Shown: positions 1-64,000 of the stretch, piece after piece
Layout: each line of letters begins with the position of its first letter
Numbering within the stretch: the stretch's first letter is position 1
Source of the DNA: Chrysophaeum taylorii
Lineage: Eukaryota; Sar; Pelagophyceae; Pelagomonadales; Pelagomonadaceae
Length of the DNA stretch: 64,000 nucleotides
Direction of reading: 5' to 3'
NCBI GenBank assembly: GCA_029834535.1
Contig: JAQMWT010000156.1
Coordinates: 26,156 to 90,155 of the forward strand
The notes under the pieces: generated by a model
Told to the model about the DNA's origin: nothing
The model's input: the letters and a program-made list of their open reading frames with translations, nothing else
Database searches by the model: none
Position numbers and translations under genes: made by a program

Positions 1-2074
1 CGTCGTCGGTCTCGCCGTGCCGCTCGATAAAGGGCGTCATGCCGACCGCGAGCTCGTGGAACACGCAGGCGGCCGCCCACGTGTCGGTGCACCAGTCGTG
101 ACCCGTACATGCGATCATTTCGGGCGCGAGGTACTCGGCCGTGCCGCATAGCGTATACGTCTTGAAGTGCGCGACGAGATTCGTCGTCGAGGCCTTTGTC
201 GTCGCGTCGTCGGCCGAGACGGTCGTGTAGAAGGGAAGTTGCTTTGCGAACCCGAAATCGACGACCTTGAGATACCCCGAGGGCGAGACCATGAGGTTTT
301 CGGGCTTGAGGTCGCGATAGACGACGCCGTGGTGGTGGATGTGCGCGAGCGCCTGGACGACGCACGCCGCGTAGAGCTGGAGCAGCGCGTCGTTGGCGTC
401 GCGCAGCCTGCCTTCAGAGTACCCCACGGCGGGCGGCTCGTAGATGACCGACCACAAATCGGGGCCGTCGATCAGCTCTGTCACGAGGTACAAGCACGAG
501 TCGTCCTGGAACGACGCGAAGAGCCGCATGATGTTCGGGTGCTCGAGCCGCGAGAGGAGGCGCCGCTCGTCGAGGACGTGCTGGACCTGGCGCTTGGCCA
601 GGACCTGTTGCTTGGACATGAGCTTGAGTGCGACGCGTCCGTCGTGACGCGTTTTGGTGATGGGTCGACCGGCGCGTTTCTTGGAGTTGGACGAGAGCAC
701 CGCGCGCACCACGAACCCGTAGCTGCCCTGGCCCAACAATTTCTCGATGAGGAAATCGCTCCTGCAGAGCGTCGCGTCGTCCATGCTCTCCGCGCGTTGC
801 CGGCCATTCGGCGACCGGGGCGCGTCGTCGAGACTCACGTACGACGCCGCGAGCGGCGACTCGGGGTCCGTCGACGCGCGCGGCGCGTCGATTCCGCAGA
901 CGAGTTTCGCGATGTTGGCGCCGAGGTGCGCTTTGAGGTTATTCGTCGTGACCGCGTGCGCGCGGCACCCGCCCTCGCCCGCGACAAACCGCACCGCCAC
1001 GTGGCTTGTCTTCCTCTTGTCGGCGTCGTCGGTGCCGTGGAGCAGCAAGTGGTGGAGGCCGACGAGGACGCTCGCGTCGCAGACCAGCGCGTCGTCCTCG
1101 ATCGAGACGAGCTGCGGTCGGTCGGGAAAGAGGGCCGCGTGCAGGTCGGTACCTCGGAGCGGCTTGCCGCGGCGCGTCCCGGTAACGCGCAGCGATCCGT
1201 CCTGGACCAAGACGAGCGCGTCGTCGTCGAGGTGGTCGATCGCCTCGCCCGGTCGGAGCGCGAGCGCCTTCATCGCGCGAGCCAACGTGTATATTTGGCG
1301 CCTCGAAAGCTTCGAGAGCGCGGGGTTCGACCGGAGCGTCACGGCTCGCTGCGTGAGGCTCCGGGCGTTGGCGTCGACCGCCGCGAGCGTGCGGAACTGC
1401 TCGCGGCGAATCGACCACGCGCGCACGCCGCCTTTTCCGGCGACGACCGTCGCGGCGCGTTTTCCGCCGTAAAATAGCGCGAGCTCGCCGACGACGTCGC
1501 CCTCCCCCGCCTCCCCCAAAAAAATTTCCGATCCCTGCTTGGTCTTGAAGAACTTGACGCGACCCGTCGCGATGACGAACATCCTGTCTCCAGCGTCGCC
1601 CTCGCGAACGACGACGTCGCCCTCGGCGAAGCGCTCCTCCGAAAACGAGGTGCTCACCAGCTGCATCGACGCGAACATGGCCGAACCCAAAAAGAACATG
1701 TCCGTCAGGGCCTGCGAGATCAGACGCACGACGCGCTCGGGCACCTCGCCCTGCGCGCCCTCGGTCGCCTGCGTCTCCCGCTGGAGGTTTGGCCGGCGCG
1801 CCGCCCGTCGCGGCGTGGTCTCCGGCGCCGGCAGGGATCCGTCCGACGGCACGGGCGTCAGCTCCTCGCACTTGGACAGGTCGGTTTGCGACCGGTTCCG
1901 TTTGGTTGCCCCAAAAGACGGGGGCCGCTTTGGTGGCTGCGGGGTCAGGGGTTCGTACTCAATCTCGGTCTGCGATCGCGGTTCCTGCATCGTGTGCGCG
2001 CGACCCCTCTTCGCCGCTATCTCCTCCTCGATCGACCGCGTTTTCGCGCGAAGCACGCTGCCCGTGCCGCCCAT
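1..2074 (-). CDS. cyclic-nucleotide-dependent protein kinase (PKG-like), 3' end beyond window
   Basis: One open frame runs from the ATG at 2074 to the left edge (691 codons seen, C-terminus missing). An in-frame stop at 2111-2113 makes this the first usable ATG. After a basic, disordered N-terminus (residues 1-110), residues about 125-230 form a cyclic-nucleotide-binding domain with the phosphate-binding cassette GELALFYGGKRAATVV. Residues about 250-370 look like a second, degenerate binding domain without a clear cassette. From about residue 440 a protein kinase domain starts (glycine loop GQGSYGFV, VALK lysine, YRDLKPEN catalytic loop, DFG, CGTAEYLAPE). This order is that of cGMP-dependent kinases of protists and algae. 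Known for the family: cyclic nucleotide relieves autoinhibition of Ser/Thr phosphorylation. Inferred: one functional and one non-binding nucleotide site. Cyclic GMP versus AMP specificity cannot be read here. Confidence 0.9.
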   Translation of the reverse strand, partial: MGGTGSVLRAKTRSIEEEIAAKRGRAHTMQEPRSQTEIEYEPLTPQPPKRPPSFGATKRNRSQTDLSKCEELTPVPSDGSLPAPETTPRRAARRPNLQRETQATEGAQGEVPERVVRLISQALTDMFFLGSAMFASMQLVSTSFSEERFAEGDVVVREGDAGDRMFVIATGRVKFFKTKQGSEIFLGEAGEGDVVGELALFYGGKRAATVVAGKGGVRAWSIRREQFRTLAAVDANARSLTQRAVTLRSNPALSKLSRRQIYTLARAMKALALRPGEAIDHLDDDALVLVQDGSLRVTGTRRGKPLRGTDLHAALFPDRPQLVSIEDDALVCDASVLVGLHHLLLHGTDDADKRKTSHVAVRFVAGEGGCRAHAVTTNNLKAHLGANIAKLVCGIDAPRASTDPESPLAASYVSLDDAPRSPNGRQRAESMDDATLCRSDFLIEKLLGQGSYGFVVRAVLSSNSKKRAGRPITKTRHDGRVALKLMSKQQVLAKRQVQHVLDERRLLSRLEHPNIMRLFASFQDDSCLYLVTELIDGPDLWSVIYEPPAVGYSEGRLRDANDALLQLYAACVVQALAHIHHHGVVYRDLKPENLMVSPSGYLKVVDFGFAKQLPFYTTVSADDATTKASTTNLVAHFKTYTLCGTAEYLAPEMIACTGHDWCTDTWAAACVFHELAVGMTPFIERHGETDD

Positions 2075-2120
2075 GAGGGAGTCAGTCTGCTGCAATCCAG
2101 CAACAGAGACTTATTATTAC

Positions 2121-2144
2121 CGACGACGACGACGACGACGACGA
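2121..2144. repeat. (CGA)8 trinucleotide repeat
   Basis: Eight tandem CGA units in the short region between the divergent kinase and fucosyltransferase-like genes. It is probably upstream or 5'UTR sequence of the kinase gene and is not translated in either neighbour. Confidence 0.9.
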
Positions 2145-2170
2145 TTGTTATTCTTCAAGCTAGGAACATT

Positions 2171-2180
2171 TATTATAAAT
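2171..2180 (+). promoter_or_regulatory. TATA-like box of the fucosyltransferase-like gene
   Basis: TATTATAAAT lies about 55 bp before the ATG at 2234, in a short AT-rich gap between two GC-rich genes. Position and composition suit a core promoter for the plus-strand gene. This is inference from sequence only. Confidence 0.45.
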
Positions 2181-2233
2181 TAGGAGGGACGTTATTACGT
2201 ATCCTGGTATCTATCTATCTCCTCGTGCTAGAG

Positions 2234-3244
2234 ATGCGATGGCTGGGGGAAGACGGGGAAGTTTACAGCGCGCCCTGGGAGGAACCTGCGGACCCAAAGG
2301 CGCCCGGCGGGCACGCGTCTTCGTGCGGGTACGTGTGGGCCGTCCCGACGCAGGAGGGCATGGCGCTCCAGCTGAACTCGATGGTGTCCGTCATGACGCT
2401 CGGCGCGAGGCTGCGGCGCATAGCCGTCATCATGCCTCTCCTCGCCGTCGGCCCGCACTACCGTTCCGAAGTCGCGCTGCGGCGCATGCGCGCGACCTCG
2501 CGCATGAGTCTTTACGTGAACCTCTCGGCAACTGCCGGCGGCGCGACGGAATGGGTGGAGTTCGACGACGCTTACGAAACCATACCTCGCGCGGCAACGT
2601 GCGTCTCCTGCGCCGGGCGACCCCCCCCACACGTCAAGTGCGCGCGAGGCTGGGACTACGACTGGTGCGACCGCGACCGCGTCGTTGCGTCCAGGCATCC
2701 GCGCTGCGCGCTCCGCGTCGGCGACGGCTGCGGCGCCTGCGTCTTCAGCGTCGGATTTACCCCCGGCCTCCAGCGCGCCGACGCGCGGTGGCACGAGTTC
2801 CGGCGGCGACTGCGCTTCGCCGACGTCTACGAAAGGGCCGCCGACGCGGCGAGGTCGGTTCTTTTTGGAGGTCGACCTTACGTCGCGCTCCAGATGCGGC
2901 GCGGTGACAAGTCGCGCACCCTCGACAAGGCGGGCCTGACGGTTGAGAACGTCCTTCAGCGCACCCTGACGCTCGCCAGGGGGATGCCGGTGTTTGTGGC
3001 CACGGACGACCGCTCCAACGCCACGTGGACCAAGATCCGCCGCTTCGGCTTCCTCTCGGTCGACGATCCCACCGCCGCCGGGGCCACGGCCCTCGCGGCC
3101 TACCTCGTCGACATTCTCCTCTGCGTCCAGGCTTCCGTCTTCGTCGGCACCGCCACCCGCCGCAACAAATCCAAGCAGCTCGACCTCATCAAGGCTCTCA
3201 GGAAGGGTAGGCATAAAGCCCCCCGCGACTTTGTGCTCAAATAA
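2234..3244 (+). CDS. GDP-fucose O-fucosyltransferase-like glycosyltransferase
   Basis: An ORF of 336 codons from the ATG at 2234. The frame stays open upstream, but that part overlaps the kinase gene and lies before the TATA-like box, so 2234 was chosen. The nucleotide-sugar-binding signature of the O-fucosyltransferase superfamily is visible: YVALQMRRGDKS at about residue 216, PVFVATDDRS at about 253, then VDILLCVQASVFVGT, the usual family C-terminal element. Cysteines at residues 115-180 may form disulfides, as in secretory-pathway enzymes, but no signal peptide or membrane anchor is seen from this start. A hydrophobic stretch encoded just upstream (LLRILVSIYLLVLE) has no ATG of its own and could be an anchor if an upstream exon exists. 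The acceptor substrate is unknown. Confidence 0.7.
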   Translation: MRWLGEDGEVYSAPWEEPADPKAPGGHASSCGYVWAVPTQEGMALQLNSMVSVMTLGARLRRIAVIMPLLAVGPHYRSEVALRRMRATSRMSLYVNLSATAGGATEWVEFDDAYETIPRAATCVSCAGRPPPHVKCARGWDYDWCDRDRVVASRHPRCALRVGDGCGACVFSVGFTPGLQRADARWHEFRRRLRFADVYERAADAARSVLFGGRPYVALQMRRGDKSRTLDKAGLTVENVLQRTLTLARGMPVFVATDDRSNATWTKIRRFGFLSVDDPTAAGATALAAYLVDILLCVQASVFVGTATRRNKSKQLDLIKALRKGRHKAPRDFVLK

Positions 3245-3293
3245 ATAAATAAATAAACGTTCGGTTCTTCTTCCGTCATAACGGCACGAAAAA

Positions 3294-4100
3294 ATGGGCA
3301 TATGGCCTAGCAGGAGCCTCTTTGTTGCTCTCCTCCTGCTGGAGAGAAGCGAGTCGAGTCGGTTCTTCGTGGTGGCGGGCCTTGAAGGCACGGGACACCA
3401 TTTCTGGAACGAGGTCGACAAGTCGCTGGGACCACCGTTGAGCTTGGGAGACCAGAAACTCAAGCGGCACATGCAGCTGTGCTGGATGCAGCTGGGCGAA
3501 GCCCGGAGGCCAAACGCGTGCGCCGCGAGAGAGTTCCCCAGCACGCGCGAGGCGGCGATATTCGTCGCGGGGTGCTCGTTTCCGTGCGGGAGCCCCAAGC
3601 CTCAGGACCGATTCGCGCACACGTCGCCCGACCTAGAGCAGCTCAAGGTCGAGGGATTGAAGGTTGGCGCAGAGCTTCTCGTGGTTGCCATGGTCCGCGA
3701 CCCCGTCGCGACCGTCGCGAGCTCCTACTCGAGGCGTCATCGCATGGAATCTACCTTCCGATCCAACGCTTTTGATTTGTATCTTAATCTCGGCTTGCTC
3801 GACCACCAGCTTCGAGAAGTTGGAAACTACGTGCTCGTCCACTACGAGGACCTCGTCGTTGCCAAGGAACCCCGGACCTTGGAGACTTTGGCGAAATTCC
3901 TCCACACCCCGGTGCTCCACTTGACGGCCGCCGTCGCGAAAGCTTCCCCCTCCTCCTCTTCCCGAGGCGGTGCCGGCGTCGACGACAGGGATCGACGGTA
4001 CGTCGAGTACCTCTTCTTCAGACCCCATGCCAAGACCTTTCTCCCCGTCTTCTGGCCCGCTCTCCAACGCTATAACGCGACGCGGCGTCATCATCGTTAG
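3294..4100 (+). CDS. PAPS-dependent sulfotransferase-like protein, secretory
   Basis: A 268-residue protein starting at an ATG in an A-rich context. A hydrophobic leader (residues 7-16) suggests a signal peptide or type II anchor. Residues 24-38 (FFVVAGLEGTGHHFW) match the 5'-phosphosulfate-binding loop, and residues 130-148 (VVAMVRDPVATVASSYSR) match the 3'-phosphate-binding site with its Arg-Asp-Pro and downstream Ser. Spacing suits the membrane-associated sulfotransferase fold. Family role: transfer of sulfate from PAPS to a sugar or protein hydroxyl in the Golgi. The acceptor is unknown. It lies 49 bp after the glycosyltransferase on the same strand, which hints at shared glycan work but does not prove it. 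Its stop overlaps the convergent neighbour's stop. Confidence 0.75.
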   Translation: MGIWPSRSLFVALLLLERSESSRFFVVAGLEGTGHHFWNEVDKSLGPPLSLGDQKLKRHMQLCWMQLGEARRPNACAAREFPSTREAAIFVAGCSFPCGSPKPQDRFAHTSPDLEQLKVEGLKVGAELLVVAMVRDPVATVASSYSRRHRMESTFRSNAFDLYLNLGLLDHQLREVGNYVLVHYEDLVVAKEPRTLETLAKFLHTPVLHLTAAVAKASPSSSSRGGAGVDDRDRRYVEYLFFRPHAKTFLPVFWPALQRYNATRRHHR

Positions 4101-5002
4101 AGTACGTTCTTGGGATGGAAGACGCGGACGCCGCGCGGGTCCTTGTACGTGCCGCACATCAGGTCCCAGTACATAAAGAGGTGGCCATAGTTTTTGATGA
4201 AGAGCTTGTGGTGGACGTGGTGGTCCGCCGCCGTCCCGAACTTGAGCATCAGGAAGACGGGGTCCCAGAGGTGGTGGTACTCGCTGTGGATGAGGACGAG
4301 CCAGTTCGCGTACAGCGTCCCGAACGTCATGTACGACCACACGTTACAGCGGACGATCCAAGCTGTCGCAAAGAGCGGAACCAGAATCATGAGGAGGGTG
4401 TCGGCGAGACTCCCGTTGAAAGCGTCGAAGGTGCGGGGGTTTGTGAAGCGGTGGTGGGGCTTGTGGGAGCTCTTGTAGAACGACGGAGACACCGAATGCT
4501 CGAGCCGATGCATCGCGAACTGGAGCGCGTCCTGCACGAGCAAGCACATGGCGACCTTGGCCCACTCGATGCCGCCATCGAACCTATAGTAGGACCGCGG
4601 CATCCACCCGCACAACCATGTCGCGCTGAGGTACAGACCCAAAACCACGAAGCCCTCGGGCTGAAAAAGGTGCGTCGCGACACCTTCTGAGAATTCGTAG
4701 GTTCGCTCCTCGTTAGGCTGGACCTTGACGAGGGGACCAAAAACCCGCGACCCGCGCCACCGCGCGTATTGGTATGCGACCACGAACACGTGGCCCCACG
4801 CCACGGCGAACAGCCCGAGCAGGAGACCAAGCGCTCTCGGCCGCTCGCCTGGTTCTGTCTCCGCGTACCACTCCGCCGGAAACACGCGCTCGTACCGCGT
4901 CCGGAGCGCCAAAGGCCACGATACGATGAGCACCCACAGCCACGCGGCGCACGCCCACGACGCCACGCCTGGCGCCCCTTGCCGCGGCGGAGCTCGACAC
5001 AT
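4097..5002 (-). CDS. fatty acid hydroxylase / sterol desaturase superfamily protein
   Basis: A 301-residue membrane protein from the ATG at 5002. Hydrophobic segments lie near residues 14-35, 60-80 and 115-135, and again around 200-225. The di-iron histidine boxes of the superfamily are in order: HRLEH (about 165), HKPHH (about 180), and a C-terminal set with HSEYHH and DHHVHH followed by a further His (NYGH). Enzymes of this type (C4-sterol methyl oxidase, C5 desaturase, fatty acid and alkylglycerol hydroxylases) use O2 at the ER membrane. Which reaction applies cannot be decided from motifs. The gene converges on the sulfotransferase gene, sharing the four bases 4097-4100 so that both stop codons overlap. 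Confidence 0.85.
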   Translation of the reverse strand: MCRAPPRQGAPGVASWACAAWLWVLIVSWPLALRTRYERVFPAEWYAETEPGERPRALGLLLGLFAVAWGHVFVVAYQYARWRGSRVFGPLVKVQPNEERTYEFSEGVATHLFQPEGFVVLGLYLSATWLCGWMPRSYYRFDGGIEWAKVAMCLLVQDALQFAMHRLEHSVSPSFYKSSHKPHHRFTNPRTFDAFNGSLADTLLMILVPLFATAWIVRCNVWSYMTFGTLYANWLVLIHSEYHHLWDPVFLMLKFGTAADHHVHHKLFIKNYGHLFMYWDLMCGTYKDPRGVRVFHPKNVL

Positions 5003-5084
5003 CAGTCGGTTTTTTCTTTGCGGAAAGGGTGGGGTAGGGGCGGTTTTTTGAAGTCGACTGTTGAGAGAAGATCAGAGTGGTTGG

Positions 5085-5250
5085 TGATCGAGGCGAGAGC
5101 CCTAGAGAGGGTGGGAGGACTCGTAGAAGACGGCAGAGTGCGAGTTTTAGTAGCCGTTGGCAGAGGACAGCAGAGCACGAGCCTAGCCGTCCGAGTGCCG
5201 CCCTGGAGTAACAAGCGGACGGGAGACGTGTTGGGGCCGTTGGTGTTCCT
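5085..5250 (-). repeat. degenerate repeat block upstream of the hydroxylase gene
   Basis: This block resembles 21040-21190 in the same orientation. Shared words on the plus strand include GAGCCTAGCCGTC, GAGTGCCGCC and GCGGACGGGAGACGT. Both blocks lie upstream of a minus-strand gene (the hydroxylase here, SRP14 there). Within each block a shorter unit ending in CTCTGCCGT (minus strand) recurs imperfectly. It may be a shared promoter-proximal repeat or an old mobile fragment. No convincing coding frame. Confidence 0.5.
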
Positions 5251-6343
5251 CTAGACGTCCTGGCGACCACGAAACTGCCTGTGCGTTGCGGGTGGGTTGT
5301 TGTCGCTAGGTTCGCCGCCGCCGCGAAGAAAAACGCCCTTCAGGACTTGCTAATCCGAGGATTTCGTTATCGACGATAAGCTGCTTGTCGCAACAACTTT
5401 CTCTTGTCAACCCTGGGCAACAGACATCGTCGGAGAAGACGAAGAAGGCTCTCAACTTGGCCTTGAAGGATTGACCACCCCCAAAAATGTACGCAACATT
5501 GGAGGATCGCGACTTGGAGAAGAAGAAGCGACCAGCATCCCCGCTACCAGCAATCAACACCGTAGTCATCCGATCCTCGTCGTCGCGCCGACGTCCGCAG
5601 CAGCGCGACGCCAACTGAAATAACCGTCCGCAATTTCGGCGACGAGACGATAATACTTGTAGTCCGAAGAGACGCGCGGACGTTGTCGTCAAGCGAATGT
5701 GATACGCAACACCGAGGAAACCGAAAGGCGCAGCTCTCGTCGTTGGTCAGACGGACATCGAATGCCTTCTTGGACAAATAGCCGGTCCTCAGCGACGAGG
5801 CCGACCGATTTCGTAGCTAGCTTTTCATCACGAGGATGCGACGAATGTCGAGAATCAATTCCCTACGCTTTCGAGTTCGCGGCGAAGCGCGCGGCAGTCG
5901 AGGCGATGTTTGGCGGTCAGAGGCCGCGTATAAAGGCCTTAAAATACTGCTTACTGTGAATAAGTGCCATAAGCTCCTCGTCGAAACACTGCGTCAAGAG
6001 TGGTGGCCTTTCTGATATTCCAATGTCGCGCTCGAAAGCGCTTCTCTTTACGAGCCTCGCAGCCGATTGTCTCTTCGCCGACGCCCGAGACCTCCCTTCT
6101 CGACGTCACAATATCCTGCGTCGAGGCAGTGGCTTCGTCGCGATATTATGTCTGGACGAGCCTGCACGGCGGTCAATGTACATTCAAACCCGAATCATCC
6201 GAATGCACCTACCTACGCGTGCACTTTTGTGGCAGCAGCCTCGTCGAGCCGCAGGGTTGCAAGTAACTTTCCCTGCAACTCAAGGCCTTGGACGATGTTG
6301 CTTGCTTTCGCACGCGTGCGACAAGGCCATCCAGGTGCCTGGC
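5251..6343. other. intergenic, no recognisable gene
   Basis: Only short unrelated ORFs on both strands with no motif that I recognise. The region ends at the left target duplication of the hAT transposon. Some stretches may be decayed transposon or an exon of a split gene, but nothing supports a call. Confidence 0.4.
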
Positions 6344-6369
6344 TCGGATGATAAAGGAAGCTACGAACC

Positions 6370-6545
6370 ACGACCTGGTTCGCGTTCGACGCGCGAACTC
6401 GGTCCGCGTTCGCTGTGGTTCGCATCCCAACAGCGAGCGAACGCGAACTCGCCGCGAACGCGAACCCGTAGCGAACCCCATCTCGCCGCGAACGCGAACA
6501 AGTAGCGAACCCGAGCTCGCCGCGAACGCGACCCACCGCGCAGGC
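6370..6545 (+). repeat. left subterminal GCGAAC-rich repeat of the hAT element
   Basis: Imperfect units related to the 34-bp repeat at the right end (words such as GCGAACCCGTAGCGAACC and CTCGCCGCGAACGCGAAC), preceded by inverted GTTCGCG words. In hAT elements such subterminal repeats are where transposase binds. That role here is inference. Confidence 0.7.
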
Positions 6546-6986
6546 AGCCAGCAAGCACACACGGCCGTGGTTTCGAATACGAGTCGTACGTATATATCCT
6601 TAGCTCCCTACACGTAGTCTAGATTTCCTACTTGTATCTTCTTATCACCGTAACTGCGTGACGTCGTACATAGCAAATGGGTATACTAATTTTTGTGCAC
6701 AAAATCTTGTGACGTGTCCGTCTTTTTATTGGACAAGAGACGCTGTCCGGCGCAGCCGCTGGAGTTGCCCCAACTCGGAGCTACCCAGAATTAGCCGGCG
6801 TTTCCGACGGCCAACGAGACGTCCTAGCGCACCCACCCGCTACTCCTGCGTCCCACCGTGGTCCCTTGCTCCAGGCGCGGTCGCGGTCCTCGGCAGTACG
6901 GTGTACAAGTCTAGGTAGGCCCTGTGTTGCGTCAGAAATATACCGCAAATACTGTAAAGCATATCAAGTCAGAGTTCTAGCATCAG

Positions 6987-8453
6987 GCTATTGAACAGCG
7001 CTATATTATATTGCCAAAAATATAATATCGTTTTTTTACGTTTTATATTGATATTATATGGAAGCCATTTTTAAATAAAAAACGCCTATACAAAATTAGA
7101 CAAACCAACAGCCAACAACCGAACTTTATATATTTCGGAAATACTCTCGTCGTCGAGCACTGCGGCGACGAAGGAGGCGTCATCGGCGACTGCGGCTGGG
7201 TCTTCGTAGTCGGAGCGCCCGGCCTCGAGAGGGGGCTCGTCCTCGTCGTGGCAGTTGCTCAGCGTCTGCATGAGGAAGTCGCCGAGCTCCTCAGTGCACT
7301 TGTTGAGGAGGCGGAGGTTGACGTAGGTAAAGAGAAGGCGATGGACGGTGAGGGTGTAGAGGCGGTTGCGCGTCTTGGTGTGGATGAGCTTGTGGGTCTT
7401 GCAGACTCGCTCGACGTCGGCAGACTGGACAGCCATCTCGTCGATGCGGATGGCGATGGGGGTGATCTTTGGGAATTGCTTGATGCCGGTGAGTCGCCAG
7501 TCGTCGGCGACGGACATCATCCGCGACTGCTTGAAGATCTCGCGCTCGGTGGACGCCTTGAGTCGCATGTCGGCGGGCGGTTTGATGAAGGACTGCTTGC
7601 GTTCGATGAGCGCGCCCCACCGGCCCCGGCGGAGAGCGTTCTGCTTGAGCTCGGTGAAGGCCACCTCGCGATCAGTAGAGTCTGGGTAGAAACGCTCGAT
7701 TATCTTGATGCCGTGGTCTTCCCAGTCTGTCACGTTAAAAAGCTCATCATACGTCGGCGTTGTGAACGGGTCTACCAGCCAGGCGAAGATATGCAGCGAG
7801 TCCAGGAGACCAACCTGCCGCGATGGAGAACGGGAGAGTGCATCCGAAAACGAACTTGGTGATCGTCGCGGTGATGCGCTGTGCACGCGCGTCGCCACAA
7901 CGGTCAAAGCAGCCACTGACCCGGGCCTGCTTACTCTTACTGCTCGCGGCTGGCTCGGACTCGGCTGTTCGCTTAGAGGGGATCGATTCAGACATGGCGC
8001 ACGTCACCAGTTCCGTGGCCCTGTTCTCCATAGTGCTCAAAAAGGCCCGCGTCCTCGTCGTGTTGGTGGACTTGGCGACGGCGATTTTGACCTCATCAGT
8101 AGTAAACTTGCACCCAACAATATGATCCGCCCAGTACGACGCCGTCCATGTCTGCGTCTCCTTCGAATAGGTGCAGCCATGCGCCGCACAAGAATACGTC
8201 GTTTAATTCTCGGAATTAGTAGGTCCCTTGACGACGTAGTCCGCGACGAGCTCTTCTTGCGACCAACCTTCGGCCCCATCGACCCAGCCGCCTCTCAAAA
8301 GTACTGGACAACCAATTACTGACGCGCTGAGAGGGTTTTTAATGCGAAAATTGGGAAAATACAAACGAAACGATATAATATTAAAATAATACCGGTATAA
8401 AACGAAATTATATTTTGGCCCGTTATAAAAAACGTTTTAAGCTGTGCAATAGC
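6987..8453 (-). mobile_element. small hAT element nested in the larger one
   Basis: The ends are inverted repeats: GCTATTGAACAGC (6987-6999) and the reverse complement of GCTATTGCACAGC (8441-8453). Matching AT-rich words further in (CCAAAATATAAT and TCGTTTTAT types) are also inverted. The 1.47-kb unit encloses one internally deleted transposase gene on the minus strand. ATCAG occurs just outside both ends, but I could not define a clean 8-bp duplication, so exact termini may be off by a few bases. Confidence 0.65.
7086..8280 (-). pseudogene. internally deleted hAT transposase (BED finger plus C-terminal dimerisation region)
   Basis: Read on the minus strand, 8260-8040 encodes a BED-type zinc finger (SCAAHGCTYS then W-x-A-x-YW-x-DHIVGC), with an in-frame stop just before it. 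This continues into RVSGCFDR and TKFVFGCTLPFSI, the usual N-terminal segment of plant and fungal hAT transposases. Near 7830 the frame changes and the sequence jumps to HIFAWLVDPFTTP, and then (7470-7290) to the dimerisation region VERVCKTHKLIHTKTRNRL with TYVNLRLLNK. The central catalytic part, normally several hundred residues, is missing. It therefore cannot be an active transposase; it is a deletion derivative kept between intact ends. Confidence 0.7.
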
Positions 8454-8539
8454 ATCAGGGTACGGTTCTAGTACGACACGGTTCTAGTACGACGTACTAG
8501 CCAAGAAGCCGACCGCAAACAAGAAAAGCAGAACGAGTG

Positions 8540-11450
8540 ATTGTGCTGCCGCCGGCGGACCCAAGTCGTCGTTCTTCACCGACTACTCGGAGGAAGTCGG
8601 CTTTGAGCTACTGGTTCCAGGCACTTGGTGGAATGGTGGAACCGCGACGGAGCGCCGCAAGGAATGGAAAGCGGTGGTTGTCAAATTCGAAAAGAAGCAC
8701 CAATTTCCATCTGGGCGGCAGAAGGACGCGGTGCTGCTATCGTGCCCGGAATACAATGTCGACATCGACGCGGAACGCGAGTTCTGGTGTGAGGTCCATG
8801 GCTCCTCACCGAAGTCTTACGCATCGCTGAAGGCACGCTTCCAAGATAAGGAGAAGCAGCGGAAAGTGCGCTCGGCCGCAGTGCGACTTGCGCTGGACCA
8901 AGAAAAAGACAAAGGCAATGCCGACAGCGAACAAGACGACGGGGATGACGACGATGACGGTGACGGGACGCGTGATAGCAAGAAGGGCGCATACAAGTCC
9001 GTCGTCGCAGCCTTCTTTAGCCAGGTAGGTCCGCTTTCGTGCAATGGACAAGACGGAAGTGTCTCAACCAAGACCGTTCGTTTCGAGTTCAAGTGTCTGT
9101 TACCGGGGGGAGAAAAGCTGGGTCCTGTCTACGAGTTCGGGCAGATCAAGAATGGCGGGTATCCCGATAAACCAAGCTCGACGTCCAAGCGATCAAGGTA
9201 CCTGCAGCAACACTACGTTGCGATCTACGAGGACTTTGTCCTCGGCAAATCGCCGTTCACACGGTCAACCGTCGTCGAAGGAGAAACCGTCCGAAAGCTC
9301 ACATTGGCCAAGAGTTGGGCCGCGTCCGTCAAGTATGTAATACCCTGCGCGAGCGAGCTCCGCCCGTTCGGTCTCGGCATGAGGCCTCTGCTGAAAGAGT
9401 TCCTTGAAGCTCTCGACCCGAAGTACGGTACACCCTGTCGCTCGACGTGCAACCGCATCGCACTCGCTCTACTCGAGTTAGATCGCGAGTACTTGATGGA
9501 ATTCCTTGCCGACCTGAAGGAGCGGCGAATGGAAGGATTCGTGACGACGACTGAAGACGGCTGGCGACGGCAAAATGAAAAACCACCACACAAGCCTATC
9601 GATACACGTTATCGCGAGTAAGAAAGAAAAAGTGGACGTCGACGTTCGCGAGCTTTCTCACGATGACATCAAGGCCGGGAAACTGATGGCGGGATCGGGC
9701 TCGCAGCTCAAAATTACAAACGCGCAGCTTGTTATTTCTTTCAAGGTCTCGAACTCCACCGATAAAGCCGGGGACGTAACAGACGAGCACGACACAACTA
9801 TTACCAGGGTTGGGCTCCAACAGACCGATGTGAACCGTTCGTGCCTTGACGGCGCTGCAGTCGGGCTCGCATCCCGTCGGCAACTCATGGACGTTGAGGA
9901 CTGGGGCACCTGCCAGCCCCATCAAATTTCGCGCGCATTGAACCATGCTCTCGGGACAGGAACGAAAGAAAGCAGAAACCCCGATTCCGAAAAACTCATC
10001 AAGAAGAATCGTGAGGTGGCGGCTTTCTTCCACCGGTCGACAGCATGGACAAAGAGGCTCTGAGTGTCAGAACATCGTCGGTGTCCCGAAGGGAAAAGAA
10101 CTCAACGCTGCGGTCGGTGTGGCGACGCGCTGGTATAGCGACGGTGCGACTGTTGCGCGAAATACCTTGCTTGAGGAGCCTATCGAGAACTGCCTCGATG
10201 AGGCCAAGAGGAAGCGCGAGGGCCGAAAGCCGTTGTGGCACAACCGAGGTCAAGCGGCGAGCATAGAAGTCGATGAAGATGAAAATATAAACAAAGTAGT
10301 AGAGGAAGCCTTGAGTGACCAATATGATTCCGACTGCTCTGTCTACGAGGATGACGATGAGAAGCCATCATCATTGAGCTCGAATCCGCCATCACAGCCC
10401 CGAGTCCCTGCGATGTCGTCAAGAGACTGGAGATGTAATGCTCAACTGGAAGGCTTCATGAAGCCTCTGCATGTGCTGACACTCCAAGCCGAAGGCGACG
10501 TCCCGGTTGCCGATATGATTCGCGTCTTCACCGTCCGCGCACTCAACAAGCTGAAACGAGACACACTTCAGGTACCGATGCGCAAGACGGGCCTCGTAAA
10601 CAAGCGCAAGTTCCTTGAGGTGGAATGGGGGGAATGCGATGGTTTGGTCTCAACTGCTCGGGACATTTGCATACAAGAACTGGAGAGGCGCTGCACGCAG
10701 TTCGCCCCACCGAAGGCTGTCGGCAATCTGATGATGCTGAACCCTTCGATCAATATTGAAAAAGTGCTCCCTGTTGCGCAGGCTACTCTAGTCAAGTCTC
10801 AGTTCGACAGTACATGGAAAGAGGCAGCGCGCGCGTTGGATTTGATGCAACCGGAGCCAACGCTGCCTTCCCCAATGAAGCGACACAAAACGAACCATAG
10901 TGATGACAACGACAACGACGACGATCTGCTAGGTTTAGGTGACGACAGCGACAACTCGAAGGCCGCAACTGCTCCGCAAGCCCACAACGCAGAAGTAGAA
11001 AAGGCGAAGTTCCTCTCTATGCCCAGGACTGAATGGTCTCGTTTCGTCAAAGATGATGGCATTCGAGGCAAGCGAGTGGACCTGCTTCGAATGTAGGCTG
11101 ATCCCAAGATCCGGGCAGATTACCCGACTGCGACGCTCATGTTCGAAAGTAAAGGCAGCGCGACTCAAACTGAGGCGCACGAGGAACGTGTGTTCCGATT
11201 TGGGAAACTGACGAAAAGCGCGCTCCGTTCAAGTCTATCGCCGATAATTCTTGGTTCGTTTGTCGTCATCAAACACAACTACCCCTTCTGGAAGTACTTG
11301 CATGGCGACATTGATTATGACCGCCTGTGGGAAATCTACAAGGAGACGCCAAACACACTAGGCGATCATGATTTTCCAGGCGAAGAAACTGACGTCGATG
11401 ATGATGATGACGGCGAAGATGCGGAGGAAGAGAACGACAACGACTTCTGA
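8540..11450 (+). pseudogene. hAT transposase of the 5.75-kb element, frameshifted
   Basis: One long coding sequence in three frames. Frame one runs from about 8570 (FFTDYSEEVGFELLVPG) to about 9585 and ends in the hAT motif TTTEDGWRR. A frameshift near 9585 leads to HTSLSIHVIASK. A second shift near 10055 follows AAFFHRSTAWTK and leads to GVATRWYSDG (the conserved TRW). That frame continues to a TAG at 11094-11096, and beyond it in the same frame lies the C-terminal dimerisation motif HEERVFRFGKLTKSALRSSL with VIKHN. An acidic linker (10890-10960) precedes it. The protein ends in an aspartate/glutamate tail at 11447. Two frameshifts and one stop mark it as inactive. No ATG was assigned. Confidence 0.75.
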
Positions 11451-11865
11451 CGACTGAGAGGCATCAAAACAGCACGATATATATGACCGCCATGTTCTTC
11501 TCACATGCACCTGGTGCCGTGTCTCGGAACGTCGAAGACTCTAGGACATGCCGCAGCTTCTACGACCACCACCACCCCCGCCCCTTTACTCCCAACCCCC
11601 CCCCTCCCCTCGCTCTGCTCTCGCCTCACTCAACGCTCTGACGTTTTGATCTCCCCCCCTTCCTTCTTTGCCAGCCCTGCCTTATCCTCAGAGTTAACTC
11701 TGTAACCAACCCCCCCCCTCTTAGCAGTCGACCTTTAAGAACCCCTCCCCTCCCCAAAGCCTGCGGCAACGCAGTTGTACTATCAAAAAGCTTGAGTCAC
11801 ACACACACCCCTCTTAGCAGTCGACCTTTAAAGACTTAGTTAGTGCAGAGGGCAGACAATCGCGA
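11451..11865. other. pyrimidine-rich low-complexity region with two LINE-A 3'-end fragments
   Basis: Long C- and T-rich runs and CA repeats with no ORF of interest. Two copies of a terminal word CCCCTCTTAGCAGTCGACC followed by TTTAA lie at 11715-11740 and 11808-11834. The same word forms the 3' end of LINE family A near 47.3 kb and 56.5 kb. They are probably extreme 5'-truncated insertions inside the hAT element. Confidence 0.55.
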
Positions 11866-12088
11866 ATGCGAACCAGTAGCGAGCCCGAACTCGCCGCGAA
11901 CGCGAACCAGTAGCGAACCCGAACTCGCCGCAAACGCGAACCAGTAGCGAACCCGAACTCGCCGCGAATGTGAACCAGTAGCGAACCCGAACTCGCCGCA
12001 AACGCGAACCGACTAATCGAACGCGAACCGGCAGCGAACGCGAACCAGTAGCGAACTCGAACTCAAAGCGAACGCGAACCCTGGGTTC
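11866..12088 (+). repeat. right subterminal 34-bp tandem array of the hAT element
   Basis: Four consecutive units start at 11871, 11905, 11939 and 11973, exactly 34 bp apart, each beginning AACCAGTAGCG and containing CCCGAACTCGCCGC. A fifth, diverged unit starts at 12007. The array lies just inside the right terminus at 12101. Exact phase and low divergence suggest recent tandem amplification of a transposase-binding motif. Confidence 0.9.
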
Positions 12089-12374
12089 GTTGCTTCCTTT
12101 ATCGGATGATAACGAGTTGATCACACCACTTGCGTACCATGGGGTCACCTCTACTTCGAAGAGGCCATCGATCTGTTGCGGTCGACACCAGGACGACGAA
12201 GACGACGACGACGTATCCCTTGCGTTTGAGCCCGACGGTGATGCATCCATCCATCAACCATTTTGCTTTTGCACTTATGCCGAGCGACGTCGCCGCCGCG
12301 ACCGCACGGGTAGTTGTAGTAGTAGTACAGGCCAAGGGTGCCGTACGTCAGCTGTAGAAAATTCAAACAAGTTG

Positions 12375-12380
12375 TATAAA
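12375..12380 (+). promoter_or_regulatory. TATA box of the GH16 gene
   Basis: TATAAA sits about 120 bp before the chosen ATG at 12496. Transcription would start about 30 bp downstream, near 12405-12410, which favours 12496 over the in-frame ATG at 12409. Confidence 0.5.
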
Positions 12381-12495
12381 GTTCACGTTGACTCTATGTG
12401 CAATAATTATGAACTGTTTTACGAAATCTCTCCAACGATCACGAACTTTTCTGGAGACTGCGCGGTCTCCTCTGAGCTGCATTAATTTCGGGAGC

Positions 12496-13671
12496 ATGAG
12501 AGGTGGCATGAAATGGGCGACAATGGCGTTGGTGGCCTCAGCGCGCAAGGAGGTCTTGCTGTTCTCTGACGACTTCGACAGGTACGAGGAGGCGTGGCAC
12601 CCCGACGCGACGATCGGAACTCCCGGAGGCTTCCAAGAGTACGTCCCTGAGGCCAACTACGTCCAGGACGGCGTGCTCTACATCAAGCCGCGACTCAGGG
12701 GGGATCTCGGTGGGTGCGACGACGATTGCGGCGCCATACCACCGCCCGTCCTCAGCGGCAAGCTGAGCACCAAAGGGTCCTTTTCGTTTGCGTTCGGTCG
12801 CGTGGAAGTTCGCGCGAGACTTCCGGCGGGGGACTGGCTCCGGCCGGGCATCGGACTCGAGAGCCGCGACAACGCCTACGGCGACTGGCCTCGTTCGGGC
12901 GAAATCAAGATCATGGAGAGCTGCGGCAATCGCGCCGCTTGGGGCAACGGCCGCGTCTCTTCGACCGTCCGCTCGGGTCCGAACGGCGTCGCGAAGATGA
13001 ACGCGACGCTCGCCAATAACCGAACTTTCGCGGACGCCTTCGTGGTGTTTGGTTTGTATTGGAGCGATCACGAACTGTATGTCTACTACGATGACGGTCA
13101 AATGCACGTCTTCAATCGCGTCCCGAACTACGGCGTTGAAACGACGCGACGAGACGACGCCGGCGACGAAGACGTCGGCTCCTCGCCCACAGCGCCCTAC
13201 GACCAGCCATTCTATCTAACCCTGAGCCTCGCCGTCGGGGAGGAGGAGGAGGAGGAGGATGAGGACTCCTATATCACGGACACCGCCGAAAAGCCGTGGA
13301 AGATGACGGACCCGTTTCCCCAAACGAGCTTCTACCGAAACCGGGGCGCGTGGTACCCTTCCTGGACCACCAAAACCAAAGGCGCCACCAACGTCAGCGA
13401 TGACGCCGCGCTCCGCATCGACAGCGTCCGGATTTGGGGCTTGGACGGCCTCACGACCTTCGCCAAACGCGACGGCCTCGACCACCTCCTCGATACCGCC
13501 GTTCTCCTCGCCGCGACGCAAAAGCATCGGACACGCTACCTCCCCCTCAGTGTCTCCGCCCTGGCCTTAGCCCTCGTCGTCGCCCTCCTTTCCGTTTTGC
13601 TGAGAGTGGAGCCTGGGAGCTTCCGGAACGACGACGACGACGACGGAACCGCGACGGTGGCTTGGGTATGA
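12496..13671 (+). CDS. GH16 family (laminarinase / beta-1,3-glucan-binding type), membrane-anchored
   Basis: A 391-residue protein. The ATG at 12496 gives a short signal peptide (MRGGMKWATMALVASA) directly before the domain. An in-frame ATG at 12409 would place extra residues before it. The GH16 core is clear: VLSGKLSTKGSFSFAFGRVEVRARLP, then GDWPRSGEIKIMES at residues 130-143, and later FGLYWSDHELYVYYDDG. In active GH16 enzymes the catalytic motif is E-x-D-x-x-E. Here both glutamates are present (E136, E141) but the aspartate is lysine (K138). Residues about 348-370 are a hydrophobic membrane segment, followed by an acidic cytosolic tail. An acidic insertion (about residues 249-257) interrupts the C-terminal half. 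Either an enzyme with altered activity or a glucan-binding pseudoenzyme; substrate inferred only from the family. Confidence 0.85.
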   Translation: MRGGMKWATMALVASARKEVLLFSDDFDRYEEAWHPDATIGTPGGFQEYVPEANYVQDGVLYIKPRLRGDLGGCDDDCGAIPPPVLSGKLSTKGSFSFAFGRVEVRARLPAGDWLRPGIGLESRDNAYGDWPRSGEIKIMESCGNRAAWGNGRVSSTVRSGPNGVAKMNATLANNRTFADAFVVFGLYWSDHELYVYYDDGQMHVFNRVPNYGVETTRRDDAGDEDVGSSPTAPYDQPFYLTLSLAVGEEEEEEDEDSYITDTAEKPWKMTDPFPQTSFYRNRGAWYPSWTTKTKGATNVSDDAALRIDSVRIWGLDGLTTFAKRDGLDHLLDTAVLLAATQKHRTRYLPLSVSALALALVVALLSVLLRVEPGSFRNDDDDDGTATVAWV

Positions 13672-13978
13672 GTGGCGGGCAACATACTATAAGTGGGACA
13701 CTCTCAAAGGAGGCCGAACGAATACCGACATTTTGGATGGACGGACGGACTCGCGGCACGCGTGAGGGCCTTCCTCCACAACCCGTTCGTTTTGGTGGAT
13801 AGAAGTCGTGTGCGCGACTCGTCACATCATCTCGGGATTTTCTTCCAGTACCATAATTATGACCCCTCGGAAAACAAATCGGAAGACACAACAGTTACCC
13901 GCCCTTTCTGGAATGCTCCTGACACATCCCGGGAGAAAGGAGCATGGCTCGATGATTGTTGGGATAATAATCCTGGAG

Positions 13979-14213
13979 ATAAATCCTTTGGTTGAAAAGC
14001 ACGCTCTTCGGGTGATTAAATGCGTGCGCGAAACCGTCGTCGCCAGATCATTATATCAGTACATTGCATACTAAACGGATCGCAAAAAACGGGAAGTTCA
14101 ATAAATCCTATGGTTGAAAAGTAATCTCTTCGGGTGATTAAATGCGTGCGCGAAACCGTCGTATATCAGTACATTGCATACTAAACGGATCGCAAAAAAA
14201 ACGGGAAGTTCAA
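13979..14213 (+). repeat. tandem duplication of a dispersed 115-120 bp repeat
   Basis: Two units start at 13979 and 14101 (122 bp apart). Each runs from ATAAATCC and GGTTGAAAAG through GTGCGCGAAACCGTCGT and ATCAGTACATTGCATACTAA to GGGAAGTTCAAT. The second unit lacks about 12 bp after CCGTCGT. A diverged single copy lies at 36352-36507. The repeats flank genes and hold no ORF. Confidence 0.85.
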
Positions 14214-14228
14214 TGTGCGTCACGTCTG

Positions 14229-14356
14229 AGAAAGAGAAATTGCCTATAGGACGCAAGACTGCTTCCAAACCAGGAAAGAAATAAGATAAAGAAAAAAGAG
14301 AAGACGTAAGTAACTTCCTAGAAAGAGAAATTACCTATAGGAGGACGCAAGACTGC
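14229..14356 (+). repeat. short direct repeat pair
   Basis: The segment GAAAGAGAAATTGCCTATAG plus CGCAAGACTGC (14229-14262) recurs at 14321-14356 with one substitution and a 3-bp insertion. The spacer is purine-rich. Function unknown. Confidence 0.75.
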
Positions 14357-14654
14357 ATAGGACGTCTTCCGGGTTTACTCGTGGTAAAAACCGCGTCGTG
14401 GCTCGCCTCTTCGTGGAGAGCGACGGCGGACCGCCGCGCGGCCCGGGATGGCGAGACAAACCGTCCGGCGCTCGGCGAGGCGGGAGATCGTGCGGGAAAA
14501 CGAAAGAAGCGCAAGTTCTTTTGAAAAGGAACTGGTACTCGAGTGGGCGAAGAGAAAGTGTACAAGCGCGGTGTTGATGTGTTGAAGCGCTTGTGGCGTC
14601 TTCGAGACGATCGCTTTTCTCGAGCGCGAAGAACATGCGGTCCGTCGCGACAAG

Positions 14655-14975
14655 ATGGGGCGCTTGCGGACCGCTCGTCGTGAAGCTCTTGCCGCCGGCG
14701 ACGAGGATTCGGCGATGCTGCTTGAGCGTCAACGCGAGGCCAAGCGTATTGCAATTGCAGAGCGGCGTGATGATCGTCTAGAAGAAGCGCACGCCGGCGA
14801 CGAGGACGCGATGCGCGCGCTCGAGGACGAACGCGAGAGTGATCGTCTGCGCCACGCCGTATGCCGCGAGAGTCGCACGGAAGCTAAACGAGCTGGTCGT
14901 AGTCACCAGCGCACTCCTTCCCCCTCCTTTTCTATTTTTTTTTTTTTTTTCAACCAAAGCCCTGATACGTGCTAG
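14655..14975 (+). CDS. hypothetical charged coiled-coil fragment
   Basis: A 106-codon ORF very rich in Arg, Glu, Asp and Ala with a loosely repeated pattern around GDEDSAMLLERQREAKRI and GDEDAMRALEDERESDRL, about 34 residues apart. The open frame extends upstream to a stop near 14575 without another ATG. It ends in a poly-T-derived phenylalanine run, suggesting it reads into non-coding sequence. I do not recognise a family. It may be an exon or transposon remnant. Confidence 0.25.
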   Translation: MGRLRTARREALAAGDEDSAMLLERQREAKRIAIAERRDDRLEEAHAGDEDAMRALEDERESDRLRHAVCRESRTEAKRAGRSHQRTPSPSFSIFFFFFNQSPDTC

Positions 14976-15015
14976 GTCAACATTGGGACAAGTTCGTTGG
15001 TTGTATCATCGGAAA

Positions 15016-15045
15016 CTTTCTTTCTTTCTTTCTTTCTTTCTTTTT
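15016..15045 (+). repeat. (CTTT)n microsatellite
   Basis: About seven tandem CTTT units after a poly-T tract. Confidence 0.9.
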
Positions 15046-15075
15046 CGCTGGGTTAATTGATTAATTAGCCACGCG

Positions 15076-15960
15076 TTGCTTCTCACAAAGTGCGAGGTGT
15101 ACACATTGAGCTGCGACATCAGATCGGCCCCAGCGCGGCTTCATGCCCGCGGTCGATGGTCGCCAATTTTTGCGGTCTATACAGTTCAAAGGGTATATAT
15201 ATATACCTGGTTCCCTTGCTCCCCAAGACAGACAGGCCACACGTCTCTGAACAAATGGATCGCGCCAGGCGCCGGGCCGAGACTCGCGCCTGTTCGCGAG
15301 CCATTTGCTCGCTTCGTATCGCGGTGGACCACTTCTTCCAATTGGGCTGGGCAAGATGCTGGCAAGCTGCCCCAAGAAGTAGTTCCGCGAGCATTGTAAG
15401 TTCCTACACCGCCGGGCCCTCGACGGTAAAGCTCACGGCTGACCCGGTTTGCGGTTCGAGGCCTCCCTCGACGACGTCGAGCGCTGCGGAGTTTTCGGCT
15501 GGCATCTCGTCCCGAAGCCGCGCTCCTTTTATCAACTCGAGATAATGGGAAACCCTCCGGAGAGATTCGCGAGCTCGCCGTTGAACCAGAGCTATATCGA
15601 GACGTTGACTGGAGGACCGCGCCACCGCACGCCATGGCCCACGCGCCGCTCAAACGCGATTGGTCGAGCGCGTCTGTCGCTTCGTGGAGGCCGATGTCGC
15701 GTGCCTCGGTCACCTCTTTCCCAACTCCCCCGGCAACGAAGACTTTCGTCGCGCGCGTCGCTCGACAATTATCTTGCGAGCTACACTGTCTACGAACAGA
15801 AAGTGCCTCGAGAACGACGCTAACAGCACGTATTGGCAAAAGCACTGCCACTGGTGGTACGCAATTGCGGATCAGAAAGATTTCGACGCTCCCGAGCCCA
15901 ACACCAGAAGCGAAAATCAAGCGACTCCACGGATTCATCGACGAGATTAAAGATACTCAC
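15076..15960. other. unassigned region with broken coding-like frames
   Basis: On the plus strand a protein-like sequence can be followed across frames, for example EIRELAVEPELYRDVDW near 15560 and RFVEADVACLGHLFPNSPG near 15680. No family was recognised and no intact ORF explains it. Opposite-strand ORFs look like shadows. Probably a decayed transposon gene. Confidence 0.3.
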
Positions 15961-15967
15961 GGACACT

Positions 15968-16150
15968 TTACCCGCGTCCGAGGCGTGTCCGTAGCCGCTC
16001 GTCATCCGCGTCCGCGTGTTATCCGCATCCGCGGCGTTGTCCGCATCCGCGCGTTATCCGCATCCGCTCGTGGCGGGGCGTGTCCGCATCCGCGGCGTGT
16101 CCACATCCGCGGCGTGTCCGCATCTGGGGCTGTCCGCATCTGCTACGGAG
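15968..16150 (+). repeat. degenerate 17-bp tandem repeat
   Basis: Repeated words of the type GTCCGCATCCGCGGCGT with many variants (GTTATCCGCATCCGC, GTGTCCACATCCGCGGC). They resemble subterminal repeats and could belong to the hAT remnant to the right, but no matching partner end was found. Confidence 0.65.
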
Positions 16151-16689
16151 CTGCGGCCGCAACCGTATCCGCTGTCTAACCGCACTCGCGGGACGTCTGT
16201 GCCTGCCGTCTAGCTGTATCTGCGTATGTCGGCGTCCAAGGCACACTTGCACCAGCGGCTGCTCCGAGTCTGCGGGGTGTCCGCGGTTACAGGGAAAAAA
16301 AGGGTAGTTTGAGTTTATGCCGCCCATGCCATGAAACACGTCCAATTACGTAACTGTGCCCTCCCCCGTTTGATCGGAAGTCTGTTTACGTGCATAGTGC
16401 GCGATCGTGAAGCCCACCGGGACCCAGGCGGGGTTGGGAGCCGTGAAAGGCTCGACAGTGTTGGGCTTACGGCTCAAGGCTGCGAGGGGGACATGCAACA
16501 GGCGGTGCGAACAGGAAGGAGGCGGCGGCAAGGGCAAGGCAGGGTGCGAGCTGCCGACGAGAAGATGGCGTAGAAGCCACGGGCCGGGAGTTGGTGTTCG
16601 TGCGAGGAGAAGAGGCGCGGGCCGCAGGAAGCGGAGACACGAAAGAGAAGCGAAAAGAAAAAGAAGGGCGTCATCAAGGGTAGAGCGAG

Positions 16690-17560
16690 AGGACGCCCAG
16701 AGGAGGTGCGAGGACTTCATGCGATCAAGTGTTTTCGGCGCCAGACTCTTCATCATCAACCTGGTGTCGTACTCGGGATTGTCGTGCTCGCCATTGGTGT
16801 TTGGCGTTTCTTGGAACAACGCCCAAAGCCGGTCGTGGTCGATGCAGCCGTCGAGTTTCTTCCAGATAGGGAAGGTTTTATGTTTGATGATTACGAAGGC
16901 CTTGAGCAGCCTTTGCCTGAGGCGAGAGCGAAGTGGCGTTTTGCTCAGCTTCGTGAACCTGAAGAACCGCTCCTCGTGAGCTTCAGTGAACTGTGCGCAG
17001 CCCTTATTCTCAAACAGCAAGGTCGCCGTCGGTTATTCGTCGCGGATCATCGAGCTCGCATAAATCTTTGTCATATCGAGACGCTTGCCGCGAACTCCAT
17101 CTTCGACAACAAATTGCTGGTATGTATCATGAGTCATCGCCCGGAACTTAGGCAGTTCCGTGAGCGTCGTGTTTCTGCCGCGTAGCGACTGGCTCATCCG
17201 CTGATTCACCGTCATCGACGAGGTCGAGAATATCGTCGTCGGAGTCGGAATCGGAGTCGGCAGTGCGACGTTTCTTCTTATAGGGCGAAGGTTGCGTCGG
17301 TTCTGGCTGAAGCGAAGCGAGTCACTCTGCTTCTTCGTCCCAAGCTGCCTCGAACGTGACAGTCGCGAGCATGGCTTGTTGCTGCCGCAGAATTTTGTTG
17401 AGCTCGAGCGTTGGATTCAACAGCATCAAATCATAACCGCTTTCGCCGGTGCGCGGCGCAACGCTGGTTTTTTTTTGGGGCGCGGGGAGCGGCAGCGGCC
17501 CGCACGCACCACCTGTTTAAGAATGATGGATTTTCTAGAAAATCAAGTCGCTGAACTTCT
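16690..17560 (-). pseudogene. second hAT transposase remnant, C-terminal half
   Basis: Reading the minus strand from about 17460, this matches the C-terminal half of the transposase at 10690-11450. In order it has a pair of leucine/asparagine-rich helices (LMLLNPTLELNKIL), QPEPTQPSP, an acidic linker, FVVEDGVRGKRLDM, then EAHEERFFRFTKLSKTPLRS, VIIKHK and LFQETPNT. Stops and frame changes interrupt it (for example between 17215 and 17033, and before 17020). It is a diverged paralogue rather than a copy of the 5.75-kb element. Its own termini were not found. Confidence 0.65.
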
Positions 17561-17689
17561 GGCCAAGTCTCATCAAGAACAATAGATTGCTTTCGTTTCA
17601 CTGCCTCGCGATGGTCGAGTCAAGGTCAAAAGGGGCTTCAAGGGAAAACGGGCCTACAGTGGTCTACGAGGCCGCTTTTTTCTTCTCGC

Positions 17690-18080
17690 TCTCGCCAATG
17701 CGGGACTGAGGCACCCGCGGTCGCCGATCTTGCTGTGCCATTCCTTGAGACTCTGTTCGTTCATGCTCGTGAGACGACGACAATGTCCAATTCCTTCGGA
17801 TCCAGAAGCAGAGAAGCACCCTCAGATGGCACGATGTTGAGAGGACGTGCTCGCAGAAGCTCTCGACCAGGAGGAGCACGCCAATAGAGCCTCGCGAGGC
17901 AAGGAGCAGAAGGTAATGCGACGGGTCGAATTGCCTCGGTGCTCGAACTACCACCGAAACAAGCTCTCGTAGAGCGCCTTGCGGGCGGTGACTGCCACAA
18001 CCTTTGTACAATATGCTCCTTGCAGTTGGCTGAACAGATTCTTCCTGATTGCTGCAGGGAAAACAAGCGGAAATGAGGGG
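17690..18080 (+). other. coding-like frame with one in-frame stop, unassigned
   Basis: A plus-strand frame reads TEAPAVADLAVPFLETLF, then a basic stretch, a TAG near 17885, then SVLELPPKQALVERLAGGD and a cysteine-rich end (CHNLCTICSLQLAEQ, DCC). It is protein-like but unrecognised. An overlapping minus-strand ORF (17761-18183) is equally unassigned. Possibly a decayed gene or exon near the thioredoxin gene. Confidence 0.25.
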
Positions 18081-18352
18081 TAATAAGGACAGATAATGAT
18101 GCACGGTTGTTATCTATCACCGGTAGCCGTAGGTCCTTCGCGCCCATTCCGATCTCATCATGGTAAAGCTCGCCCGACGACATTTACCTGCAAGAGATGA
18201 TCGCCGCCGTTAATATTTCCCGCATCCATGACCTCATCCGAGTACTCGCCTGGGTAGAGAGAGGCCTGCAAGACGGACAAGGGTAATGTTGTCACGCGCC
18301 GGGTTAGGCACGCAGAGATTATTTATTTTCTTGATTGTCAGGGCAAAGAATC

Positions 18353-19018
18353 ATGTCTGCGCGATGGGCGGGGCTGTTGATGTGTGCGAGTGGGTTCGTG
18401 ATGCAGCAGCAGCCTCGTAGCGTGGTGGTGCGAATGGGCGCAACGAGCGAGGAATCGTCGGGCGCGGGGAAGGTGGCGGCGGCGGCGGCGACGGGGAGTG
18501 TGGTCGCAGCGACGGCGACGGCGGCCGGGACCGCATGCGCAACGGGTGCGTGCGCGGTAGGCGCGGCCGCCGCGACGAGCTCGACGGTGGGCGTGAGCCA
18601 GGTCGCGGCGACATTGCTGGGGGCCCTCGGGCTCGCGTCGACGACGGTGTATCAGCCTGCTGGCGACCTCGCTCATATGACGGCGTCGAGCGTCGAGCTG
18701 CGCTCTGCGGTTGACAACGGCAAACCGTCGGTTCTCGAGTTCTACTCGAAGAACTGCCCGCACTGCAACCAGGTCGCCAAAGATCTCTATGCGGTCGAGA
18801 AGCGCCACAACGACGTTAATTGGGTTATGATTGATACAGAACTCGAGGCAAACCGCGCGCTGTGGGAAAGCCTGGGCGTCAACGAGATCCCCCACTTCGC
18901 CTTTCTCGATGCCGATGAGCAGCTCCTCGCGACCGCCATCGGTCCCATCAAGCCCGACGTCGCCGAGCAGGGCATCGCCCTCGCGCTCAAGGCCTCCGCC
19001 AATTACGAGACCAATTAG
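18353..19018 (+). CDS. HCF164-like thioredoxin, plastid-targeted
   Basis: A 221-residue protein from the ATG at 18353. The leader combines a hydrophobic signal-like segment (WAGLLMCASGF) with a basic, serine-rich stretch. The CASGF-V junction resembles the phenylalanine-containing cleavage motif of red secondary plastids. An alanine/glycine/threonine-rich segment (residues 35-95) may include a thylakoid membrane span. The thioredoxin fold follows: VLEFYSKNCPHCNQV with active-site cysteines 135 and 138, and the cis-proline segment NEIPHFAFLD, the version typical of HCF164. In plants HCF164 is a thylakoid lumen thiol reductase needed for cytochrome b6f assembly. Here the active site is CPHC rather than the usual HCF164 type, which may alter redox potential. 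Targeting is inferred. Confidence 0.8.
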   Translation: MSARWAGLLMCASGFVMQQQPRSVVVRMGATSEESSGAGKVAAAAATGSVVAATATAAGTACATGACAVGAAAATSSTVGVSQVAATLLGALGLASTTVYQPAGDLAHMTASSVELRSAVDNGKPSVLEFYSKNCPHCNQVAKDLYAVEKRHNDVNWVMIDTELEANRALWESLGVNEIPHFAFLDADEQLLATAIGPIKPDVAEQGIALALKASANYETN

Positions 19019-20389
19019 AGCGAGCGAACTACCTCGCCTTAAAATAAAAGCGTTGGTCCTCGTCCCCGTTAAACAACCAATGTGAAGATCTCTTTGCTCT
19101 TTTTGTTGTTTGACGGTGCCGGGTTTTGGGCTGCTCGCGGCCGGAGGTTATGCGTGCGTTGCTGTGGCGCGGCGACGAAACTCCGGGAAGACCTTCTTTT
19201 TCGTGCGCGGTGTTTTCGACGGTGCGGTAGTGCGCTTCCTCGAGCTGCCGGGATCGTCCTGATGTTGTCAAGTTTGTCAACGCCTAACGCCGAGAGCATA
19301 TCGGCAATCTTGTTTATATTCCCGGACGACAGTGGGCACGCTCTTCTTCTGGCGTGTGATGACTTTAATCGGTCTGAGTGAGTTTGAAGTAGCGACTAGC
19401 CTCCCCAGTATCCCGTGATCGGGGGCATGAACACGAAATCCTTCCGCCGAGCAATTGGGTCGAGATCGTCTTCGTACGAGTACTAATATAAAGAACAGTA
19501 TTTATTACTGTGTTACCCTTCAGCAGAGCGCGAGAGAAGAGTGGTATGGTAGTCTGCCCTCGAATCTGTCTCCTAAAACGAGGAAAGCCGGTGTGAATAA
19601 TAATACAGCGTTTTCTTAAATCAAAAGGTGCTAAAGTTAAGGGGACTAACCCTACAATAGGGGGTACTAACTCTAATTCAGATTTTCTTCTATCTCTATA
19701 ATTTCGAAATAATAGTTGCAAGCGATAAGGTCCGGGAGCCACTGGGTCTGGTATCCCTGGAGGAATTCGAGCAGACTCAACGAATTCGAGCAGACTCAAC
19801 AGCTCGACGGTACCGCCGAGCTGTTGCGCACGTCGCGAGGACCCGCGCGAAGTGTTCAAAAACCGGTGTGATCTGTTAAGAACGGCCATCTTGCACGAGA
19901 TTGATGTGGTATCCGAACTCGGCGTTGTGGCAGTAACGCCCATCCCCCCCCCCCACTTGCCTGCCTGTTACCTGACTTACCCTGATTGTTGCTCTGGTAC
20001 TGACCTTGCAATTCTTTGGGGGGGGGGTGTCATCTTGACATCCTCACATGCGCTTCCACTGAACCCAAAATATACCAGGCATTTGTATTGCTTTCTTGCT
20101 GTCTTCTTGCTATTACCCTAGTTTGATTGTCCGATTATATGATGGCGTGAGGTGTTTACGCCGAGATCGGGCGTGTAGTGGTTTCACCCGCGGTTCGGAT
20201 TGGGAGAAATGTTTGTTGAGGCGTCTGGCCTGGCCGAGAGGGGCGGGTATCTGGGAAAACCACTACAGCGTCGAGCTCCTGCACGCGTGGCTTCGCGGCT
20301 GCAAACAAAACGAGACCCAAGACTTTTCTAGTGCTGTACAATCCGAATCATAATTTGCTGGTGGTAAGTGTAAGGAGAGCAGGGAGGTG
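19019..20389. other. intergenic, short repeats only
   Basis: Contains a perfect 19-bp tandem pair GAATTCGAGCAGACTCAAC (19763-19781, 19782-19800) followed by an AGCTCG-centred hairpin. A 192-codon minus ORF (19365-19943) and a minus ORF with INKIADMLSALGVDKLDNI (about 19320-19069) have no recognised relatives. C- and G-homopolymer runs lie near 19950 and 20020. Confidence 0.4.
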
Positions 20390-20730
20390 TCATGCCTTTG
20401 CCTCGTCGGACTTGGGCTTCTTGTCCTTGGACCTCTCCTTGCGCTTAAGATTAGTCATGTGGACCTTGAGAATGTTGCACATGCTCGTCTGAAACTTGAG
20501 GAGGTTGGCGGCCTCGACCTGCGTGACGTCACGAGGCCCCAACGCCAACTCACAACGGTGCTTATCTTTTTTTTCTCGGTCCGCGCGCGCACGAGACATC
20601 GGTGACAAGTGGTCTCGTCCTTCGTCTCGCTAACGCGCTTCAACGTCAGCGATAACGAACCGCTCTCCCGCGTGCTCTGGAAAAGCCGCGTCAACTCTGT
20701 CAGAAACGAATCCTGAGCGAGCAGCACCAT
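20390..20730 (-). CDS. SRP14: signal recognition particle 14 kDa subunit
   Basis: Two exons, 20730-20554 and 20518-20390, joined across a 35-bp intron, encode 101 residues. Exon 1 begins MVLLAQDSFLTELTRLFQ, essentially the SRP14 signature, and ends KKKISTV. Exon 2 resumes VEAANLLKFQ and continues CNILKVHMTNLKRKERSK. The spliced length between STV and KFQ equals that in animal SRP14, which supports the splice. A lysine-rich tail follows. SRP14 pairs with SRP9 on the Alu domain of SRP RNA in the cytosol and slows elongation of secretory proteins. Without splicing the frame reads into an unrelated arginine-rich tail. Confidence 0.9.
20519..20553 (-). other. SRP14: 35-bp spliceosomal intron of SRP14
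   Basis: Minus strand: starts GTGAGTTGG, ends CACGCAG. Its length is not a multiple of three, so removal restores the SRP14 frame. A GTGACG word near the 3' end could serve as branch region, but this is a guess. Confidence 0.85.
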
Positions 20731-20756
20731 CGCTGCTGCTGTGCGGGTTTCCTTCC

Positions 20757-20995
20757 TCAGAGGGTTTAGGGACTAAACTCGAAGTTAATGGTAGAGCGTG
20801 GGCATAAAGAGGGTTAGAAGTAAACTCAAAGGTTAGCGAACGTGATGCGGTGAATTGATCAAAGCGCATTAGAGGGTTAGGGAGTAAACTTTAAAGGTTA
20901 AGTGCGGAGCGGGCGCTGATCAAAGCGGCATATTATAGCTTGTTTAAGAGTAAACTCAAAGCCTGAAGGGCAAGGCGGGGGCTGATCAGAGGTGC
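20757..20995 (-). repeat. about 62-bp degenerate tandem repeats upstream of SRP14
   Basis: Four units start near 20757, 20806, 20869 and 20931. They share (A)GAGGGTTAGGGAGTAAACTC-like starts, an AAAGGTTA middle and CTGATCAAAGC ends. They lie just 5' of SRP14 (minus strand), so they may be promoter or 5'UTR sequence. The TTAGGG and TTTAGGG words are too few and dispersed to be telomeric. Confidence 0.6.
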
Positions 20996-21039
20996 AGATC
21001 AGAGCGGGCTGAGCGAGGGAGGGAGAACAAGAAGACGTA

Positions 21040-21190
21040 GACGCAGGCCGTTTGCAAGGAACGGCAGAGCGCGAGCCTAGCCGTCAGAGGGCCGTTCGCC
21101 GCAGAGGACGGCAGTGTGCGAGACTATCCATCAGAGTGCCGCCAGGAAAGCGGCGGACGGGAGACGTAGAGGCCGATGGCGTTCATGTTG
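21040..21190 (-). repeat. repeat block related to 5085-5250
   Basis: Same orientation and word order as the block upstream of the hydroxylase gene (GCGCGAGCCTAGCCGTC, GAGTGCCGCC, GCGGACGGGAGACGTAG). Two internal units occur here. It lies about 310 bp upstream of SRP14. Confidence 0.5.
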
Positions 21191-22411
21191 GCGTCACCGA
21201 AGTGTGCCTGCGCGTAGTGTTGTTGCCGGGGGTTGGCGGTGGTGGCACCGCCCTTGACGTACAATAGGCCCGAGAGGATGAGACCGGTCCGCTCGCGGTG
21301 AGACGTGATAGAGGGTGCGCTGTAATGGGCGCTGCGTCTTTGCCGCCGTCGCTGCCGAGAGCGACGGGCCCCCTCCTGCGGGCCAGTGTTAATTAAGGCT
21401 AGTCCTACGAACGATGCGATGGAGGAGGCCACGTAGTGTGTCACTTCCCTCGGCGAGACGGGGTTGTCGTTTTGTTTTTAATTGCCTCCCAAGTAGACGC
21501 AACCGGCAGATCAGCGACGACTTGCGGCCCTCGTACGAGCTTTCGAAACGAGTTCCTATGCGTGACGATGATGGTTGCCCGGAACGACCGTCGGAGGGAG
21601 TCCCCGAGAGCTGCGACGGCAGGCCAGTGACATCTGCACCCGCTCAGTACAATAATCCAAGAAGAAGGTGCCACTATGGCAGAGCGTGGTGTGCCTTCCA
21701 TAACCGTCCTGTCTTTCCCCTTTTGGTCCTGACGGATCTAGACTTACTAGTGCTCGGATTGCTGCACCACAGCTCGTCGCCGGTTTGAAGTTTTTAATGG
21801 CGGCGAAAAACATGCCGCCGCCGCCGCGCAATGTAGCTCTAGCTGGCGCTTGTTTTGGACCAAGCGACATGACACGGGGGCCCGATGGGCGTGAATGCGT
21901 CTCGGCTTTTCTTCTTCGACATGTATTCCGACGCAACACGGTATGGTCCTGCCTTTGCGTCGGAGGGACTCTCATTGACAAGCTTGCTACCGGTGCTGGA
22001 TTGGGTCTCAAACAATGAGTAGGGCCTCGCGAATACGGTGAGGGCTTTTGTTGCAATGTCCGGCGTCGAGGCGTCTCAGCTCGTTGACACGATTGAGCCG
22101 AGGCAGCTCGATCACGGCTTAGTAGTTCGAGTTCCTTTCGAACGGATTTCGCCAAGGTCGAAGCGCCTGGGCTCTTCGATATGATTTTCAACACGCTTCG
22201 GTATGATAGCAACAACAACATGGCATGGGCATGTGTTGCGAAGACCGGAGCGCGGCTAGTTGTAATTCGGCTCTAGATTGCGCGAAGGTGGTGGTAGCCA
22301 GACCGCCGCAGCCCTTCTTTCGTCTTTGCGGGATCGCAGGACTCGGGTTTAAAATTTGCCGAGGTTCGTTTGAATCATCAGCACAGCTCCTGCGTCATGT
22401 TGTGGTACATC
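21191..22411. other. intergenic left of the copia element, unassigned
   Basis: Only overlapping short ORFs. A minus frame near 21290-21130 (GLILSGLLYVKGGATTANP, then GDANMNAIGLYVSRPP) looks protein-like but is unrecognised. No gene is supported. Confidence 0.3.
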
Positions 22412-22725
22412 TCCAGAGCATTTAGCATGCAGTGGTAAGTCACGTGGGAAACCATCCCGTCTCATCATGAACGTCTGGAAGTTTTTAATTCGGGGAATGA
22501 AAGGTATGTTCCCTATATCCTCAGAACACGACAGGCGGCATCTAGAACTACACGAGAAAGGGTAAGTGTATAGTGCTACATACCTCGGGACGCACTAGAC
22601 CATGATGATGAGCTTGGGCACAAATCAGAGGACTAATTGACTGTGTAAAAAGGAAGAAGAAGGGTAAGGAAGAGATCACGTTCTCAACGGACGGATAAGG
22701 GTAAGAAGCATCAGATTACTCTGCA
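22412..22725 (-). repeat. 3' LTR of copia copy 1
   Basis: Near-identical to 34847-35167, apart from small indels. On the plus strand its left end is TCCAGAG instead of TGCAGAG, one substitution in the terminal dinucleotide region. The element-sense start TGCAGAG abuts the purine tract. Confidence 0.9.
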
Positions 22726-22733
22726 CCCCCTCG
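22726..22733 (-). other. polypurine tract of copia copy 1
   Basis: Element-sense CGAGGGGG lies immediately before the 3' LTR start TGCAGAG, the position required for plus-strand priming. Confidence 0.75.
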
Positions 22734-22849
22734 AGATGTCTTAAGCGCAAGGTGCGACTATAAAACATCTCTTGAGAAAGATGATGATGAAGGAAAGAAA
22801 AAGGAGTATAAAGTCTTGATGGTCGCAGAGGTCACATACGAAGCATCAA

Positions 22850-24150
22850 GAGTATAGAAGGAGTGTCTTGAAGACTAAGTTTTGGTGGGGCTGAGAGTCG
22901 ATTTGACACTTTTGAACAGAACATTACGAAACACAGGTACAACAGACAGTGTGTTAGGATTATCTGAGGTGAGGTGGTAGATGTCGATACCGGTTCGAGG
23001 GTGTTGGAATCATCGTCAGCTTCTGCTGTAAGGTGGTGAACACCAAAAGCTGAATGATGTGGTACCATGTGAAATGTGAGTGCAAGTAGAGCATTCAGTA
23101 TAAATGGCAAAATAGAATCTAGTTGTAAGGTGCCCAGTTGGTTTTCCAAGAAGTTGGACTTGGCGAACGGATCCGTGAAGAGAGAAGAGTTTCCTGGAGC
23201 AGTTCGACTTGTTGACGCAAGGCGTCGAAATCAACAAGCGAAGCAGAAGACGTAGGATGTGACGATGGCGAAGATATCTCCAGAGTAGGGTCTGGCGTGG
23301 AGTGTAAGTAGTTTAACGACGTTTCGGTCAACACATGCTGTGTAAGTGAAGGGATTTCGCGTTTAAAAAGCGCAGAAAGTCTTGATGTTCTGCCTGAGTA
23401 TAAGTGGGGCCGAACATTACATCCCGGAGTGATGGCGGTTTTGTATCATCTGAAGATGATACGTAGTCGTCAAGATGTTGTACCCACGATTGAGCAACAG
23501 TAGTAACCACATGCTGAATTTGGATGGCTTGAACATAGCCTGAGCTTTGCGACTCTGTGTTCGAACAAGAGTCACAAGGAAATTAAGATGCCCAAGGTGC
23601 ATCTGTGTTATAAGCCGAAGATCATGTGCGAATGGCAATTGTGTGGTGGGATCTGTTGTGGCTAGAGCGGATACGGATAAGACCAAGTTAACAAATGGCG
23701 GGTGTTGAGCTAGCATACTTGTCAAAAGAGTGTATAACTCCCTTGGCAAATGATAGATGCGTATGAGGGTGGCGCGTATATGATCAGCTGAGCGCGCATC
23801 ACAAGGGAATTGGAAAGAAGTATCATTGCGAGCATATACGGTAGGTTGTCCTCGCTCAAACACAGCATAGTCCATGCTGAGGCCGTCCTGGAACGTCAGA
23901 GACTGAGGTGAGATATGCCCGGCTGGTGTCGGTGCAACCGCAGCAGCCTATGTGGTAGCGGTAGCAGTAGCAGCAGTCATGGTTTGTCGCTTTTGATGCA
24001 ACCTGGGGGAAGGTTCGGCCATGGAGAGCGAGCGTGGGACTGTCCTTCGAACGACTGGGGAGAAGCCGCGGCCACGGGAGTGCCAAGAAAAGGACATAGG
24101 CGACACTCACACGCACACAAAAAATTTGTGGCAAAAGAAGGTAGGGCGGC
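22850..24150 (-). pseudogene. extra ORF between RNase H and 3' LTR (copy 1)
   Basis: Downstream of RNase H a protein-like sequence can be read across frames. From about 23930 it reads PTPAGHISPQSLTFQDGLS, then DARSADHIRATLIRIYHLPR and AQHPPFVNLVLSVSALATT. After a frame change near 23510 it reads SWVQHLDDYVSSSDDTKPP, and then a heptad-like helix DALRQQVELLQETLL near 23200. No transmembrane segment, so an envelope role is not supported. Its mix of a helical core and coiled coil is reminiscent of a gag-like protein, but I recognise no family. Two copies of the processing-site-like word bracket it (24151 and 23309). Confidence 0.45.
23309..23329 (-). other. SLNY word, copy E
   Basis: Element-sense word containing GTCGTTAAACTA, translated LTETSLNYL, located within the extra 3' ORF. 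Confidence 0.7.
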
Positions 24151-24171
24151 TAGTTTAACGACGTTGCGGTC
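24151..24171 (-). other. SLNY word, copy D
   Basis: Element-sense word GTCGTTAAACTA directly after the RNase H C-terminus. Here the tyrosine codon reads TAG, so this copy is VTATSLN followed by a stop. Confidence 0.7.
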
Positions 24172-24188
24172 ACTGGGGTTAGGCATCT

Positions 24189-26057
24189 TCAATCATGTAG
24201 GGACTTGTCATCAGAGGCATGATGCATACCGAGTAGAGAACGAAAAGTGGAGAACTCAGCAGCAAGTGGCTTTGTAAAACCATCAGCCACGTTTAGCTTG
24301 CCGGGAACATGATGGACTCGAATTTTCTGTAGCGAGATGTACTCACGGATCTTAAACCATCTGGTCGACAGTGCCTTGGAGCGAGAGGATCCATCTGGGT
24401 TATTAGAGGTGTGAACAGCAGCAGCATTGTCAGACAAGAGAGGAGGCTTCTGATGAAGCGCATATCTTCAGCAATTGGGTTGTCATTGTCATCGAAGTCA
24501 ACAGGATCAGCGGTGTTCTCACCATTAACATTGTTGACGTAGAAGGTGGGGTTGACGACAAAGGAGAGTTCCAACAGCAGCTTGCGTAGCCAAACTGCTT
24601 CATCAGCACAAATACTGAGGGCAGTCAACTCAGCTTCGTGAGTTGAGCAGGAGACAATCGGTTGAAGCTTGCTTTTCCAACAAATAAGGCAGTTGAAAAG
24701 ATAGAAGACAAACCCGGTGGTAGATTTCCTATCTTCCTGTGCTAAGGAAGCGGCATTGTCAGCGTCGACCATGGCGACTAAGGGATCAAACTGTCCAGTG
24801 GATACATCCTGCGGTTGGTAGTCAACCACAGTAGAGAGATCAATTCGATTAGCGGAGACGGAGCGAAGGTGAGCTTCAATAGCATTACCTTTAGGATGAA
24901 ACCAGAGGCGAAGTGAGCGGTTTTCCGGCTTCCTCAGGTAGCGGAGCAGGTGTTCTAGCATCTGGACATGAACGTACGTGGGTGCATGCATACCACGCGA
25001 ACATCGGCCCAAGGCTTGCGAGAAGTCAGGTCTGCATGCCACTTGCATGAACACCAGCCTGCCAAGGAGGGTGGCAAAGTGCGTGTTGATGTACAACTCT
25101 GTTTCAGAGCTAGGAGTGCCATCTTTATACTTGAAGGACGAGGACATAGGATATTTAAGCGGAGTTAGTTGCTGCAAGACAGGATGATCAGCGAAGAGTT
25201 CATCAAGCTTGGCTTGCACATCCAGAGAAATGGATCCATCAGATGTGCGACACACGCGCATGCCTAGGAGAGTACGGACAGGTTCAAACTGCTCTACAGC
25301 ATACCGTTTGTAGAGGTCATCCTGTAACTCAGTATGAAGAGTGTCATCATTGGACACAATAACGATGTCGTCTACAGACAGACTGCATACGACGAACTTA
25401 GTATGTGCGGATACTCGAGCATATAGGCAAAAGTCCGCATACAGTCGCCTGTAGCCAAGGCTACGGAAGAAGCCGTCTATCTCTTTGTTCCAAAGAGATG
25501 GTGAAGGCCGAAGTCCATAAAGTGACTTCAGCAGTTTCGGTAGGCGTCGGCCCTTGTAGCTAGCGTCATCGGGGTCGATAAGCTTGATGGCGTCTGGTAA
25601 CTGAGCGTAGACGTTGGCATCAATGTCAGACTGAACGAAGGCGTTCGGGACGTCTGTGTGGTAGACAGGCAATTGCTTGTATGCTGCAATCGCCAGTAGT
25701 ACCCGGATTGCGGTCATTGTGGCCATTGGGCTGAAGGTGCCAAAGAGATCGGCGCCAAGGGAGGCTAGGAAGCCACGTAGCACGAGGCGAGCCTTGTGCT
25801 TAACGTATTTGCCTGCAGAGTCCGTTTTAATCTTCAGCACCATCCTGCTGTCAATAGGGCGAGAGACACCGTCGGGTAATGAAAGCTTGAAGCAGCCAAA
25901 GCGGATAATGTCGTGGAGTTCCTTGGCGATGGCCTTGAGGTAGGCATACCTGTCTTCAGGCGACATACCGTGGAGGCACTTGAGTTTGTATTCATCGATG
26001 GAAGCGTCCGCTTCTTGGACCTTGTAGTCATCAGGACCAACAGTGGCTGGTGAACAA
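24189..26057 (-). pseudogene. copia-type reverse transcriptase and RNase H (copy 1), one frameshift
   Basis: The copia reverse transcriptase starts near 25950 (FGCFKLSLPDG, IDSRMVLKIK, HKARLVLRGF) and continues through VYHTDVPNAFVQSDI, LLKSLYGLRPSPSLWNKEID and the catalytic box SLSVDDIVIVS. That box has S-V-D-D in place of the usual Y-V-D-D. RNase H follows (MVDADNAASLAQEDRKSTTG, STHEAELTALS). Near 24440 the frame shifts, and the conserved end (LLSDNAAAVHTSNN, HHVPGKLNVADGFTKPL) continues in another frame to a stop at 24189. This is the least damaged module of copy 1: about 980 codons stay open from the integrase C-terminus to the shift. Confidence 0.9.
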
Positions 26058-26078
26058 TAGTTTAACGACGTTGCGGTC
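26058..26078 (-). other. SLNY word, copy C
   Basis: Element-sense word GTCGTTAAACTA, translated STATSLNYC, between the proline-rich linker after integrase and the reverse transcriptase. Confidence 0.75.
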
Positions 26079-28235
26079 GAGGCAGTGTGCGCGACTTCGG
26101 GATAAGCGGAAACAGCGTCAGTAGGAGGGGTAGAGGAAGCTGATTCCAGTTGAATATGGATAGTAGGGTCGGCATGTAAAACTTGAGTGATATACTCTGT
26201 AGAGACCAGAAGGTATTCCACCAAGTCAGACAGAGATGCAGAATTAGCGCCAAATTCGGAGGAGTTGTGATCGATAAAGCTGGTCGGCGCCAGATACGTA
26301 AGTGCATACTGTAATGAAGAGATGCCAAAGGCAGCAGCGTGCTCAGTGAACGCAGCTAAAAGAGGCTGAGGAATGGAGCGCATAGGTGAACCATCAGCAG
26401 TTAGAAAGGTTGCGGCTGGGATGCTGGATGCGCACTTAGCGTGGGCGAAGTAACCATCGACGTGAGGGTAACGGGCTAGTAAGTCAGTGCGCAACGGGAG
26501 AAGAAGACGAGCTAACAACGCATGTTCCCCCTCTGAGCAGATAGCAGACCAGAGGATACCACCATTGATATGTAGGGCGGAGAGGGCGGGAGACATGAAC
26601 GCAAGAAAGTGGTGGCGAAGATCCCAGCGGAAATCGGTGAGTTTGCCACCAGCGGCTTTGTAAGCACCAATAGTAGACGCTTGCAGCCGGGCTTGGATAT
26701 TTTTCAAGGAGGTTGCCTTGCGGTTGTTAGGTTGTTTGGAACCTGGGACAACAATGAGGTCATCTTGTGCAAAAAGGTCTTTGTAAGAAGGAAGCAAGGG
26801 CGGCGTTGGCATAGAGCCAGAATCGTCGACAGGAACGTCGGAAGGGGGTAGAGAAGCAGGGGCAGGGGACGAAGAAGGAGCTGAGGGAGGTGGAGAGTGC
26901 CCCCTCTGAGGATGAGGTGTCCGTGTCCCCCTCTGAATGAAATGGTCTTGGATAGAAGCGTGGGGTGTGAGCGAGAAAGGCGCGGGAGGAGCGTGAGGCG
27001 GAGGAGCAAGTTCAGGATCAGGAGTAGGATGCTGGAGCATGTAGAGGAATTGCAGCTTGGACGAAACACGGATTTGTCCGTTTCCAGGGTTGAGGGCGAC
27101 GTCGGCAATATGGTCAACACGTGGGGAGACGAGCGGGTTTAGCGCGTTGGCGCAACATAATATAAGTATTTGCGTAAGTATTTGCGGCGGCACGGTTCCC
27201 ACTTGTGGTGCTCGTGGGGTTCCAATAGAAGGTAGCATTCAGCGCCAAAGATCTTGAGCATGTCATGCTGGGGAGTGCTCAGTTGATTGTAGAGTAGCTG
27301 TTGCGGACTCAGGATAGCATGGTGAATGCGCTCGAGCGTGGCGTTCGGGAGAAGGTTGTAGCTTTGGATGGTGTGTATCACCGCCCAGGGAAACATGATG
27401 GCTGGTTCCACGATCTTGGAGCCACGATAATGAGCATTAAGGAGAGAGCGAAGGCGAGTTGAGGAGGCGGAGGCGATGAAGCCGATGGCTGACTCAACTT
27501 CAAAGTTAAAGTGGTGCATGTACGGCGGGAAAGCTATGGGCTGAATGCCCTTATCGACGCGGCACGGGGAGGTAATGTGCTGGCTAAAATAGGGCTTGAA
27601 GGCATCGGAGTAGAGGGTGCGCAGGTGCACGTTGAGTTGTGTACGACAAAAGTCATACGCAAAGTCCAGAGCTTGAGTGAACTCCGTGGCGTTGGTGGTG
27701 CGTGTAAAGTACACCAAGAGAAACTTCGAGATAAGCTCTTAGAAGACAATGATATGAGTGAAGCCTCCCCATTCTGACGGAATTGTCACATAGCCGCCGT
27801 CGCACGCCCAGACTTCGCCGGCTTTGTGAGTTTTCTCAAAAGAGGGCTTGGTCGGATTGAAGTGCTTGTGCGAGTGGCGCTTGTTATGCGCGATGCAGTC
27901 GGTGCATAAGTCGCGATACGGTAGACTGAGGCAGAGAAGCCAGGGCGAGCTAGTACGTTGGGGGCCTTGGCTGCAACGTTGTCGGGGCAGTGGTGCACCC
28001 GGTGGAAGCGATTGGCTCGTTCTTTGCCGCTGAGATATTCAGCGGTCCGTGTGCGAAGGATTTGCGAGGAATGGGATGAGCGGGGATATGACGTTTGCGC
28101 CTAACATCGAACTTGAGTTCGGTGTCCAAGGCAGGAGGAGGCGGTGCGTCGTCATCCTGGTGCGCAGCAGGGTCACTTGGAGGTGCATCCTCATCATCAC
28201 AAGTAGCAAGAGTATCTTCGTAGGACGAAGACATA
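26079..28235 (-). pseudogene. integrase plus proline-rich linker (copy 1), frameshifted
   Basis: A basic segment (VRRKRHIPAHPIPRK) and an HHCP/CTDC-type zinc-binding region lie at 28100-27880. The catalytic core follows: second aspartate in LYSDAFKPYF, and glutamate in FNFEVESAIGF, spaced about 36 residues. The first aspartate (WACDGGY) falls in a frame-shifted stretch near 27800. SYNLLPNATLERI matches the end of copia integrase cores. The C-terminus (AECYLLLEPHEHHKWEPC) leads into a long proline-rich linker (26900-26700). The frame changes near 27900, 27720 and 27200. Three purine words TCAGAGGGGG lie in the linker region. Confidence 0.85.
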
Positions 28236-28256
28236 TAGTTTAACGACATTTCGGTC
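28236..28256 (-). other. SLNY word, copy B
   Basis: Element-sense word GTCGTTAAACTA, translated LTEMSLNYM, between the methyltransferase and integrase modules. The equivalent in copy 2 lies at 62035-62055. Confidence 0.8.
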
Positions 28257-30176
28257 AAGCAGTTGCTGGAGATAGAAGTCATGAAGGCCTGTGCCAAAGA
28301 CAAGGTATCTGTACTGCACGTGGTGGAGGCCGGATCAAAGGTCATGAAGGTGGATACATAGGATTTCTTCATCACGGCAGCAGCATGTTGGAAGGTAGGG
28401 TCCAACATAAGGGATTTAATATCGGCAACGAGGAGCGAGAGGTGCTTGTACAGTGTGCTGTACGTACCGGCAGGCAGAGCATTGCTGAGCATGTCGCAGC
28501 AAAGGTCGTGGCGAAGAGACAAGAGGAAAGATTCCTGTTCTTTGGTGTGGTTGTTAGGACGAATCAACTCCGGTCGAGTAGGATAGCGTAGTTTCCCGTT
28601 GCGAGGGTCGAGTAAGATAATGTTTGCATATCCTCGGACGGTGGGCAATGGAGCAAGCACGGAGTGGATTTTAGAACCTAGTTTGCGGTCACTTCCCCCA
28701 AGATACCCTATATAGCGACTATGGGATAAGTGGTGATCTTCCAGAGCAAAAATGAGAGTCCGTGTAGTCGAAAGAATTGTCGGTGGCCTTGTAGGTAAGG
28801 CGGCCAGGCATCACAAGAGAGCATCTGGACAAGAGCTTTTGTATGGTAGTGCCATAGGCGGCAGCGGAGCCAACTTGAGGAAGGGCTTGGATGATCCACA
28901 AGTAACCCATAAACGGCTCCAAATATATAGATCAGTCTCTGTCGCGGGGGACGCTGGAGGCAGCAAACGTATACGTGCTTCCAAAAGCGTCAATGGAAGC
29001 AGGATATTTGGTGGCGGCGTTTTCTATGGTGAGGTTGCCGTCAGTGTGGTGTCCGCCGGTTAGGAAGTAGGTGTTGTGTGATGTTGATGAGGTTGTAAGT
29101 AGTAACCTATGTGATGGTTGGTCAGTTTCGAAAACGGTTATGTAATAGGACACAGGGGTGGGTGAGTTAGTGTGCAATCTGGCAAACACGTTATAGAGGA
29201 TGGTAAAGGCCTTGACACGCAATGGATTAGTTGCATGTGGCAGTGGTTCCATGGAGGAGCGTTTGAAACACAGCTGATGATAAGTACACTCGGATTGAAC
29301 AGAGTGCGTGCGTTGCTCGTGAGCCTGTTGTGAGCGAAGGCGAAGAAATAACAAATTGAGTGTTTCAAGGTAAGTCATAGTAAGCTGAACAGAACCTGTG
29401 CGAGAGTAAGGTGCAAAAGTTTTAGGAACGGGGACATCGGGGGGATCGGGGAACACCCGGATCCAATCTTTGGCGATATCTTTGGATAGCCAAAGTCGTT
29501 TAGGAATGGCTTGTATGTCATCCACGATCTTAAGGAAGGGGCGTGGGTGGTGGATAGGCCATGAAAGTATATTGATTGGTCCAGTAGAATAACTGCGTGC
29601 GATGCAGATCCATCTTTCCCTATATTGGTAGTCGCCACATAGGTAGGTCGGGAACCTGTCAACAACATCAGCACAGTAATCGAGTGTGGAATAGATGAGG
29701 TTGGCCACAGTTATGTGGTCTTGATGACAGTACCTGTGGGGTGGTGTCATCTCAGCCAGTAGTACGAAGGGTTGGAGAAGTTTGATGACAGTCAGCATAC
29801 TGTCGAACAGAGAGTCGTCGAGCAGGCTGTGTAAGTCTTCGGTCTTATGCTGCTTTAGTAGATTCCTGTTAGTGCATGGAGGAGTTATCTCAATAATATC
29901 GCAATAAAATTTGCGCCTTTCCTCTGGTGAGATTTGGTAAAGGTGGTTGATAAAGGCTGGTAAAGATTCAAATAATAATACTGTAGGAAAACGGTGGCGT
30001 AACATGCGCACAAGCGTATCATCAGACTCGACAACAACTTTTACATTGATATTTAAGCCTAGGTTATTAATGGCTTGAGACAGGAACGCTGGGGTTGACA
30101 AACCAGAACAAAGTAACATGACAGAGGGTTTGCGAAGATTGGGCTCTTGTGAGAGAAACACTGGGCGAGAAAGCAT
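28257..30176 (-). pseudogene. C5-cytosine DNA methyltransferase domain carried by copia copy 1
   Basis: The frame from the ATG at 30176 gives the C5-methyltransferase motifs in canonical order and spacing. Motif I: VMLLCSGLSTPAF (residues 19-31). Motif II-like: KVVVESDD (46-53). Motif IV: DIIEITPPCTN with catalytic Cys101 (codon 29876-29874). Motif VI: FVLLAEM (137-143). Motif VIII: YRERWICIAR (185-194). After a long target-recognition region, motif IX-like LRYPTRPEL and motif X SNALPAGTYSTLYKHL appear near 28580-28450. A TGA at 28932-28934, where copy 2 has a sense codon, and a frame change near 28730 interrupt it. Motif VI has A-E-M where most members have E-N-V. Family role: transfer of a methyl group from SAM to cytosine C5. 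Catalysis is not demonstrated here. Confidence 0.8.
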
Positions 30177-31343
30177 TCATGTTAATGGTGGCGTGTTTTG
30201 CTGAACGAATTTGTTCTGTTTCCGAAGATTAAGAACCAAAGGGCGAATCCACGGGCGATCTGGTAAAACTCTCTTGAGGAGATAGTTATAATGTGCCAGT
30301 AGATCCCTATTTTCGTGGTATCGCTGGAGCGGAAATGCGAGGGAGCGCAGTTCGAGTTGCTTGTCGCGAGCGATGTTGTAGGTGAGACAAGGGAGAGCAG
30401 GCAAGTTAGATGTTACGTAATGTATGGGAATACGCACATCTTCTTTGTCTATGCGGCTCGTGACAGCGCTGAGCTTTGGCTCAGATCGATCACTGAACAC
30501 AGTGGTCAAGTTCGTCTGGTTCCACTCGAGCATGCTCAATATAGCGAGATGTCGGTTTTGCACAGGCTGAAGACATAAAGCGAAGTCAATCTTCACGTAA
30601 CCGATTTGTGGATGATCTGGTAGTGGGACACCTATGTTACGTGTTAACATCATGTGGGAGGCACGTTGTTGTCAGTTTGTGTAATGATCGGCACGTATTT
30701 GGTATACTTGTACCCTTACCCTGATCGCCGACTGCGGTTGCGATGGAGGACGGTGCCTCATGAATCCTGAGCCTTGCGAGGGCACCCGCCCTCCCGGCGT
30801 AGGTTGGCACCTATTCGCCTCCCGGGCGGGCCGGTTGGCAGCCGGAACGTTCGCAGTGGGACGGGGTATGGCCGGGGGGCGAAGACCGAAGGTTATCGGC
30901 GAGTTGGTTGTCAGTCACATCGCGGTCTCCTCGTCGCATGGCGACAAGCTTGATGGTCACTCTCCGCCGACCGACCTTTCGGCGCTCCTCGTCTACAGGC
31001 CCGTGATTCCGGACTGGCTCCTGTCGGTCCGGCCTGGCTCCCATGCTCGGGAGAGGTCTGAAGTTAGTTAGTTAGCGTATTTGGGGTCCAGTGGAATAAT
31101 ATGATTTGGAATCGCATAGTCGTAGCTGGACATTAACGATATGGTAGCACAAGAGTCAAAATATAAAGAGGAACAATGTTGGGGAACACTGTTTACCTTC
31201 ATATATTTCGTTAGAAGTGCATTTTCCGAATGCGGGCAAGTAGTGGAGAGACTGGTAGTGAAGAAGTTCTCCAGAAATAACAGGTTAGCTGGAATGATAA
31301 TCGGTTGAACAGGTGGTGATGGTTCGTCAGCCTCATCAGCCAT
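30177..31343 (-). pseudogene. copia aspartic protease region (copy 1), split by LINE-B
   Basis: The protease active site reads LYFDSCATISLMSSYD near 31155 (D-S-C-A-T in place of the usual D-S-G-A-T). The domain is cut at 31075 by a LINE-B insertion and resumes at 30653 with MMLTRNIGVPLPDHPQIGY and LAILSMLEWNQTNLTTVF. It ends at a TGA (30177-30179) followed immediately by the ATG of the methyltransferase frame in the same phase. Confidence 0.8.
30703..31075 (+). mobile_element. LINE-B/SINE-like retroposon, longest copy (373 bp)
   Basis: Flanked by CGTATTTGG on both sides (30694-30702 and 31076-31084). Plus-strand orientation, with the 3' end GAGGTCTGAAG followed by a (TTAG)n tail. It interrupts the protease of copia copy 1. 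A 103-codon frame (30760-31071) ending in GSHARERSEVS may be the C-terminal tail of the parent LINE protein. Confidence 0.85.
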
Positions 31344-31369
31344 GCCGTACTTCTCATCAAATGATGATA

Positions 31370-31555
31370 ACTAACTAACTAACTTCAGACCTCTCCCGAG
31401 CATGGGAGCCAGGCCGGACCGACAGGAGCCAGTCCGGAATCACGGGCCTGTAGACGAGGAGCGCCGAAAGGTCGGTCGGCGGAGAGTGACCATCAAGCTT
31501 GTCGCCATGCGACGAGGAGACCGCGATGTGACTGACAACCAACTCGTCAATCAGT
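31370..31555 (-). mobile_element. LINE-B, 5'-truncated (186 bp)
   Basis: Opposite orientation to the previous copy, and truncated within it. The flanks are a perfect 29-bp duplication (31341-31369 and 31556-31584) beginning CATGCCGTACTTCTC. A long variable duplication is typical of target-primed reverse transcription. Confidence 0.9.
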
Positions 31556-31811
31556 CATGCCGTACTTCTCATCAAATGATGATAGCGAGGTCTTATCGAC
31601 ATCCATTGTGGTTTCGGCTTGTGGTTGGGCCTGTGAAGATAGCGAAGACAGTAACGCTGGTGGTAACGTCGAGATGGCGGAAGCAGTAAAGAAGTTAGGC
31701 ACTATATCAGAGGGATTACCCTGTGTGTTGGAGGCATTCTTGGTATCTGTAGTAGGAGGAGTTGCCTTTGGGGTGGGAGCAGTAGCAACAGTATGATGTT
31801 GTGGCTCCACG

Positions 31812-31832
31812 TAGTTTAACGACTTTTCGGTC
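31812..31832 (-). other. SLNY word, copy A
   Basis: Element-sense word GTCGTTAAACTA, translated STEKSLNYV, in the gag region before protease. The equivalent in copy 2 lies at 59050-59070. Confidence 0.8.
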
Positions 31833-32238
31833 GAGGATAGATGAACGTCTACATCAAAAGTGATGTCTTCAGCGAACGTGAGTTGTTCGTTTAGACGAAG
31901 TAAGTCACCATTGTCCTCAGTAGATGTGGTTGATAGAATATCGGCGGATTGCAACAGAGTCTCAAATAACTTGGTGATGTTCTGTTGTAGCTGAGCCGTG
32001 ATATCATTATCTGTCACATGCTTCGTAAGTTCACTACACTGCTCTTGCCGTGTATTTATGGTGTGCTTCGTTCGGTCCAATAACTTCGTATTAGATCGAG
32101 AGGACCTGTCGAAAGTGCGAGGTTAAATTGGACGGTCATGGGACTGTCCAGCAGTTTTCTTGGTGACATAAGAATCACCAGAACGATAATACGATAAGTC
32201 GCTGCGAGAAAAAGGCTGGCGTGCATCGTTAGAGTTAC

Positions 32239-33011
32239 TCGCAGCGGCGACGAAGCCGGCGGCACGCATCGTATCGAAGGTGAAACGATGTTCGATCCAC
32301 CGAGTCGAGGGTCGAGTCTCGTTCGCTCTCGCGCGTTCTCGAGGACGTCCCGTCGGAAGAGCGAGTCGTGGCCGTGGAAGCGGGCTTTGACCGCAGACGC
32401 GTGCGCGGCAAGCCGTTGTCCATTTCGGTGGCCGGTCGCAGCGGCGACGAAGACGCCGGCACGCATCGCGCGCGTACCGAAGAGTTCGCGCGTAAAAGAG
32501 GCGAAATCGCGTCGCATTTTTGCGCGCGCCAGAACCCCGAAAGAACATCGAAAGAAAAACCCCGGCGGTGGCCGCTCGCAGCGGCGACGAAGACGCCGGC
32601 ACGCATCGTATCGAAGCGCTGGCAGACGCGTCGAGCGCCGGCGCGCCGCCCGTCGAGCGCGCCGCCGAGTTTGTATTCGGGTTGGTCGACTGGACGTCAA
32701 CCCGCGGGCGAGTCCGAGTCCGCAGTCGGAAGAGCGAGTCGTGGCCGTGGAAGCGGGCTTTGACCGCAGACGCGAGCGCGGCAAGCCGTCCGGGCATCAT
32801 CGCGGGCCCGGCGGCGCGGAGCGCCGCCCGTCGAGCGAGCCGCCGAGTTTTTTTTCGGGTTTGTCGACTGGACGTCAACCCGCGGGCGAGTCCGAGACCG
32901 CGGTCGCGACGTCGATGGCCGCTCGCAGCGGCGACGAAGCCGCCGGCACGCATCGTATCGAAGGTGAAACGATGTTCGATCCACCGAGTCGACGGTCGAG
33001 TCTCGTTCGCT
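32239..33011. mobile_element. 773-bp element with 89-bp terminal direct repeats
   Basis: Inserted in gag of copia copy 1: AGTTAC flanks both ends (32233-32238 and 33012-33017), and copy 2 has an uninterrupted sequence there. Its first and last 89 bp (32239-32327 and 32923-33011) are direct repeats with about three differences. Interior blocks also repeat: GGAAGAGCGAGTCGTGGCCG (32353 and 32728) and a 70-bp block (32648 and 32826). No coding capacity. It resembles a miniature terminal-repeat element but lacks TG...CA ends. Confidence 0.75.
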
Positions 33012-34832
33012 AGTTACGCAAGCGTCTAGCGTTGAACGTGGAGGATGTTCCAGGTTGAGAAGAAGTAATGGACGCAAGTGCGTTTGCAGTTTGAGTCAGA
33101 CTTTTGTCTGATAGATCCAGCGTGTTTGTCAGTAGTAATTTTGGTTTTGGTTGTGGTGTCAATCCTTCAACGTAAGGTTGCCAAGAAACAGGGCGTTCTA
33201 AGCGTCTTTTGTTCGACCCATTTGATACTACATTATATAAGTCTAATGCGCATTCTAAGATATAGCCAGGGTTGGTAGGGTGACACAATCGTTCAGCGTC
33301 TGGCACAGGCCGAGATGAAGATCGAGTTTCATGCATACAACACCAGTCTACCCAACCACGATCGTAACGATTGTTGCTTGTATTATCGGCATAATGCCGA
33401 TGTATCTCTTCATAAATTTTTCTACAAAGAGCACCAAAGTCGAATTGAAGGTCAGTCTCTTCCTGGTTAAGTTGGTAAGAGATTTGCCTAAACGCTAGGA
33501 CAGCTTCAATAAAGACATGGACATACCAGTTAGGATTATAGACAACAGAGTTAAAGTGCTGTTTCAGGTAGGACACATCAGTACTCGTAACAGACTCGTA
33601 GTGACTAAAGGCAATGAGCATAATGGCGCGAGCCTTGTTGGGCAAATAACTTTTGTTATACACCTCATTGATGGCGGGCCAGGCCGCAAGTGCTGGTTTT
33701 CCAACACTTTCAAAATTGATGTAAGTATGCAAGAATGTAGCACACGTGTTCTGATACGTGTGCCAATCAGCAGCAGTTAGCGAGAACATGGTAACAGGGC
33801 ACGAACGCGGGTGTCAAAAGCTAATGCATTCGGGTGCGCGCGATTTAAGATTCGTTCCTCTTCTAAGAAACGAAGATTGATTTCAGGGCGTAATGCCTTG
33901 ACTTCATTGTCGTAACAGACAGTAGCTAGCTGAGCTACTTCTGCGTCAGGTAAGTTGGGAAAGCTTCATTGGTGAAGTGCCATTCCTGATACTCAGGGGG
34001 CAATTCATCAACAGCTAAATGGAGATCAGCAGCCCAATCGGTCTTCCATTCCAGAAAAACGCGATCGAGAATTTGATTCCGGAGGATCTCGTAGTCCTTG
34101 CATGACCGAGTGTATGCTTCGTACGAGTCGTACTCGAGGAAGGCATCGGCATGACTGGACCGTTATAATTGTTGAATATGCTTAATTTGCAAGGACACCC
34201 ACCTTGTGGGTTTGAAGCTGAAATCGATTTTCTTCGTTGAGAAACTCAACTACTGGAGCTTCGAGCTTCAGTATGTCCGCCGCACCTGTGATCGCCTTGG
34301 GTGCGGCTCGTGCTGCGTGTTCTGCCATAGCAGTTGACGGGGAACCTGTGGGTTCAGTCACGCAGTTGACACTGTCTAGACATTCTACGGGGGTCTGTCT
34401 ATAGTGCACACTCATGCGTTATCGATGGAAAAACGTCTATTTGACAACTGTGCAAGCTGTGAGTCCAGAGTAGTGCCGCTAATTGTAGTCACTCATGGCA
34501 GCTGGTTATTTTGGTGCTCTCAAGGAGCTTGGTAAGTGCATAGTCATGGAATGTACGAGTGGACGTACCCAAAATATTCCATAACATGTGTGTAAGAGTA
34601 CAGATTAGCCAACTTACACACACATCAACATTAACATGACAACACGATACTATGAACAGGTGCACACAAGGTTACACGATCGCGTGTGCAAAATATGCTA
34701 TATTCAGCCCAATGGTAATGGCGTTGTATAAACAAGCGTGTTTTTGCGTGGCGAGGCTGGACTGGCGCGGTAACAGTCCAAAACCCATAGGTTACGTGCA
34801 CGTTTTTAACACATGGCTTCTCAGGGACCCGC

Positions 34833-34846
34833 CTGGGCCCATAACC
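34833..34846 (-). other. primer-binding site of copia copy 1
   Basis: Element-sense GGTTATGGGCCCAG directly follows the 5' LTR end CTCTGCA. It is complementary to the anticodon stem-loop of eukaryotic initiator tRNA-Met, as in Drosophila copia and yeast Ty5, which use a half-tRNA primer. The identical site is present in copy 2. Confidence 0.75.
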
Positions 34847-35167
34847 TGCAGAGCATTTAGCATGCAGTGGTAAGTCACCTGGGAAACCATCCCGTCTCAT
34901 CATGAACGTCTGGAAGTATTTAATTCGGGGAATGAAAGGTATGTTCCCTATATCCCCAGAACACGACAGGCGGCATCTAGAACTACTACACGAGAAAGGT
35001 TAAGTGTATAGTGCTACATACCTCGGGACGCGCTAGACCATGATGATGAGCTTGAGCACAAATCAGAGGACTAATTGACTTGTGTAGAAAGGAAGAAGAA
35101 GGGTAAGGAAGAGATCACGTTCTCAACGGACGGATAAGGGTAAGAGGCATCAGATTTTTTTTTCTGC
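34847..35167 (-). repeat. 5' LTR of copia copy 1
   Basis: 321 bp, element-sense TGCAGA...CTCTGCA, so the ends form a short inverted repeat and carry TG...CA. An A-tract near the element-sense start accounts for the extra length over the 3' LTR. Confidence 0.9.
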
Positions 35168-35217
35168 AACATGTATGCATAGCCCCTCATAATATGAATG
35201 AATTAGGGTGTTTCCAC

Positions 35218-35237
35218 ACCACCACCACCACCACCAC
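35218..35237 (+). repeat. (CCA)n microsatellite
   Basis: About six CCA units between the copia LTR and the transporter gene. Confidence 0.85.
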
Positions 35238-35336
35238 AAAAGCAGGCGCCGAGACGGCTGGAAAACTTTGATGAACACGAGAAGTCTCATGATTGTGTGC
35301 TTTAAAAACAACAACACACGCACGCACCAACTCAAC

Positions 35337-36344
35337 TCAACACGTAGTCGTCGAAGAGGTGGGAGTCGGCGCGGGCGGTGGCGATGCGAGGTCGGGCGAT
35401 GGTTTTTGTGGTTCGACGCGGGGTCGGTGGTACTTTGAATAGGTGGCGACCGCAATGCCGAGTCCCAGAAAGGCGAAGGCGTGGAGGTGGGCTAAGGAGA
35501 ATGGTTTTGCAAAGGCAAGGAAGCTGAGGATAATGGTGAGGACTTTCCGGAAAGTAGTGACGACGACGCCCGCGACGCCCGAGAGGTTTTTGACGACCTT
35601 GAGGTAGCAGCGGAGGCCCGCGTAGGAAGAGAGGGCCTGGAGGAGTATAAAAGCGGCTCCGGCGGGGTGGTCGGCAGTCCATTCGACGGCAGCTCCGAGC
35701 TCGCCGGTGAGGACGATATAGATGAAGACGAAGATGACCGAGGCGACGTTGCTCGCCACGACCATGCGACCGACGGGATACTGGAGTTGCTTGAGGAGTC
35801 GTTCCTGGAGATTAGGCACGAGAGCGTCGGAGCAGACGGCGAGCGCGAGCAAGAAGCACCCGAAGGCTAAGTCGTGGAGGAGCTTGGGATCTCCCGCCGA
35901 GCGGGCGTCGGCGAAGGAGAGGCCGGCGAGTCCTATGGCCAAGAGGGCAGCGGCGAGGTAATCGAGGCCGCCGTAGCGCTTGCCGGTCAGCAGGACGCCG
36001 AAGATCATCGTCGGCAGGAGCTTGCTGGACTTGAAGGCGACTTTGAGCGGGAAGTTCACAAAGGCGAGCGAGGCGCTTCCTGCCCCCTGGCTGACCGTGA
36101 GCGCAAAGGCGAGGAACACGATGAGTCTCCGGACTTGCTGGGCGTAGACGGCTTGATTTTCCTTGAGGACTGGGGCTGGCGCCCATTCGAAGACAAAGGC
36201 GAGGAGGCTGACGACGACGAGCTCGTTGAGCGTCATCCACCACCCGAAGCGGAATCCCTCGGTGCGGAAAGCTCGTTCTTGGAGAGCGTCGTGCAAGACA
36301 TAGAACGCGAACAGCCCCAAGACGCATAAGTATATGTTGTCCAT
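35337..36344 (-). CDS. SLC35B-type transporter (PAPS or nucleotide-sugar)
   Basis: A 335-residue, multi-spanning membrane protein from the ATG at 36344, with about ten hydrophobic helices and a proline-rich cytosolic tail. The segment LAFVNFPLKVAFKSSKLLPTMIFGVLLTGKRY is hallmark sequence of the SLC35B group, which includes Golgi PAPS transporters and UDP-galactose transporter relatives. The lysine-containing helix 3-4 region and TGKRY are present. Likely role: exchange of cytosolic PAPS or nucleotide sugar into the Golgi. A PAPS-using sulfotransferase is encoded at 3294-4100. Substrate choice is inference. Confidence 0.85.
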   Translation of the reverse strand: MDNIYLCVLGLFAFYVLHDALQERAFRTEGFRFGWWMTLNELVVVSLLAFVFEWAPAPVLKENQAVYAQQVRRLIVFLAFALTVSQGAGSASLAFVNFPLKVAFKSSKLLPTMIFGVLLTGKRYGGLDYLAAALLAIGLAGLSFADARSAGDPKLLHDLAFGCFLLALAVCSDALVPNLQERLLKQLQYPVGRMVVASNVASVIFVFIYIVLTGELGAAVEWTADHPAGAAFILLQALSSYAGLRCYLKVVKNLSGVAGVVVTTFRKVLTIILSFLAFAKPFSLAHLHAFAFLGLGIAVATYSKYHRPRVEPQKPSPDLASPPPAPTPTSSTTTC

Positions 36345-36351
36345 AATAATT

Positions 36352-36507
36352 AATCTTTTGGTTGAAAAAAAAAGCTAGCCCTCTTCTCTCTAGAAGGTAG
36401 GTAGGTGTTCGTTGGCGAAACCGTCGTCGTCGCCAGCTCAGTTTTTTTTCAGTATGTTGCATAATACTAAACGGATCATCGCATTAACGAAAGGAAGTTC
36501 AATAATG
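36352..36507 (+). repeat. single copy of the dispersed repeat seen at 13979-14213
   Basis: Shares, in the same order, CTTTTGGTTGAAAA, GCGAAACCGTCGTCG, CGCCAG, TTGCATAATACTAAACGGAT and GGAAGTTCAATAA with the tandem pair. It lies between the transporter start and the ARM gene 3' end. Confidence 0.75.
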
Positions 36508-36636
36508 TAAGAAGCACCACCACCACCACACCTGATGATTTTGTGCGAGGTGCCCCGGCTTGGCGCAGCAGACCACGAAGCTTGCTCGAGCTCTCCTCTT
36601 CTCTTTCAACAAACCGAAGGCCCTGGCACTACTAAT

Positions 36637-39600
36637 CTATCCGTTAACGAGGCGGTGGGGCCAGAGGGTAGCGACTTTGAAGAGCGTCGAAAGGGCGTCG
36701 ACGAGACGGTCGCGGTCGACCTTCTTCGCGCACTCGCCCGCGATGATTTCGACGGCCTTGGCGTTGTGATAGCCGGTGAGATAAAAACATCTGTCTTCGG
36801 GAGCTGTGGGCTTGGTTTTCTTCGAGATCATGGACTTGACCAGGTGGTTTTCGCCAAAGCCGTAGCGCGCCGCGCGAAGGTCGTCGAGGGGAATCCGGGC
36901 GTGGATCGCGGCACCCTTGGTGGTGTCGCGCGTGAGGAGGGCGGCCCAATCGGCGCTCGCGAGGAGCATTCTGTTGGCGGCCTTGCCCTTGTCCCATTGC
37001 TTGAAGACGGTGCCCGCGGCAAACATTTCGCGGTACTTGCGGAGCGGATCGTCGCGCGGTTCGGGCTCGGCGGTCTCGCGGGCGTGGAGCTTGGCAGTTT
37101 TTAACTTGTCGACGTCCATCTCGTCGTCGCCGAGGCGCGCGAATAGCGCGGCGCGGTTGGTGCGCTGCTTTTCCTTCTGGGCGATCATCGCCTGGATCGA
37201 GAGGAGCGTCGTTTCGGTAGCTCGGACGACCGGCGGGTCGCGGACCCACTTCGCGGCGCACTCTTTCAACAAGCCTTCGCCGTCGCGCTCCACGACAACC
37301 GTAGCGTATTCGACGTCGGCCGAGACGAGGTTGTCGAGGGTGGCGATGGCCTTGACGACGAGCTCGGGATCGTCGTCGAAGGTTTCCAGCGTCGAGAGCA
37401 GCACCTTGATTCCGCCGGCCCCGACGAGCGCGCGGAGATTTGATTTGACGTACGCGAGCTGGCCGAGGAGCTCGAAGACGAGCGACAGAACTTCGGCATC
37501 TTCGACGAAGGCTGCCGTCGTCCGCATGACGTAGGGCATTCCGTCTTCGGCGATCTTTTGCGAGAGCTCGTCGTCCGTCGCGAGGCGGACGAGCGTAACG
37601 ACGACGAACTTGACCACTTCCGCGTTCTTGTCGTAGACGTCGAGGAGTTCGAGCACGTCCTTGAGATAGGTTTTGTCGAGGAAGACGCGGGCCGTCTGGC
37701 GCACGGTGACGAGATTCGAGAGGGAGAGCACCGAATCGACCACGACTTCCTCGTCGTTCGAGTGGGCGGCGAGCGCCGCGTCGAGGAGGCTCGTCGCGGC
37801 CGAGATTTCCGTGAGCCGTTCGACCGAAAAGTCGTTGTACGTCAAGACGCTGACGAGCTTCACGCACTGGCGCAGCAACTCGCGGTCGAGATCGCCGTAC
37901 ATTTCGAGGCACGACAGGACGACTTCGCAGAGCCCTTGGTCGGTGATTTTTCGCGCGGCGCGCTCGTCGTTGCCGACGTTGTACAACGCGTCGAAGCACG
38001 CCGTCATCAGCGGCGCGTCTTGCGCGGATTGGTGGGAGTCGAGGACGCGGTGGATTCCTTCGATTGCTCCGCCGTCTACGATCGCCGCCGTCGCTCGCTC
38101 GTCGCAGGCTTCGTCCTCGACGGCCCCGAAGTTTGAAATAAGCTCGACGGCGTTTCGGAGCGCCTTGGGAGCGTCGGAGTGGACGTCCATACCTTCGACG
38201 ACGAGCGGGACGACGACGTCCCGGCTAATCATCGTCATGATGCACTGATCCACGATCGACAAGCTCCCCATGCACCGCATAGTCTTGGTAAAGAAGGACT
38301 CTTCGGTCGCGTACGACTTCAACGCCTCCGTCATCTCGGACGCGAGCTGATCGCACACGTATATTTTTTGCGGTTCGTCGTCGGTGAGCAGGCAAGAAGC
38401 ACAAAAGACGGCGATTTCGCAGACCCCAACGTCGACGAGATGTTGCTGGAGCGCCCACTTCAAAGTGTAGGGGACGTTGAATTCCATCTCGTACCCGATA
38501 ACTCTCGAATTGTTGAACGCCAAGTTCGCCAGGATCGAGAGACATCGCGACACGACGTCGCGCGACGCCATGTGGTCCAAAGACGTCTGGTTGAGCACGC
38601 GCACGTACTCTCGCAGCGTCAATTTGGCCTTCATTTTGTCCAACCTCGAAAGCTTGTCTAGCAGTTCCGTAGCGTCGTCGACGAACTTTTCGTCGAACCC
38701 GCAATGCTCCAGCCCGGCTACCAAGTTTTCCAGACCGTCGAGATCGGCGAGATCGTCCAACGCGTCCGGGTGGTTCTTGCCGACGGCGTTGAGAATGTTG
38801 GCCACGCGGCCCATGACGCCCGCGTCGCGAGCGTGAGTCCCGAGAGCGCCGACCAAGCCGGTCGTCGCTTCGGGGCTCCTCAGCGTCGACAAATCGCCCT
38901 CCAAGTCGTCGACCAGAGCGCCGATCTCGTCTAATTCGTTCATAAACGCCATGTGATCAGGCGGTTGGTCCCACGACGATTCGCCCGTTCTCCCGTTGTA
39001 GTAATACACTCCGTCCGTGCTCGCGATTTGCTGCCAATCCGCGGCCGCGTCGAGGAAGTCTGGAATATTCTCCAGTTTTGCCTCGAGCCGCTCGCCCCGC
39101 GCGTCGTCGTCGTCGCCTTTGAGTTTGTCCAGCAGTGCTTGCCCGGTGGCTTGGACGTACTCCGAGTCGGGGTGGGCCTTCATCGCGTCCCCGACAACTC
39201 TTGCCGCGTCCTTCGGGAGGTCGAGCGGCTCGACGACGCCGAGCGCGTCGGCGAGACCGTTGAGGCCGTACAACGCATTTTGGACAAACGGTTCGTCGAA
39301 TTTTCGCGGTTTGCTCTTGAGGGCCGACACGAGAGCCCGGGGCACGCCCGACCCCACGAGGCCCGCGTTGCAGGTGGGATCCCTTTGAGCGACGCCCTTG
39401 GCCACCAGACTCGCCGCCACCAACGCCTTTTTGGCAGCGTTCTCGTCGTCGTCGTCCGAAGTTCCTCCGCCGGGCGGCGGCGGCGGCGCGAGGTCCTCGC
39501 ACACGAGCTCGTCAAACAGGGGTTCGTAGTTGCCAAAGCAGAGGGCGGCGCCCTCGGGCGTCGCGAGCGTCGGTTCGTGGAGAGAGAGACAGTCGTCGCA

Positions 39601-42600
39601 GCCCGGAAGGCCTTTGCGCGCCCGGCAGAGCGCGGCGACGTGTTCGATTTTCCACGGAACGACCTGGTTCGGGTCGGCCGCGGCGATCTCCTGGAGCTGT
39701 TTGACGATGGCCGTCGCCGCGGGCTCGTCCGGTTTCGCGTACCCTTCTTCTTGGTTCGTTTGGGCGAGAGCCTCGAGCAGGGCCTGCGCCCCCCCCCCGA
39801 CCTCGCAGATATCGTCGAGCGTCGAATCGAGGTCGTCGAGCGGCACGCCGCCGAGCAACGCGGACAGGGCCTGGGCGCCGTTGGGGTCGGCGGCGAGGAC
39901 GGCCGCGTTGGAGACAGCCTGAGATCTCATAGCTTTGAGGGCCGACTCGGCCTCGGCGACGAGGCCCGACGGCGCCGTCGACCCGTATTTTTTTTCACCC
40001 CCCCCAGAAACAGCAGCAGCAGCAGCAGCGGCGTCTTGGACCTTGGCGAGGAGGCCTCGCTTGGCAACGCTCGCGACGGCGGCGGGGCCGCCGCGCACGC
40101 ACATCGACTGGAGGGACGCGCACGCCGCGGCCTTGAGGACGTCTCGCGCGTCGTCGTCAAATTCGAGGAGCGCTCCTTGGATGCAGTCGAGGGCGAGGTC
40201 GTCGGGCACCTGGATGCCCTCGACGTTCATGAGTCGCGACAGCATCGACAACGTCGAGGCGACGGCCTCTTGTTGGGCATCGCCGACGGGCATGCCGTTA
40301 AGTTTGTCGAGGACGCGGCCGATAGTGGCGACGACGTCGTCGGCCGCGGCCTGGTCGCTCACGGCGCCCGGCTGGAGCACGAGGTTGGAGGCGAGGGCGA
40401 CCGAATTCGCGAGATCGGCGAGGTCGTCGAGATCGTCGCACGCCCCCAAGACGGCGCTCAAGCCCGTTTGTTTTCCGGCGCCGCCGGAAAGTTTCGAGAG
40501 CGCGGACGCACACCTCGACGCGACGGCGACGTCGTTCGGGCGCGCGTTCATCGCCCCGACCAAAACTTCCTGGGCCCCGACGGCCTCCAGCTTCTCGGCG
40601 GTCCCGGGGTCCTCGGTCAACACCTCGAGCAAATCGCCCAAGTCCTCGAGGAGGTCGGGGGCTTCAACCGAAGCGCCCGAAACGACGCTCAAGAGTTTCC
40701 GCGCCGAACCCGAGACCATTTTGTCCGCGAGGTCGCCGGGGTGGCGGGTCGCGAGACCCTTGACGAGGCCGCACACGGCCTCGATGTCGGCGGTGGCCTC
40801 GGGAGCCTCGGCGAGCTCGTCTAAGATCTGGTCGACGACGCGCAGCGTGCCGGCGTCCAGGATCGTCGCGGCGTCGCCGTGCTCGACCAAAGCGCTCAGG
40901 AGTTTCACAGCCTGGCCCACGGCGCCGTCGAGGAGCAGCTTGGTATTTTTCCCTTTGTTGTTGTTGTTGTTATCTCCGGACGTCGCGGCGAGTTGGTCGG
41001 AGACGTAGTCGCAGACGAACGGAAGGGCGCCGCCCTCCGCGACCTCTCGCGCTCCGCTCGTCGAATTCGCGACGAGAGACGCCAAGCACGCCAGCACGGG
41101 CTCTCGCAAATCGTCAGAGTCCAATTGCGGCAGGAGCGCCGCGACGCAGCCGTGGTCGACGAGGGCCGCGCAGACCATTGGGTCGCCGACCAGCGAAGCC
41201 ACCGCTTTCACGACGTCGACCGACGGGGCGCGCGAGAGCTCGAAGACGAGCGACGGCACGAGTTCTATCGCGTCTTCGAAGAAGACGCCCGTCGCCGCGG
41301 CCCGACCCAGCGCCTCGATGCAGCCGCGCACGAGGTTTGCCTTTGTTTTCGTGTTCTCGGGGGCCGCGACGGCGTGTTTGAGGATGGCGGCGAGGGTCTC
41401 CGGGCCGCCGTTCGAGCGAACGAGATCCCCGAAATCCCCGCACATCATCAACAAGCCCAGCTTGGAGACGTCGGCGTTCGCGGATCGCATCGATGCGGGG
41501 TCACCGCGGGAGACCTGGTCGAGCGGGATCGCGGCGAGGTTCTTCGTCAAAAAGTCCAGCACGTCGGCCTCGCTCACGAGATATTTTAGAGTCTTCTCGC
41601 ACTGCGCGACGACGTCGGGCTCGTCGGCCTTGGCGTCCATCACGCCAAAAACCGCCTTGGCCGCGCCCTGCGAGCCCACGCGCTTCGCCTGCTCGGGCCC
41701 CAAGCTCCCCACCTTCTCCAGCACCTTCAACGCCCCCAGCACGTCCAGATCTTCTTCTTCTTTCTGGTCGAAAATCAAAGGCGCCGCCTCCAAGACGTTG
41801 ATGCAGGGTCTGGCGGCGTTCCGGTCGTACAACTGGTCCGCTCGGGTCGCGACGAGGACGTGCAGCGCCGAGATCGCGGGCTCCATAACGCGCGGTGTCT
41901 CGCGGGCCACCGCCTTGGCACACGCCTCGACCACCCCCGCCTCGAGGCAAGCGTCGTCGGAGACGTGCGACGCCGCGATCGCCTCGACGAGGCGGAGCGC
42001 CGAGACGACCGCATCCTCGGACGCGTGACCCCCTCTCACCACCCCGACGGCCGCGCGGAGCGCCTCCTCGGTCGGAAACGCGTCCCAGCCCGCCGGGCTC
42101 GCGGGCAGCATCTCGAGCAACGCGGCCCCGACGGTCGGGACGAGATCTTCTACCGCGAGGGCCTCGCCTCCGCCCAGCGTGCGCACCAGTGGCCTCGCCG
42201 CGTTCGCGGATGCAAGCTTGGGGACGTTGGCGGGAACCATCGCGAGCACGCCCAGCGACATGGCCGCAAGCGGGAGTTTGGCGTCGTTCGGCTCGAGCGC
42301 CTCGACGGCCTCGACGCGCGCCGCGACCTCCGCGTCGCTCATCCTCGACACGAGCTTGATCGCCGCGTTCCGGAGCTTGAGGTCGTCGGGCCGCGCGCAC
42401 ACGGCCGCGACAACGGCGTCGAACGCCGCCTTGGCGACCGAGCCGGGATCCGCGTCGGCGAGCTTCTCCCCGATCAGCTCGAGGGATTCCGTCAGGAGCT
42501 CGGGAGAGTGCGCGTTGAGGTCGAGGTTGTGGAGGACCACGTCCAGCGCCCCCGCCTTCAAGAGATCGGACCCCCCGAGGCGCGAGAGCACCTTGGTCCC

Positions 42601-44145
42601 GACGATCTGCGTCTGATCGTGGTCGGGAAAGTTCTTCATCGCCTTCAAGACGACCATCGGCTCGACGACGACGACGACCGTATTTTTTGATTTATTCTTG
42701 TCTTCTTCTTCGTCGTCGTCGTCGTCGTCGCGCAAAAGGGCGTCCGCGACCGCGAGTCCGTGGCGCGCAACCTGGAGCTGGTCGGCGTTCTGATCGAGGG
42801 TTTTCAAGATCGCCTCGACAGCACCCTTCTCCTCGGCGATGGGCTTTGACGTCCTCGCCTGAGCGCATATCTTGCTCATCGCCTGCAACACGAGCCCCTT
42901 CAACTCGGCGTCTCCGTCGACGAGCGCGCCGACGAGCTGCCCGATGCACCCCGACGCCAGAATCTCGTCCAAGTTCTTCGCCGAGGTCGCGAGGCGCGTG
43001 ATCATGCGCACGATGTCCTCCGTCGCCCTCGCCGAAATCTTTGTCTCCAACGCGCCCACGACCGCCGAAACGCCGCCCGCCAAAGCGATCTCTTCAGACA
43101 TCTCGCCGCCGCGCGAGATCGCTCCCAGCAGCTGCAACAACCTCGGGTCCGTCGCACCGCCCTTAATCTGCGCGACGAGCTCCGGAACCCCACCCTTGAT
43201 CACCTTGCTCAGCAGCTTGGCCACCGACCGACCCATCTTCTCGTCCTCGGGAAATATCGACGCGCACTCCAAGAGCGCGTCCTGCGCCCCCAATTCGCGG
43301 AGCTGCGTCGCCGTCTCCAGCTCGGGGACCCCCACCAACTTCGAATACACCTTGGTGATGTTGCTCACGGCACCCGCCTTGAGCCCCGCATCCTCGTCGT
43401 CCTCGGACCTTTTTTCCCCCTCCTTCTTCTTCTGCCCGGCGACGATCGCCTTGAGCGGCTCCGCGCAACAGCGCGACACCGCTTGCGAATCCTTTTCCGC
43501 CGCCACGATCGAGTCCATGCCGTGCTGGGTCCGCGTCATCTTCTCCAGAATCCGCGCGCAGATTTCCACCGTCTCCGGCTTGCTGTAGTGGTGTTCCATC
43601 ACCTTGGTGATGTTGACCACCATCCCCGGCGTCACGATTTTCTCGATCGATTTCGGGTGGTTGCACATCTTGTCGATCAGGTGCAACGAGTGCAACAACA
43701 CCTCCTCGTCGAGGTCCTCGTTCGTGGCCATCGACTCCAACACGGCGTCGACCCCGCCTTCCTCGCCGATAATCGTCGCGTTCGTCGCGTCCGCCGCCAG
43801 CTTGGCCAGGCATCGCGTCCCCGCCGTCAACACGGCCTCGTTACCCTTGTGCCGCTTGATCACCTGAGGAGTGGGTCAGCATTAAAAAGCTCGATGTTTT
43901 GTATCGTCACAAATCTTTCTTTCTTTCTTTCCGTGTTGGATTCGTGATCGCATCATACGCACCTTGATTATCACGCTGGCCGCATCGATGTCGATCGCTA
44001 TGTCGATGTACTCCCTCCAGTGAGGATTCGGCGGCCCGAGCACCTTGGTGAGCGTATCGATCGAATACACGGCGAGCTGCTTGAACTTAACGTGCTCCGT
44101 CACCGACGCCACCAACGACTTGACCTCCTCCTCGGTCCGACCCAT
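36637..44145 (-). CDS. giant armadillo-repeat protein with internal WW domain (2,469 residues)
   Basis: Exon 1 44145-43963 (61 codons, ATG at 44145), intron 43864-43962 (99 bp, GTGCGT...CTCAG), exon 2 43863-36637 in a single 7.2-kb frame. Nearly all of the protein is ARM/HEAT-type helical repeats of about 40 residues (for example ASVIIK-VIKRHKGNEAVLTAGTRCLAKLA across the splice; GNDERAARKITDQGLCEVVL). At residues about 1667-1700 a WW domain interrupts them: W-QQIASTDGVYYYNGRTG-ESSWDQPP. The C-terminus (NRMLLASADWAALL, then DRCFYLTGYHNAKAVEI, RDRLVDAL) may be a PH-like domain; this is uncertain. Such proteins act as scaffolds; the WW domain would bind proline-rich partners. No enzyme motif seen. 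Base composition matches the other host genes. Confidence 0.85.
43864..43962 (-). other. intron of the ARM-WW gene
   Basis: Minus strand GTGCGTATG...CTCCTCAG, phase 0, joining IIK to VIK within one ARM repeat. A related copy of this intron sits in the duplicated fragment at 46425-47080, so the duplication was at DNA level. Confidence 0.8.
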
Positions 44146-44257
44146 CACGAAAACCACCACCACGAATCTTTGCAAGTACCGAGGGCCCTACTTTTTTTTT
44201 TTTTTCTTATGCCTGCCTCTCTTCTCTAGTAGAGGGAGGTAACAACGCGACCCGACA

Positions 44258-44545
44258 TTAGACCTTGTTCGCCACGTGTTTTCTTTCCCACGTGGTTGTG
44301 TCCTTATCTCTCGCCTCAAAAGACCACATTTCGTCGCCGTCGTCGCCCACTTGCTCCACAAACGCAGCGATAGCCTCTGCATCGTCCCCACGCTCCGCGA
44401 AAGGACCCTCGATGAGCTCGACATCATAAACCATCGCTTCAGGGTGGGAGTCCTGGAGAGCCCGGGACGACTCGCTCCAGATTTTAGACACATAATCTTC
44501 CTTCCTTCCTGGTGTGGCCCAAACTGCACTACCGGAAGGAAGCAT
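44258..44545 (-). CDS. small hypothetical protein (95 residues)
   Basis: ATG at 44545. Sequence of normal complexity (DYVSKIWSESSRALQDSHPE, VYDVELIEGPFAERGDDAEA, WSFEARDKD) without a recognised domain. It lies about 110 bp upstream of the ARM-WW gene on the same strand and could be an upstream exon or a separate small gene. The opposite strand is also open, so the call is weak. Confidence 0.35.
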   Translation of the reverse strand: MLPSGSAVWATPGRKEDYVSKIWSESSRALQDSHPEAMVYDVELIEGPFAERGDDAEAIAAFVEQVGDDGDEMWSFEARDKDTTTWERKHVANKV

Positions 44546-44566
44546 GTCTCTGAAAGCATGCTGCAA

Positions 44567-45920
44567 CGTCGACTCTTCTTGAAGCTACCTTGTACCAGGA
44601 AGAAGCGGACGAAGACGGATCGATCGATCGGCGAGGTCGTAGACGATACGCGTCAACGAGGGCGGGTGGTTGCGAATGCGACGTCGACGCTAACGGAAAG
44701 CGCGGCTGTGCCTGAGGAGACCGTGACGCGCGAGGAGGAGAAGCAGGAAGAGGAGCTCGACAAGGACGTGGACCCTGTGGCACTTGCTGATCGTTAGATC
44801 GCTCGGGATCTCAACGACTACTTGGCGAACGCGCCGATGACGTTCGACCTGGCGGACAGGGGCGAGGTGTCGATCGCTGAGCTCCCAGACAACGAGGTTG
44901 GGGCGGATCGTCGCACGAACGCCGCTCTCGAGGCCCTTGTTCTGGCGTCGTCGCCCCCGGAGCGCGTCCCGCCCGCGCTCGACGAGCCGTCAGCCGCCCC
45001 AGATGCCGAGCTGTGTCGTCGACAACGACGACACGCGGTGGCCTCCTTCTTTTTTTTTCACCTCCGACTCGGAGTCCGCCGCCTCGTCTTCCGTCGACGT
45101 CCAGCCCCCCGGCGGCACAAGGCGGCCGTAGGCGCAACCCTCGTTCCTTCGATCAGCCTCGCCGAACGCGCGGCGCTCGTCATCACCGAGATTCCGCCAC
45201 CATGTCGCAGCACCGGCGTCAGGTGCCCAGTAGGAGGAGGCGGAATCTGATCGCCGGGACCAGCGTCCGGACCAAGGGTCTTCTTCGTGTCCACGAGGAG
45301 ATACTGGAGTCTTCTTAGCTGTGACTTCACCCCAGCCATTTCTTAGCTTCATCGTCGCTGTGATCTGATTTGCGGTCCCCGAAGAAGTTGTCAACTTCTG
45401 CGTCGTTGACGGATCTCGACGGATGCAGGCGTGGACGATGGAAGAATCCTTGACCACAAAGAACTCGCCAAGCCAGTTGTGTGCGCCTGACAAAAGCGAC
45501 GTCGAATTCGACGTCGACGAGCGCGGCAAGCTTAAAGTGCGGCCAGTGGAATTCGTCATCGACGGCCATTCAGCCTCGGCGCCTTGCTCCAAATCTGGCG
45601 GGCGAGATCGTAGATGTCCACATGCCTAGCACAGGCTGAGCGTCCTCGGCCCCCCTCGCATCCTTGGCCCCCATCGCATCCTTCTCTGGCCCAGAACCCG
45701 CAGTCGGGCCCATCATCGCTGAACCTCAGCCCTCCGAGTGCTCACACAAGAGCAGAGATGGACGTATTCGACGTCCGGTCGACATAGGGAGAGTTCGCCG
45801 GTTAGGTCAGAGCAGAGCGACCTGTGGGCGTCTCCACCACGCCCAGAAGTTCTCCCATACGCTCTATACGCCTTCCTAGCGCGCTGGCTCCCAGAGATTT
45901 CGTGTACGCACCCATATCAG
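44567..45920. other. unassigned region with coding-like frames on both strands
   Basis: A plus frame is rich in Glu/Asp and Val (EETVTREEEKQEEELDKD), stops at 44795-44797 (TAG), and continues NDYLANAPMTFDLADRGEVS and NAALEALVLASSPPERVPP. A minus frame 45592-44990 is also open. No family is recognised. It is likely eroded transposon or gene fragments, given the duplicated pieces that follow. Confidence 0.3.
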
Positions 45921-46195
45921 GCCCGTGGCCTTCGTTCGCCACCCGGGCCGTTCGCCGACTGGCTGCCCCGACTTGATGCTCGGCACGCGCACGTCAGTCC
46001 GCACAGCGCATGATGTTTCGGCTCCACCCGCCGCGCCATGCTTCTCATCGGCGGCAGGACCTCTCTGCTGACTCTCTCAGCTTCTGGTGGTGCTGGTGGT
46101 CTCTCGCGAGGGTGGTGCCGGCGGGTGGTGAGAGGGTGAGCCTTAGCCGCCAGATCGAGCTCGTGGACGTCCAGGGCGTTCCCCGAGCGGTGTCG
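45921..46195 (-). pseudogene. duplicated fragment of the gene at 49838-50626
   Basis: Nucleotide similarity to 49846-50102 in the same orientation: GCCCGTGGCCTTCG, CACGCGCACGTCAGT, GGTCTCTCGCGAGGGTGG and CGAGCTCGTGGACGTCCA recur in order. It corresponds to the C-terminal third of the hypothetical protein. Small indels break the frame. Confidence 0.75.
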
Positions 46196-46210
46196 CGCAA
46201 CAGCGCTTCT

Positions 46211-46283
46211 AACTAACTAACTTCAGACCTCTCCCGAGCATGGGAGCCAGGCCGGACAGGCAGGAGCCGATCCGGAATCACAG
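46211..46283 (-). mobile_element. LINE-B, extremely truncated copy
   Basis: Begins with the AACTAACTAAC tail and CTTCAGACCTCTCCCGAGC, then matches the family for about 70 bp and ends near GATCCGGAATCAC. It lies exactly between the two duplicated gene fragments. Confidence 0.7.
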
Positions 46284-46424
46284 AGGAAAATCACGCAGTT
46301 GGGGCAGAGGCGAAGGACGAGGACTCGTTGATGACGGACCGCCACTGCGCGCGGTCTTGTGCGAAGTCGTGCAAGAGCGTCGCAGGCCGCAAACGTGTTC
46401 GTCCACGAACACGAGCGCTTCACC

Positions 46425-47080
46425 GCTTTCGAATCCTTTTCCGCCGCCACGATCGAGTCCATGCCGTGCTGGGTCCACGTCATCTTCTCCAGAATCCGCG
46501 CGCAGATCTCCACCGTCTCTGGCTTGCTGTCGTGGCGTTCCATCACCTTGGTGATGTTGACCACCATCCCCACGGTTTTCTCGATCGATTTCGGGTGGTT
46601 GCACATCTTGTCGATTAGGTGCAACGAGTGCAAAAACAACTCCTCGTCGAGGTCATCGTTTGCGGCCATCGACTCCAACACTGCGTCGACACCGCCTTCC
46701 TGGCCGATAATCGTCGCGTTCGCCGCCAGCTTGGCCAGGCATCGCGTCCCCGCCGTCAACGCGGCCTCGTTACCCTCGTGCCGCTTCATCACCTGAGGAA
46801 TGGGTCAGCATTAAAAAGCTCGATGTTTTGTATCGTCACAAATCGTTCTTTCTTTCCGTGTTGGATTCGTGATCGCATCATACCCACCTTGATTATCACG
46901 CTGGCCGCATCGACGTCGATCGCTACGTCGATGTACTCCCTCCAGTGAGGATTCGGCGGCCCGAGCGCACCGTGGTGAGCGTGTCGATCGAATACAAGGC
47001 GAGCTGCTTGAACTATACGTGCTCCATCACCGACACCACCAACGACTTGACCGCCTCCTCGGTCCACCCCATGAGTGAAG
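46425..47080 (-). pseudogene. duplicated 5' part of the ARM-WW gene
   Basis: Covers exon 1 (from MGWTEEAVKSLV), the intron (46793 to about 46888, with a 4-bp deletion and a changed 5' splice base) and the start of exon 2 (MKRHEGNEAALTAGTRCLAK to AAEKDSKAV). It then breaks off at about 46425 into unrelated sequence. Exon 1 has a frame disruption after PPNPHWREY (extra bases near 46968). Retention of the intron excludes a retrocopy. Synonymous and replacement changes are both present. Upstream (47085-47200), a further frame DLLRAFEGFIVIVKNWLNSD precedes it on the minus strand and is unassigned. Confidence 0.8.
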
Positions 47081-47303
47081 AATCCACCGAGGGCACTACG
47101 TCAGAATTGAGCCAGTTTTTCACAATCACGATAAACCCTTCGAAAGCACGCAAGAGGTCGACCACCCCGGGCGCCGCCGAGCCAGCGACACAGCCTCGAC
47201 ATCTGCACCCACACGTGGGAACAAGCCCGAGGAAAACCCGTCGGAGTCGCTGCCGCTGCAAAGTGTCGTCACGCCAAAGTCGGGTCTTTAAAGGTCGGGT
47301 CTT

Positions 47304-47324
47304 TATATATATATATATATATAT
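47304..47324. repeat. (AT)n microsatellite
   Basis: About ten TA units within the LINE-A 3' end. Confidence 0.9.
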
Positions 47325-47424
47325 GTCGACTGGTAAGAGGGGGGTGTTTGGGGGGGGCATGAAGGATGTGGGTGTTTAAATGTCGACTACTAAGAGGGGG
47401 GTGTGTGTGGGGAGCATGAAGGAT

Positions 47425-47713
47425 AACTAACTAACTAACTAACTTCAGACCTCTCCCGAGCATGGGAGCCAGGCCGGACCGACAGGAGCCAGTCCGGAAT
47501 CACGGGCCTGTAGACGAGGAGCGCCGAAAGGTCGGTCGGCGGAGAGTGACCATCAAGCTTGTCGCCATGCGACGAGGAGACCGCGATGTGACTGACAACC
47601 AACTCGTCGATAACCTTCCGTCTTCGCCCCCCGGCCATACCCCGTCCCACTGCGAACGTTCCGGCTGCCAACCGGCCCGCCCGGGTGGCGAATAGGTGCC
47701 AACCTACGCCGGG
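47425..47713 (-). mobile_element. LINE-B copy nested in the LINE-A 3'UTR (289 bp)
   Basis: Starts with the AACTAACT tail after ATGAAGGAT (47416-47424) and ends before a second ATGAAGGAT (47714-47722). Same family as 30703-31075, truncated at the 5' end. The target itself contains ATGAAGGAT repeats, so the duplication is slightly ambiguous. Confidence 0.8.
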
Positions 47714-48936
47714 ATGAAGGATGTGGGTGGGTTTGTGGGGTATGAAGGATGTGGGTGGGTTTGTGGGGTAGGAGGGATGTGCCTGGCGGGCGGAGATAAG
47801 TACGCGGGACCTAGTCGGGGTCATCGCCGAGTCGTGGGGCAGGCGAAGAGAGGACGGGCCCCGCCCGTAGGTCGTACGCATGCTGCCGCCGGACGTATGT
47901 GCGGCGAAGGTTGACGTCCAGCTGGGATCGGGCGGCCTGGGTGAGGTTCCCCGAGGCGGCGACATTGGTGAGGGCGGTGAGGGCACAGCGAGCCCGGCCT
48001 TATGCGTTGGCGATCCCCCACTCACGGTAGATGCGGCGAGTTTGGGCCGCCTTTGCCTCTGTGAAGTTGGCGTAGCCGCTTGCCACCCAGGTTCGCGCAG
48101 CGATGCGCTCTGCGCATGTTTGGGCGAGAGCGTGGCACGCCGCGCTGGCCTCACCGAAGGCACCAAAGACGAGGCCGGCGACGGTGCCGTAGCTACGTAG
48201 CCGCTGTTCGGCAGGGCCCAAGAAGCCAGGCGGTGGTGCTGTACCCGGCTGGGGGATGATGGCGTCGATACCGCGGGCGTGAGCGAGGTATTCGGAGTGG
48301 ACTTGCGCTGCGCGCCGATCGACAGGCGACGGGTGGGAGGGATGGAATGGGCGGTATAGGACGAACCCCATGCATGTGACTCCGGTTTTGATGTCGTAGA
48401 GTTGCTCCTTGTTGTCGAGCGTGGTGAGGATGTCTGGGACGACGTGGCGACGGGCGAGACTGCCTCGGTACCGGCCGTAGAGGCGCGTGCGAATGGTAGG
48501 GGCGACGACGTCAGCAAAGATGCCGAAAACCTCGGACAGGGCTGGGATGCCGGCCTCTTTGACGCTGCAGAGGACGAACTCGAGCTGGCCGTCATGCCAG
48601 GTGGTCCGCGCTCCTCCGCGGTTGACAAGGTTGGCCTGCGTGAGAAGCACCTTGCCGTGAGCGTCGAGAACGACGTCAGTGCCCAGAATGCGAGTGCCCA
48701 CGAGGCCCGAACAAGGTGGAGAGGGGTAGCCAAAGTACTGGGCACACATCTCAGCCCAGCAGCGGTTGGGGATTTGAAGGGAGGAGCTGGGCCACGAGCT
48801 GATGAACGTGGTTTAGAAGCGATCCCACGAGGACGCCGCTACTCGAAGTGCATCGGTGATGGGAAGGGCGGCCGCAAGGCGCTGGAGTGCAGTGGCCCGA
48901 GCTGTCTCGCGCTGGGAGGTTAGAGCACGCTGGAGT

Positions 48937-49837
48937 ATTTCGGAGGCGAGGGCTAAATTTTGAGCCCTCACTTTTCGGGACGAGGCGGCCGAGGTGGGCG
49001 ATATTCGAGGAAAGGGGGGGGGCACGAGAAGCGACACCATCGAGCCCGGATGGCCTTTGGGGCGTGTTGATGACTAGGAGCTGGCGTGGGTCGGCGTTTA
49101 CGGGACCCGCAGCGCGCGGGCAGGAATGAAGTGTCGACTTGGGCGTCATCGCCAAGATCGCCGAAGAAATCGATAATCTCGCTCTCGGCCAGGCTCTCGG
49201 CGTCTTCGTTGGGGGCGGACTCGGCGGGCTCATCTTTGGGGGCAGCAGCGTGTTCGGCCGCAGGCTTGTCTTTAGCTGGCGTTGGCGTCGGAGGCAGAAT
49301 TGGCTTGTCGACGCCGGGAGCGGGCTGCTTCGACGATCCACCTTCAACGATCCACCTTCAACAACGACTCCAAGCGGGCCTCCTGGCGCTTCGTGTCCGA
49401 CGACAACGAATACGACAAGGAGGAGGAGGACGCGATGGACGTCGATGACGTCGATGACAACGACCACATCGCATAGCCGTGTTCGGGGGGGTCGAACTTC
49501 CTCAATTTGGCAGGTACGGAGGTCGTTCCAAAAGGCAGATCAGGTCATTTGGGGTGCGTTTGCGCAGGGCCTTTACAAGTAAAGATCGACTGCGGAAAGG
49601 GGGGGGGGGGGTGTGGGGGCTTGAAGAAGAAGGTTTTTGTGCGTATTGCGGGACATGATGGATGTGCCTGAAGGGCGTAAATGGGTACGTACGCAGGGCC
49701 TAGTCGCTTATTTAACAAGGATCCTTCAAAATCCGTGCCAAAAATCATCCTTGGGGATTATTTTCGGCCGCGGCGCGCGCCACACACACGTTGTTGCTTA
49801 TCCGCCGACCCTTTTTATTCTCCTTTTTCTCTTTATT
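48937..49837. other. unassigned, fragments of coding-like sequence
   Basis: A minus frame near 49260-49000 (AEHAAAPKDEPAESAPNED, ESEIIDFFGDLGDDAQVDT) and a plus frame near 49350-49476 (NDSKRASWRFVSDDNEYD, then an acidic tail ending at 49476) both look like protein but lack recognised relatives. The second resembles acidic tails of transposon proteins. G-runs lie at 49013 and 49600. Confidence 0.3.
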
Positions 49838-50626
49838 TTAAAAAGCCCGTGGCCTTCGCCCCCCGGGCCGCACCCGGACCCGCTGCCCCGGCATGATGTC
49901 CAGCACGCGCACGTCAGTTCGTACCGCATCCTTCTTCGGCCCCACCCGCCGCGCAACGCTTCTCCTCGGAGGCAGGACCTCCGTGCGGACTCCCTCTGCT
50001 GCCGGTGGTCTCTCGCGAGGGTGGCGCCGGCGGGCGGTGAGGGGGGGAGCCTTGGCCGAGAGACCGAGCTCGTGGACGTCCACGGCGTCCCCCGGGTCGC
50101 TCAGGTACCCGGTTCCGAAGTTGTCATCGTCACCGCAGACGACTGGGTGGTCGTCGTCGTCGTCGCTCTCGCTCCAGTCAGGGGCCGCGCGTACCTTATT
50201 TACCGTCGCAATTTTTTTCGGCAGCGGCTTGGGTCTCGCCGTAAAAACCTTGACGGGGGCGGGGGGGCACTCCTCGACGTCAAACTCGGGAGCCTCGTCG
50301 TCCTTATGCGTCTCCACGATCGCCGCCGGCGGATCGTTCTCGTCCTCCGAGCTCTCGTCGTCTTGCGTCGACGCCGGCTGCCACGCCACGCGCATTGGTC
50401 GCGGGGTCCGCAATATTTTCTCGTAGAACCGCACTTCTTCCAAGCTCATGCCGGCCGGCGCGGTCACCGTCGCGGTTTCCACTCCAATCACTTGCGCCTC
50501 GAGAAGCCGATTCACGCGATCCACCTGAGCCTCCACGTCCTCCTCCAAAGCACGCTGCGCCCAACACCCGCGCCGCGCGCGCATCCCTCGTATCGCCGCG
50601 GCTGCCATCTCGGGAGTGGTCTCCAT
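49838..50626 (-). CDS. hypothetical acidic protein, possible IQ motif
   Basis: 262 codons from the ATG at 50626. The N-terminus AAAAIRGMRARRGCWAQRAL resembles an IQ (calmodulin-binding) motif and is followed by a helix. The centre is acidic and disordered (DDESSEDENDPP, DWSESDDDDDHP). The C-terminus is basic and ends VRVLDIMPGQRVRVRPGGRR, reminiscent of a short KOW-like strand but too brief to call. No enzyme motif. A decayed partial duplicate lies at 45921-46195, which supports this being an established gene. Confidence 0.6.
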   Translation of the reverse strand: METTPEMAAAAIRGMRARRGCWAQRALEEDVEAQVDRVNRLLEAQVIGVETATVTAPAGMSLEEVRFYEKILRTPRPMRVAWQPASTQDDESSEDENDPPAAIVETHKDDEAPEFDVEECPPAPVKVFTARPKPLPKKIATVNKVRAAPDWSESDDDDDHPVVCGDDDNFGTGYLSDPGDAVDVHELGLSAKAPPLTARRRHPRERPPAAEGVRTEVLPPRRSVARRVGPKKDAVRTDVRVLDIMPGQRVRVRPGGRRPRAF

Positions 50627-51387
50627 AGTATTACTCCAGCGTTAATTCATTTCGCCGTTTAACGTCATCAACGTTGTACTAATAACAATCCTGGACGTCG
50701 CTGCAGGTGCTTGCCGTCCCCAAGTCCCATGCTCTAGGTCTCGAACACGCAGGGTCCCAAACGATTCGCACGAGGCGGCTGGTTGCCGCCGAACACACGC
50801 GTGCCGTCGCCTACCCACTATTTCCGCACGTAAGACGTATCGACGACGACGACGACGACTCGTCCACGAGTTCGTTCGCCGTCTCCCCTGAACCTCCACC
50901 TTCAAAACGTCGTGCGGAACCCTCGACACGACCACAGGGTCTTCCAGGCCCCACACCCCAAGCTCCCTGCGATGCTAAGGCTGATACCGTCCTTCGGCAG
51001 ACAGACGCTTCCGTCCTTGCGTCCCGTCGCAATCAATCGCCTCGCGACTCGACCACGCGACCGTGGACAAGTTCCTTGGCTACGAAACGTCGCTGCGTGA
51101 TTCGCCATCCATCGACTTACACCAGCCCCATAACTTCTTCTTCGAAGGACGATGGAGACCGTAGGCTCGCTTGTGCGCAAGCAGCATCCACAAATCCACG
51201 CAATAAATATGCAGCAACACGACTGAAACTAGAATAAAGCTATCTCTGCAGCAAGACTAAATTTGAATCTACACTTGCGCGCGCGTGCCTCCGCGGGTGC
51301 CTTAGTCCCTGCTGAGCACCAATGAGCCTGGATGTGATGGCCCATTGGTCACCACCACCACTAGCGTAGTTATTTTCGTACTGAAAT
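50627..51387. other. intergenic, unassigned open frames
   Basis: A plus frame with a GTG start at 50707-51237 (no ATG; preceded by CTGCAG, which could be a splice acceptor) and an opposite ORF at 50902-51180 have no recognisable motif. An aspartate run is encoded near 50840. A split gene cannot be excluded. Confidence 0.3.
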
Positions 51388-51591
51388 CTATTTGGACGTT
51401 GATGTGATGAAGGAGATGTAGGACTCGACGCATGGTTGGACAACAAAGGAGTGGACGGTGCCCTTCCCGTCGGTAGCGGTGACCGTATTGCCGGCGACCG
51501 TAATAGAATCGTTGAACTTCTTAATGTGCGGCCCTGCGTCGATGGGGGGCGCCGTCTCCGGCAACTGTGGGACACCACCGCTGGTCGTCAT
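51388..51591 (-). CDS. small hypothetical protein (67 residues)
   Basis: ATG at 51591. The sequence has the codon bias of the host genes and normal composition (KKFNDSITVAGNTVTATDGK, VHSFVVQPCVESYISFITST). Divergent from the methyltransferase gene, about 160 bp apart. No recognised family. Confidence 0.4.
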   Translation of the reverse strand: MTTSGGVPQLPETAPPIDAGPHIKKFNDSITVAGNTVTATDGKGTVHSFVVQPCVESYISFITSTSK

Positions 51592-51748
51592 CTTCGGCTT
51601 CGGAAACTTTTTTTTCTTTTCCGATCCTTACCCCCATCAACTTGAACCGAGATAATATGACCGTTGAAACTAGATGCTTCGACATGGAAAAACCCTCAGT
51701 AACACCCCAGTACCCTCATCAGTCAAAACAAAAAAACGGTCCTTTGCG

Positions 51749-52378
51749 ATGGCGCAGTACGGCAAGACATCGTATTGGGATGAACGGTACACAAAGGACC
51801 CGGAGCCCTTCGACTGGTATCAGCGGTACAGCGGAATTCAGGAGCTCGTGTGCAAGTACATGCGGAAGGACGACAACATACTCATGGCAGGGTGCGGCTC
51901 GTCGCGGCTTTCCGAAGACATGCTCGAGGACGGTTTCGCCAACATCACCAACATCGACATCAGCCGCGTCGTGATCGACCAGATGACGGAGAAGTACAAG
52001 GACAAGCTCGCGCTCTCGTTCCAGCAGATGAACGTCTGCGCGCTCGAATTTGCCGACGAAACCTTCGACGCCGTTGTGGCCAAGGGCGTCTTGGACGCTA
52101 TACTTTGTGGCGAGGGCTCCACGGCCAACGTCGCCAAGATGTGCGCCGAAGTCTCGCGCGTCCTCAAGCCGACGGGCACCTTCTTTATCGTCTCCTACGG
52201 CGTGCCAGACAATCGTCTCCAGTACCTAGACAACGAAGACTACTCCTGGAGTGTTACCACCCACACCGTCCCAAAGCCCACGGTCTCGGCGACGGCCGTC
52301 AACGACACCAAGGACGCTAACGCCGTCCACTACATTTACGTCTGCCAGAAGGGCCACACCCCCGACGACCAGCCCTAA
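51749..52378 (+). CDS. class I SAM methyltransferase, METTL13/EEF1AKMT4-like
   Basis: 209 residues from the ATG at 51749 (MAQYGKTSYWDERYT, the usual start of this family). An in-frame ATG at 51674 would add a 25-residue basic extension, possibly a targeting peptide. The SAM-binding loop NILMAGCGSSRLSEDML (motif I, G-C-G) is followed by NITNIDISRVVIDQM, NVCALEFADETFDAVVAKG (motif IV region) and EVSRVLKPTGTFFIVSYG. Members of this group methylate lysines of elongation factor 1A or related proteins in the cytosol. The substrate is inferred from overall resemblance only. Confidence 0.8.
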   Translation: MAQYGKTSYWDERYTKDPEPFDWYQRYSGIQELVCKYMRKDDNILMAGCGSSRLSEDMLEDGFANITNIDISRVVIDQMTEKYKDKLALSFQQMNVCALEFADETFDAVVAKGVLDAILCGEGSTANVAKMCAEVSRVLKPTGTFFIVSYGVPDNRLQYLDNEDYSWSVTTHTVPKPTVSATAVNDTKDANAVHYIYVCQKGHTPDDQP

Positions 52379-53993
52379 TCATCATCATCATCATCATCCT
52401 TATCCAGCTGCGGACCGTCCTCCCTCTCGAGTTGCAAGAGCTCCTCATAGTTGACTCCCAATCGCCTTCCCATAACTTATTTATTTATTTATCTATCTAT
52501 CACGCGATAAAATAATAGCCGTGATGTTTGGCCGCCTTTCTCATTGTGTGGCCGCGGAGACTTGGTCGCAGAGCCGGGCTCCGACTTCAATGGGGCACAA
52601 TTTTGTATAAAGAAAGTCATTCTTTCTCGTGTTATCTAAGCGCCCCTGCCCCTAAGCGGACGTCGAGGTTCCTTGCCGAGATGCGCCAGCAGCTCGAGGT
52701 AGACACGAGGATCGTGGCGACTGAGGCAGCTACTCCTTCTTAAGTACAAGCAAAAATGAAATGGGAAATCAGGCTGATCCGAAGAAGCCTACCATTTTTT
52801 ACCGCTACAGCGACGACGACATGCTGCGTGTTAGACGGCGATGTCACAAGGGGGCGCCATTGTTCTCGTAGTTAACATAGTGGGCCTCACCGGAAATAAA
52901 AACGAAAGGCGGAAAAGCCAAGTCGCAGCAGCACACGGCGCACCCTCTTATTCGAAGCAGCCGAAGCTAGGTTATACGTGTGCGACAGTCAAATAATAAT
53001 ATAAGAACGAGATCTCATACGACCATCACCTCGGTATCTTGAATCATCGCCAGCGCAAGTATCCAAAGAAGCACCGTAATGCAACACAGGCTGCTGAATG
53101 CCCCCTTGTGTGTCTTTTTGTGCGATCCTCCCTTCTGGCTCTTCTTTGAGAGCCTGGGAGTTGAGCGCCATGATAAAAGCTTGGCCTGGGGTGAGCATTC
53201 ACCGAGTTATATAGTATTTATAGTTAGTGCTTATCATGGGCAAAGCTATTTTCCAAACTAGCAATCGCAACAATCTATATCTCGTGCAGTGCCTATTGCC
53301 CAAACCAGCATTGGTCGGCACAATATCGCCGAAGCCTTCCGAGAGGAAAGTCAATATACGCATCTCAAAGCATCTCCAACACCACCGGTGGTGGAGAGCA
53401 CGCACGACGACGACACAGGCTTCCGCTGGTGGCTTCGCATCCCCCTGTTGCATCGTCCAACGATATCGCAGTCGAATAATCCGAAAGTCAGCAGGACCAC
53501 TAGCCCCGACAACGAAACGCCATCGCAATATCGTCACCATCATCATCAACGTCCTCATCTTCCTCCGGCGGCGCGCATCAAAGGCGACCCTGAATCATCC
53601 GCGAGCTCCTCGTGCAATATATACCACGCTTCGTCAGCGGCACGCCGCAATGTCTTCGTGTCTTCGAGCTGGGCATGTGGACATTTCGACAGACGCGTCT
53701 CGACACAAACTCGCACTAGGTACGGGAACCGCACGTCGCCGGTGCCCGCAGAAGAAGCACTGATGATAGATAATCCCCGTAGACCTGCCGCGGGTATCAA
53801 CGTTGGCTCCGACGACGAGGAGAGGGAGAGCGGGACCTCACGTTAGAGACGACCGCACGGTACCTCTTATTAGGGGCCACACACGGCGAACTTCGGTTCA
53901 AAACGACCTCGCCTTTAAGCGAGTCTTTAAGCAGCACAAGCAAGGCCGAGATAGCGCGACTTCGAGCTGCGTTGTCTGGTTCCAGCAGTTGAT
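52379..53993. other. intergenic to LINE-A; (CAT)n and (TTTA)n/(ATCT)n short repeats, no gene
   Basis: Holds (ATC)n at 52379-52397 and TTTA/ATCT runs at 52478-52500 just after the methyltransferase gene. A 69-codon minus ORF (52989-53198) and a plus ORF (53289-53846) are low complexity or unrecognised. Sequence after about 53880 may belong to LINE-A. Confidence 0.35.
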
Positions 53994-56430
53994 ATGCGCA
54001 AATCATGCTACCATTTCAACTTGAAACCATGGACATTCAAGAAGCTCAAGCGCCGGACCGTCGTGGACAAACTCGCAAACCACGTCAACGCTAAGCCCCG
54101 TGCCTTTGGCCACTTCAAGCAATTACGGCCGGCATCCTGGGTGGCCCTCCATGGCCCCACCGGCCTCGATCGCGCCCCCTTCGACTCTCAAGAAGGCGGC
54201 CAGCAAGGCGACCCCACCTATCCACCGGCGTACTTTCTGGCAACGCATGACGCCGCACAGGCCCTTGACATCCGCTTACGTTCATGTGCCTCCTACGCAC
54301 GATTTGGCATGGACGACGGCGTCATCTCTGGTTCCCCTCGTGAGGTTGTCGACGCCCTCCTGCAGTACGCTCGCGACATCCAAGCTAGCGGCGAGGAGCT
54401 CCGCCTCGACAAGTGCGTGGCGTTCTGTCCGGCACTTGGCATGGGTCTTCTCGATCACCCCGATGTTCAAGACCACGTCCAAGTTGCGCAGGACGGCACG
54501 CACACTCTTGCTGGTAATAATCCCCGTTGTCGCCGACGGCCTCGTAATCTACGGTGTGCCCATCGGCTCCCCCGGACACGCCGGAGATGCCTATGTCGAA
54601 GCTACCTTGCAATGCGAGGTTGACGCTCAGGTGAGCTACACGAGCACCATTCGCACCAAGCTCCAGAACGTCTCCCTCCACTTCATGCACTCGTTGGGAC
54701 GCTACTGCATCGCCCCGCGCATGGACTACCTCGCGCAACACTGCTATCCCACCAATGCCTTGAGCGCGCTCCGCCGCTTCGACGTTGCCGTCCTCAGCTT
54801 CGTCGCCACAGCACTTGGCGCTGAGCCGCGTCAGGTTTTTGACTCCACCGGCATCGTCCTCCAACGCCTCCGCCTTCCTGCTCGAAGTGGGGGTGGCGGC
54901 ATTCGCTCCTGCGCCGACCTCAGCCCCGCCGCCTTTGTTGGCACGGCGTCCCAGGCCCTCCCACACCTCGTCGACCTTCGCGATCCTACGGGTGCCGTGG
55001 AGGTCCCTGGCTACCTCCCCCGCCTCGCCTCGGTCCTGGGTGCCACTTCTTTTCGCACAGGTAACGAGTTGCACCATTGGCACCACCTCCTCGCATCCGG
55101 TTGCCGCCTGGGTCGAGCACTCGAGACTGCGTGGGACGGACTTCGGGCTGATCTCCGTACCACGCTCGCTTCCCACGGCGGCGCTGGTTCCGGCGACCCC
55201 GCCAACGTTCATCTCGTCGACGGTCCTCTCTCTCCCACGAATTCGTCTCCATGGGCGTCCTCGTCGACCCCACCATCTCGACACCCGTGCTCATACCCCA
55301 ACTCCAACGTGCTCTAACCTCCCAGCGCGAGACAGCTCGGGCCACTGCGCTCCAGCGCCTTGCGGCCGCCCTTCCCATCACCGATGCACTTCGAGTAGCG
55401 GCGTCCTCCTGGGATCGCTTCTAAACCACGTTCATCAGCTCGTGGCCCAGCTGCGCCCTTCAAATCCCCAACCGCTGCTGGGCTGAGATGTGTGCCCAGT
55501 ACTTTGGCTACCCCTCTCCACCTTGTTCGGGCCTCGTGGGCACTCGCATTCTGGGCACTGACGTCGTTCTCGACGCTCACGGCAAGGTGCTTCTCACGCA
55601 GGCCAACCTTGTCAACCGCGGAGGAGCGCGGACCACCTGGCACGACGGCCTGCTCGAGTGCGTCCTCTGCATCGTCAAAGAGGCCGGCATCCCAGCCCTG
55701 TCCGAGGTTTTCGGCATCTTTGCTGACGTCGTCGCCCCTACCATTCGCACGCGCCTCTACGGCCGGTACCGAGGCAATCTCGCCCGAGGCCAAGTCGTCC
55801 CAGACATCCTCACCACGCTCGACAACAAGGAGCAACTCTACGACATCAAAACCCGAGTCACATGCATGGGGTTCGTTACACACCGCCCACGCCCTCCATC
55901 CCTCCCACCCGTCGCCTGTCGCTCGGCGCGCAGCGCAAGTCCACTCCGAATACCTCGCTCACGCCCGCGGCATCGACGCCATCATCCCCCAGCCGGGTAC
56001 AGCACCACCGCCTGGCTTCTTGGGCCCTGTCGAACAGCGGCTACGTAGCTACGGCACCGTCGCCGGCCTCGTCTTTGGTGCCTTCGGTGAGGCCAGCGCG
56101 GCGTGCCACGCCCTCGCCCAAACATGCGCAGAGCGCATCGCTGCGCGAACCTGGGTGGCAAGCGGCTGCGCCAACTTCACAGAGGCGAAGGCGGCCCAAA
56201 CTCGCCATATCTACCGTGAGTGGGGGATCGCCAACGCATTAGGCCGGGCTCGCTGTGCCCTCACCGCCCTCACCCATGTCGCCGCCTCGGGGAGCCCCAC
56301 CCAGGCCGCCCGATCCCAGCAGGGCGTCACCCTTCGTCGCACATACGTCCGGCGGCAGCATGCGTCCGACCTACGGGCGGGGCCCGTCCTCTCTTCGCCT
56401 GCCCCACGACTCGGCGATGACCCCGACTAG
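53994..56430 (+). pseudogene. LINE-A reverse transcriptase and C-terminal endonuclease-like domain, frameshifted
   Basis: The RT reads SQEGGQQGDPTYPPAYFLAT (motif B, Q-G-D-P), then RFGMDDGVISGSP (motif C, M-D-D in place of Y-A-D-D) and GEELRLDKC. The frame changes near 54510 to VVADGLVIYGVPIGSPG (motif E) and the thumb/connection (HFMHSLGRYCIAPRMDYLAQ, GGGGIRSCADLS). A further shift near 55230 leads to the C-terminal part, where a TAA at 55422-55424 interrupts the same site as in the other copy. The endonuclease-like segment VVPDILTTLDNKEQLYDIKT lies near 55800. Frames change again near 55890. The catalytic aspartate of motif A is not visible; the 5' end is truncated or eroded. Confidence 0.75.
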
Positions 56431-56542
56431 GCCCCGCATACCTATCTACGCCCGCCAGGCTAATCCCTCCTACCCCACAAAACCACCCACATCCTTCATG
56501 CACCACACACACACTCCCCTCGTAACAGTCGACCTTTAAAGA
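53994..56542 (+). mobile_element. LINE family A, longer copy
   Basis: Plus-strand, 5'-truncated non-LTR retrotransposon. Its body encodes the second half of a reverse transcriptase and the C-terminal domain. Its 3' end is CCCTCGTAACAGTCGACC then TTTAAAGA (56542). Copia copy 2 begins 13 bp later. Confidence 0.75.
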
Positions 56543-56555
56543 CATTCAAGTCGAC

Positions 56556-56869
56556 TGCAGAGAAATCAGCTGCTGCCTCTTACCCTTATCTGTCCGTTGA
56601 GAACGTGATCTCTTCCTTACCCTTCTTCCTTTCTACACAATCAAATAGTCCTCTGATTCGTGCCTACGCTCATCATCATGGTCTAGCGCGTCCCGAGGTA
56701 TGTAGCACTATACACTTTACCTTTCTCGTGTAGTTCTAGATGCCGCCTGTCGTGTTCGGAGGATATAGGGAACATACCTTTTCATTCCCCGAATTAAATA
56801 CTTTCAGACGTTCATGATGAGACGGGATGGTTTCCCAGGTGACTTACCACTGCTTGCTAATGCTCTGCA
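56556..56869 (+). repeat. 5' LTR of copia copy 2
   Basis: 314 bp, TGCAGAG...CTCTGCA, closely related to the two LTRs of copy 1 with scattered substitutions. Confidence 0.9.
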
Positions 56870-56883
56870 GGTTATGGGCCCAG
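56870..56883 (+). other. primer-binding site of copia copy 2
   Basis: GGTTATGGGCCCAG immediately after the LTR, identical to copy 1 and complementary to the initiator tRNA-Met anticodon arm. Confidence 0.75.
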
Positions 56884-57391
56884 GCGGGTCCCTGAGAAAC
56901 CATGTGTTAAAACGCGCGCGTAACCTATGGGTTTTGAACTGTTACCGCGCCAGTTCAGCCTCGCCACTTAAACACACTTGTAAATACAACGCCATTACCA
57001 TTGGGCTGTATATAATACGTTTTTTGCACACGTAATCGTGTAACCTTGTGTGCACCTGTTCATAGCATCGTATTGTCATGTCAATGTTGATGCGTGTGTA
57101 ATTGGCTAACCTGTACTCTTGCACACATGTTATGGAATATTTTGGGTACGTCCACTCGTACATTCCATGGCAATGCACTTAACAAGCTCCTTGAGAGCAC
57201 CAAAACTAACCAGCTGCCTGAGTGACTACGCTTAGCGACACTACTCTGGACTCACAGCTTGCACAGTCGTCAAATAGACATCTTTCCATCGAAAACGATG
57301 AGTGTACATAGACACCGATAGACAGACCCCCTTAGAATGTCTAGACAGTGTCAACTGCGTGACTGAACCCACCGGTTCCCCGTCAACTGCT
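56884..57391 (+). other. untranslated leader of copia copy 2
   Basis: About 500 bp between primer-binding site and gag without an ORF. It would hold packaging and dimerisation signals; none identifiable by eye. Confidence 0.4.
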
Positions 57392-59512
57392 ATGGCAGAA
57401 CACGCAGCACGAGCCGCACCCAAGGCGATCACAGGTGCGGATTTATTGAAGCTCGAAGCTCCTGTAGTTGAGTTTCTTAACGATGGAAATCGATTTCAGC
57501 TTCAGACTCGCAAGGTATCCTTGCAAATCAAGCACATTAAGCAATTGTTACGGTCCAGTCATGCCGATTTCCTCGAGTACGACTCGTACGAAGCATATAC
57601 TCGGTCATGCAAGGACTACGAGATCCTCCGGAATCAAATTCTCGATCGCGTTTTCCTGGAATGGAAGACCGATAGGGCTGCTGATCTCCGTTTAGCTGTT
57701 GATGAATTGCCCCCTGCGTATCAGGAATGGCATTTCACCAACGAAGCTTTCCCCCACTTACCTGATGCAGAAGTAGCTCAGCTAGCTACTGTCTGTTACG
57801 ACTAAGAAGTCAAGGCATTACGTCCTGAAATCGATGCCCGTTTCTTAGAAGAGGAACGAATCTTAAATCGCGCGCGCCCGAAGGCATTAGCTTTCGACAC
57901 CCGTGTTCGTGCCCCTGTTACCATGTTTTCGTTAACTGCTGCTGACTGGCACACTTATCAGAACACGTATGCTACATTCTTGCATACTTACTTCAATCTT
58001 GAAAGTGTTGGAAAACCAGCACTTGCGGCCTGGCCCGCCATCAATGAGGTATATAACAAAAGTTATTTACCCAACAAGGCTCGAGCCATTATGCTCATCG
58101 GCTTTAGTCACTACGAGTCTGTTACGACTACTGATGTGTACTATGTATTTATCGAAGCTGTCCTAGCATTTAGGCAAATCTCTTACCAACTTAACCAGGA
58201 AGAGACTGACCTTCAATTCGACTTTGGCACTCTTTGTAGAAAAATCTCTGAAGAGATACATCGGCATTATGCCGACAATACCAGCAAAAATCGTTACGAT
58301 CGTGGTTGGGTAGATTGGTGTTATATGTATGAAACCCGATCTTCATCTCGGCCTGTGCCAGAAGCTGAACGATTGTGTCACCCTACCAACCCTAGCTACA
58401 TTTTAGAATACGCATTAGACCTATACAATGTAGTATCAAATGGGTCGAACAAAAGACGCTTAGAACGCCCTGTTTCTTGGCAACCCTATGTCGAAGGTTT
58501 ATCATCTCAACCAAAGCCAAAGTTACTACTTACAAACACGCTGGACTCAGCAGACAAAAGTCTGACTCAAACTGCTAACACACTCGCCTCCATCACTTCG
58601 TCCCAACCTGGTACATCTTCCACGTTTAATGCTAGACGCTTGCGTAACTCTAATGATGCTCGCCAGCCTTTCTCTCGCAGCGATTTATCGTATTATCGTT
58701 CTGGTGATTCTTACGTCACCAAGAAAACTGCTGGACAGTCCCATGACCGTCCAATTTACCCCCGCACTTTTGACAGGTCCTCTCGGTCTAACATGAAATT
58801 ATTAGATCGAACAAACCACACCTTAAACACCCTGCGAGAACAGTGTAGTGAACTTACGAAGCATGTGACAGATAATGATACCACGGCTCAGCTACAACAG
58901 AATATCAACAAGTTATTTGAGACTCTATTACAATCAGCTGACATTCTGTCAACGACATCTACTGAGGACAACAGTAGTTTACTTCGTCTAAACGAACAGC
59001 TCATGTTTGCAGAAGACATCATTTATGATGTAGACGTTCATCTATCCTCGACCGAAAAGTCGTTAAACTACGTGGAGCCACAACACCATACTGTTGTTAC
59101 TGCTCCCACCCCAAAGGCAACTCCTCCTACTACAAACACACAGGGTAATCCTTCCAATACCGTGCCTAACCTCTTTACCGCTTCCGCCATCTCGGCTTTA
59201 CCACCAGCGTTATTGTCCTCGCTATCTTCACAGGTCCAATCTGCCCTCAACCTACCATCACAAGCCGAAACCAAAAGGGATGCCGATCATACTTCGCTAT
59301 CGTCCTTTGATGAAAAGCACGGCATGGCTGATGAGGCTGACGAACCATCACCACCTGTTCAACCGATTATTATTCCAACGAATCTGTTGTTGCTGGAGAA
59401 CTTCTTCACAGCCAGCCTCTCCACTACTCGCCCACATTCGGAAAACTCCTTCCTTCACCAACTACATGAAGGTAAACAGTGTCCCTCCACATTGCTCTTT
59501 TCTATATTTTGA
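57392..59512 (+). pseudogene. gag-like gene (copy 2), one in-frame stop
   Basis: Reads from the ATG at 57392 (MAEHAARAAPKAITG) as one frame to 59512, apart from a TAA at 57803-57805 where copy 1 has a sense codon. The middle shows an in-frame deletion of about 20 residues relative to copy 1 (near 58138). The C-terminal third contains a coiled coil (LLDRTNHTLNTLREQCSEL) and the SLNY word at 59050-59070. A frameshift near 59450 separates it from protease. No zinc knuckle. Confidence 0.75.
59050..59070 (+). other. SLNY word A in copy 2
   Basis: GTCGTTAAACTA word, translated STEKSLNYV, same site as 31812-31832. Confidence 0.8.
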
Positions 59513-60113
59513 CTCTTGTGCTACCATCTCGTTGATGTCCACTTATGATTTTGAAATACCCAATCATATAATTCCACTGGACTCCAAATACGCGCCGATT
59601 GTTATTCAGACGGCTACTGGACAACAACGTGCATCACACATGATGTTAACACGTAACATTGTTTTTCCCCTACCAGATCATCCACAAGCTGGCTATGTTA
59701 AGATCGACTTCGCTTTATGTCTTCAGCCAGTGCATGACCGACATCTCGCTATCCTGAGCATGCTCGAGTGGAACCAGACGAACCTGACCACTGTGTTCAA
59801 TGATCGAGCTGAGCCAAAGCTCAGCGCTGTCACGAGCCGCATAGACAAAGATGTACGTATACTCATACACTATGTAGCAGCTAATTTACCTGCTCTCCCT
59901 TGTCTCACTTACAACATCGCTCGCGACAAGCAACTCGAACTTCGTTCCCTCGCATTTCCCCTCAAGCGATACCATGAAAACAGGGATCTACTGGCATACT
60001 ACAACTACCTACTCCAAAGAGTTTTACCAGATCGCCCGTGGATTCGCCCTTTGGTTCTCAATCTTCGGAAACAGAACAAGTTTGTTCAGCAAAATACGCA
60101 GCCATTAACTTGA
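59460..60113 (+). pseudogene. copia protease region (copy 2)
   Basis: Frame with LYFDSCATISLMSTYDFEI (active-site D-S-C-A-T), IVIQTATGQQRASHMMLTRN and LAILSMLEWNQTNL, ending in a TGA (60111-60113) at the same place as copy 1. The protease itself appears uninterrupted here; only its connection to gag is frameshifted. Confidence 0.8.
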
Positions 60114-62034
60114 CTACTTTCACGCCCAGTGTTTCTCTCACAAGAGTCCAATCTCCGCAAACCCTCTGTCATGTGACTTTGTTCTGGTTTGTCAACTCCG
60201 GCGTTCCTGTCTCAAGCCACTAATGACTTAGGCTTAAATATCAATGTAAAAGTTGTTGTTGAGTCTGATGATATGCTTGTTCGTATGTTACGCGCCACCG
60301 TTTTCCTACTGTATTATTATTTGAATCTCTCCCCGCCTTTATTAACCATCTTCACCTAATCTCACCAGAGGAAAGGCGCACATTCTATTGTGATATAATT
60401 GAGATCACTCCTCCCTGCACAAACAGGAATTTACTAAAACAGCATAAGACAGAAGACTTACACAGCCTGCTGGACGATTCTCTTTTCGACAGCATGTTGT
60501 CTGTCATCAAGCTACTCCAGCCCTTGGTACTACTGGCTGAGATGACGCCTCCACATAAGTACTGTCATCAAGACCACATCACAGTGGCCAACCTTATCCA
60601 TACTACACTTGATTACTGTGTCGATGTTGTTGATAGGTTCCCGACCTACCTCTGTGGCGACTACCAATCTAGAGAAAGATGGATATGCATCGCACGCAGA
60701 TATTCTACTGGACCAATTAAACTATTGTCGTGGCCCATCCTCCATCCACGCCCCTTCCTAAAGATCGTGGATGATCTACAAGTTATTCCCAAGCGCCTTT
60801 GGCTACCTAAACACGTATCCAAAGACTGGATCCGGGTGTTCCCCGATCCTCCATATATCCCCGTTCCTAAAACGTTTGCACCTTACTCTCGCACAGGTTC
60901 TGCTCAGCTTACTATGGCTGACCTTGAATCCCTCAATATGTTACTGCTTCGCCTTCACTCACAACAGGCTCACGAGCAACGTACTCACTCTGTTCAATCC
61001 GAGTGTACTTATCATCAGTTGTGCTTTAAACGCTCCTCTATGGAGCCGCTACCCAATGCAACGCACCCTATACACGTCAAGGTTTTTACAATCCTCTATA
61101 ACTTGTTTGCCAGCTTACACACTAACTCACCCACTCCTGTGTCCTATTACATAACCGTTTTCGAAACTAACCAACCGTCACACAGGTTATTACTTACAAC
61201 CTCATCAACATCACACAACTCCTACTTCTTAACTGGTGGCCACCATTCCGACGGCAACCTCACCATAGAGAACGCCACCACCAAATATCAGACTTCCATC
61301 AACGCTTTTGGAAGCACGTATACGTTCACTGCTTCCGACATTCCCCGCGACCGGGACAGGTCCATATGTTTGGAGCCGTTTATGGGTTACTTGTGGATAG
61401 TCCAAGCCCTTTCCCAAGTTGGCTCCGCTGCCACCTATGGCACCGCCATACAAAAACTCTTGTCCAGATGCTCTCTTGTGATGCCTGGCTGCCTTACCTA
61501 CAAGGCCACCGACAACTCTTTCGATTACAAGGATTCTCATTTTGCTCTGGAAGATCACCACCTATCTCATAGTCGCTATATAGGGTACCTTCGTGGAAGT
61601 GACCGCAAACTCGGCTCTAAAATCCACTCCATGCTTGCTCCATTGCCAACCGTCCGAGGGTATGCCAATATTATTTTACTCGACCCTCGCAACGGGAAAT
61701 TACGCTACCCCACTCGACCGGAGTTGATTCGTGCTAACAACCACACCAAACAACAGGAATCTTTCCTCTTGTCTCTACGCCATGACCTTTGCTGTGACAT
61801 GCTCAGCAATGCTCTGCCTGCCGGTACGTACAGCACTCTGTACAAGCACCTTTCGCTCCTCGTTGCCGATATTAAATCCCTTATGTTGGACCCTACCTTC
61901 CAACATACTGCTGCCGTGACGAAGAAATCCTATGTATCCAATTTCATGACCATTGATCAAGCTTCCACCACGTGCAGCACAGATACCTTGTCTTTGGCAC
62001 AAGCTTTTATGATGTCTATTTCCAGCAACTGCTT
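60114..62034 (+). pseudogene. C5-cytosine methyltransferase domain of copia copy 2
   Basis: Same motif order as copy 1. Motif I is spoiled by a TGA where copy 1 has leucine, just before LCSGLST, and a frameshift lies near 60290. From about 60360 the frame is open to 62227: motif IV IEITPPCTN (catalytic Cys codon 60416-60418), motif VI LVLLAEM, motif VIII SRERWICIAR, then the long recognition region, LRYPTRPEL and SNALPAGTYSTLYKHL (about 61690-61850). This copy is intact exactly where copy 1 carries its TGA. The protein conservation between copies outside lesions suggests past selection. Confidence 0.8.
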
Positions 62035-62055
62035 GACCGAAATGTCGTTAAACTA
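62035..62055 (+). other. SLNY word B in copy 2
   Basis: GTCGTTAAACTA word, translated LTEMSLNYI, same site as 28236-28256. Confidence 0.8.
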
Positions 62056-63024
62056 TATATCTTCGTCCTACGAAGATACTCTCGCTACTCGTGATGATGA
62101 GGATGCACCTCCAAGTGACCCTGCTGCGCACCAGGATGACGACGCACCGCCTTCCTGCCTTAGACACCGAACTCAAGTTCGATGTTCGGCGCAAACGGCA
62201 TATTCCCGCTCATCCCATTCCTCGTAAGTCCTCGCACACGGATCCACCGAATATCTCAATGCCAAAGAACGTGCCATTCGCTTCCACCGGTGCATCACTG
62301 CCCCGACAACGTCGCTGCCAAGGCCCCCAACGTACTTGCTCGCCCTGGATTCTCTGCTTCTGACATACCATATCGCGACTTATGCACCGACTGCATCGCA
62401 CACAACAAGCGCCACCCGCACAAGCATTTCAATGCGACCAAGCCTTCTTTTGAGCAAACTCACAAAGCCGGCGAAGTCTGGGCGTGCGACGGCGGCTATG
62501 TGACCATCCCATCCGAATGGGGAGGCTTCACACATATCATCGTCTTCAAGGAACTCATTTCGAAATTTCTCTTGGTGTACTTTACACGCACCACCAACGC
62601 CACGGAGTTCACTCAAGCTCTGGATTTTGTGTATGACTTCTGTCGTACACAACTCAACGTGCACATGCGCACCCTCTACTCCGATGCCTTCAAGCCCTAC
62701 TTTAGCCAGCACATTACCCTCCCGTACCGCGTCGATAAGGGCATTCAACTCATCGCCTTCCCGCCGTACATGCACCACTTTAACTTTGAAGTTGAGTCTG
62801 CCATCGGTTTCATCGCCTCCGCCTCCTCAACTCGCCTTCGTTCTCTCCTTAATGCTCACTATCGTGGCGCCAAGATCGTGGAACCAGCCATCATGTTCCC
62901 GTGGGCGGTGATACACACCGTTCAAAGCTACAACCTTCTCCCGAACGCCACGCTCGAGCGCATACTCATGCTATCTGAGTCCGCAACAGCTACTCTACAA
63001 CCAACTCAATCACTCCCAACATGA
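62056..63024 (+). pseudogene. integrase of copia copy 2
   Basis: After an acidic spacer (DEDAPPSDPAAHQDDDAPP) a frame change near 62160-62280 leads to the zinc region (VHHCPDN, LCTDC) and a catalytic core complete in one frame: first aspartate in EVWACDGGYVTI, second in LYSDAFKPYF, glutamate in FNFEVESAIGF. It ends near LLPNATLERI, where a single-base change shifts the frame (about 62965). Copia-type integrases insert the cDNA with 5-bp target duplications, which matches the copy 1 flanks. Confidence 0.85.
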
Positions 63025-64000
63025 TATGCTCAAGATTTTTGGCGCTGAATGTTACCTTCTATTGGAGGCCCATGAACACCACAAGTGGGAACCGTGCCGC
63101 CGCAAATATCTGTATCTCTGTTGCGCCAACGCGCAAAACCCGCTCGTCTCCCCACGCGTCGACCATCTCGCTGACGTCGTCCTCAACCCTGAAAACGGAC
63201 AAATTCGTGTTTCGTCCAAGCTGCAATTCCTCTACATGCTGCAGCATCCTACTCCTGATCCTGAACTAGCTCCTCCGCCTCACGCTTCCCCCGCGCCTTT
63301 CTCGCTCACACCCCACACCGCTATCCAAGACCATGTCATTCAGAGGGGGACAACGGACTCCTCATCCTCAGAGGGGGCACTCCCCACCTCCTTCAGCTCC
63401 TTCTTCTTCGCCCCTACTCCGCCTCTTCTCCCTCTTCTAACACTCTCCCGCCGACGAATCTGGCTCTATGTCACCGCCGCCCTTGCTTCCTTCTTACAAA
63501 GACCTTTTGCACAAGATGCTCATTCTTGTCCCAGGTTCCAAACAGCCAACACCCGCAAGGCCACTTCTATGAAAACTATCCGAGCCCGGTTACAAGCGTC
63601 CACTATTGGTGCTTACAAAGCCGCTGGTGGCAAACTCGCCGATTTCCGCTGGGATCTTCGCCACCACTTTCTTACGTTCAAGTCTCCCGCCCTCCCGCCC
63701 TCTCCGCCCTTCATCTCAATGGGGTATCCCTGCTCTATCTGCTCAGAGGGGGAACATGCGTTGTTAGCTCGTCTTCTTCTCCCGTTGCGCACTGACTTAT
63801 TTGCCCGCTACCCGCACGTCGATGGTTACTTCGCCCACGCCAAGTGCGCATCCAGCATCCCAGCTGCAACCTTTTTAACTGCTGATGGTTCACCTGCGTG
63901 CCCCATTCCTCAGCCCCTTTTATCTGCGTTCACTGAACACGCTGCTGCCATTGGCACTTCTTCCTTACAATATGCGCTTACGTACCTGGCGCCCGACACA
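63025..64000 (+). pseudogene. integrase C-terminus and proline-rich linker (copy 2), continues past window
   Basis: Broken frames read VDHLADVVLNPENGQIRVSS and LQFLYMLQHPTPDPELAPPP, then a proline/serine-rich linker and the KTIRARLQASTIGAYKAAGG segment, all parallel to copy 1 (27120-26300). TCAGAGGGGG occurs at 63340, 63368 and 63743, as in copy 1. The RT is not reached. Confidence 0.7.

Follow-up and report, generated by a model that had tools for sequence, protein, structure and literature searches.

Copia-type LTR retrotransposons in the genome of Chrysophaeum taylorii carry, between the protease and the integrase, a domain that is almost certainly a C5 cytosine methyltransferase. Copia elements, among the commonest retrotransposon groups, thereby join the elements that bear such an enzyme. 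The place of the divergent enzyme is fixed across families of one genome and polyproteins of two other data sources, and a close enzyme is present in a third. The first-pass annotation had proposed that a copia element acquired a C5 methyltransferase in this lineage; the domain is upheld by profiles, motifs, genome copies and relatives, and the limit to this lineage may be too narrow, because polyproteins of the same order occur in ENA and JGI data and a close enzyme in MMETSP data.

Element copies in the window

The window, i.e. the whole 64,000-nucleotide stretch analysed, covers contig positions 26156-90155 of a host assembly of 70.8 Mb in 697 contigs. The elements in it are LTR retrotransposons, and the polymerase of copy 1 is copia-type (RVT_2). 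Copy 1 spans 22411-35156 on the minus strand, with other repeats inserted within it, and its LTRs of about 310 bp share 95.8% identity; copy 2 is inverted relative to copy 1, begins at 56556 and extends past the window end. The traits of Ty1/copia elements (Pseudoviridae) found here are the RVT_2 polymerase, an integrase upstream of the reverse transcriptase (RT), and LTRs with a tRNA primer site. Priming from an internal stretch of tRNA-Met is habitual for copia and Ty5, and the primer site can pair, at 14 of 15 bases, with the anticodon arm encoded by a tRNA-Met(CAT) gene of this genome. The features of both copies are as follows.

22411..22717, minus: 3' LTR of copy 1, 95.8% identity to the 5' LTR
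24296..27238, minus: RT and RNase H frame of copy 1 (RVT_2 E 1.7e-37; VLKIK 25826-25843, VDD 25358-25378)
27142..28010, minus: integrase region of copy 1, in several frames (HH 27990-28010, D 27793-27810, D 27598-27612)
28460..28588, minus: methyltransferase motifs IX and X of copy 1 (frame 27953-28810)
28460-28489, minus: motif X of copy 1, LSNALP, in another frame than I-VIII
28565-28588, minus: motif IX of copy 1, RYPTRPEL, in another frame than I-VIII
28935..30176, minus: methyltransferase motifs I-VIII and start of the long putative target-recognition region of copy 1 (414-aa frame)
29610-29627, minus: motif VIII of copy 1, QYRERW (414-aa frame)
29739-29762, minus: motif VI of copy 1, LLAEM (414-aa frame)
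29868-29885, minus: motif IV of copy 1, TPPC (414-aa frame)
30093-30116, minus: motif I of copy 1, LLCSGLST (414-aa frame)
30177..30179, minus: UGA stop of copy 1 between the protease and methyltransferase frames, in phase
31134..31160, minus: protease active-site motif of copy 1, DSCA
34832..34846, minus: primer-binding site of copy 1, directly inside the 5' LTR
34846..35156, minus: 5' LTR of copy 1
56556..56870, plus: 5' LTR of copy 2
56870..56884, plus: primer-binding site of copy 2
60111..60113, plus: UGA ahead of the methyltransferase of copy 2
60114..61831, plus: methyltransferase region of copy 2, motifs I to X, frame-broken near motif I
60407-60424, 60530-60553 and 60665-60682, plus: motifs IV, VI and VIII of copy 2, in one frame with IX and X
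61703-61726 and 61802-61831, plus: motifs IX and X of copy 2, in one frame with IV-VIII
62479..64000, plus: integrase and downstream region of copy 2, continuing beyond the window

An SH3-like match in the integrase region of copy 1 falls under the Pfam cut-off. Motifs I, IV, VI, VIII and X, as first reported, follow one another between protease and integrase in both copies, and motif IX, absent from that earlier list, precedes X in both. The reported spacings of about 75, 41 and 45 residues agree with the open frame of L062, a window-type copy elsewhere in the genome (77 residues from I to IV, 41 from IV to VI, 45 from VI to VIII). The claim that the element carries a methyltransferase holds for open frames elsewhere in the genome, but both window copies are frame-broken remnants; motif I of copy 2 (CSGLST) lies in a separate frame from IV-X, with a stop immediately ahead. 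The genome search for intact copies recovered the open frames of L062 (1690 aa) and of L061 (1801 aa), the latter from a sister family.

The protease motif reads DSCA in copy 2 as well (59508-59534), DSGA in the polyprotein P0002 described below and DGGA in L061; the usual copia form is DSGA. Near the protease of copy 1 lies an inserted repeat (30783-31075, 31368-31551 and 47428-47723), the copies of which are 98-99% identical and include an inverted pair. Arginine-rich open frames overlap on both strands at 32056-33029 inside copy 1, perhaps as part of an inserted repeat.

Identity of the domain

Taken alone, the window family (family A) is at or below significance. The window protein matches no Pfam family at E<=1, and its match to a phage DNA-methyltransferase family of PHROGs reaches 11.3 bits (E 0.15). 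Six of eight family A cores match PF00145 at E 0.076-0.17 (11.7-12.9 bits; cut-off 22); the other two cores, and two longer stretches scanned alongside, give no PF00145 match at E<=1, and the full stretches of L062 and L034 give none at E<=10. Nine family A entries, including two from the window, were compared with phrog_116 (DNA methyltransferase): seven match at E 0.0016-0.17, and two are without a match. A profile of ten cores from family A and the related protein P0001, with family B left out, returned 15 PDB matches at E<=10, no methyltransferase among them, and matched the host DNMT2-type protein with a probability of 0.9%. The open frame of L062 nevertheless runs in the order methyltransferase-integrase-RT, with rve at residues 784-866 (E 0.0076, 16.9 bits; cut-off 32.6), SH3_retrovirus at 968-1007 (under cut-off) and RVT_2 at 1431-1651 (E 7.7e-42).

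The window family is identified as a methyltransferase because its relatives match, i.e. family B, P0001, P0003 and a joint profile. A genome scan with PF00145, in which 123 of 474 candidates were scored, gave 57 matches, two of them host-like (L001, L002). Of the 55 others, the 28 examined (L003-L030) all come from a single sister element, here called family B, with a best E of 1.1e-10, and all 28 keep the LPC cysteine; the remaining 27 were assigned to family B by match range only. All four family B proteins scanned score 32.8-35.3 bits against the PF00145 cut-off of 22. In L061 a single frame, ending at the stretch edge, has the order protease-methyltransferase-integrase-RT, and contains the protease motif, PF00145 (E 9.8e-8), rve (E 0.0055, under cut-off) and RVT_2 (E 1.3e-17). 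Family B is homologous to the window protein (phmmer best E 5.2e-7 in a 30-sequence set), and motifs IX and X are common to both. One family B protein compared with PDB sequences found no match at E<=1.

A protein search over 5.8 billion sequences added relatives from other data, with P0001 and P0002 taken from about 8000 scored candidates. P0001, an MMETSP transcript of 392 aa, encodes a close enzyme on its own, outside any element context; it shares 47% identity with the window core and matches phrog_116 (E 3e-8) and, under the cut-off of 22, PF00145 (E 4.4e-4, 20.2 bits). Two polyproteins were found from family B: P0002 (ENA, 2396 aa), which matches phrog_363 (E 8.6e-4) and has no PF00145 match, and P0003 (JGI metagenome, 2292 aa), which holds PF00145 above the cut-off (E 3.9e-8, 33.5 bits), rve under it (E 3.6e-4) and RVT_2 (E 5.8e-42) in a single protein. 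P0001 and P0002 gave no match in NCBIfam, and relatives sought in viral contigs and prokaryote genomes were not found. A joint profile of eight cores (A, B, P0001, P0002) matched 39 PDB sequences at E<=1, every one bearing the name of a C5 or DNMT-type enzyme (M.HhaI 2.2e-5, DNMT2 4.4e-4), and the four matches of a looser joint alignment at E<=0.1 are likewise C5 enzymes. The profile search proposed in the first-pass annotation thus succeeded for family B and P0003, but not for the window protein itself. That the window protein lacks a Pfam match and that the A-only profile is negative would suit a chance occurrence of motifs in an ordinary copia spacer, yet family B and P0003 exceed the Pfam cut-off at the same polyprotein place and B is homologous to A (5.2e-7; IX, X), and we consider such chance matching very improbable.

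Conservation of the motifs points the same way. Among the best-scoring 30 of 102 rows of family A, the window copy included, all 30 retain the motif IV cysteine, the motif VI glutamate and the second arginine of motif VIII; conservation of the PPC cysteine had been set as a check at the outset. No aligned row of A, A2 (a subfamily of A), B, P0001, P0002 or P0003 (a 20-row and a 6-row alignment) departs from the Pro-Cys in IV, the Glu in VI or the Arg in VIII. All four polyproteins have a motif IX/X pair, assigned by eye (RYPTRPEL/SNALP, RYATLNE/ANAVP, RYMTIRD/ANAVP, RYLTVAE/ANAVP; 34-35 residues between IX and X), and a phrog_116 match over residues 291-657 of P0003 supports its assignment. 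The distance from VIII to IX, a putative target-recognition region, is 277-344 residues in all four. Motif VI reads AEM in family A and MEM in A2, and AEM, MEM or NEM replaces ENV everywhere except family B; motif I departs from the usual FxGxG. Compared with M.HhaI, DNMT2 and DNMT1 (PF00145), the element enzymes share the motif order, the Pro-Cys, the Glu, QxRER in family A and a distant IX-X pair, but differ in the length of the VIII-IX gap, the divergent motif I and, family B apart, the altered motif VI.

Structure prediction, suggested earlier as a check for a SAM-binding Rossmann core, gave a divided answer. The window-core model (pLDDT 63.5, pTM 0.63) retrieves DNMT2, MET1 and DNMT1 at Foldseek ranks 1-6, but with TM-scores of only about 0.4, and in a VIA-align comparison Rossmann dehydrogenases rank level with DNMT1. 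The full-length model of the 632-aa region has a pLDDT of 30.

Expression, copy number and selection

In family A the protease and methyltransferase frames are in phase with a single stop between them. Among 30 copies (L031-L060), two of them unreadable at the junction, this stop is UGA in 25 of the 28 readable, UGG in two and lost in one. The codon after the 25 UGA stops varies (AUG 12, CUA 7, AUA 3, others 3); UGA-CUA is a leaky stop context. From this arrangement we read the family A UGA as a programmed stop that would set the ratio of gag-protease to methyltransferase-Pol, and as a candidate readthrough site. The family A enzyme, as the first domain after the UGA, would then be made only with Pol, via readthrough of the stop codon or re-initiation. 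Family B differs: its gag and Pol overlap in different frames (one copy, L061 1400-3133 and 3097-8499), and the enzyme sits inside the Pol frame.

Methyltransferase matches occur at no fewer than 236 places in the genome, comprising at least 101 matched by the window protein, at least 80 more only by P0001 and at least 55 of family B. All four places fetched from the P0001-only group (L064-L067) belong to subfamily A2, with 54-55% identity to the window core and the motifs TSPC and MEM. Of 150 RT matches scored (1670 candidates), 43 are preceded on their own strand, at a distance of 2.5-5.1 kb, by a methyltransferase match, whereas a mirrored control gave one; the other scored RT matches may be without the domain, or their domain may fall outside the matches listed.

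The methyltransferase core is under strong purifying selection. The median dN/dS over 30 copies is 0.10 in the core (427 of 435 pairs) and 0.22 in the adjoining part (426 of 435 pairs), and over 17 stop-free copies 0.07 and 0.21 (132 of 136 pairs each), where pairs with dS up to 0.05 are excluded and the pairs, having history in common, are not independent.

Proposed role, known systems and origin

We propose a series of steps for the action of the enzyme. Motifs I to VIII would form the Rossmann core, followed by a target-recognition region of about 280-340 residues and then by IX and X. Because the domain order and the reading frame put the enzyme inside Pol, it would be expected to be packaged into the particle alongside RT and integrase. 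Its simplest use would be to methylate the double-stranded cDNA or the fresh insertion. A DNMT5-type enzyme of the host would copy the mark, DNMT5 being a maintenance-type family from work in Cryptococcus, and the element would benefit by protection of its cDNA or by restraint of new copies. We lean slightly towards this explanation as a whole, i.e. a packaged copia methyltransferase that marks cDNA or insertion and a host enzyme that maintains the mark; that the enzyme methylates element cDNA or a fresh insertion we place a little short of an even chance. The parasite may thus write the very mark that hosts use for silencing such elements, and the question of why a transposon would do so becomes testable with elements that have and lack the domain in one host.

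The host complement bears on these steps. A DNMT5-type gene (L068:1068-6101, plus strand, contig C621) has PF00145 (E 5.6e-17) and SNF2 (E 2e-13) in a 1678-aa open frame that reaches the locus end, and a DNMT2-like gene (L001:1498-2577, plus strand, contig C634) has the motif PPCQPHTRQ and PF00145 at E 4.1e-19. Among the 30 of 57 PF00145 matches examined there was no further C5 methyltransferase outside the elements, a count that intron-split genes could escape. A single shared methylation system, with the retrotransposon as the de novo writer and the host as maintainer only, can be entertained, although we regard it as unlikely; if it were true, each new insertion could have its methylation started by enzymes from the 236 or more copia-type methyltransferase places.

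The CpG comparisons leave the cDNA-methylation reading unsupported by decay, as C/T differences at third positions are 0.177 before G and 0.171-0.213 otherwise. G/A differences in fourfold codons are higher after C (0.26 against 0.05-0.11), with codon families differing among themselves, and the observed/expected CpG ratio is 0.92-1.05 in the elements and 1.28-1.30 in the window flanks, a comparison confounded by base composition. The missing C/T signal would suit a domain that methylates RNA, for example the element transcript or the tRNA primer. DNMT2, a C5 enzyme acting on tRNA, is among the better matches of the joint profile, a DNMT2-type gene is present in the genome (L001), and an RNA substrate is at hand in the tRNA-Met anticodon arm that the primer site matches. 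However, the best matches of single proteins fall to families of DNA methyltransferases (PHROGs 363 and 116, with TIGR00675 under cut-off), in libraries that hold few RNA enzymes, and the element core profile is weak to the host DNMT2-type protein (0.6 bits) and better to the DNMT5-type (15.8 bits), so that we judge an RNA substrate distinctly improbable. Somewhat less so, while still unlikely, is a domain that keeps the fold and SAM site for DNA or RNA binding or as a chaperone, with catalysis lost in some families: the divergent motif I, AEM (A) or MEM (A2) in place of ENV and a window family under the Pfam threshold would suit it, but Pro-Cys (IV), Glu (VI) and Arg (VIII) do not vary among the aligned rows, and the core has a dN/dS of 0.10 compared with 0.22 in the adjoining part. 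Modification of host DNA in trans, shaping the host epigenome in favour of the element, draws on the same number of places (at least 236) and on non-element C5 genes that, among the 30 of 57 matches examined, amount to one DNMT2-type and one DNMT5-type; translation as part of Pol, however, limits free enzyme, and we give this reading little credence. Methylation of cDNA or the fresh insertion is also the use proposed for DIRS elements in the accessible text of de Mendoza and colleagues, 2018 (PMC5890265).

In that text, the methyltransferase-bearing elements are LINE, DIRS and Gypsy, the copia elements of Symbiodinium are without any DNMT domain, and two SymbioDIRS enzymes methylate CG de novo in yeast, the LINE and Gypsy enzymes being inconclusive there (PMC5890265). 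One close likeness is KnitGypsy-Dnmt3 of Klebsormidium nitens, an LTR element whose Pol likewise includes a C5 methyltransferase under purifying selection; it has the Gypsy class, DIRS-like repeats and a DNMT3 enzyme (PMC5890265), whereas the elements here have RVT_2, ordinary LTRs, the order protease-methyltransferase-integrase-RT and an enzyme assigned to the C5 type in general. SymbioDIRS-Dnmt3 and SymbioLINE-Dnmt are also C5 methyltransferases borne in large numbers by the retrotransposons of a single protist genome, but on LINE and tyrosine-recombinase elements (PMC5890265) and not on copia. A 2025 paper mentions in passing that 'LTR Copia and DIRS' elements house some DNMT3 enzymes (PMC12344493), thus naming copia as we do; the 2018 paper that it cites says Gypsy in its accessible text (PMC5890265). 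The CoDi copia elements of diatoms are similarly copia elements of microalgae and targets of host methylation, but a methyltransferase domain is unmentioned in the accessible text of PMC9998398 and PMC3145265. Within the accessible open-licence literature, supplements excluded, this architecture was not found described for any copia element. What is new relative to the accessible account of 2018 (PMC5890265) is the copia superfamily, the long target-recognition region and the conserved in-frame UGA before the enzyme.

A possible independent capture, as first suggested, is supported at the level of the element class (LINE, DIRS and Gypsy in the 2018 cases), while the tree bearing on the ancestry of the enzyme took in only two host enzymes. 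In this 12-row tree the ten element enzymes group against the two host enzymes with support 83/80, on long branches, which says little about origin. Descent as a recent copy of a host gene was dropped, the core profile scoring 15.8 bits to the DNMT5-type and 0.6 to the DNMT2-type. One capture before these copia families split would fit the sequences, because the placement and the long VIII-IX gap are common to all four polyproteins and the pairing of P0002 and P0003 is consistent with it; shared placement and enzyme layout would fit an old capture, long kept under selection. P0002 and P0003 are mutually closest, with 49% identity in the methyltransferase, 46% in the integrase and 67% in RT. 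L062 and L061 have the lowest methyltransferase identity (19%), yet 52% in RT (incomplete in L061), against 39-43% for L062 to P0002 and P0003. Agreement of enzyme and RT as proof of a single capture was therefore only partly borne out, as this pair is discordant, and exchange of the methyltransferase domain between elements is possible.

Elsewhere in the window, a direct duplication (43470-44041 and 46414-46966) has 93-97% identity with about 2.9 kb between its halves, and 17/34-bp tandem units form two related arrays at 6436-6531 and 11861-12080.
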